From IMG/VR virus record IMGVR_UViG_3300032213_002628, positions 1-33,042 of that record: DNA of 33,042 nucleotides; one strand, 5' to 3'. Positions 1 to 33,042 of the stretch are shown here, piece by piece; positions within the stretch are counted from its first letter, which is position 1, and every line of letters starts with the position of its first letter. Origin of the DNA: a virus. The position numbers were made by a program, and so were the translations under genes. The notes beneath the pieces were generated by a model. That model was not told the DNA's origin. It was given only the letters and a program-made list of their open reading frames with translations, and did not search any database.

Positions 1-123
1 ACAGCCCCCTCACCCTCAAAAAACAAAGTCCCAGTTCAGAGGGCGTCCTTGACGGACATCGGCAAACAGCTTCAGCACCTTGTAAGTGATGAAGCGTTGG
101 TTGGAGTTCGAAGGGCAGTAGCT
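1..123. repeat. Terminal direct repeat, left copy (circular closure)
   Basis: These 123 bases are identical to the last 123 bases of the window (32920-33042). The repeat lies inside a reading frame that continues correctly across the join, so it is best read as the overlap of a circular or circularly permuted assembly. The non-redundant length is then 32,919 bp. A true short terminal repeat on a linear virion genome is possible but less likely, because it would split a gene. Confidence 0.93.
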
Positions 124-195
124 GAACACAAGCGTTCTTCCGCCGGCAGCGGGACCACCCAGGTCAAGTCACATGACTCGAAGGAGACCCGCTAA
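1..195 (+). CDS. Small basic protein of the integration operon (3' part; gene crosses the circle join)
   Basis: This is the C-terminal 64 codons of a gene that starts near the right end (ATG 32884, or 32872) and reads in frame through the join. The whole protein is 76-80 aa, basic and Ser/Lys/Arg-rich, with a probable central helix around SLTDIGKQLQ and a polar C-terminus. No family is recognised. Its stop TAA (193-195) overlaps the ATG of the serine integrase, so the two are probably translationally coupled. Position and size would suit a regulator of integration, or a recombination directionality factor, which serine-integrase phages need for excision. That is inference from context only. 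Confidence 0.7.
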   Translation, partial: TAPSPSKNKVPVQRASLTDIGKQLQHLVSDEALVGVRRAVAEHKRSSAGSGTTQVKSHDSKETR

Positions 196-197
196 TG
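181..197 (+). promoter_or_regulatory. Ribosome binding site and start of the integrase
   Basis: AAGGAG at 181-186 lies 8 bases before the ATG at 195. It sits inside the end of the preceding gene, whose TAA shares its last base with the ATG. This supports ATG 195 as the true integrase start, although the protein has about 45 residues before the recombinase fold begins. Confidence 0.75.
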
Positions 198-1934
198 AGC
201 ACAGACATTTCAAACCCAGCAGAGCAGCCGCGCCGTCGCGGACGCATGAGCAACTCAGAGCGAGCAATGCTTGCCGCCACCTCTCACACCTACAAGCCAA
301 AGGCCGCAAAGCAACGCGTTCCAACAGGCGGCGCCGTGCTTGCCCTTTGCCGCTTGTCACGCAAAGACAGCGAGAGCCTTGGCGACAAGCGCCAGCGCGA
401 AGACATCATGCAGTTAATGATCTCAGACGGTGTTGATCCTACGAAAGCCGAGTTCATCTACGAAGTGGGCTCAGCATGGAAGAAGGGGAAGCACCGTCCA
501 GTGCTTGACTCTATCTTGCAGCGTTGTGAGTCTGGAGAAGTCAGCGCCGTGTACGTTTATGAAGTCTCGCGCTTGACTCGTGACACTGCTGTCGCTTCAG
601 TCATCTTGAGCGTTGTGCAGCCAGCTGGTGTAGCAATCCGCATCTTCACCGCTCCTCACCTGAAGCCAGAAAACGACGACCTTCAGAACCAGATGATTTT
701 TCAGCTTCTTGTTCAGCAGGCCAAGGGCGAGAGCGACTCAACCAGCCACCGCCAAAAGAGCAGCCACAGCCACCGCGCAAAGTACGGCATGAAGCGATCG
801 GCTGCCGACCCGCTTGGTTTGAAGACTAAGTGGATCGAACACGAGCTGCGCCCTGAAATAGGTGTGCCCGTCTACGTCATCGACAACGAACCCCGCGAAA
901 ACTACCCAGCAGAGTTTCCAAGCCCTGCCGCCGTGGCTCTTGAAATGTTTCGCCGCGTTGAAGATGGCGACAGCTACAACCGCGTTTCAAACTGGCTCAA
1001 CGACAACAACGTGCCAACATTGATGAACGGGGAGCTATGGCGTGCGTCTCAGGTTCGCCGCACAGTCATGAACGCAGTCTACGCTGGCTTTGGCACCTAC
1101 CTTGGCGAGATTGCCAAGGACGACGCTGGAGTCGTTCAAGCCCCTCACGAAGCCCTCATCAAGCCTGAGCGCTGGCTGGCGCTTCAAGAGGTTCTGAAAG
1201 CCCGCAAAGACGGAACTGGCTCAAAGCGCGTGAATGCTCACCGCTTGACCGGCATGCTTGTTTGCAAGACATGCGAAGGCCGCATGCACGCAAACGCCCC
1301 AAGTACTTACCGTTGCGTGCGCTATCTTGACAAGGCCGCCATTTGCCCAAGCAACGTCATTTCATACGAAGGCATCGAGCTCGCAGTGTATCAACTCATG
1401 CTTGGCCTTCTGGAAGACCGCAAAGCTTTGGCAAAGCGCACAACCCTTGGCGACACCTCAATCGATGCCCAGATTGATGCAGACCGCGCAGCGTTGCAGG
1501 AAAAGACCAACCGCTTGCAGCTTCGCCTTGCTACAGAAACTGACGAGGACGTCCGCGAAGGCATTGCCGTTCAGCTTTCGCGCATTGACTACGAGTTGCA
1601 GAAGCTTGGCGCACGAGTGGCGACACGCGCAGCAAGTGGACAACTGCTCGACATTGAGCTTGCTGACATCATGGCAGCTTGGAAAGCTGAAGACCGTGGA
1701 GCCGCTCAGATGATCGTTCGCTCAATGTTTGACAGCATCGAGATTGCTCACGCCCCACAGTTGCAATGGAAGACCCTGCGCCGTGTTGGTTGGCCAACCG
1801 ACATCGATCGCGTCACGGTTGTGTTTCACAACGGTGAGCGCATCAACCTTGGTCAAGAATGGCGCAAGGTTCACGGAGAAGTGGACCTTGGCAAGCAGCC
1901 ACGCCCAAGCCGCGCGAAGAAGGTCACAGAGTGA
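195..1934 (+). CDS. int: Large serine integrase
   Basis: A 579-aa site-specific recombinase of the large serine family, expected to join phage attP to host attB. After an unusual basic N-terminal extension of about 45 residues comes the resolvase catalytic fold (about 46-190). Ser55 in the RLS motif is the likely nucleophile, and Arg126 and Arg129 lie in SRLTRD. The recombinase DNA-binding domain (about 200-345) contains the typical VMNAVYAG motif. A zinc ribbon follows, with Cys357 and Cys360 (CKTC) and then Cys374 and Cys384. A charged, probably coiled-coil region (about 410-475) leads to the C-terminus. The length is normal for the family. It overlaps the genes before and after it (TAATG, GTGA), so the three form one operon. 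Its presence indicates a temperate phage. Confidence 0.95.
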   Translation: MSTDISNPAEQPRRRGRMSNSERAMLAATSHTYKPKAAKQRVPTGGAVLALCRLSRKDSESLGDKRQREDIMQLMISDGVDPTKAEFIYEVGSAWKKGKHRPVLDSILQRCESGEVSAVYVYEVSRLTRDTAVASVILSVVQPAGVAIRIFTAPHLKPENDDLQNQMIFQLLVQQAKGESDSTSHRQKSSHSHRAKYGMKRSAADPLGLKTKWIEHELRPEIGVPVYVIDNEPRENYPAEFPSPAAVALEMFRRVEDGDSYNRVSNWLNDNNVPTLMNGELWRASQVRRTVMNAVYAGFGTYLGEIAKDDAGVVQAPHEALIKPERWLALQEVLKARKDGTGSKRVNAHRLTGMLVCKTCEGRMHANAPSTYRCVRYLDKAAICPSNVISYEGIELAVYQLMLGLLEDRKALAKRTTLGDTSIDAQIDADRAALQEKTNRLQLRLATETDEDVREGIAVQLSRIDYELQKLGARVATRAASGQLLDIELADIMAAWKAEDRGAAQMIVRSMFDSIEIAHAPQLQWKTLRRVGWPTDIDRVTVVFHNGERINLGQEWRKVHGEVDLGKQPRPSRAKKVTE

Positions 1935-2185
1935 GTCACGGCGGCGGAGCCTACTTGACTCACAGCATGCCGCACCCAACTGTCAACTCCATGCAACCAT
2001 CACAAAGTGCCCAAGTTGTCAGGTTCCCTGGCATCGCAGAAGCTTACGCTGACCGCCTTCAGGCCCCTCAAGAAGAGAAGCAGGAACCGTTGCAGCTCAC
2101 GCTGCCTTACGAGGTTCTGCCGATTGAACACTACTTTGAACAAGTGGGCAAGGCCTGGGAGATTGAGAGGCGAACTGCAAACTGA
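1931..2185 (+). CDS. Hypothetical 84-aa protein coupled to the integrase
   Basis: The GTG start at 1931 overlaps the integrase stop (GTGA), which argues for a real coupled gene. The product has a low-complexity polar N-terminus (His, Ser, Pro, Gln) and an acidic C-terminal half with likely amphipathic helices (around YEVLPIEHYFEQVGKAW). No family is recognised. It is the last gene of the integration operon and is followed 24 bases later by a strong hairpin. As a small protein next to a serine integrase it is a second candidate for an excision factor, but nothing in the sequence proves that. Confidence 0.6.
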   Translation: MSHGGGAYLTHSMPHPTVNSMQPSQSAQVVRFPGIAEAYADRLQAPQEEKQEPLQLTLPYEVLPIEHYFEQVGKAWEIERRTAN

Positions 2186-2208
2186 CCAGCAAAGCTCAAA
2201 GACATGAA

Positions 2209-2238
2209 AGAACCCCCGGCCTTCAAGCCGGGGGTTCT
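2209..2238. terminator. Strong hairpin between convergent operons (likely bidirectional terminator)
   Basis: A perfect 12-bp inverted repeat (AGAACCCCCGGC / GCCGGGGGTTCT) flanks a 6-base loop CTTCAA. It lies in the short gap between the end of the rightward integration operon (2185) and the end of the leftward tiny-gene operon (2251). There is no clear T run on either side, as is common for actinobacterial terminators. Position and symmetry suggest it ends transcription from both directions. Confidence 0.85.
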
Positions 2239-2250
2239 GCGTTGTCAAGG

Positions 2251-2328
2251 TCAGTAGACTGGCGTGCCGCCTGTGCTCAGCATGAGCATCTCAAGCACCA
2301 GCACAAGCCACAACAGCTTGAGGGTCAT
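2251..2328 (-). CDS. Tiny single-helix membrane peptide (25 aa)
   Basis: A 25-residue open frame, MTLKLLWLVLVLEMLMLSTG plus GTPVY. Nearly all of residues 3-17 are hydrophobic, giving one short membrane-spanning helix interrupted by a single Glu13. Its ATG overlaps the TGA of the preceding 34-aa gene (ATGA), and that gene overlaps the holin-like gene in the same way, so three leftward genes form a coupled chain. It is too short for most gene callers. A role in the membrane, such as modulating a holin or acting on the host envelope, is inferred from hydrophobicity and neighbours. No family is recognised. Confidence 0.55.
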   Translation of the reverse strand: MTLKLLWLVLVLEMLMLSTGGTPVY

Positions 2329-2429
2329 TCGCAATCGCCGCAGTCGCACCAGTCATCGTCGCAAAAGTCTGTCTCCCAGTCGAACTGTGCCAACTTGGTA
2401 AGCACCCAGATTCTGATACAGCTCATCAT
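2325..2429 (-). CDS. Tiny acidic Cys-rich protein (34 aa)
   Basis: The ATG at 2429 overlaps the stop of the holin-like gene (ATGA), and its own TGA overlaps the ATG of the next tiny gene. The N-terminal half has a few hydrophobic residues (CIRIWVL). The C-terminal half is strikingly acidic and Cys-rich (FCDDDWCDCGDCE), with five Asp and four Cys in the last thirteen residues. The spacing could bind a metal ion or form disulfides. No family is recognised. The double overlap on both sides is the main evidence that it is translated. Confidence 0.55.
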   Translation of the reverse strand: MMSCIRIWVLTKLAQFDWETDFCDDDWCDCGDCE

Positions 2430-2611
2430 TTGAGGGCATCCTTTGCAGCGCCACGGTCTGTGTTGTAGCCAGTGAGGAACGCAACGACGGCGCTCATCAA
2501 AGCCGCTGACTGCGTTGACGTCATAACGTCAAACGCTGACAGGACTGGGCCGATTGCCATGGCAAGAGCGCTAAGCGCTGCCACGATTCTATCTTGCTTG
2601 TGTTTCATCAT
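2426..2611 (-). CDS. Possible separately translated holin-like protein (internal start)
   Basis: Two consecutive in-frame ATG codons (2611 and 2608) lie exactly at the boundary between the HNH-like part and the membrane part of the longer frame. Starting there gives a 60-61 aa protein with two hydrophobic helices and a charged tail, the usual size of a small class II-type holin. A purine stretch AGAAAGAA lies about 8 bases upstream on the leftward strand, a modest ribosome binding site. Whether the cell makes the fusion, this short form or both cannot be decided from sequence. Confidence 0.45.
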   Translation of the reverse strand: MMKHKQDRIVAALSALAMAIGPVLSAFDVMTSTQSAALMSAVVAFLTGYNTDRGAAKDALK

Positions 2612-2956
2612 GGGGAAGGTTCTTTCTGTGTAGTGAGGGCAGTGGCCGGTTTCGCCGGCAATGCGCTTTCCGTGGTTGCACGTAGAGCACAGCACTTGGA
2701 AACGGTGCCTTGGCCATGAGCCAGTGGCACGGTATTCCTTGCGCACAATGGTGACGGTGCTGTGCGAAACGGCACGCTCTGTAGAACCGCCGCCTTGCTT
2801 ATGGTCGATCGTCAGCGCCCAAAGTCGCTTCTCTCGACAGCATGCACAGCGCGGCTTCTGGCGTCCGCTTATGCCTTGCAACGCTTCTAACCGCCAGCGT
2901 TCTCTATCTGCTTTGGTGCTTGCCACGAGCCAAAAGGTGCGACTCACTGTGGGCAT
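2426..2956 (-). CDS. HNH-like domain in frame with a two-helix holin-like domain
   Basis: A 176-aa leftward frame with two unlike parts. Residues 35-110 look like an HNH-type zinc nuclease domain: CACC (37-40), a DH pair (51-52), LCSTC followed by N and K (89-97), and HCPH (105-108). Residues 117-176 look like a small phage holin: a short basic N-terminus, a hydrophobic helix (about 122-141), a second one (about 150-163) and a charged tail. The two parts may be one fusion protein, or the holin part may start separately at Met116/117. No good ribosome binding site precedes ATG 2956; a 10-bp hairpin sits only 2 bases upstream. The gene begins a leftward operon with two tiny coupled genes. The HNH call is moderately sure and the holin call is by resemblance. 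Confidence 0.7.
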   Translation of the reverse strand: MPTVSRTFWLVASTKADRERWRLEALQGISGRQKPRCACCREKRLWALTIDHKQGGGSTERAVSHSTVTIVRKEYRATGSWPRHRFQVLCSTCNHGKRIAGETGHCPHYTERTFPMMKHKQDRIVAALSALAMAIGPVLSAFDVMTSTQSAALMSAVVAFLTGYNTDRGAAKDALK

Positions 2957-2958
2957 AG

Positions 2959-2989
2959 CGCTGCCCGGAAAAGGAGAAACCGGGCAGCG
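2959..2989. repeat. 10-bp perfect hairpin next to the leftward HNH start
   Basis: CGCTGCCCGG and CCGGGCAGCG flank an 11-base purine loop (AAAAGGAGAAA on the + strand). On the leftward transcript the hairpin ends 2 bases before ATG 2956, where a ribosome binding site would be expected. It could limit translation of the leftward gene or act as a terminator. On the + strand the loop shows an AGGAG motif. Confidence 0.7.
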
Positions 2990-3018
2990 GCGGCGCTCAG
3001 GCTCGAAGCTCTAAGACT

Positions 3019-3038
3019 GCGCCCAGGGAGGAGGGCGC
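3019..3038. repeat. 6-bp GC-rich hairpin with purine loop
   Basis: GCGCCC and GGGCGC flank the loop AGGGAGGA. It lies 30 bases right of the previous hairpin and has the same design, a GC-rich stem closing an AGGAG-like purine loop. Function unknown. Confidence 0.55.
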
Positions 3039-3191
3039 GCCACTGCAAAAGAGTGTGCCGGTTTCTGTGAATACGCACGCAAGTGCCTACATTCTTGTGC
3101 ACCCGTTTGGCATGACGAAAGCCAAGACATCCAAGAAGAAGGCCGGAGCCCCGGACAAATCTGGCACGGTAAGGCTTGGGCGCTCAGCCCT

Positions 3192-3238
3192 CTTTACTTT
3201 CCCTCCGCCCCCCTTTCTAAGGGGCGGGGAAAGGAAAG
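3192..3238. repeat. Long imperfect hairpin
   Basis: A pyrimidine-rich left arm (CTTTACTTTCCCTCCGCCCC) pairs with a purine-rich right arm (GGGGCGGGGAAAGGAAAG), with one mismatch and one or two bulged bases around a 9-base loop. About 17 pairs form. Strand-asymmetric, homopurine/homopyrimidine arms of this kind can be terminators or protein-binding sites. It sits 66 bases before the HNH gene of the packaging operon. Confidence 0.6.
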
Positions 3239-3304
3239 CCAACGTGCCCCGCTAACTGCAAGGACTTGCGAGCGTAAGCCGCAAAACCCGGCACATTACT
3301 TTCC

Positions 3305-3634
3305 ATGCCAACAGCACCCGCCCGCCGATGCCCAACACCAGGGTGCCCAACACTCATCACCAAGGGCAAACGATGCGAAGAGCACGAACGCGAACTTGGC
3401 CAACAGCGCCGACGACGTGAGACGTGGCGAAGCTATGGCGGAGACTGGCAGCGGATTCGCTTACAAGTCCTCTTGGAAACGCCAGCGTGCGCTCACTGTG
3501 GCGCAGTAGCTACAGAGGTGGACCACATCAAGCCCTTGCAATACGGCGGGAAGCATGACCGGTCAAACCTCAGAGCATTGTGCAAGCCATGCCATAGCAG
3601 GCGAACACAAGCAGACACCTTTCCCAAACGCTGA
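3305..3634 (+). CDS. HNH endonuclease of the packaging module
   Basis: A 109-aa HNH nuclease. The N-terminus carries a Cys pair (CPTPGC), and the C-terminal half is a classic HNH core: CAHC, then the catalytic DHIKP motif, an N in DRSNL, and LCKPCHSRRT ending the zinc site. A basic region (QQRRRRETWR) precedes it. Small HNH proteins beside terminase genes are known partners of the packaging motor in HK97-like phages, where they act with terminase in cos cleavage. The gene directly precedes a structured interval and the terminase genes, as in HK97. The first ATG is used; its ribosome binding site is weak. Confidence 0.9.
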   Translation: MPTAPARRCPTPGCPTLITKGKRCEEHERELGQQRRRRETWRSYGGDWQRIRLQVLLETPACAHCGAVATEVDHIKPLQYGGKHDRSNLRALCKPCHSRRTQADTFPKR

Positions 3635-3636
3635 CA

Positions 3637-3672
3637 GTGGTCAAGCATCTCAATAGATGCCAATGTGACCAC
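3637..3672. repeat. Two-part hairpin just after the HNH stop codon
   Basis: An outer 7-bp stem (GTGGTCA / TGACCAC) and an inner 6-bp stem (GCATCT / AGATGC, loop CAAT) are separated by an asymmetric internal loop. It begins 2 bases after the HNH stop. It could be a terminator, an mRNA-end structure or part of the packaging site. Confidence 0.7.
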
Positions 3673-3680
3673 AAAGAGTG

Positions 3681-3718
3681 AAAAATCAGGGGGAAAGGGG
3701 GCCAAAAACATGATTTTT
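3681..3718. repeat. 8-bp A/T inverted repeat around a G-rich run
   Basis: AAAAATCA and TGATTTTT are perfect inverted arms separated by 22 bases that include GGGGGAAAGGGGG. An A/T-rich dyad with a G-rich centre could be a protein-binding site for terminase or a regulator. Confidence 0.55.
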
Positions 3719-3810
3719 GACCTGGCCAAAGACCGCCCCGGGGTCAGAGACGTGCGCCGACAAGTTGCCCTTGATTGTGTCAGGGGACCCCATAGGGCAC
3801 TACTTTGAGC

Positions 3811-4266
3811 ATGGCACGCCCCGGACCTGCACCCACGCCCACGCACCTGAAGGTGATTCGAGGCACGAGGCCGGACCGCATCAACAAGGCCGAACCCAAG
3901 CCGGTCGCTTCAGATCCAAAGTGCCCGACGTGGCTGAACGCCGAGGGCAAGAAGGTCTGGAAGCGCGTTGCTGCTCAGCTCAAGGACATGCAGTTGCTGT
4001 TCGAGGCTGACCAAGACGTGCTCAATGCTTATGTGCAAGCGGTCGTGATGCACCAAGAAGCCAGCAAGGTTGTGCAGCGCGAAGGCATCACCGTGCCGGG
4101 CCGCCGCGACGAGTTCGTGAAGAACCCTGCATTGCAAGTCGTGCGCGACAGCGCCACCTTGATTCGGATGCTGGCCGGCGAGCTTGGTCTGACCCCTGCT
4201 GCCCGCAGCCGCTTGAAGAGCGAAACCGCCGAGAAAGCTCAAGACCTTGACAGCCTCTTGGAGTAA
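3811..4266 (+). CDS. terS: Terminase small subunit (P27 family)
   Basis: A 151-aa DNA-recognition subunit of the packaging motor. The N-terminus has the family-typical pattern (MARPGPAPTPTHLKVIRG), followed by a short Pro/Lys linker, a CPTWLNAEGKKVWKRV segment, helical repeats, and the conserved NPALQVVRDSATLIRML region seen in P27 small terminases. ATG 3811 is chosen over an in-frame TTG 6 bases upstream because the family begins at this point. The ribosome binding site is weak. The gene overlaps the large subunit by 20 bases, suggesting coupled translation in equal amounts. Confidence 0.93.
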   Translation: MARPGPAPTPTHLKVIRGTRPDRINKAEPKPVASDPKCPTWLNAEGKKVWKRVAAQLKDMQLLFEADQDVLNAYVQAVVMHQEASKVVQREGITVPGRRDEFVKNPALQVVRDSATLIRMLAGELGLTPAARSRLKSETAEKAQDLDSLLE

Positions 4267-5863
4267 GCCCCGCATTTCAACTGCTGGCTTGCATCTTCCA
4301 GACGGCGCCTACTTTGACGAAACCGCTGCCACCCGTGCCGTGAACTTCTTCGAGCGTGCTTTGGTCCATGTTGACGGCAAATGGGCTGGCAAACCTTTCG
4401 AACTTCAAGACTGGCAGGTCTCTGAGGTGATTGCCCCCATGTTTGGGTACATGCGAGAAGACGGCACACGGTTGTACCGGCAAGCCTACATCGAGGTGCC
4501 CCGCAAGGCCGGCAAGACGACCCTTTCTGCTGGCATTGCGTTGTACGGTTTGCTGGCCGACAAAGAGCCAGGTGCGCAAGTGATCGCTGGAGCGCGTGAC
4601 CGTCCTCAAGCTCGCTTGACCTTTGACCTTGCTCGCCGCATGGTGCAGCAGTCGCCTTACCTTTCAGAAAAATGCGTGGCCCGCCGGTCCTTCATCGAGG
4701 TGCCAGAAACTGGTTCAGTGTTCCGCGCCATCTCTGCCGATGCTGGCAGCCAGCACGGCTTGAGCGTCTCAACTGGCATTCTTGACGAGTTGCATGTGCA
4801 TCGCACCCGCGACCTCTTCGACGTTATCAGCACCAGCCAAGGCGCCCGCCGGCAGCCGCTGCTCGTGGCTATCACCACAGCTGGAGTGTTCAACCCTGAA
4901 GCTATCGCTTGGGAACTGCACGCCCATGCCGAGAACGTGGCCAACGGCATTGTGGACGACTCGAGCTTCTTGGGTGTTCTGTATGGCGCAGAGAAAGAAG
5001 ACGACTGGACAGACCCCGGCACATGGCGCAAGGCACACCCAAGCTTGGGCGTCACGGTCTCTGAGTCGTTCTTGGAAGATGAAGCCAAGCGCGCCAAAGC
5101 TGCCCCGGCACGCCAGACCGCATTCCGTCAGCTGTATCTCAACGTGTGGACGGCAGAGAGCAGCCGCTGGCTGGATCTTGAAGCTTGGGATGAGTGCCAG
5201 AGCGACTTTGAAATCGAGGAGCTCAAAGGGCAACCCTGCTGGATTGGGCTCGACTTGGCAGCGACGACGGACATCACCGCTTTGGTTGCCATCTTTGAAA
5301 ATGAAGACGGCAGCGGGTATCGAATCCTGCCGCGGTTCTTCCTTCCTGACGCTGACTTGCTGGAGCGCGAAAAGCGCGACCGCATGCCCTACCGCCGTTG
5401 GGCTGAAGAGGGCTGGCTTACTTTGACTGCTGGCAACGTCCTTGACTACAACGCTGTGCGCCAAGAACTGCACATGCTGGCCGAAACATACGACGTTCAA
5501 GAAATCGCGTACGACCGTTGGGGAGCAACGGCTTTGATCTCACAGCTCATGGAAGATGGCTTGAACCAAGTGGTTCCTTGTGGTCAGGGCTTCGCGACAA
5601 TGAGCGCGCCAAGCAAGGAAGTCGAACGCTTGGTCCTGGGCAAGTTGCTCGAGCACAAAGGGTCGCCCGTGTTGCGCGCCCATCTTGATGCCGTCACCGT
5701 TAGCAGCGATCCGGCGGGAAACATCAAGCCCGACAAGAAGAAGAGCAACGGTCGCATCGATGGTGTCGTGGCAATGGTGATGGCAGTGCATGCCGCAACC
5801 TTGAGCCTTGGCGCTGCTTCAACGCGGTCGATCTACGAGGAAAGAGGCCTGGAGACAGTATGA
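4247..5863 (+). CDS. terL: Terminase large subunit
   Basis: A 538-aa packaging motor ATPase and nuclease. The ATPase domain has the Walker A-like VPRKAGKT (84-91, Lys90) and the Walker B GILDE (Asp180, Glu181). The RNase H-like nuclease domain starts around 330, with Asp336 in GLDLAATTDIT; a further acidic site is YDRWGA, and a late Asp lies in RIDGVV. The start is probably the TTG at 4247, inside the end of the small subunit gene, because no ATG or GTG gives a full N-terminus; GAGAAAG upstream could be the ribosome binding site. Length and motif order are normal for Terminase_1 family enzymes. It overlaps the next gene by ATGA. Confidence 0.96.
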   Translation: MTASWSKPRISTAGLHLPDGAYFDETAATRAVNFFERALVHVDGKWAGKPFELQDWQVSEVIAPMFGYMREDGTRLYRQAYIEVPRKAGKTTLSAGIALYGLLADKEPGAQVIAGARDRPQARLTFDLARRMVQQSPYLSEKCVARRSFIEVPETGSVFRAISADAGSQHGLSVSTGILDELHVHRTRDLFDVISTSQGARRQPLLVAITTAGVFNPEAIAWELHAHAENVANGIVDDSSFLGVLYGAEKEDDWTDPGTWRKAHPSLGVTVSESFLEDEAKRAKAAPARQTAFRQLYLNVWTAESSRWLDLEAWDECQSDFEIEELKGQPCWIGLDLAATTDITALVAIFENEDGSGYRILPRFFLPDADLLEREKRDRMPYRRWAEEGWLTLTAGNVLDYNAVRQELHMLAETYDVQEIAYDRWGATALISQLMEDGLNQVVPCGQGFATMSAPSKEVERLVLGKLLEHKGSPVLRAHLDAVTVSSDPAGNIKPDKKKSNGRIDGVVAMVMAVHAATLSLGAASTRSIYEERGLETV

Positions 5864-6141
5864 GCGCAGAAGCCACAACCGCCACAGTCACAACGACTGC
5901 CAGCAAGCTTATTGACGATGCCAGCAAATCGACCATTTTCAACGATGGCGTCATTGCTTACTGCATCTTCAACACTGACGCGGACACCGTCGTCTATGTC
6001 GGCGGCGAAGAAGTGACAGCTGGCGACGGCTTCCCAGTTCCACCCAACTCGACCCTTTCGATTGACGTTCCAATCAACACAGAGCTTTGGGCTGTCACTT
6101 CAGCTGACACTGCTTCTGTCCGCGTTCTCAAGGTGGCCTAG
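5860..6141 (+). CDS. Small structural-type protein of unknown function (93 aa)
   Basis: The ATG overlaps the large terminase stop (ATGA). The product has a Thr/Ala-rich N-terminus (about 1-22), then a predicted all-beta segment with alternating hydrophobic residues (VIAYCIFNTDADTVVYVGG) and a Val-rich end (ASVRVLKVA). Similar 90-100 aa beta proteins are found beside fibre or head genes in actinophages. It sits directly before the giant fibre gene, 2 bases away. It could be a fibre-associated or capsid-decorating protein, but no family is firmly recognised. Confidence 0.7.
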   Translation: MSAEATTATVTTTASKLIDDASKSTIFNDGVIAYCIFNTDADTVVYVGGEEVTAGDGFPVPPNSTLSIDVPINTELWAVTSADTASVRVLKVA

Positions 6142-6143
6142 TC

Positions 6144-9100
6144 ATGTCCGTTAGTCTCAACATGCCAGCACAAGGCGACGGACCAATCAGCGGCGAGTAC
6201 GTCACACCAGCTCAACTTAGTCTTGAAGCCACCACACGCGCAAACGCCGACATTGCGTTGCAAGATGACATCGACGCTGGCCGCGTTGGCATGTTCATCG
6301 TTCAGCCAAACGGTGAACACCCATTCTTCGAGAGCATCCAAGACGCCATCGACGCAGCAGTCGAAGAAGGCTACGGACCAGCAGAGCCCGCAATAATCCA
6401 GGTGTACCCTGGCACTTACAACGAAGAAGTGACAATCACAACCAGCGGCATTCACGTGCAAGGCGTTGTCACCGGCGGCACCGCAACCACTGGCACATAC
6501 TCAGTGACGCTTGACGGTTCGCTTGCTGTGATGCTTGACGAGAACAGCCAAGGCGTCACCTCTTGGTCACACATTGACATTCATTCGCAAGGTTCAGCTA
6601 TCAGCCTTGTTGACAACGGCGGGTTCTTGACAAAGTTCCTTGTGAGCAACTGCGTTCTTCGCGGGGGTCGTTTCGAAGACGGCTCAAACTTTGCAGTTGT
6701 GACCTCTGACTCTGGCAACCCTCTTTCAGAGCTTCGCATGAGCAACGTGACGGTTTTTACGCAGAACAACTCTGCCATTGGTGTCTTCGTAGCTAACGGC
6801 AAGTTCATCGGCGCCGACCTTGACATCAACGTGCCAAACACAGAAAACGAGTACGGCAAGGCCGTCATGTTCTTGTCTGGCTCTGCCACCAGCTACGCAA
6901 CGCTGAACAACATTGAGACAGTGGGCACCATCGTCCACCAAGCAGTTGCAGCAATGAGCATCAACATGGCTTACATTCGCGGTGGCGCGTTTGGCGCTAC
7001 CAAGTACGCAGCTGTGCAGCACCTGCACACTGGCGCAATGACGATTGCAAACAGCTTCCTCGCTTGTGAGTCTGCCAACGTCATTGAGAACAACAACCAG
7101 GGCCCGGCTTACTATGCCGGCGTGCTTAACTGGTTGAGCCCTCTTCAAACATTGCCAACCAGCGTTGTTCGTTTGCCAGGCGCCCCCGTTGGGCCCCAGG
7201 GTCCTCAAGGGATCCAGGGCGAGCGCGGTTTGCAAGGGATCCAGGGCGAGCGCGGTTTGCAGGGTATCCAAGGCGAGCGCGGTTTGCAGGGTATCCAGGG
7301 CGAGCGTGGCTTGCAAGGTGAAACAGGTTCGAGCGCTTACGAAGTCGCAGTCGCTAATGGTTTCGTTGGTGACGAAGCCGCTTGGTTGCTTTCTCTAATC
7401 GGAACACCTGGTGCAGACGGAAGTGACGGCGCCGACGGCGCCGACGGCGCAAGCGCTTACGAGATTGCCGTTGCAAACGGCTTCACTGGTACGCAGCCAG
7501 AGTGGCTGACCTCTTTGATCGGTCAACCTGGAACCCCAGGCCAAGACGGCAGCAACGGAAACGACGGAGCCGATGGTGCTGACGGCATCGACGGTTTGAG
7601 CGCTTACGAAATAGCAGTTGCCAATGGCTTCACTGGAACGCAACCAGAGTGGGTTGCTTCTTTAGTTGGAGCCCCAGGTCAAGATGGAAACAACGGAGCC
7701 GACGGTGCCGATGGTGCTGACGGCAACAACGGTTTGACGGCTTACGAAGTAGCTGTAGCAAACGGCTTCACCGGCACGCAGCCAGAGTGGCTGAACTCGT
7801 TAGTTGGTCAACCTGGAACCCCAGGGCAAGACGGGAATGATGGAGCCGACGGAGCCGACGGCGCAAACGCTTATGAAGTTGCAGTCGCTGGTGGTTTCAC
7901 TGGGACACAGCCAGAGTGGCTTGCTTCCCTTATCGGAGCGCCAGGTCAAGACGGCAGCGACGGAATAGATGGAGGCAGCGCTTACGAAGTAGCTGTAGCA
8001 AACGGCTTCATCGGCACGCAATCAGAGTGGCTTGCTTCCCTTATCGGAGCGCCAGGTCAAGACGGCAGCAACGGAAACGACGGCGCGGACGGAAACGACG
8101 GCATCGACGGCGCCAGCGCCTATGAGGTTGCTGTTGCAGCAGGTTTCATTGGAACTCAGGGCGAGTGGCTTGCTTCTTTAGTTGGATCCGCCGGACAAGA
8201 CGGAAACGACGGCGCTGACGGAGCCGATGGCAACACAGGCGCTTCAGCCTACGAAGTCGCGGTTGCCGCTGGCTTCATCGGCACGCAATCAGAGTGGCTT
8301 GCTTCCTTGATTGGAGCGCCAGGTCAAGACGGCAGCAACGGAAGCGACGGAGCCGCCGGCGCGGACGGAGCTTCAGCTTACGAAGTAGCAGTCGCAAACG
8401 GCTTCACTGGAACACAGGCCGAGTGGCTTGCCTCTCTTGTTGGAGCAGCTGGACAAGACGGCAGCGATGGAGCAGACGGCAGCAACGGCGCTGACGCTCA
8501 GTGGTTCTGGACTGGCTTGTACAGTGGTGGCCGCGCTTACGGGATCGGCGACGTTGCTTTCCATGACGGCGATTCTTGGTACCGCATAGACGCACACGGC
8601 GGAAACGTTGGTGACACACCTTTCGAAGGCTCTCAGTACTGGAACTTGGTTGCACGCAAAGGCGCCGATGGCAGTGACGGCAATGACGGCGTTGATGGCG
8701 CAAGCGCCTACGAGGTCGCGATTGCCGCCGGCTTCACCGGCACTCAAGCCGAGTGGCTCGCATCCCTTGTTGGATCCACAGGGCAGGATGGCAACGACGG
8801 AGCCGATGGGCTCGACGGCGCAAGCGCTTACGAGATTGCCGTTGCAAACGGCTTCACTGGTACAGAGCTTGAGTGGCTTGCATCGCTTATTGGTCAAACA
8901 GGCAACGACGGCGCAGATGGCAACGACGGCATTGACGGAGCAACCGCCTACGAAGTAGCTGTAGCAAACGGCTTCATTGGTACACAGCCAGAGTGGCTTG
9001 CGTCGCTTGTTGGAGCAGCTGGCCAAGATGGAGCTGACGGAATCGATGGAGCTTCTGCTTACGAGGTTGCCGTCGCTAACGGCTTCACCGGTACAGAGCT

Positions 9101-12100
9101 TGAGTGGTTGACTTCTCTTATTGGCGCAGCTGGTCAAGACGGAAACGACGGCGCAGACGGCATCGATGGCGCTTCAGCTTACGAAGTAGCTGTAGCAAAC
9201 GGCTTTACAGGCACAGAACTCGAATGGCTTGCGTCGCTTGTTGGAGCTCAAGGATCTGACGGCGCAAGCGCTTACGCGGTTTGGGTGGATGCTGGAAACA
9301 CTGGAACCACGGCAGAGTTCCTTGCTTCGTTGATAGGACAAGACGGCAACGACGCGTACGAAGTAGCTGTGGCAAACGGCTTTGTTGGAGATGAAATCAC
9401 GTGGTTGGCTTCGCTTATTGGAGCAACAGGCGCAAGCGCTTATGAAATCGCAGTGGCCGATGGGTTTATCGGAACGCAAGGCGAGTGGCTTGTTTCGCTC
9501 ATTGGTTCAACTGGACAAGATGGCGCAACCGCCTACGAAGTAGCTGTCGACAACGGCTTCACTGGTACACAGCCAGAGTGGCTTGCTTCACTTGTCGGAG
9601 CCGACGGCACTGACGGAATAGACGGCATTGACGGCATCAACGGCGCTTCAGCTTATGAAGTAGCTGTCAACAACGGTTTCGTTGGAACGCAGGTTGAGTG
9701 GTTGACAGCGCTCAACGGAGACCCAGGCGCCGACGGCATCGACGGCATTGATGGAATCGACGGAGCTACAGCTTACGAAATCGCAGTTGGAAACGGCTTC
9801 ATTGGCACAGAGGCCGAATGGCTGACCTCTTTGATTGGCGCCCCCGGAAGCCCAGGAACCCCAGGCCAAGACGGAGCCGACGGAGCAGACGGCAACACAG
9901 GCGCAAATGCTTATGAAGTTGCAGTCGCTGGTGGTTTCACTGGCACACAGCCAGAGTGGCTTGCATCCTTGATTGGAGCACCTGGTGCAGACGGAGCAGA
10001 CGGCAACACAGGCGCAAGCGCTTACGAAGTAGCGGTTGCCGATGGCTTCATTGGGGACGAAGCTGCTTGGCTTGCCTCGTTGATTGGCCCGCAAGGCCCT
10101 GCTGGTTCCTTTGGCGGCGCGGTGTTTGGCTACAAGTACAGCACCAACACATCAAACACAGACCCTGGTTCTGGCTACTTGAAGTTCAACGCGGCGCTTA
10201 GCTCTGCTGTCGCTCTCTACATCGATCATGAGGACAGTTCAGCTGTTGATGCTTCCGCGTATCTTCAAACGATTGATGACAGCACCTCATTGATCAAGGG
10301 CCACTTCAAAATAACTGAAGTAGGCGCGCCGAACAACTTCGTGTACTACGCCATCAACGGCGTGCACACGCACACCGGCACCTACTTTGAAGTGCCAGTC
10401 ATGTACCTAGCTGGTTCAGTTGCCACAATCGCCAACAACGCAGACGTGAACATCACGTTCGTGCGCACAGGCGACCGCGGCGACAACGGCTTAGGCGGCA
10501 CGGTTGCAGCTTACGGCTCATTCTACTCGACGCTGGACCAGCCAATGGTTTCGATTACTCAAGGCCAGCCAGTCAAGTTCGACTCAATCAACGTAGCAAG
10601 CGCCGTTGCTCTTGAGTCAAACGGCACAGCTTTGACGCACCTGACGATCACCGAAACTGGCACCTATCACATCGGCTTCGCCGGTCAACTGTTTGACAAC
10701 TCAACTTCTAACACCTTGCACACGGCAACGTTCTGGCTTGTCAAGAACGGAAGCACCGCACTGGCTACAGCCTTTGACTCGGCAGTCTCAAAAGGACACC
10801 CAGCTCTCATCAACTGGGATTATCAAGTCGAAGCCGCCGCCGGCGACTACTATGAAGTGTATTGGAACGCGTCAAGCACCGAAGTAAGGCTTGATTTCCT
10901 TAGCGTTCAAAGCAACCCCGCCCGCCCTTCAGTTCCTTCTGCGTTCGTTGTTGTTGAGCAAGTCACGTTTACACAAGCTGGAGCAGACGGCGCAGATGGC
11001 GCTGACGGAGCAGACGGCGCAAGCGCTTACGAAGTAGCTGTAGCAAACGGCTTCACCGGTACGCAAGTTGAGTGGTTGGCAAGCTTGATTGGCGCCGCAG
11101 GCGCAGACGGCATTGACGCCAACCGCATTCTCAGCGGCAACTCTTGGCCAGACGTGAATGTTGGCAACGAAGGCGACTTCTTCCTCTACACGTTCCAAGA
11201 CGAGTTCAGCAACGAAGCCTACATCATCGGCCCCAAAGCCGTTCCGCCAAACATCATCTGGCCAAGTGACCCCGGCTATGACATGGGCAGCAACAACCCA
11301 GCTGCCCCGCCTGACCTTGAGACAAACCTTTCTGGTCTGTACTTGAACACTTCAACGTTTGAGGTGTTTGCGTGGGACTCTGCGACATGGGTGTCAGTTG
11401 GGACAGCAATCACAGGCTCAACGCCCCCGAGCGACGAAGTTGGCACGATTGACTCGTACTACTTCGACACTTCTGGCTTCGATCTTTACGGACCCAAAGT
11501 TGAAGATTCTTGGCCAAACTCAACCAGCTTGACAGGCCCTCAAGGCCCGCAAGGAACCGCTGGCCAGACAGGTCAAAACGGCAACACAATCTACTCAATC
11601 GTGGGCGCACCGCTTGCACTTCTTGGCCGCGTTGGCGAGTATGCCATGGACGTCACAAACAAGAACTTCTATGGACCCAAGACCTCGCACCCAACCACCC
11701 CGTGGTCAAACGTGTTCAGTATGGTTGGTCCAAAGGGCGACACTGGTGAAACCGGCACGGCTGGTTCGTCTGCTTACCAAATCGCTGTCGCGGCTGGCTA
11801 CACCGGCACGCAGTCACAATGGCTTGCTTCACTTGTCGGTGAAAAGGGCGACACCGGCAACACCGGAGAAACAGGCAGCTCAGGCTTGTCTGCTTACCAA
11901 GTTGCCGTCGCCAACGGGTACACCGGCACGCAGTCACAATGGCTTGCTTCACTTGTCGGTGAAAAGGGCGACACCGGAAACACAGGCTCAAGCGCTTATC
12001 AAGTGGCTGTGGCAAACGGCTTCAGCGGCACAGAAGGTCAGTGGCTCACTACCTTGATCGGTGCCCCTGGCGCAAACGGTCAAGACGCGAGCTTAGTGCC

Positions 12101-12926
12101 CACGCACTTCTACGGCAGCGGCATTGACGGCGATGCAACAATCTCTTCAAACACAACCCTTTCACAAGTTCGTGAATACGAAAACCTGACGGTTTCTGCT
12201 GGTGTGACCTTGAACACAGGAGGCTACCCGCTGTTCGTTCGAGGAACACTGACGCTTGGTGCCAACGCTGTGATTTATCGCGACGGCAACAACGCCAGCG
12301 GCATCACTGCCGGTACTGGTCTTGCAGCTAACATCCTTGGCGGCTCTGTTGCCGGCGGCGCAGGCTCAAGTGCTGGAGATGCTTCAGACGGAGTAGCCAC
12401 AACAAACAGCCTTGGCGGTAATGGCGGCGGGTTTGCGTCCAGCTTTGCAGGAGCTAGCGGAACAGCAACGCGCCCAGTTGGTGGATTTGGCGGAGTTTCC
12501 AACGCAACTAACCTGACATCACTCACAACTGGCAACGTCTATGTGGGCGCATCGGCAAACACTAAGCTCACAGGCGGAGCTGGCGGCGGTGGCGGTGGCG
12601 CGGCAAGCGGCACTGGATCAACAGGCGGCGGCGGTGGCGGCGGTGGCGGCGTTGTTGTTGTTTTTGCTTTCAGCATCGTTGCTGGTTCTGGTTCACGCAT
12701 CACTGCCAACGGCGGCAACGGCGCAAACGCCAGCGGCACAACAGCAGCAGGCGGCTCTGGCGGCGGCGGCGGTTTCTGTGCAGTTATCTCAAGCGCAGCA
12801 AAACCAGCTGCTTTGACACATACGGCTTTGGGCGGCACCGGCGGGTCAAAAGTTGGCTCTGGCGCACAATACACAGACGGCGCAGCAGGCAGCGATGGCA
12901 TCGCACGCTTCTACGTCTGGCACTAA
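6144..12926 (+). CDS. Giant collagen-like modular tail fibre (2,260 aa)
   Basis: By far the largest gene, about 20% of the genome. A short N-terminal segment is followed by a probable right-handed beta-helix of pectin-lyase type (about 50-335; it starts FFESIQDAIDAA and VYPGTY). Collagen-like G-X-Y repeats begin near 349. From about 394 to 1970 there are 26 copies of a roughly 25-residue module (AYEVAVANGFTGTQPEWLASL) joined by short collagen runs. Insertions are a carbohydrate-binding-like WTGLYSGG...GD..Y module (about 779-839), a C1q/TNF-like beta domain (about 1320-1610) and a Gly/Asp-rich spacer (about 1655-1790). The last 200 residues are extremely Gly-rich, like adhesin tips. It is expected to be a trimeric, host-binding fibre. 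Its place between terminase and portal, far from the tail genes, is unusual. Confidence 0.93.
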   Translation: MSVSLNMPAQGDGPISGEYVTPAQLSLEATTRANADIALQDDIDAGRVGMFIVQPNGEHPFFESIQDAIDAAVEEGYGPAEPAIIQVYPGTYNEEVTITTSGIHVQGVVTGGTATTGTYSVTLDGSLAVMLDENSQGVTSWSHIDIHSQGSAISLVDNGGFLTKFLVSNCVLRGGRFEDGSNFAVVTSDSGNPLSELRMSNVTVFTQNNSAIGVFVANGKFIGADLDINVPNTENEYGKAVMFLSGSATSYATLNNIETVGTIVHQAVAAMSINMAYIRGGAFGATKYAAVQHLHTGAMTIANSFLACESANVIENNNQGPAYYAGVLNWLSPLQTLPTSVVRLPGAPVGPQGPQGIQGERGLQGIQGERGLQGIQGERGLQGIQGERGLQGETGSSAYEVAVANGFVGDEAAWLLSLIGTPGADGSDGADGADGASAYEIAVANGFTGTQPEWLTSLIGQPGTPGQDGSNGNDGADGADGIDGLSAYEIAVANGFTGTQPEWVASLVGAPGQDGNNGADGADGADGNNGLTAYEVAVANGFTGTQPEWLNSLVGQPGTPGQDGNDGADGADGANAYEVAVAGGFTGTQPEWLASLIGAPGQDGSDGIDGGSAYEVAVANGFIGTQSEWLASLIGAPGQDGSNGNDGADGNDGIDGASAYEVAVAAGFIGTQGEWLASLVGSAGQDGNDGADGADGNTGASAYEVAVAAGFIGTQSEWLASLIGAPGQDGSNGSDGAAGADGASAYEVAVANGFTGTQAEWLASLVGAAGQDGSDGADGSNGADAQWFWTGLYSGGRAYGIGDVAFHDGDSWYRIDAHGGNVGDTPFEGSQYWNLVARKGADGSDGNDGVDGASAYEVAIAAGFTGTQAEWLASLVGSTGQDGNDGADGLDGASAYEIAVANGFTGTELEWLASLIGQTGNDGADGNDGIDGATAYEVAVANGFIGTQPEWLASLVGAAGQDGADGIDGASAYEVAVANGFTGTELEWLTSLIGAAGQDGNDGADGIDGASAYEVAVANGFTGTELEWLASLVGAQGSDGASAYAVWVDAGNTGTTAEFLASLIGQDGNDAYEVAVANGFVGDEITWLASLIGATGASAYEIAVADGFIGTQGEWLVSLIGSTGQDGATAYEVAVDNGFTGTQPEWLASLVGADGTDGIDGIDGINGASAYEVAVNNGFVGTQVEWLTALNGDPGADGIDGIDGIDGATAYEIAVGNGFIGTEAEWLTSLIGAPGSPGTPGQDGADGADGNTGANAYEVAVAGGFTGTQPEWLASLIGAPGADGADGNTGASAYEVAVADGFIGDEAAWLASLIGPQGPAGSFGGAVFGYKYSTNTSNTDPGSGYLKFNAALSSAVALYIDHEDSSAVDASAYLQTIDDSTSLIKGHFKITEVGAPNNFVYYAINGVHTHTGTYFEVPVMYLAGSVATIANNADVNITFVRTGDRGDNGLGGTVAAYGSFYSTLDQPMVSITQGQPVKFDSINVASAVALESNGTALTHLTITETGTYHIGFAGQLFDNSTSNTLHTATFWLVKNGSTALATAFDSAVSKGHPALINWDYQVEAAAGDYYEVYWNASSTEVRLDFLSVQSNPARPSVPSAFVVVEQVTFTQAGADGADGADGADGASAYEVAVANGFTGTQVEWLASLIGAAGADGIDANRILSGNSWPDVNVGNEGDFFLYTFQDEFSNEAYIIGPKAVPPNIIWPSDPGYDMGSNNPAAPPDLETNLSGLYLNTSTFEVFAWDSATWVSVGTAITGSTPPSDEVGTIDSYYFDTSGFDLYGPKVEDSWPNSTSLTGPQGPQGTAGQTGQNGNTIYSIVGAPLALLGRVGEYAMDVTNKNFYGPKTSHPTTPWSNVFSMVGPKGDTGETGTAGSSAYQIAVAAGYTGTQSQWLASLVGEKGDTGNTGETGSSGLSAYQVAVANGYTGTQSQWLASLVGEKGDTGNTGSSAYQVAVANGFSGTEGQWLTTLIGAPGANGQDASLVPTHFYGSGIDGDATISSNTTLSQVREYENLTVSAGVTLNTGGYPLFVRGTLTLGANAVIYRDGNNASGITAGTGLAANILGGSVAGGAGSSAGDASDGVATTNSLGGNGGGFASSFAGASGTATRPVGGFGGVSNATNLTSLTTGNVYVGASANTKLTGGAGGGGGGAASGTGSTGGGGGGGGGVVVVFAFSIVAGSGSRITANGGNGANASGTTAAGGSGGGGGFCAVISSAAKPAALTHTALGGTGGSKVGSGAQYTDGAAGSDGIARFYVWH
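7209..7316 (+). repeat. Four tandem 27-bp repeats encoding collagen-like triplets
   Basis: Four adjacent copies (7209, 7236, 7263, 7290) of a 27-bp unit encode G-I-Q-G-E-R-G-L-Q. Copies 1 and 2 are identical; copies 3 and 4 differ at a few third-codon positions. They form the first collagen-like stretch of the fibre. Such perfect in-frame repeats let fibre length change by slippage or recombination. Confidence 0.9.
7327..12060 (+). repeat. 26 degenerate repeats of the AYEVAVANGF...EWLASL module
   Basis: Reading the protein gives 26 copies of a module of pattern AYEVAVxxGFxGTxxEWLASLxG, each followed by 3 to 24 residues of G-X-Y repeats rich in Asp (GADG, GIDG). Copies 1-22 lie between about 7327 and 10090, copy 23 near 11020 and copies 24-26 between about 11765 and 12060. 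The last three have Gln in place of Glu (AYQ, SQWLASL) and Lys/Thr-rich collagen runs (GEKGDTGNTG), so they form a second sub-family. Confidence 0.9.
11799..11977 (+). repeat. 59-bp exact direct repeat within the fibre gene
   Basis: The 59 bases at 11799-11857 recur exactly at 11919-11977, 120 bases later, while the flanking codons differ. A 47-bp identical pair also occurs at 7912-7958 and 8023-8069. Exact DNA identity including third-codon positions points to recent duplication or gene conversion between modules. Confidence 0.88.
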
Positions 12927-12940
12927 GCAAGGCAGGACTC

Positions 12941-13153
12941 ATGAAAGCATGGCAAAGAGTAGCGGTAAAACGCCAAGTGATCGTCAACCTCGAAACAGGC
13001 GTGGCGTTCAAGGGCGTGCTTTACCGGCAAGACGGTCCGCTCTTGGTGCTATGCAACGCACAGCTTCTTGAACCAGGGCAACACCCCGTCGAGATGGCCG
13101 GCGAAGTAGTGATCGAGCGCACGCGCGTCGACTTCATTCAGGTCGTGAACTAA
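12941..13153 (+). CDS. Small Sm-like protein preceding the portal gene (70 aa)
   Basis: A 70-aa, mostly beta protein: a basic start (MKAWQRVAVKRQ), then a pattern typical of Sm/LSm folds (VIVNLETGVAFKGVLYRQDG, PLLVLCNAQLL) ending with GEVVIERTRVDFIQVV. Very similar small proteins precede portal genes in many actinophages, but their job is not established. AGGA lies just before the ATG, and the stop overlaps the portal start (TAATG). The fold assignment is by pattern only. Confidence 0.75.
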   Translation: MKAWQRVAVKRQVIVNLETGVAFKGVLYRQDGPLLVLCNAQLLEPGQHPVEMAGEVVIERTRVDFIQVVN

Positions 13154-15126
13154 TGGCAGTTGTACAAAGCGAGAGCGGACTGCTTGCAGTTGGCGTCTCA
13201 ACGAAGGCCAACGGCAATAACCCGTTCATGACGTTGTTTGACGGAGACGGCAAGACACTGGCCGAGCTCTACAAAACCCAGCCAGAAGTTCGCGCCTGCG
13301 TTGACTTTCTTTCGCGCAACATTGGGCAACTTCCTCTGCACGCGTTTGAGCGCATCAGTGACAACGACCGCACCCGCATCACTGGCACAGAGCTCACTGC
13401 AACGCTGGAAGCCCCTGCGCCTGGCGTCACTAAGACTCGCTGGCTCACCGAGCTGGTCAGCGACTTGGCAGTGCACGGCAACAGCTATCACCTTAAGGTT
13501 CGCTCTGGCGACAAGTTGGCCCTGGTTCGCCTGCCGCCTGCCATGATTGAAGTCGAAGGCAACTGGCTTAGGCCTGAGCTCTACACAGTCAAAGGCTCAA
13601 ACAAGCAGCAGACCTACAAGCGCGACCAGATTGTACACATTCAGTTCGGCTACAACCCCGACGACCCACGCGTTGGACTCTCGCCGCTTGAGACGTTGCG
13701 CACTGTGCTGGCTGAACAAGCAGCCGCCGGCAAATACCGCGAAAGCTACTGGAAGAACGCTGCTCGCATGGGAGGCGTGATTGAGCGCCCACAAGGTGCA
13801 CCCGTCTGGAGCGAGACAGCACGTTCGCGCTTCAAGGCCGACTGGGATGCGCAGAACACTGGCGCCGCGTCTTCTGGCCGCACGGCAATCCTAGAAGAAG
13901 GCATGACGTTCAAAACCTCTTCGTTCTCTGCCCGTGACAGCCAGTACATGGAGAGCTTTCAACTAACCCGCGAAGTCGTGGCGACTGCTTACGGCATACC
14001 CATTGGCTTGCTTGGCTTGGGCACCTTCACCTACGCGTCGCTGTCTGAGCAACACCGCCAGCTCTACGCTGACTGTTTGGCGCCGTGGCTTGTCCTCATT
14101 CAAGAAGAGCTCGAGCAGCAGCTGCTACCTGAGTTCTTGACAACGCCTGGCATCTACTTGGAGTTCTCAATCGACGCCAAGTTGCAAGGCAGCTTGCTGG
14201 AGCGTGCGCAGATCTTCCAGGCAACGGTTGGTGCCCCTTACATCACCCGCAACGAGGCACGCGCAAAGCTCAACCTTCCTGCCATTGACGGCGGCGACGA
14301 GCTTGTCACGCCTTTGAACGTTCTCACCGGCGGACAGGCAAGCCCTCAAGACAGCGTCCCAACCGAGCGCATTCTGGAGACCCCAAAGTCAGCAGAGCCA
14401 ACAGTCTCAACCGTTGAGCCTGACTCAGCAAAGGCGCTCAAAGCACAAGACCGCAACGAGCGCGTGCGCCAGTTCGTACGACAGCGTGACCGCAAGGCAA
14501 ACGCTCTGGCTGCCGTGATTGCAAAGGCCGTCGAACGCCAACGCAACATCACCCTTTCAAAGCTTGGCGCAAAGGCAGCACCAGCTGCCGCGTTTGACCG
14601 TAAGCGCTTTGCCAAGGAACTTGCAGCTGACCTTGAGCCCCAGCTTGTCGAGATTGCAGGAGCGTTTGGCACCGACGTGGCCGACCGCTATGGCGTAAAC
14701 TTCAATCCCAAAGGCATGCAGAACTTCAACAAGGCTTTGAGCAAGGGCGCAGCTGACCAGTTTGCGCTCTCGCTGAACGGCGCGATTGACGACGCTTGGG
14801 ATGATGAAGAAGACCCGCAAGCAGCAGTCACGGCAGCGTTTGACAAGCAAGACAGCCACGGCGCCATGATTGCTCTCTCTCTTGTCACCACAGTAGCAAC
14901 CACTGCCCGAGCTGAAGCTGCCGGCAGCGCTAACGCGTTCAAGACGTGGATCGTGACAGCACCAAACCCACGCGAAAGCCATGCGGCTCTTGACGGTGTC
15001 ACCATTCCATTCAACGAGACGTTCAGCAACGGCTTACGTTGGCCTGGAGACAGCGCCGCTGACAACGCCGACGAGAAGGCCGGATGCACCTGCGTGCTCG
15101 AGTTCGACTTTGAGGGCGTCCAATAA
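13153..15126 (+). CDS. Portal protein fused to a MuF-like head morphogenesis domain
   Basis: A 657-aa protein. Residues 30-410 match HK97-family portals: an N-terminal VRACVDFLSRNIGQLP motif, LAVHGNSYHL, the IVHIQFGYNPDDPRVGLSPL segment, and a late AYGIPIGLLGLG and YITRNEARAKLNLP. After an Ala/Lys/Arg-rich helical region (430-580), the C-terminus (about 595-657) is MuF-like, with RESHAALDG, a PGD and a closing CTCVLEF. The portal forms the DNA entry ring; MuF domains are minor head components often fused to portals in actinophages. It starts at ATG 13153, overlapping the preceding stop by one base. Confidence 0.93.
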   Translation: MAVVQSESGLLAVGVSTKANGNNPFMTLFDGDGKTLAELYKTQPEVRACVDFLSRNIGQLPLHAFERISDNDRTRITGTELTATLEAPAPGVTKTRWLTELVSDLAVHGNSYHLKVRSGDKLALVRLPPAMIEVEGNWLRPELYTVKGSNKQQTYKRDQIVHIQFGYNPDDPRVGLSPLETLRTVLAEQAAAGKYRESYWKNAARMGGVIERPQGAPVWSETARSRFKADWDAQNTGAASSGRTAILEEGMTFKTSSFSARDSQYMESFQLTREVVATAYGIPIGLLGLGTFTYASLSEQHRQLYADCLAPWLVLIQEELEQQLLPEFLTTPGIYLEFSIDAKLQGSLLERAQIFQATVGAPYITRNEARAKLNLPAIDGGDELVTPLNVLTGGQASPQDSVPTERILETPKSAEPTVSTVEPDSAKALKAQDRNERVRQFVRQRDRKANALAAVIAKAVERQRNITLSKLGAKAAPAAAFDRKRFAKELAADLEPQLVEIAGAFGTDVADRYGVNFNPKGMQNFNKALSKGAADQFALSLNGAIDDAWDDEEDPQAAVTAAFDKQDSHGAMIALSLVTTVATTARAEAAGSANAFKTWIVTAPNPRESHAALDGVTIPFNETFSNGLRWPGDSAADNADEKAGCTCVLEFDFEGVQ

Positions 15127-16694
15127 TGGAAGCCCCGCAGTGGATGAGCGAGAACGCCAAGCGCGGCGTTGAATGGTACGAGGCCGGCTTTGCAGGCGAC
15201 GGCGTGCAGCCGCAAACAGTCCGAGAGGCTCGCGAGATGGCAGCAGGAACAGTCTCAGAGGAGAAGGCTGTGCGAATGGCTGCTTGGTTTGCAAGGCACA
15301 TGGGCGACTTGAACGGCGTGCCACAAGACCAAGACCCGCCGACGCCTGGCATGGTTGCACACGCCTTGTGGGGAGGCTGGCCGCGTGAGGAGTCGCAAAA
15401 GGCGATGCTGTGGGCAAGAGAGAACAGCCCCAAGAGCCTGAAAGCACCAGGAGACGCGGCAGTGATCACAGACCTTGACGACACCTTGGTCGCCGGCACC
15501 GAGCCAAACGAAACCGTTCTGGCTTGGCTGCTGGCTGCCAGGGCTAGCGGGTATCAAGTCATCATAGTTTCTGGCCGACAAGACACGCGCTTGGAAGAGA
15601 CCAGAGCTTGGCTCAACGAGTACGAAGTGCCGCACGATGCCGTGTATCTGAGCGACTTCCCTGCTGGCCCAAACGCAGCCACAGCGTTCAAGCTCTACAA
15701 AGCCGAGAAACTGCTGGAAGAAGGGCTGGAAATCGAGGCTTGGCTGGACGACAACGGCGACGTTCGAGAAGGCCTTGAGCGGCTTGGGATCGATGCCTAT
15801 GCCCCGACACGGTTGCCAGGTCTAGAAGATTCAGAAGACAACCAACCAACCGAAGACGACCCCGACAACAACCAACCCAACGACATGTCACAGACACCAA
15901 AGTCAGGCACAGATTACGAAGGAAACACAATGCAGTTCAAGACCTACTCAGCAACACTCACCACAGACAGCGCAAACGGCACCGTTGAGGCTGTCGTCTC
16001 TGTGTTCAACAACACGGACCTTGTCAACGACCGCGTGATGCCTGGAGCGTTCGCCAAGTCGCTCGAGGATTATGCCACCACCGGTCGCACCATTCCTTTC
16101 GTTTGGTCGCATGACTACGACACCCCCGAGAGCTACATCGGCAAAGTTGTGGACGCCAAAGAGACAAGCGAAGGCCTTCTTGTGAAGGCTGAACTCTTCG
16201 ACACCCCGCGCGCTCAGGTTGTGCGTGAGCTGCTCGTGAACCGCGTTGTTTCCGAGTTCTCTTTCGCCTACGACGTCGTGCATCAGGCCAAAGCAGCCGA
16301 CGGCGTGAATGAGCTGACCCAGCTGAACCTGCTCGAGTGTGGCCCAACCTTGCGCGGTGCCAACCCAATGACCCGCCTGATTGACGCCAAAGCAGCCAAG
16401 GTCGAAGACGTCCCAGAGGCCGAACTAGAGACCAAGGACGCCCCAGAGTTGCCAAACATCAAGGCGGGCCGCACACTTTCCAGCAAGAACGAAGCAACGC
16501 TGACAGAGGCCCACGACTTGCTCAATCAAGCAGCCGAAGCCCTGAAGGCAGTGTTGAGTTCTGTGCAGCAACAAAGCACTGAAGAGGCCAAGTCCGAGGA
16601 GCTTCCAGAACTGGAAGCCAAGGCCGAGGAGCCAACAGTGACAGACCCCAGCACCATGCTGGCGCTGTTGAAGCTCATTGAGCTTGACAACTAA
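15126..16694 (+). CDS. Three-domain head protein: actinophage N-domain, HAD phosphatase-like domain and prohead protease
   Basis: A 522-aa frame. Residues 1-100 form a conserved actinophage domain (WYEAGFAGDGVQPQTVREAREMAAG is typical). Residues 115-235 are a HAD-superfamily, polynucleotide-phosphatase-like domain: motif I DLDDT, a SGR in motif II and an LDDNGD motif late in the domain, so the catalytic residues look intact. After a Gln/Asn/Asp/Pro linker, residues 269-425 are an S78 prohead protease, with His329 in WSHD and Ser379 in SFAY as likely catalytic residues. The rest is a Lys/Glu-rich tail, perhaps a scaffold-like region. The gene overlaps the portal stop and directly precedes the major capsid gene. 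A good internal start at 15930 could make the protease alone. Confidence 0.88.
   Translation: MEAPQWMSENAKRGVEWYEAGFAGDGVQPQTVREAREMAAGTVSEEKAVRMAAWFARHMGDLNGVPQDQDPPTPGMVAHALWGGWPREESQKAMLWARENSPKSLKAPGDAAVITDLDDTLVAGTEPNETVLAWLLAARASGYQVIIVSGRQDTRLEETRAWLNEYEVPHDAVYLSDFPAGPNAATAFKLYKAEKLLEEGLEIEAWLDDNGDVREGLERLGIDAYAPTRLPGLEDSEDNQPTEDDPDNNQPNDMSQTPKSGTDYEGNTMQFKTYSATLTTDSANGTVEAVVSVFNNTDLVNDRVMPGAFAKSLEDYATTGRTIPFVWSHDYDTPESYIGKVVDAKETSEGLLVKAELFDTPRAQVVRELLVNRVVSEFSFAYDVVHQAKAADGVNELTQLNLLECGPTLRGANPMTRLIDAKAAKVEDVPEAELETKDAPELPNIKAGRTLSSKNEATLTEAHDLLNQAAEALKAVLSSVQQQSTEEAKSEELPELEAKAEEPTVTDPSTMLALLKLIELDN
15918..15932 (+). promoter_or_regulatory. Internal ribosome binding site and ATG for the protease domain
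   Basis: GAAGGA (15918-15923) lies 6 bases before an in-frame ATG at 15930, exactly where the S78 protease domain begins. This is a better ribosome binding site than those of several confirmed genes here. It suggests a second, 254-aa protein (protease plus tail) made from the same frame. Confidence 0.6.
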
Positions 16695-16734
16695 TCCCCT
16701 CGTCCACACCTCTCAACCCCCAGGAGAAAATCCA

Positions 16735-17934
16735 ATGAACATCAAGGACACCCTCAAGGCAGCTCAGCAGATCGCTGAAGCCGCAGCAGCCGAAGGCCGC
16801 GCACTTACAACCGAAGAAAACGACCGCATTGAAGCAGCCATGGGCGCTGCCAAATCCGCTTCGTCAGCCCGCGACCTCGCAGGCGCAGTTGATGCACTCG
16901 CTGAAGAGCTTGGCGCACCAGCAGCACCAGCAGCAGTGACTGGCTCACTTGGCAAGCGCTTCGTTGAAGACCCAGCAATCAAGGCCTGGGTTGCTTCAGT
17001 TGCAGCAAACGGCACCCCTGACGCAAAGGCAATCTTGCACTCGCCAGCAGTGAACGTTGCCCCAAACATCAAGGCCCTTATCACCGGAGCGTCTGACGCA
17101 AGCGCCGGAGCACTTCTCACCGCTGACTTCCGTGGTCTTGTTGATCAGGTTTACGGTCGCCGCTTGACGATTGCTGACCTCATCACCACCGGCAACACAA
17201 CGTCCGACCAGGTTGAGTACGCTCGCATCCTTTCCACCATCAACGGCGCGGGCCCAGTTGCAGAAGCAACAGCGCACACCGGAACTGGCGCAATGGCATT
17301 TGAGTCGACCATGACCTTTGAGCGTGCATCTGCACCAGTTCGCGAAGTGAAGCACTGGTTGCCAGTGACCTCTCGCGCAATGTCTGACGCACCTGAGCTT
17401 GCTTCTCTCACCGACGCGTTCTTGCGCTATGGTGTTGCTGAAGAAGTTGAAGACCAGGTTCTCTCTGGTGACGGCACAGGCGAAAACATGGAAGGTATCC
17501 TTTCTGTTTCTGGCACACTTGCTCAGGGTTTTGACACTGACATCGTGACGACCCTTCGCAAGGCGATTACACAGATCAAGGTGAGCGGTCGCGCGAACCC
17601 TTCTGCAATCTTGCTCAACCCTGCTGACAATGAGATGCTTGACCTTCTCACCCTCTCAGCAGCTGGCTACGCCTACCCAGGCGTGCCTGCAGGCGCACCA
17701 CAGCAGACCTTCTTTGGTCTTCCACGCGTCGAATCAGTTGCAGTGCCACAAGGAACCGCAATCATTGCCGACTGGCGTGAAGCTGTCCTCTTGAGCCGCG
17801 CACCAGTCACGGTTCAGATGAGCAACCAGCACAGCGACTTCTTCCTTCGTGGATTGGTTGCAGTGTTGGCAACGGCACGCGCAGCGTTCTTCGTGCGCCG
17901 TCCAGCAGCGTTCTGTATCGCAGAGCTTTCCTAA
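16735..17934 (+). CDS. Major capsid protein (HK97 fold)
   Basis: A 399-aa protein. ATG 16735 is chosen because AGGAG lies 8 bases upstream; the frame is open another 57 bases but without a better start. The helical, Ala/Glu-rich N-terminus (1-65) resembles the scaffolding delta domain removed by the protease in HK97-like phages. The main domain (about 75-395) has family features such as a Gly/Ala-rich GASDASAGALL start, TSRAMSDAPELASLTDAFL, GRANPSAILLNP, and a C-terminal FFLRGLVAVLATARAAF. It follows the protease gene as expected, and a strong hairpin follows it. Confidence 0.96.
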   Translation: MNIKDTLKAAQQIAEAAAAEGRALTTEENDRIEAAMGAAKSASSARDLAGAVDALAEELGAPAAPAAVTGSLGKRFVEDPAIKAWVASVAANGTPDAKAILHSPAVNVAPNIKALITGASDASAGALLTADFRGLVDQVYGRRLTIADLITTGNTTSDQVEYARILSTINGAGPVAEATAHTGTGAMAFESTMTFERASAPVREVKHWLPVTSRAMSDAPELASLTDAFLRYGVAEEVEDQVLSGDGTGENMEGILSVSGTLAQGFDTDIVTTLRKAITQIKVSGRANPSAILLNPADNEMLDLLTLSAAGYAYPGVPAGAPQQTFFGLPRVESVAVPQGTAIIADWREAVLLSRAPVTVQMSNQHSDFFLRGLVAVLATARAAFFVRRPAAFCIAELS

Positions 17935-17947
17935 CAAACGAGGCGGA

Positions 17948-17973
17948 GCAGGGTGGGGGGAACCTCACCCTGC
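17948..17973 (+). terminator. Stable mRNA hairpin after the capsid gene
   Basis: GCAGGGTG and CACCCTGC pair, extended inward by one G-T and two G-C pairs to a GGAA (GNRA type) loop, giving 11 pairs. It starts 14 bases after the capsid stop, with no T run following. It may act as a leaky terminator or protect the 3' end of capsid mRNA, either of which would raise capsid expression over the downstream genes. Confidence 0.65.
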
Positions 17974-17995
17974 AAAACCCCGCAAGGAGATGACC

Positions 17996-18193
17996 GTGAG
18001 AACACCAAGACAGCTCGTAGTGGTTGAGGTTCAACCTGGCGTCTTCGTACGCATGGCGCCCAACAAGGTGGCCAAGCAGGCTGAAGCTGCTACAGCCAAG
18101 AAGGCCGTGAAGCCTTCGAACAAGAAGCAGACTGCCCCCAAGGCATCAAAGCAAGCAGAGGAAGACGTCGATGACATCAATGGTGACGACTGA
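17996..18193 (+). CDS. Small Lys/Ala-rich protein after the capsid gene (65 aa)
   Basis: GTG 17996 is preferred, with AAGGAG (17984-17989) 6 bases upstream; an in-frame ATG at 17990 is too close to that site. The N-terminal third is beta-like (QLVVVEVQPGVFVRMAP), the middle is Lys/Ala-rich and probably disordered, and the end is acidic (EEDVDDINGDD). No family is recognised. In this position, between capsid and connector genes, actinophages often encode small head proteins. It overlaps the next gene by 23 bases. Confidence 0.7.
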   Translation: MRTPRQLVVVEVQPGVFVRMAPNKVAKQAEAATAKKAVKPSNKKQTAPKASKQAEEDVDDINGDD

Positions 18194-18698
18194 CGAGCTT
18201 GCAAGCTATGTAGGGCGCCCGATTGAGTCAGACGACGCTAGCGCGTTGCTGGCGCTTGAGCTTGCCACCGCAGCAGTTCAAGACTATTGCGCTCAAACTC
18301 TCTTCCTAGTGGAAGACGAGGAGATCTACGCCCCCGGCAGCGGCACCCGCGTTGTGCTGCTCCCAGAGGCCCCCGTAAGCGCCGTGACGGCGCTTGAAGT
18401 AGATGGTGAAGTACTTGACCCCACGCTCTACGATTGGGCAGCAGACGGCGTTCTGACGCGTCTGAGAGGAATCTGGCCATTGGGTGGCCGGCGCATCGTT
18501 GTGACCTACACCCACGGGTATGACCCAATCCCAACTGCCATCAAGGCCGTCGTGCTTTCTGTGGCTGCTCGCGTTCTGGACAGCCCGGCAGCTGTGCGTC
18601 AAGAAACCATCGGCGCCTACAGCGTGACTTACACCAATGGCGCCCCAACGTTGCTTGACAGCGAAACGGCAGCCTTGGCAAAGTACAAGGTTCGCTGA
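18171..18698 (+). CDS. Head-tail connector (HK97 gp6-like adaptor)
   Basis: A 175-aa protein with the pattern of phage head-tail adaptors: an N-terminal helical part (TTDELASYVGRPI, ATAAVQDYCAQTL), a central beta part (VVLLPEAPVSAVTALEVDG, RRIVVTYTHGYDPIP), and a C-terminal helix with QETIGAYSVTY. It would form the ring below the portal. ATG 18171 has GAGGAAG 6 bases upstream and overlaps the preceding gene. Confidence 0.85.
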   Translation: MTSMVTTDELASYVGRPIESDDASALLALELATAAVQDYCAQTLFLVEDEEIYAPGSGTRVVLLPEAPVSAVTALEVDGEVLDPTLYDWAADGVLTRLRGIWPLGGRRIVVTYTHGYDPIPTAIKAVVLSVAARVLDSPAAVRQETIGAYSVTYTNGAPTLLDSETAALAKYKVR

Positions 18699-18699
18699 C

Positions 18700-19026
18700 A
18701 TGAGGCGCTTGCTCTTTCAGCAGGCCATTGTGACACGCAACACAGCAAACGGCGTGGACAAGTACGGCAACACAACAACGGCAGCAACAACGCTTGGCCC
18801 GTTTGCTTGCCGCATCGAGGAGACCTCAAGCCAAGAGCATTTGACTGACCGTGACTCTGTGATGACTTCTGCACGGTTGTTCATGATGCCAGAGGCTGAC
18901 GTGCGTTTCGACGACGTAGTGACCGTTGACGGCACCCTCTACCGCGTCGTGGGCGACCCAATCAGGCGAAGCGGTTTTGCTGCTTTGCATCACCTCGAGG
19001 TCAATCTGATGGCGGTTTCGTTGTGA
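18700..19026 (+). CDS. Head closure protein
   Basis: A 108-aa, mainly beta protein starting at ATG 18700, one base after the preceding stop. Features such as RNTANGVDKYGN, a run of beta strands (FACRIEETSSQE) and a late GTLYRVVGDPIRR, with the closing HHLEVNLMAV, match small head-completion/closure proteins of siphoviruses. It lies between the adaptor and a gp10-like protein in the usual order. The exact family is not certain. Confidence 0.75.
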   Translation: MRRLLFQQAIVTRNTANGVDKYGNTTTAATTLGPFACRIEETSSQEHLTDRDSVMTSARLFMMPEADVRFDDVVTVDGTLYRVVGDPIRRSGFAALHHLEVNLMAVSL

Positions 19027-19661
19027 CTAACAAGACCACCATTCACACCGCTGTCTTGCTCAAGCAGTTGAGCCGCTCAACTGCGATGGCTGCCGCGTTG
19101 CAAGCCGAAGCTGAAGCGGTTGCCAAGCGCGCAACTCAGATTGCCCAGACTGAGGTTGGCCAGCGCACTGGACAGTACGCAGCCAGCTTTGGAGCGACAA
19201 CCACAACAGCTGAACAGATCGCGAATGCTTACAAGAAGTACGAGCGCAAGCGCCAGCGGCGCGGCAGCTTCTCGCCGCTCATCGAAGGCCGCTTTGAAGA
19301 AGGCGCCTACACCGGCGTGGTTGGCGTTGCGTACTCAAATAGCTGGCGTTCAATCTTCGTTGAGGTTGGCTCTTACGGCAAGCCTGGCAAGTACGTGCTG
19401 ACTCGCGCAGCCACTGAAGGCCGGAGCGTCTTAGGCAACGTTGCAAAAGGCAACCGCAAAGGCCCTTGGAAGTCATCGGCAACAACGCGCTCACAGCGCC
19501 GTCAGAACTTGGCTACAAAGCAGAGCTTTGAAGCTCAAGCGTCAAGCCTTGGCATCAAGGTGCCCAAGAACTACTCAAGCCGCGCCATTCGCCGCACTGG
19601 TGAGCTTGGTTCGAAGAACCTCGCAACGCTGGCCAAGAAGCAAGGGGTGAAGATGCCATGA
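19023..19661 (+). CDS. Tail completion / neck protein (HK97 gp10-like)
   Basis: A 212-aa basic protein. GTG 19023 overlaps the preceding stop (GTGA). The N-terminal helix (about 10-60) with EAEAVAKRATQIAQTEVGQRTGQYAAS, followed by beta segments (AYTGVVGVAYSNSWRSIFVEVGS), matches gp10-like proteins, whose core here is a GSY.KPGKYVLTRA segment. The C-terminal 60 residues are an unusually long Lys/Arg/Ser/Gln-rich tail. It stands between the head closure protein and the tail terminator, as expected. Confidence 0.78.
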   Translation: MTNKTTIHTAVLLKQLSRSTAMAAALQAEAEAVAKRATQIAQTEVGQRTGQYAASFGATTTTAEQIANAYKKYERKRQRRGSFSPLIEGRFEEGAYTGVVGVAYSNSWRSIFVEVGSYGKPGKYVLTRAATEGRSVLGNVAKGNRKGPWKSSATTRSQRRQNLATKQSFEAQASSLGIKVPKNYSSRAIRRTGELGSKNLATLAKKQGVKMP

Positions 19662-20062
19662 CCGTTCGCAAGCCATTTGACATTGAGGCCGCCTTGGTGG
19701 AGTTCTTGAGCGCCGATCCAGATTTGACGCCCCTGCACAACGGCGTTAGCACTGAGTTGCCCGTGGGCGCCACGCTTCCGCGCATCCGCTTGAACCGTGC
19801 CGGCGGCATCACGTCTCCTGAAGGCTGGATCGATCAACCACGCGTCGCTGTTGATTGCTGGGCTGACACCAAAGAAGCCGCCTGGGAGCTCGCAAGCACC
19901 TGCCTGCCCGTGTTGCTTACACGCCTTGCCGGCGGCACATTTCCAGACGGTGTGATCACGGCAGTGAGAAACGACCTTGGCTTGACTTGGGCACCAGACC
20001 CTGACACAGACAAGCCGCGGTACACATTCACCGTACTCATCACAACTCACCCCCAGAGCTGA
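19658..20062 (+). CDS. Tail terminator protein
   Basis: A 134-aa alpha/beta protein overlapping the preceding gene by ATGA. The N-terminal helix (DIEAALVEFLSAD), the LPRIRLNRAGG and RVAVDCWADTKEAAWELA segments, and the last strand (RYTFTVLITTHP) are typical of phage tail terminators, which cap the growing tail tube and join it to the head. Position before the tail tube gene supports the call. Confidence 0.82.
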   Translation: MTVRKPFDIEAALVEFLSADPDLTPLHNGVSTELPVGATLPRIRLNRAGGITSPEGWIDQPRVAVDCWADTKEAAWELASTCLPVLLTRLAGGTFPDGVITAVRNDLGLTWAPDPDTDKPRYTFTVLITTHPQS

Positions 20063-20076
20063 AAGAAGGACCTTCA

Positions 20077-20631
20077 ATGGCCAATGCATCCGAAACACTC
20101 GTAGGCGCCAACGGCGCGATTTACGTTGCCCCCGTAGGCACCGCAGAACCAAGCCAGCCAGACAGCGTCCTGACCGGCGGCTGGACTGAGCTTGGCTACC
20201 TCTCAGAAGACGGCGTGACATGGTCCGTGGGCCGCGACACCCAAGACATCAACGCTTGGCAGTCCTTCTACCCAATCCGCACTCTTGTGACCGCACAGAC
20301 GTCAAGCGTGAACTTCACGCTTCGCCAATGGAACGCTGAAACCATGGTGCTTGCACTTGGTGGCGGCGACGTCACAGAGCCAACCACAGGCGTGTTCCAA
20401 TACACCCCGCCAGCAGCTGGCACGCTCGACGAGCGCGCAGTCATCGTTGACTGGCAAGACGGCACCCGCAACTACCGCTTGATTATCAAGCGCGCCGTTG
20501 TGACCGACGCTGTTGAAACTCAACTTCAGCGTGGAGCTGCTGCTGACTTGCCAATCACGTTCAACGTGCTTGGTGCAGCTGACGGAGACGCGCCGTTCTA
20601 TCTTCTCACTGACGACCCAGCGTTCAGCTAG
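20077..20631 (+). CDS. Major tail (tube) protein
   Basis: A 184-aa beta-rich protein with AAGAAGGA upstream of ATG 20077. Family features are the start (VGANGAIYVAPVGTAEP), ELGYLSEDGVTWSVGRDTQDINAW, and the late strands (YRLIIKRAVVTDAVETQLQRGA). It would form the stacked rings of the tail tube. It lies directly before the tail chaperones, as in nearly all siphoviruses. Confidence 0.92.
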   Translation: MANASETLVGANGAIYVAPVGTAEPSQPDSVLTGGWTELGYLSEDGVTWSVGRDTQDINAWQSFYPIRTLVTAQTSSVNFTLRQWNAETMVLALGGGDVTEPTTGVFQYTPPAAGTLDERAVIVDWQDGTRNYRLIIKRAVVTDAVETQLQRGAAADLPITFNVLGAADGDAPFYLLTDDPAFS

Positions 20632-20636
20632 TCGCC

Positions 20637-20924
20637 ATGCGTTCGATCGACCTCGACGCAGCCCGTGCCGCCAGAGCAGAGACAGTAGGCGAAAAGCCAA
20701 CTGTTCGCTTTGGCGGACACGACTGGACGTTGCCTGCTGAACTGCCTTGGGCGGTTGTTGAAGCAAGCAGCGGCGAAATGGCTGCCCTTATCAACGCAAT
20801 GGAAGCTCTCCTGGGCGACCAGTGGACAGAGTTCCACAAGCTGAACCCGACAGTGTCAGACATGACCACCCTTATTGAAGCCATCCCTGGCTTGTATGGG
20901 TTGGATGACTACTCAAAATCCTAA
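20637..20924 (+). CDS. Tail assembly chaperone, short form (G)
   Basis: A 95-aa helical protein starting 5 bases after the tail tube gene. It has the usual beta start (VRFGGHDWTLPAELPW) and helices with ASSGEMAALINAMEALLGDQW. It ends at TAA 20922-20924, just after an AAAA run. It matches the upstream half of the frameshifting chaperone pair found before tape measure genes in siphoviruses. The chaperones coat the tape measure during tail assembly and are not in the virion. Confidence 0.88.
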   Translation: MRSIDLDAARAARAETVGEKPTVRFGGHDWTLPAELPWAVVEASSGEMAALINAMEALLGDQWTEFHKLNPTVSDMTTLIEAIPGLYGLDDYSKS

Positions 20925-21307
20925 GCCTTCACCGTTTGGTGCTTGAGCACTTTCAGGCGTTGGAGGCCGACTTCTTGCATTACTACAAGACGGACCTGCG
21001 TCAAGCTCTCTGGGGACATGAGAAGGTGGGCGTGAGGCGGCTGGCCGCTCTGGTACATGGCCTGCCGCCCACGTCTGCTGTGTTTCGCGCCAACAGCGCC
21101 GCTTGGGATGACGAGACAGAGCTGGCAGCAGTTCAGGTCGAGCTCACCCATAGCTTGTTGCGAACGCTCATTGCCGTCAACAGCAAGAAAGGCGCACAAC
21201 TTCCAGACCCTCTTCGCATTCCTCGCCCGTGGGATTTGCCCAAGATCCAAAAGCGCGGCACCAGTATGGCAGAACTTCGAAGCATCCTCAAAGGCGGTGA
21301 CATCTAA
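20637..21307 (+). CDS. Tail assembly chaperone, -1 frameshift fusion (G-T)
   Basis: The downstream frame is shifted by -1 and has no good start of its own: only a TTG at 20936 without a ribosome binding site. It is open from 20909, just after a TGA, so the shift must occur between 20909 and the TAA at 20922. Slipping on AAAA (20915-20918) gives a fusion of about 223 aa that reads smoothly through ILSLHRLVLEHFQALEADFL, the typical start of the T domain. The T part has the family pattern YYKTDLRQALWG...RRLAALVHGLPP. The fusion form is needed to recruit tail tube protein to the tape measure. Confidence 0.85.
20913..20924 (+). promoter_or_regulatory. Probable -1 ribosomal frameshift site
   Basis: The zero-frame codons are TCA AAA TCC TAA. 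The AAA codon can re-pair perfectly after moving back one base (AAAA), but there is no canonical X-XXY-YYZ heptamer. The stop codon two codons later may help by pausing the ribosome. Confidence 0.65.
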
Positions 21308-23373
21308 TGGCAGTGGATCCAGGGCGCATCGTCGCCACACTTTCGGCGCTCATCATTCCTGAGTTGGACGGCAACTTTGCAAAGAAGCTCTCTGGAGACC
21401 TGAACAAGGCCACCGACAGCGCCACGAAGAACCTTGGGAGCAAGATCAGCGGCAAGCTTGGCGGCATCGGCACAAAGCTCACGATGGGACTTACGGCGCC
21501 GATTCTTGGCATTGGCACCGCTGCCGTTGCAGCAGGTGTCGCTCTCGACGACGCACTCGACCGCATTCGCGTCACTACTGGCGCCACTGGCGCAGCTCTT
21601 GAAGGACTCACCAAGGACTTCAAAGCCGTCAACGTCAAGACAGTGCAAGACATCGGCCGCGTCTCTGAAGTGTTCTCAATCTTGGCTGCTCGCACCAAGC
21701 TCACCGGCGCGCCGTTGCAGAACCTCACAACCCAGCTGTTGTTCCTTGAAGAAGCAACTGGCGCAGCGCTCGACCCTGCTGTTTTTGGTCAGTTCTTTCA
21801 GGCGTTTGCTTTCACTGGCGACCAAGCTGCCAAGAGCCTTGACGTTCTGTTCCGTGCATCTCAGTACAGCGGACAAGGCGTGCAAGACATCGCCAGCACG
21901 TTGCAGAGCCTGCGCCCCATTCTGACTCAGACAGGCATGTCGTTTGAAGAAGGCGCCAGCTTCGTTGCATCACTTGGCAAGGCCGGCATTGATGCCGAAT
22001 CGACCTTGATGGCGCTTGGCCGCACCGCTACCAAAGCAGCTAAGGACGGCAAGCCCTTCAACCAAGTTTTCAACACAACCTTGGCCAGAATCAACGAGCT
22101 AGTGGCAGCTGGCAAGAACACAGACGCGCTGGCGCTTGCAGGTCAGCTCTTTGGCCCTCGTGGAGCAACTAAGGCAATCGAGGCTGCTCAACGTGGAGCG
22201 CTTGGTATCGGCGACGCCTTCAAGGCTGTTGGCCAGGGCACGGACACAGTTCAACAAGCAGTCACAGACACCCGCGACTTTGGGCAGCAGCTGGAGCTGT
22301 TCAAGAAGCAAGCCAATCAGTCTCTTGGTGAGCTTGGCATCAAGCTGTTTCCCCTGCTTGAGGACGCGCTCAACACCATCATTCCACCGCTCACTCAACT
22401 CATCGACAAGTTCAGCAGCCTTGACTCTGGCACGCAATCGCTCATCTTGAAGTTTGCAGCTGGCGCTGCCGGCCTTGGCCCGCTTGTCATCGGCTTGGGC
22501 AAAGTAGCTGGCGCTGTGAGTAGCCTTACAAAGGTTGCGCCAGTGGCCGGCAAGGCAGTGACGGGACTCAAGGCAGGCTTCACAGCTCTCACAGCAGTGC
22601 CGCCCGTTGCCTGGGTTGCTATCCTTGGTATTGCCGCGCTGGTTGCTGTGGTGTTCTTGATCATCAAGAACTGGGACAAAATCAAGGCAGCCTTCTTCGC
22701 GGTGGTGGATGCCATCAAGAAGGCGTGGAGCGCAACCGTCAGCTTCTTGGGCAGCATGATTGGCAAGGCCGTCGATTTCATCAAGCGCAACTGGCAGACC
22801 ATTGTGGCCATCTTGACCGGGCCGATTGGCATTGCAGTGCTACTCATCACGAAGAACTTTGATCGCATCAAGGAAGTCGCCAGCGCCGTCGTCGGCTTCG
22901 TGGTTGATTCGTTCCGCAACGGCGTGAGCCTTGTGACAACCGTGTGGGGAGTTGTGTTTGACATCATCACCACGCCCTTTCGGCTTGCAAAGGACGTCAT
23001 TGGCGGCATTATCGACGGCATCATCGGATTCTTCAGCAATCTCAAGGACGCAGTCATGAACGCCCTTGGACCAGTTGGCGACCTTATTGGCAAAGTTGGC
23101 GGCTTCGTTAGCGGCGGAGTTGGCGCTGTTGGCAACCTTGTCGGCTTGGCATCTGGCGGGACAGCCCAGGCCGGCCGGCCGTACCTTGTCGGCGAAAAAG
23201 GCCCCGAGCTCATCGTACCAAAATCAACCTCAACGGTTATCCCTAACCACGCGCTTGCAGGGTCAGTTGCAGGCGGTTCCAGCTACAACATCACAGTTGT
23301 GAACCCAGCACAAGAACCAGCGAGCACAAGCCTGCCAACAGCGCTTCGCAGAGCAGCACAACTGAGGGGATGA
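21307..23373 (+). CDS. Tape measure protein
   Basis: A 688-aa protein with TAATG overlap to the chaperone. The N-terminal half is helical with Gly/Ala-rich stretches and a typical RVTTGATGAALEGLTKDFKAV region. The middle has hydrophobic helices (about 431-455, VAWVAILGIAALVAVVFLIIK, and about 498-517, AILTGPIGIAVLLITKNFDR), then a helical repeat-like part. The end carries the YLVGEKGPELIVP motif common in tape measures. Using the rule of about 0.15 nm per residue, the tail should be near 100 nm. No lysozyme or peptidase domain was seen. Confidence 0.95.
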   Translation: MAVDPGRIVATLSALIIPELDGNFAKKLSGDLNKATDSATKNLGSKISGKLGGIGTKLTMGLTAPILGIGTAAVAAGVALDDALDRIRVTTGATGAALEGLTKDFKAVNVKTVQDIGRVSEVFSILAARTKLTGAPLQNLTTQLLFLEEATGAALDPAVFGQFFQAFAFTGDQAAKSLDVLFRASQYSGQGVQDIASTLQSLRPILTQTGMSFEEGASFVASLGKAGIDAESTLMALGRTATKAAKDGKPFNQVFNTTLARINELVAAGKNTDALALAGQLFGPRGATKAIEAAQRGALGIGDAFKAVGQGTDTVQQAVTDTRDFGQQLELFKKQANQSLGELGIKLFPLLEDALNTIIPPLTQLIDKFSSLDSGTQSLILKFAAGAAGLGPLVIGLGKVAGAVSSLTKVAPVAGKAVTGLKAGFTALTAVPPVAWVAILGIAALVAVVFLIIKNWDKIKAAFFAVVDAIKKAWSATVSFLGSMIGKAVDFIKRNWQTIVAILTGPIGIAVLLITKNFDRIKEVASAVVGFVVDSFRNGVSLVTTVWGVVFDIITTPFRLAKDVIGGIIDGIIGFFSNLKDAVMNALGPVGDLIGKVGGFVSGGVGAVGNLVGLASGGTAQAGRPYLVGEKGPELIVPKSTSTVIPNHALAGSVAGGSSYNITVVNPAQEPASTSLPTALRRAAQLRG

Positions 23374-23374
23374 C

Positions 23375-24196
23375 ATGGCGTACGTGATCACAGCAACAGA
23401 GTACCTGACTTTGCAAGGCGTCCCTTTGATGACGCCTGCTTGGTTCTGTGATGACTTCAGCGACCTCTTGAACGGTCCTACGGTCCGTGGCGCTGACATC
23501 CTTGTCGGCAGCCGCCCAGGGCAAGTAGCTCGCCGACGCACGTTTGACGCCCGCCAAGCGGTGCTCTCGTTCGTTATCTATGGCGACAAAGACACAGAGG
23601 GTGGCAACCACTCAACCATTCGCAGCGGCTTGCTCGCCAACATCGACGCTTTCAAGAGCTTGCTGACACCAAACATGGCGACAACTGCTGGCACTCATGA
23701 GCTTGCAATCATCACGCCGAGTTTCACCCGCGCCGCTCAAGTTCATGTCTCGCCAGACATCCAGTTGACGCAGCTTGGACCTGGAGCAGCTCGAGCAACT
23801 ATCACCGTGACGATTCCAGACGGAGTGTTCCGAAGCACTGACACAACAAGCCGCACGCTCACAAATCCCACAACGGCGACATTTACACAGCCTGGAACTA
23901 CCGGCGTGATCGATGCGTCAATCATCGTCACGGGAAGCGGTGACAGCATGACAATCGCAAACGCCACGAACTTGACGTCGTTGGTGTTTGGCGCGTCGTT
24001 CTCTGGCACGCTCGAGCTCAACTGCGCCAACTTTGCAGCATTCCGCAACAGCGCCAACGCGACCAACTACGTGCAAACAGTGTTCACCCCATTCTGGCTT
24101 CCATTGGCTGCCGGCGCGAACGCGCTCACTATCACCATCCCAAACGCGAGCACAGGCTTGACGCTTGAGATTGAGACCCGAGGCGCCTGGCTGTGA
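23375..24196 (+). CDS. Distal tail protein (minor tail protein)
   Basis: A 273-aa beta-rich protein one base after the tape measure stop, with GAGGGG upstream. The N-terminal part (about 1-110) has features of the distal tail fold: a PLMTPAWFCDDFSDLL start, then GSRPGQVARRR and SFVIYGDKD, and helices with LLANIDAFKSLL. The C-terminal part (about 140-273) is Thr/Asn-rich beta and resembles a carbohydrate-binding-like second domain. It would connect the tube to the hub encoded by the next gene (GTGA overlap). Confidence 0.82.
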   Translation: MAYVITATEYLTLQGVPLMTPAWFCDDFSDLLNGPTVRGADILVGSRPGQVARRRTFDARQAVLSFVIYGDKDTEGGNHSTIRSGLLANIDAFKSLLTPNMATTAGTHELAIITPSFTRAAQVHVSPDIQLTQLGPGAARATITVTIPDGVFRSTDTTSRTLTNPTTATFTQPGTTGVIDASIIVTGSGDSMTIANATNLTSLVFGASFSGTLELNCANFAAFRNSANATNYVQTVFTPFWLPLAAGANALTITIPNASTGLTLEIETRGAWL

Positions 24197-26559
24197 GAGA
24201 GTTCCTCACGTCCGCGCTGTTCGAACGTGACGGCTCGACGCTGCTTGAGTTCTTGCCAAACGCCTTTGGGCGGACATGGCTGGAAGAGCGCGACGGAGAG
24301 GGCAGCTTTTCGTTCTCGATCCCTGCCGAAAACGCGCTGAACATTCAGCCCGGCCGCGTTGTGAAGTTCTCTTGGGGACTTGGCAACTCTGCGTGGGTGT
24401 TTGCTGGCGTTGTGGAGAACTTAAGCTTTAGCAAGACAGGCGGCAACACCCAAGGCGAAGACCGCGTGACTGTCGTGTCTGGCCGCAGCGTCCGCTGCTT
24501 GCTTGAGAACGCCTTGGTGTATCCAAGCGGCGGCAAAGCCACACGCAAGTTCACCGGCAAAACACCAGGTTTCATTATGCGCACACTTATCGACGAAGCT
24601 CAAGCACGCGGCACCTTGACACAGCTTGACTACAGCTTCAGCGACACTCTTGACAGCTCTGGCGCAGCGTTTGCCAAGACTCTCACCGCTGACGAAACAG
24701 CGGGGACCACACTTGCTGAAGTTGCCATCAAGCACCAAGAGCTCGCAATCGACTACAACATCACACCTGACTTGGTCCTCGAGTACTACAACACTCGCGG
24801 CACCGATCGAACAGTGAGCGCGACGCCAGTGCATCTTCGTGTTGGGCACAGCATTGGCGAGCTCAGTGCAGAACACAGCGGACCGATCAAGAACAACGTC
24901 CTGGTTGGCTACGGTTCCGACCAGTTCACAGAGCGCGCCGACAACAGCAGCGTGGCGCTGTATGGCCGCCAAGAGACCTACCTCAACGTGACAAGCTCAA
25001 CCAACTTGACGCATGTGAACTTGGCCGCTGACCAGGTGTTGAATGAGACAGCAGCCCCAACTGACGGGATCACTGTTCAGCTTGACATCAATGGCCCTCA
25101 GCCATACGTTGACTTTTTTCTCTGTGACTACGTCTGGCTTGTGGACAACGAAGGCAGCCGCACCAAGTACCGCATCACCAGCATCACCGGCACTGAAGCA
25201 GACGACGGCACTGTGACGTTCGTGCCTGAGCTTGGCACATTGCGCGCTGACTTGACGCGACGCTTGAATCGCGCCCTTGCCCGCTTGGAAAGCGGCAACG
25301 CAAACGGCTTGAGCACTAGCGGCTCAAGCGTGGCTTCTGGAGGCGTGACATCTTCTGGCACTGTTGTGCTTCCTGACGGTTTGCTCATTCCTACCGCCAT
25401 TGCAACAACCTTCCCAATCGGCACCGACACACTGTTGCCTGAACCGTGGCGCGTGCCGACAAACACTCCCTTTGACATGTTCGACATGAGAACGCTTGGC
25501 TTCTGGCTGAACACGCTGGTGTACGTAGCCCAAGACTTGAACAACGTTTGGTTCACAGTGTTTCAGAACTACGACAACTTGACGCAGTTCAGCTTCAACC
25601 CAGCAGGAATCCTTGCCCAACCAACAAACTATGCACAAAGTGTTGACTTCAGACTCTTCAACGGCAGCCTTTACGCTTTCACTGCTTCGCACCTTCTGCA
25701 CTGGGCTGGTGGAGCTTGGGAAGTCATGTTCTACACGAGTGGGTACGAGGGCTTGGCTGTGAGAGAAGGTGACTTCTGGTGGCTTGTTGGCGGTATTGAC
25801 ACAGACAGCAAGAAAAACCATCTTTACAAGTTTGACCCGCTCAACGAAACGCTCACCAAGATTTGGAGCCCCAACCAGTCTGACAGTCTCTACAACACCC
25901 CGACGCACTTGGCTGTTGGCTATGGCCGCTTGTGGATTGGCTACACCTCGACCAAGGCCAGCGGCGATTCGTACAAGTACGTGACCGCGCTCACCGACAA
26001 CCCAACCGTTGTGACTGTTGCAGCCACAGTTAGCGACACGCCTGCCGACAGCTTTCAGGACTCTGCTTCAGTCCTCTTTGACGGACGCTTGATGCTGTTT
26101 TATGCCTTGCTCGAAAGCTCGCAAATCTTCAGCACGGCGCTGTACTGCATCAGCCCCAACGGCTCAGTGAGCACTCAGACAAACATTCTTCAGCCGCTTC
26201 ACACCCTTGTTGCCAACGGCAAGTACGTGTACCAGATTGGAACTCAGTCGCTCTCTTCGGCAACAACCCGCCGCGGTGGCGACACCGTTGGTTCGCCCAC
26301 TGGTTGGATCATCGTGTCGTCACAGTACGGAGACACTGTCTCGCTGAACTCGAACACGAACGTGTGCTGGCGCGTCGATGCCGTCAACTTCTACGGCAGC
26401 ACCAACATAGCCGAGCTGTGCAACACCAACGGAGAACAGAACTTCTACGCCCCCGGCCCCATCACTTGGTCAAACGACAAAGAAGACATCGTGTTGGACT
26501 TCACTTCTTACCGCACCTTGTATCGCTACAACATCGGTTCTTACCCGCCACTACCATAG
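24193..26559 (+). CDS. Tail hub / minor tail protein with propeller-like C-terminus
   Basis: A 788-aa protein starting at GTG 24193. The N-terminal half (1-370) matches the Gp37-like hub family of actinophages: EFLPNAFGRTWLEERDGEGSFSF, RVVKFSWGLGNSAWVFAGVVEN, and GFIMRTLIDEAQARG. A Gly/Ser-rich linker (about 370-400) leads to a different C-terminal half (about 410-788) with repeated short strands rich in Trp, Tyr and Phe (LYAFTASHLLHWAGGAWEVM, LAVGYGRLWIGYTS, VLFDGRLMLFYALL). The spacing resembles the blades of a beta-propeller. This half is probably a receptor-binding or sugar-binding domain. The propeller idea is inference from repeat pattern only. Confidence 0.85.
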   Translation: MREFLTSALFERDGSTLLEFLPNAFGRTWLEERDGEGSFSFSIPAENALNIQPGRVVKFSWGLGNSAWVFAGVVENLSFSKTGGNTQGEDRVTVVSGRSVRCLLENALVYPSGGKATRKFTGKTPGFIMRTLIDEAQARGTLTQLDYSFSDTLDSSGAAFAKTLTADETAGTTLAEVAIKHQELAIDYNITPDLVLEYYNTRGTDRTVSATPVHLRVGHSIGELSAEHSGPIKNNVLVGYGSDQFTERADNSSVALYGRQETYLNVTSSTNLTHVNLAADQVLNETAAPTDGITVQLDINGPQPYVDFFLCDYVWLVDNEGSRTKYRITSITGTEADDGTVTFVPELGTLRADLTRRLNRALARLESGNANGLSTSGSSVASGGVTSSGTVVLPDGLLIPTAIATTFPIGTDTLLPEPWRVPTNTPFDMFDMRTLGFWLNTLVYVAQDLNNVWFTVFQNYDNLTQFSFNPAGILAQPTNYAQSVDFRLFNGSLYAFTASHLLHWAGGAWEVMFYTSGYEGLAVREGDFWWLVGGIDTDSKKNHLYKFDPLNETLTKIWSPNQSDSLYNTPTHLAVGYGRLWIGYTSTKASGDSYKYVTALTDNPTVVTVAATVSDTPADSFQDSASVLFDGRLMLFYALLESSQIFSTALYCISPNGSVSTQTNILQPLHTLVANGKYVYQIGTQSLSSATTRRGGDTVGSPTGWIIVSSQYGDTVSLNSNTNVCWRVDAVNFYGSTNIAELCNTNGEQNFYAPGPITWSNDKEDIVLDFTSYRTLYRYNIGSYPPLP

Positions 26560-26570
26560 GAGGACACTTG
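26558..26570 (+). promoter_or_regulatory. Ribosome binding site deciding a TTG start for the lysin
   Basis: A full AGGAGG (26558-26563) is followed after 4 bases by an in-frame TTG (26568). The only longer starts would overlap deeply into the tail hub gene, and the next ATG would delete part of the enzyme's N-terminus. Confidence 0.8.
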
Positions 26571-27116
26571 CTGCCCGTTTCAACATTTATCAAACCAAGC
26601 TGCTTGAACAACCAAGAGAACGGCAAACTGTCTGGCGACCTCTTGGTGGCTTGTGGCCTTGGCCGTTCAGTCATGATTCAACCAGCAGCTCGAGGCATGC
26701 TGGCAATGTTGGCGGCGATGCACGACGCTGGCTTCATCATGGCATCTGTAGGTACCTACAGAACGTTTGACCAACAAGTTGAGCTTTTCAACAAACGGTA
26801 CACTCGCGTGAAGCTTCCAACGCGCCCAACCAAGGTCTGGAACAACAAGACCTACTGGCAAAAGCCACGCACCGCAATGGCGGCAACGCCTGGCACCTCA
26901 AATCATGGCTGGGGATGCGCTGTGGACTTTGCAGAGTATCGCAACGGCAAAGTTGTATCAATCACACCCAAGGCCGTTGCTTGGCTTGTCGAAAACGCTG
27001 CCACTTACGGCTTCAGCGCTGAAGCGCAATCAGAGCCTTGGCACTGGCGGTGGAATGCAGGCGACAAGATGCCACAAGCTGTACGCAACCACGAGAACCA
27101 ACCCACAGCCTTATGA
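26568..27116 (+). CDS. Endolysin, M15-type D-alanyl-D-alanine peptidase
   Basis: A 182-aa zinc peptidase expected to cut peptide cross-links in the host cell wall at lysis. The M15 motifs are complete: SNHGWGCAVD gives His113 and Asp120 as metal ligands, and EPWHW gives catalytic Glu156 and ligand His159. Upstream is the usual SVGTYRTFDQQVELF segment. The protein is a single catalytic domain with no visible wall-binding repeat or signal peptide, so export would need a holin. It starts at TTG 26568 after AGGAGG. The next gene overlaps its stop by ATGA and encodes a membrane protein, giving a lysis pair. Confidence 0.93.
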   Translation: MLPVSTFIKPSCLNNQENGKLSGDLLVACGLGRSVMIQPAARGMLAMLAAMHDAGFIMASVGTYRTFDQQVELFNKRYTRVKLPTRPTKVWNNKTYWQKPRTAMAATPGTSNHGWGCAVDFAEYRNGKVVSITPKAVAWLVENAATYGFSAEAQSEPWHWRWNAGDKMPQAVRNHENQPTAL

Positions 27117-27397
27117 CAGAGATCATTCTTGCAGCTATCACAACGCTGCCCCCGACCTTAGTGGCCTTGGCCGCTCTAATCAAAACGACAAAGCTTGGCA
27201 AAGCTACTGAGCAGGTAAACCGAGCGGTGAATCATCAGCCAGCAGACGCGCCGACACTCATTTCGCGCATCATCGCCATGGAGTCGCACTTGTGCCAGAT
27301 TGACACCACCACTCAGGCAACCGCTCAAAAGGTGAACACCTTAACCTACGAGCAAAACCGACACCTTGCTTGGCATCAAGCACGCTCAGAGGACTGA
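27113..27397 (+). CDS. Holin-like membrane protein (94 aa)
   Basis: The ATG overlaps the endolysin stop (ATGA). One N-terminal hydrophobic helix (IILAAITTLPPTLVALAALI, about 3-22) is followed by a basic residue cluster and a polar, probably coiled-coil C-terminus (about 30-94). This layout resembles the single-helix holin-like proteins (DUF2746 type) beside lysins in mycobacteriophages. It is the best candidate to let the endolysin out. A second holin-like segment exists in the leftward operon near 2426-2611. Confidence 0.75.
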   Translation: MTEIILAAITTLPPTLVALAALIKTTKLGKATEQVNRAVNHQPADAPTLISRIIAMESHLCQIDTTTQATAQKVNTLTYEQNRHLAWHQARSED

Positions 27398-27423
27398 CCA
27401 CGCTCAGCAGCACCATTGTATGC

Positions 27424-27627
27424 ATGACCTGGAGAGACAAAGCAGCTTGCAAAGCAATGGGCGTGGCCGCGTTCTTCTCACGCCGCGAGACGCCTGCAAA
27501 CCAGCAAGCGCTCTCAGCTTGTTCTGGGTGCCAGGTCAAAGCAGAGTGCTTGACCTATGTCAAGGCCACCGAGGGTGACGGCTTGCGCTACGGCATCTGG
27601 GGAGCTACCCAAGCTAGCGACCGCTAA
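27424..27627 (+). CDS. whiB: WhiB-family Fe-S regulator
   Basis: A 67-aa WhiB-like protein, a family found in Actinobacteria and their phages. The four iron-sulfur ligands are present: Cys9, then Cys33-x2-Cys36-x5-Cys42. The WRDKAAC start and the GIWG turn (57-60) are family hallmarks; the turn is followed by Ala rather than the usual second Gly. The basic C-terminal tail that binds DNA in many host WhiB proteins is missing; the protein ends 7 residues after the turn. Host WhiB proteins act by binding sigma factor region 4, and the mycophage TM4 homologue down-regulates the host gene. ATG 27424 is the only usual start; its ribosome binding site is weak. The gene is convergent with an HTH gene, the stop codons overlapping. 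Confidence 0.92.
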   Translation: MTWRDKAACKAMGVAAFFSRRETPANQQALSACSGCQVKAECLTYVKATEGDGLRYGIWGATQASDR

Positions 27628-27869
27628 GGCTGTGCCGGCCTTGGTGCTGGCTTCAAGAGCGACTGCACAACCCAGCGGCTAACGCCAAGCGACGCGGCAA
27701 TCTTGCGAACGCTCTTGCCTTGCTTGTGCATGTTGATGACAGCACCCTCGCGAAGGCTGGCAATAACGAGTCGCTCAGACTCCACCTCTTGAAGCCACTT
27801 GGTGCACATCTGTGCGAGCTCTTCTTCTGTGTTGGCGTTCTTGAGCTGGTTGGAAATGTCAAAAGGCAT
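27624..27869 (-). CDS. Small HTH DNA-binding protein (81 aa)
   Basis: Start ATG 27869 on the leftward strand. The N-terminal half is helical and acidic (NTEEELAQMCTKWLQEVESE), and the C-terminal half has a helix-turn-helix of resolvase/AraC-like pattern (GKSVRKIAASLGVSRWVVQS), followed by a Pro-rich end. It lies divergently from the RecT-led early operon, with 107 bases between the start codons. It is thus well placed to control that operon and could be the lysogeny or early repressor; this is inference. Its stop overlaps the WhiB stop in a tail-to-tail arrangement. Confidence 0.78.
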   Translation of the reverse strand: MPFDISNQLKNANTEEELAQMCTKWLQEVESERLVIASLREGAVINMHKQGKSVRKIAASLGVSRWVVQSLLKPAPRPAQP

Positions 27870-27929
27870 GCCATGAACAGTCCGTCCGTGGCCCAAGCCG
27901 CACACGACGCCACATGGTTGCAAAAACCG

Positions 27930-27959
27930 TTGCTGGCCTGCGTGCGCATTCTTTCTAGT
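27930..27959 (+). promoter_or_regulatory. Possible early promoter before the RecT operon
   Basis: TTGCTG (27930-27935) and TCTAGT (27954-27959) are spaced by 18 bases. Both match the usual boxes only partly. Transcription would begin about 10 bases before ATG 27977, a very short leader. The position, between divergent HTH and early genes, is where a controlled promoter is expected. Confidence 0.35.
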
Positions 27960-27976
27960 GGCGCACCTTGGAAGGC

Positions 27977-28858
27977 ATGCAAGCCACATCATCACCCCTC
28001 ACAATCATCGACGACCAACAAGCCTGGACAACCGAACAGGTCGCCGCTCTACGCCAGCTTGGAGCAGACAAGGCCACAAGCCACGACCTGCAACTCTTCT
28101 TCCACCAATGCAAGGCCACAGGGCTTGACCCGTTCCGTCGCCAGATCTACCTAATCGGACGCTTTGACAGTAGAGCAGGCACGACCAAGTACGTCGCCCA
28201 AACCAGCATTGACGGCTACCGCATCGTGGCGGACCGTTCAGGCGTGTTTGCAGGGTGTGAGGAGACGTGGCAGACAGACGCAAACGGACGCCTTCTCAGC
28301 GCCACCGTGGTCGCTCGTAAGGTCGTTGCCGGCATCGTCTGCGAGTTCTCAGCAACCGCGCACTGGGACGAATACGTCCAGACCACCCGCGAAGGCAAGC
28401 CAATGGGTCTGTGGGCAAAGCTGCCGCACCGCATGCTCAGCAAATGCGCAGAGGCCACCAGCTTGCGCCGTGCGTTTGCAAACGAGCTGGGCGGCATCTA
28501 CACCGCCGAAGAGATGCAGCAATCAGACCAAGCAGCGCCGCCGATCTTGAACTGGCCAAAGCAGCCAGCAGAGCCAAAGCAGCCAGAAGCTGAAGCAGCG
28601 CCGATTGAAGAGGACTTGTTCGATATCTCAATCGAACCGCAGCCAGAACCAGCGGCAACATCAGCAGCCCCGCCAAAGGCCATCACGGCTTCACAGGTCA
28701 AGCGCGTGCATGCCCTGACTACGAAACTTGGCATTTCCGACGAGCAGTATCGCGCCCGCTTGTCGTCGCTGTATGAGGTGACCACAAGCAAGGACCTCAC
28801 TCAAGCCCAAGCCGCTGACTTGATTCGCCGCCTTGAAGAAGCAAGCCCAAAGGCCTGA
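27977..28858 (+). CDS. RecT/Bet-like single-strand annealing protein
   Basis: A 293-aa recombination protein. The family core lies at about 40-190: a DLQLFFHQCKATGLDPFRRQ start, QIYLIGRF, the QTSIDGYRIVADRSGVFAG motif, and KLPHRMLSKCAEATSLRRAFANELGGIYTAEEM. A Pro/Glu/Ala-rich linker follows (about 195-235). The C-terminal domain (about 237-293) reads ASQVKRVHALTTKLGISDEQ and resembles the small domain of Mu gp16-like proteins. It would pair complementary DNA strands during phage recombination. ATG 27977 has almost no ribosome binding site (GGAAGG only one base away), so a short or absent leader is possible. No matching exonuclease gene was seen. Confidence 0.88.
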   Translation: MQATSSPLTIIDDQQAWTTEQVAALRQLGADKATSHDLQLFFHQCKATGLDPFRRQIYLIGRFDSRAGTTKYVAQTSIDGYRIVADRSGVFAGCEETWQTDANGRLLSATVVARKVVAGIVCEFSATAHWDEYVQTTREGKPMGLWAKLPHRMLSKCAEATSLRRAFANELGGIYTAEEMQQSDQAAPPILNWPKQPAEPKQPEAEAAPIEEDLFDISIEPQPEPAATSAAPPKAITASQVKRVHALTTKLGISDEQYRARLSSLYEVTTSKDLTQAQAADLIRRLEEASPKA

Positions 28859-28861
28859 GCC

Positions 28862-29077
28862 ATGGGTGAGCGATTACCGATTGAACCACTGCAACAAGCA
28901 GTGAGAGCCAAGAGCTTGCGCGACTTTCTTGCAGCGTGTGACATCAACCACAGACGCTACAAGCAAATGCTCGAGAGAGGCTTGAGTATCAAGACAGCTG
29001 ACACCGTTGCAACGCGCTGTGGCTTTCACCCTGCTGAAGTTTGGCCGCAATGGCTCGACGTGCTTGCAGCATGCTAA
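28862..29077 (+). CDS. Small HTH-type protein of actinophages (71 aa)
   Basis: A 71-aa helical protein starting 3 bases after the RecT gene. A helix-turn-helix-like part (SLRDFLAACDINHRRYKQML) is followed by the pattern TADTVATRCGFHPAEVWPQW. Small actinophage DNA-binding proteins commonly end in such a domain. It lacks a dimerisation region. It may be a regulator or a replication accessory protein. The RusA-like gene starts within its last codons (ATGCTAA). Confidence 0.75.
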   Translation: MGERLPIEPLQQAVRAKSLRDFLAACDINHRRYKQMLERGLSIKTADTVATRCGFHPAEVWPQWLDVLAAC

Positions 29078-29460
29078 CGCTGATCTTTGAAGCGCCGAAC
29101 AGGCCGTTGAGCATCAACGAAGCCAACGGCATGCACTGGGCAGCCAAGCGGCGTCGTTTGGAGCCTTGGCGCGACGCTGTGTGGCTCGCCTGGAAGACGC
29201 TCGACCCTAAAGAGCTCGACGCCTTCTTGAAAGACCATGGCGTCATTGAAGTGGCCGTCACGTTGCCGTTTGCAAGAGCTGGCAGGCGTGATCCGCATAA
29301 CTACACGTCGACGATGGCAAAGGCCATTGTAGACGAACTTGTCAAGTCTGGCATGGCGCCAGATGACACCCCAGAGTTCGTGACAGTTTCCGAGCCCAAG
29401 CTGCTTGTCAGTTCGAGTCTTGTCGCGACTGTGGAGCTAACCAAAAGGAGAACAATGTGA
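29071..29460 (+). CDS. RusA-like Holliday junction resolvase
   Basis: A 129-aa RusA-family nuclease expected to cut branched DNA before packaging. ATG 29071 is chosen because it overlaps the preceding stop and gives the family-typical start (LTLIFEAPNRPLSINEANG); longer in-frame starts lie inside the previous gene. The catalytic region has RRDPHNYTSTMAKAIVDEL and GMAPDDTPEFV. In E. coli RusA the first motif is RDxDN; here the second Asp is replaced by His, a variant I recall from other actinophages. The remaining acidic residues are kept. It overlaps the next gene by GTGA. Confidence 0.85.
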   Translation: MLTLIFEAPNRPLSINEANGMHWAAKRRRLEPWRDAVWLAWKTLDPKELDAFLKDHGVIEVAVTLPFARAGRRDPHNYTSTMAKAIVDELVKSGMAPDDTPEFVTVSEPKLLVSSSLVATVELTKRRTM

Positions 29461-29810
29461 ACAAGACCTTAAAGCTTATGGAGGGCGTGAAGCCCAAGAA
29501 CAGGCTCTCAGAAGACAGGCCAATCGACATCAACAACACGATTGAGTTCTTAAAGCGCTACGACATCACAACGGTGTTCGTGAAGGTGGCAAACGAGGAC
29601 ACTGACGGCATGCGCCAATGCGTCCATTGCCACAAAGTGCAACCAGTCGTCAACTACGTCGCCAAACGCCTGCGTGAGCCCAAGCGCAAGTACTTCAGAT
29701 CAAAGGTTGCTGAACAGCGCAAAGAGAACCCTTCTACAAACATTCGCGTCTGTATGACGTGCCGCACAGAGCAAGGCGTCAACTGGCGCAAAGGCTTGAG
29801 CGACAAGTGA
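29457..29810 (+). CDS. Hypothetical zinc-ribbon-like protein (117 aa)
   Basis: Starts at GTG 29457 inside the RusA-like gene's stop. Two Cys pairs (Cys55-x2-Cys58 and Cys99-x2-Cys102) are 40 residues apart and could form one zinc ribbon around a very basic helix (RLREPKRKYFRSKVAEQRKE). No family is recognised. Its place between resolvase and helicase suggests a DNA or RNA binding role in replication. Overlapping starts at both ends support translation. Confidence 0.72.
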   Translation: MNKTLKLMEGVKPKNRLSEDRPIDINNTIEFLKRYDITTVFVKVANEDTDGMRQCVHCHKVQPVVNYVAKRLREPKRKYFRSKVAEQRKENPSTNIRVCMTCRTEQGVNWRKGLSDK

Positions 29811-31414
29811 GCAGGAACGCGCCACCAGTAAATCAACTGGCAGAACAAGAGCTCTTAGGCGCTTGCATCACCAGCCGCGAAGCGCTCAACATAGTCGTCG
29901 ATCAGATTGAACCTTCTACGTTTTACACGCCAGCGCACGCGACAGTCTATGCCGCGGCATGCCGTGCTGCTATTGAAGGAGAGCTGACCCCGTCTGCCGT
30001 AGTTGAAGCCCTACGCGGCAGCAACGAACTGGGGATGATTGGCGGCGAAAAGCTGATTGAGAGCCTGGCAGAGAAAGCCTGCCACAAGGACGACGTGATG
30101 AAGATTGCTGGGATTGTTCACGACCTTCACCGCAAACGCGAAACCATCGTAGCAGCTCGGGAAGTCGCTCAGACCGTACTCGAAGGCGGAGACGACGCCA
30201 GCGCGTTTGAGCGCCTACTGGCAGCACGCAGCGCCACAAGCTCAAACAGTGGATGGACAGAGCTTGGCGGCATCGTCACCGCAGTGATCGAGGGCACTCA
30301 CAAACGCCAAGAGCCGACGATGCTGGAACGTGAAGACGGCGCGTGCTTGCTGTATGAAGCAAAGCTGAACTGGATTGCCGGGCCGCCCGAGTCTCAAAAG
30401 AGCTACCTGGCCGTGCTTGCTTTGGTGCAAGAGATGGAGAAAGGCCGCCCCGTCGTCTACGTCGATTTCGAAGAGTCAGACGGCATCACCATTGGCGAGC
30501 GTTTGGTGGCTGTGGCGACAGCACGCGGCGTTATGCCTGACATTCTCATGCAATGGACTCAGGGCACTGATCGTCTCTTCTTCTACACCAACGCCCGAAC
30601 CCTCACAAACAAAGTAAGAGCAAAGGTCTTGCAAGTGATTCGCAACGGCGCTCGCTTGGTCATTCTTGACGGCTGTGCCGCGGCAATGGGTGCTGCCAAC
30701 CTTGAAGAGGACAAAGCCAAGGACGTCTCGCTCTGGCTCAGTGGGTCCGTGTGGCCGTTCGTGCAGGCCTCTGCCGGCGTTCTTGTGATTGACCACGTGG
30801 TCAAGAGCAGCGGCGCCCCAGGCACAACCAGCGGCTTTGCAGCGCGCTCACCTCGTGGGTCTGGCGCCAAGCTTGCAGCTGTCTCTGGCGTGACCTTGAT
30901 GGCTGAACCAAAAGAAGCAGGATCAGCCTTCACAGAAGGCCGCGTCGAGATCAGCATTACCAAGGACCGCCCCGGCCGAGTCCGTGTCATCAAGCGCGGC
31001 GTGCGCCGTTTGGCAGGAATGCTCATCAGCACCCCGGTCAACATCGAAGGCATTGAAGCCACCTTGTTGCGAGTTGTCGATCCAGAGGACGATCAAGACG
31101 GTGAGTTGGCAGCTGAAGAACGCAAAGCCAAGTGGGCACGCGTTGCAGCACAGCAAATCAGCCGCGCACTGAAAGAGAACAGAGAACCGATGAGTAAGAC
31201 ACAGATTCGAGAAGCGCTTGCACAACGAGCAGCCGACAATGGACGCAAAGGCCTGCGCGGCGAAACCGTCGTCGAAGGGTTTGACTTCCTCGTGGCCAAC
31301 GGTTGGGCAGAGCTTAGCAAGGAAGGGCGCGAACAACGCCTGACTTTGATTCGTGAGTACGACGAGAAGTACGGCAACTTGAAACCTGAAGACGTGACAG
31401 AGGACCCCTTCTAA
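29807..31414 (+). CDS. DnaB-N/RecA-type ATPase (replicative helicase-like)
   Basis: A 535-aa protein from GTG 29807 (GTGA overlap). Residues 8-110 are a DnaB-like N-terminal domain (LAEQELLGACITSREALNIV). Residues 170-400 are a RecA-fold ATPase of the AAA_25/RepA type, with Walker B LVILD (284-288). Walker A is GPPESQKS (192-199), where the usual Gly before Lys is Gln197. YVDFEES (218-224) and VLVIDHVVK (325-333) are typical of the family. The C-terminal part (about 440-535) looks like a winged helix (MSKTQIREALAQRA). It is likely the helicase or loader of phage replication. No primase or polymerase gene accompanies it, so host enzymes would do the rest. It overlaps the sigma gene by one base. 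Confidence 0.85.
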   Translation: MSRNAPPVNQLAEQELLGACITSREALNIVVDQIEPSTFYTPAHATVYAAACRAAIEGELTPSAVVEALRGSNELGMIGGEKLIESLAEKACHKDDVMKIAGIVHDLHRKRETIVAAREVAQTVLEGGDDASAFERLLAARSATSSNSGWTELGGIVTAVIEGTHKRQEPTMLEREDGACLLYEAKLNWIAGPPESQKSYLAVLALVQEMEKGRPVVYVDFEESDGITIGERLVAVATARGVMPDILMQWTQGTDRLFFYTNARTLTNKVRAKVLQVIRNGARLVILDGCAAAMGAANLEEDKAKDVSLWLSGSVWPFVQASAGVLVIDHVVKSSGAPGTTSGFAARSPRGSGAKLAAVSGVTLMAEPKEAGSAFTEGRVEISITKDRPGRVRVIKRGVRRLAGMLISTPVNIEGIEATLLRVVDPEDDQDGELAAEERKAKWARVAAQQISRALKENREPMSKTQIREALAQRAADNGRKGLRGETVVEGFDFLVANGWAELSKEGREQRLTLIREYDEKYGNLKPEDVTEDPF

Positions 31415-32286
31415 TGTCGCAGCTTCCTCAATACATTGTCGCGATGGCAAGCGACCCGGCGAATGCCCCGGCATCAAAAGAGCGCATGGCTGAACTTGCC
31501 GACATAATCACAGCTGCCCGCGAAGCTCGAGCGCTCGACGCCATGAGCCCACGTCTAAAACGCCAAGAAGCCCAAGCCCAAGAAGAGCTCATGCGACGAA
31601 ACATTCGCCTTGTTATCTCAATCGCCCAAAGCTACAAGCACCGCATGGACGTCGAGGACCTCATCGGAGCAGGAAACGTCGCAGTCGTGAAAGCTGTAAA
31701 GGCCTGGGCCCCGGACATTGGGCCCCTTGCCCCTTGGTTATTTCGCTGGATCCGCTCAGCCATGAACCGCGCTGTGGACGCAGCCCGCACCATCAGGCTA
31801 CCCGAAGAGCTAGCCTACAGCGCCGCCATTGCCGTGAAGCAGCGCCAAGCCCTTGAAGATGCCATGGGCCGGGAAGTTAGCCTGGAAGAGCTTTCAGAAC
31901 TCATGGAGACCACCCCAGAAGCCCTTGAGACGCTCTTGAACCTGCCGCACGCTACAACGACGCTGGACAGCTCTGCAAAGGGCTCAGAAGGCCGCACAAC
32001 AGGGAAAGACAGCCTTGGCACCGATCCAGAGCTTGACCCCTCTGCCATAGCTCAACGGCATGACCTTGCAACCCGTCTGGAACTGGCCATGCAGGAGCTC
32101 ACAGCAACCGAAGCCATGGTGATTCATGCTCGCTTCAGGCTGGACGGACCTGGAGAGATCCCCACGCTGTTGCAGCTTGGAGAAGCCATGGACATGAGCC
32201 GAGAGAACATTCGAAAGCTGGAAGCGTCAGCCTTGGCCAAGCTCAGGCACCCAGCGCTCAAGACGGCGCTGCTGGAACTGCTCTAG
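31414..32286 (+). CDS. Phage-encoded sigma-70 family RNA polymerase sigma factor
   Basis: A 290-aa sigma factor with the layout of primary (RpoD-like) sigma factors. Region 2 (about 58-130) contains LMRRNIRLVISIAQSYKHRM, DLIGAGN, and ARTIRLP; region 3 (131-180) and a Ser/Gly-rich insert (about 183-208) follow. Region 4 (about 218-280) contains LTATEAMVIHARF and the helix MSRENIRKLEASALAKLRHP. The residues that read the -35 box in E. coli sigma-70 (R584, E585, R588) are kept as Arg263, Glu264 and Arg267. The -10 readers Q437 and T440 are Ser115 and Asn118, and W433 is Arg111. It is the last gene of the early operon, well placed to switch on later genes. Its stop overlaps a leftward gene at CTAG. 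Confidence 0.93.
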   Translation: MSQLPQYIVAMASDPANAPASKERMAELADIITAAREARALDAMSPRLKRQEAQAQEELMRRNIRLVISIAQSYKHRMDVEDLIGAGNVAVVKAVKAWAPDIGPLAPWLFRWIRSAMNRAVDAARTIRLPEELAYSAAIAVKQRQALEDAMGREVSLEELSELMETTPEALETLLNLPHATTTLDSSAKGSEGRTTGKDSLGTDPELDPSAIAQRHDLATRLELAMQELTATEAMVIHARFRLDGPGEIPTLLQLGEAMDMSRENIRKLEASALAKLRHPALKTALLELL

Positions 32287-32690
32287 TCCATCAAGCCGAC
32301 AACCACGGTGACTAGCTGCTCGCTAGTCAGGTCTGGGTTGGCCGCGATGACATGCTCAGCGATGCGCCAAGCTCTGGGGTCAGGGTCCTCTGCAAAGTCC
32401 TCGTTCCAAGCGTCCATAAACAGCTTGGTCATGACCGTGCTTGCCGACCACGACCACTCTGGACAGCCCTCGTGATGCAAAGTGCATTGGCGTGCCGTGT
32501 AAAAGCTGAAGCCACAGCAGGCGCAATGCATGCAAGCGGCTGTGCCCGGCAGAACCTCAGCTCGAGCCACATCCGCAAGCCCTTCGACATCCAGGACTTC
32601 CAGCGCTTCTTTGAGGCAGGTGAAGCAGCACAGAACCAGCTTGCTGTTCTTTGGCCCCTGGATTACCCAGACGTTGATTGGCTTGCTCAT
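32283..32690 (-). CDS. Cys-rich hypothetical protein (135 aa)
   Basis: A leftward frame from ATG 32690, tail to tail with the sigma gene, the two stop codons overlapping in CTAG. The N-terminal half is Cys-rich (Cys21, 22, 25, 53, 56, 58, 59, 69, 76 with His72 and 73), enough for two zinc sites. The C-terminal half is acidic and helical (NEDFAEDPDPRAWRIAEHV, PDLTSEQLVTVVVGL). No family is recognised. A longer frame on the opposite strand lacks such features and is taken as a shadow. Being opposed to the sigma gene and divergent from the integration operon, it might be expressed in lysogeny, or regulate one of these neighbours. Confidence 0.68.
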   Translation of the reverse strand: MSKPINVWVIQGPKNSKLVLCCFTCLKEALEVLDVEGLADVARAEVLPGTAACMHCACCGFSFYTARQCTLHHEGCPEWSWSASTVMTKLFMDAWNEDFAEDPDPRAWRIAEHVIAANPDLTSEQLVTVVVGLMD

Positions 32691-32779
32691 GGCCAAAACT
32701 GTGCCCCATGGCTAGAAACGGCACACCGCCCGAAACAGGGGAACCCTTGCCAAATCTGGAGCCGCGGCGACTGTTTAGG

Positions 32780-32807
32780 GGGTGACACCGCTGCCGGCGT
32801 CAGACCC
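32780..32807. repeat. Imperfect inverted repeat (operator or attP candidate)
   Basis: GGGTGACACC (32780-32789) pairs with GGCGTCAGACCC (32796-32807), with one mismatch and a two-base bulge around a 6-base centre GCTGCC. The size and symmetry suit a serine-integrase half-site pair or a repressor operator. Confidence 0.45.
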
Positions 32808-32831
32808 TACAATCAAAAACCCTTGCAAACA

Positions 32832-32862
32832 TTGACGTTCCAACGTTGTGTTTTCGTATTCT
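32832..32862 (+). promoter_or_regulatory. Probable promoter of the integration operon
   Basis: TTGACG (32832-32837) and TATTCT (32857-32862) are 19 bases apart. The palindrome ACGTTCCAACGT (32835-32846) overlaps the -35 box and could be an operator. Transcription would start near 32869-32872, so the mRNA could begin almost at ATG 32872, a leaderless start as is common in Actinobacteria. Confidence 0.5.
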
Positions 32863-32883
32863 CTTGATGTCATGGGAATAAGA

Positions 32884-33042
32884 ATGCCCACACTTGGCGG
32901 CACAGCTTCAATCATGAAGACAGCCCCCTCACCCTCAAAAAACAAAGTCCCAGTTCAGAGGGCGTCCTTGACGGACATCGGCAAACAGCTTCAGCACCTT
33001 GTAAGTGATGAAGCGTTGGTTGGAGTTCGAAGGGCAGTAGCT
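32884..33042 (+). CDS. Small basic protein of the integration operon (5' part; gene crosses the circle join)
   Basis: The N-terminal part of the gene that ends at position 195. Three in-frame ATGs are possible: 32872 (MGIRMPTLGG), 32884 (MPTLGGTASIM) and 32914 (MKTAPSPS). None has a clear ribosome binding site. If transcription starts near 32870, the leaderless ATG 32872 would be used, giving 80 aa. The listed start gives 76 aa. The window ends inside the gene only because the circle was cut here. Function is discussed with the 3' part. Confidence 0.65.
   Translation, partial: MPTLGGTASIMKTAPSPSKNKVPVQRASLTDIGKQLQHLVSDEALVGVRRAVA
32920..33042. repeat. Terminal direct repeat, right copy
   Basis: Identical to bases 1-123. 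See the left copy. Confidence 0.93.

Follow-up and report, generated by a model that had tools for sequence, protein, structure and literature searches.

A divergent sigma-70 family factor with altered −10-reading residues in a small actinobacteriophage genome

Which promoters would a host RNA polymerase read when its sigma factor comes from a phage, with familiar −35-reading residues and an unfamiliar −10-reading surface? The question is raised by the last gene of a replication operon in IMG/VR record IMGVR_UViG_3300032213_002628, analysed as a single stretch of 33,042 nucleotides (the window). We think it moderately likely that the product is an alternative sigma-70 family factor, steering host core polymerase to promoters with a non-canonical −10 element. 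One survey found sigma factors in about 13% of phages (PMC9429907).

The two ends of the window (1–123 and 32920–33042) repeat exactly over 123 bp, and the window therefore maps as a complete circle of 32,919 bp. It encodes TerS/TerL, portal, protease, capsid, tail tube, tape measure and a VanY-type endolysin; the other genes encode a serine integrase, which marks a temperate lifestyle, an HNH protein, a WhiB-like (Wbl) protein, RecT, RusA, a DnaB-like helicase and the sigma factor. The principal features are:

1–123, plus strand: terminal repeat, exact copy of 32920–33042
195–1934, plus strand: large serine recombinase/integrase, from profile matches
27424–27627, plus strand: WhiB-like (Wbl) protein, 67 residues, with N-terminal Trp, Phe-Phe and GIWG motifs
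27968–28858, plus strand: RecT/Bet-type annealing protein, opening the early-type operon; start codon uncertain
29041–29460, plus strand: RusA-like resolvase, in the operon with sigma and present also in the relative G078
29759–31414, plus strand: DnaB-like replicative helicase/ATPase, directly 5′ of sigma in the same operon; a 44% identical gene holds the equivalent place in G078
31414–32286, plus strand: sigma-70 family sigma factor, 290 residues, with regions 1.2, 2, 3, 3.2 linker and 4, from profile matches and predicted structure

Gene content points to the host. WhiB is an actinobacterial family (PMC10202952), and the WhiB-like gene (PF02467, E 2.5e-11) gave tblastn matches in which every named host genus belonged to an actinophage; among 14 control genomes, only Corynebacterium matched. 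Along its full length the portal shares about 39% identity with those of Arthrobacter phages, the nearest among described phages. With a WhiB-like gene and actinophage-type virion genes, the window belongs with the actinobacteriophages, and on these sequence grounds the host is an actinobacterium.

Several other features of the map deserve record. The TerL and portal genes are separated by the gene for a 2260-residue protein (6144–12926) with collagen-like and ~120-nucleotide repeats; the protein matches tail-fibre PHROGs, and the location is odd for a fibre. The head protease gene (15126–16694) begins with a HAD/polynucleotide-kinase-phosphatase-like stretch, followed by the S78 prohead protease domain. 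The RecT protein (27968–28858) has a GemA-like carboxyl-terminal stretch (PF06252, at the cut-off), the only part that aligns in G078. A small minus-strand open reading frame with a weak helix-turn-helix match (27624–27995) faces the RecT operon, and may be a regulator or part of a lysis-lysogeny switch. Past the integrase region, the strong GC hairpin GAACCCCCGGCCTTCAAGCCGGGGGTTC (2211–2240) is a likely terminator that has no T tract.

The preliminary description had recognized an RpoD-like sigma factor ending an early operon, and both the gene and its coordinates proved correct. The open reading frame matches Pfam Sigma70_r2 (E 2e-11) and Sigma70_r4 (E 8e-13), along with PHROG 351, "RNA polymerase sigma factor" (E 6e-32). 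It follows RecT, RusA and the DnaB-like gene as last member of the operon, its ATG and the DnaB-like stop codon having one base in common. Bit scores exceed the curated cut-offs for r2 (43.9 against 24) and r4 (48.2 against 24.1), and fall below it for r3 (20.8 against 25.3); region 3 nonetheless is modelled as helices (131–151, 157–164, and 168–179, mostly at high confidence). Regions 2 and 4 with region 3 between them define the group 1–3 types of the family, among which the phage protein belongs; it is no group 4 (ECF) factor, since those have regions 2 and 4 and no region 3. Group 1 (primary) factors are marked by region 1.1, the WW dyad, and Q437: the phage protein has R433-W434 and S437 and no region 1.1, its alignment beginning at E. 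coli sigma-70 residue 95. It departs likewise from group 2 factors, which have primary-like −10 residues, through W430, R433, S437, and a deletion at 444.

The predicted structure (mean pLDDT 87, pTM 0.54) contains helices for regions 1.2, 3 and 4, and an unbroken helix (105–124) spanning regions 2.3–2.4; a low-confidence stretch (about 181–210) corresponds to the 3.2 linker. The model aligns to E. coli sigma-70 residues 95–611 and to actinobacterial SigA with Z of about 17 over 278–280 residues, at an overall rmsd of about 17 Å that probably reflects domain placement. Such complete architecture, seen in profile matches and in a confident model, supports assignment as an alternative sigma factor. 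The regions that bear on promoter recognition are:

31648–31689, plus strand: region 2.2, residues 79–92, presumed β′-clamp contact face; Q406G, E407A, and G411A
31726–31785, plus strand: region 2.3–2.4 helix, residues 105–124; W108, R111, W112, S115, and N118 at positions 430, 433, 434, 437, and 440
31801–31824, plus strand: start of region 3.0, residues 130–137; Glu for His at 455 and Tyr for Glu at 458
32164–32250, plus strand: region 4.2 helix-turn-helix, residues 251–279; R263, E264, and R267 at positions 584, 585, and 588

Residues were compared, in E. coli numbering, with a panel of 127 sigma factors. Position 433, Arg in the phage protein, is Trp in 106 panel members (also 8 Tyr, 7 Pro, 3 Gln, and one each of Ser, Asn and Thr) and Arg in none. 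Position 437, Ser here, is Gln in 115, Gly in 11, and Ala in one. The preliminary description had listed 433, 437 and 440 as altered, to be refuted by an alignment with canonical residues at all three. The alignment upholds the first two; it gives no alteration at 440, where Asn is found in two panel members (Thr in 84, Ser in 18, and others) and where Thermus aquaticus SigA (PDB 1ku2) has Asn as well.

As aligned, the changes extend well beyond that list. Position 430, invariably Tyr or Phe in the panel, is Trp (Y430W); the F427-A431 (FSTYA) motif is replaced; single residues are deleted before 427 and at 444; and the extended −10 residues are changed (H455E and E458Y). Region 2.2 carries Q406G, E407A, and G411A, of which Q406 and E407 are nearly invariant elsewhere and belong to the face that we take, from the textbook assignment, to contact the β′ clamp. 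Altogether, 14 of 23 conserved columns depart in regions 2.2–2.4, versus six of 23 in regions 2.1 and 4.

Could this be an ordinary sigma factor acquired from a host and still reading the host consensus? The top scores do go to primary-type sigmas, with RpoH and SigB/F/G models far lower, and N118 is a normal residue at 440. However, R433, S/T437, W430, and the 444 deletion occur in no panel sigma, and the phage sequences fall outside all host rows of the tree described below; we consider this explanation very unlikely.

The most informative relative is G078 (IMGVR_UViG_3300010389_000135), a 24-kb contig whose gene order, TerS-TerL-portal-capsid-...-WhiB-RecT-RusA-DnaB-sigma, matches that of the window. 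Identities are 56% for TerL, 42% for portal, 45% for capsid, and 47% for tail tube, and the sigma proteins are about 38% identical. The G078 sigma has R433, W430, W419, and Thr at 437, with one-residue deletions at 398, before 430, and at 444; it is changed also at 406, 407, 411, 455, 458, 586, and 589. (The gap near 425 is placed differently in the two proteins, making equivalences at 425–429 less sure than those at 430–441.) Because R433, W430, the deletions, and a hydroxyl at 437 are common to so distant a sequence, the comparison argues that the remodelling of region 2 is inherited, and points to function rather than decay or noise. The order WhiB ... RecT-RusA-DnaB-sigma, with the same one-base overlap in both genomes, further supports the alternative sigma factor.

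A maximum-likelihood tree unites the two proteins (support 100/98); their stem measures 1.17 changes per column, and they fall outside both the host group 1/2 sequences and those of group 3. The split that sets them apart from group 1/2 has support of only 92/88, and long branches leave the deeper placement unsure. The clade consists of two full sequences, both from metagenomes. A third contig, G093 (IMGVR_UViG_3300010885_044419), reads RecT-RusA-DnaB-WhiB and ends within an apparent sigma amino terminus resembling that of G078 (a short match, judged by eye). Under the handles G093, L427 and L370, two WhiB genes were seen on one 15.7-kb contig, one of them directly 5′ of the truncated sigma start.

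Searching viral contigs with sigma alone found nothing close; TerL relatives lack sigma; and the closer virion relatives (L173, L175, L333, L334, and L360) are fragments without the early region. The DnaB-like gene had no match in 396 plus 198 sampled genomes, a sampling by which absence says little. Among 50,697 phage records, tblastn with the phage sigma matched 37, with no named actinophage even at E 5. Many "phage" database matches (Efs 1-1-1, human fecal scaffolds, and rpoD beside ST147-VIM1phi7.1) were set aside, as they look like bacterial DNA with host rpoD.

What might the altered residues do? In published sigma biology, Q437 and T440 act at promoter position −12, and W433/W434 form a wedge at the −12/−11 junction. 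Substitutions Q437H and T440I alter the −12 preference, and R584/E585 read the −35 element (PMC2613000); W433A slows promoter opening two- to threefold (PMC4593229). Alternative sigma factors have other wedges, HW in E. coli sigma-32 (RpoH) and QR in sigma-28 (FliA), with a different −10 element and activity in the order WW>HW>QR (PMC10216364). Because of these roles, and because sigma factors with non-WW wedges are alternative ones, a protein with R433, W430, and S/T437 is expected to melt DNA differently and to favour another −12 base. With its opening and reading surface rebuilt in the same fashion in the distant G078, the phage factor probably guides polymerase to start sites of another set.

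The same losses could instead signify relaxed specificity: a −10 surface that no longer discriminates, in a protein whose main effect would be to compete with host SigA and so reduce its transcription. Q437, H455, E458, FSTYA, and the core contacts Q406/E407 all are lost, and cyanophage-derived sigma factors are reported to repress host growth (in work cited in PMC9878933), which counts for a competitor role. But relaxation does not predict that W430 and R433 recur in the distant G078, nor is it what one expects of a protein with region 4 and fold so well preserved. We judge it improbable. For the alternative sigma factor itself, the loss of Q406/E407 in both genomes is an adverse point, as these putative β′-clamp contacts leave core binding not assured.

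Region 4 looks more conventional. R584, E585 and R588 are all present, as the preliminary description had stated, and His279-Pro280 is kept (E. coli 600–601; by motif, H516-P517 of sigma-A). The normal TTGAC-like −35 that it had predicted is less secure: close by, Asn and Lys stand where 119 and 115 of the 127 panel sigmas have R586 and Q589, both positions being altered in G078 as well. Because R584 is Gly in G078, the −35 preference appears uncertain, and this too speaks against the alternative sigma factor.

Region 4 also is where a WhiB-like partner might act. By docking on region 4, either in the phage sigma or in host SigA, the Wbl protein would add upstream DNA contacts, offsetting a weak region 2, and promoters would need both proteins. 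Wbl binding requires a region 4 His (H516; PMC10245118), and both phage sigmas retain the His-Pro pair, which is variable among other viral sigmas, although it is also the ancestral primary-sigma sequence. Each of the three genomes with this sigma, whole or just begun, has a Wbl gene (in G093 directly before the sigma start), compared with a single one of the 24 further records searched, most of them fragments. The window protein has W3, F17-F18, and GIWG at interface positions, numbered against WhiB1. However, WhiB is present in 24% of actinophages anyway (PMC10117723); wbl precedes RecT, and does not adjoin sigma, in the window and G078; and the G093 Wbl that does adjoin sigma has Arg instead of the GIWG Trp. 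Co-occurrence and interface residues thus are suggestive only, and we regard such a partnership as unlikely. Decidedly improbable, in our estimate, is a self-contained pair in which a sigma with rebuilt −10 and melting surface and weakened core contacts, joined by a region 4-bound WhiB-like iron-sulphur protein, defines a phage-only promoter class in an actinobacterium.

The favoured alternative sigma factor suggests the following sequence. Made from the early-type replication operon, the protein would bind host core RNA polymerase and direct it to phage promoters whose −10 and melting requirement depart from the host consensus, a largely RpoD-like region 4 reading the −35 side. During opening, Arg111 would stand in place of wedge Trp433, Trp108 in place of Tyr430, the expected cradle of the flipped −11 base, and Ser115 (Thr in G078) in place of the −12 reader Gln437. 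That the gene closes the operon suggests manufacture early and use later, making a role in middle or late transcription plausible.

Searches for the promoter itself were unsuccessful. A consensus scan found 0 and 2 matches, versus 3.7 and 3.3 expected from shuffles, and the repeat families lie mostly inside the tail-fibre gene. In a two-block search of intergenic segments a single exact −10 candidate was shared, where 0.76 was expected, no excess; near matches numbered 25 versus 13, the shuffles having kept single-base composition only. No recurring promoter motif emerged from the intergenic DNA, which weighs against an alternative sigma factor. TTGACC at 3717, 5′ of the terminase genes, is a candidate by eye only.

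Comparable systems are already known. Full-length sigma factors had been called uncommon in small siphoviruses, a view to be qualified by cyanophages S-CBS3 (33.0 kb), S-CBS1 (30.3 kb), and KBS-S-2A (40.7 kb): these 30–41 kb siphoviruses likewise carry a short, full-domain sigma-70 gene, which in S-CBS3 follows RusA and ssb genes (compare RusA upstream in the window). The cyanophage factors are group 2-like (rpsD4 in S-CBS1 and S-CBS3), and those of S-CBS3 and KBS-S-2A, unlike the window sigma, keep FSTY, WW, and Q437. The window sigma is 27% identical to that of S-CBS3 and has another position in the tree; S-CBS and KBS hosts are cyanobacterial.

Closer in setting are phages E7 and F5 of 'Ca. 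Nanopelagicales' (39 kb; PMC10202952), which encode a WhiB-like protein and a sigma-70 family factor. Theirs is assigned to TIGR02943, whereas the best NCBIfam matches of the window sigma are RpoD/RpoS-type models, TIGR02943 not being among the 25 listed; the two differ in model assignment. The window protein shares with RpoH and FliA a replaced WW wedge, RW being a further replacement, yet lies far nearer to RpoD/RpoS models than to RpoH. With actinobacterial SigA/HrdB and RpoD it shares regions 1.2–4.2 and fold; unlike them, it lacks region 1.1 and has changed signature residues in regions 2.2–2.4 and 3.0. Sigma factors in small siphoviruses, and sigma with WhiB in freshwater actinophages, thus have precedent; the window sigma adds a new, divergent variant to a kind already known.

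Knowledge of −10 reading by sigma-70 derives mostly from near-invariant residues. Natural, inherited changes at 430, 433, 437, 455, and 458, together with the deletions, in a sigma otherwise complete, offer a way to test which residues determine −10 specificity and melting. Moreover, the phage sigma may give a first means of studying gene timing in an actinophage that carries a sigma factor.
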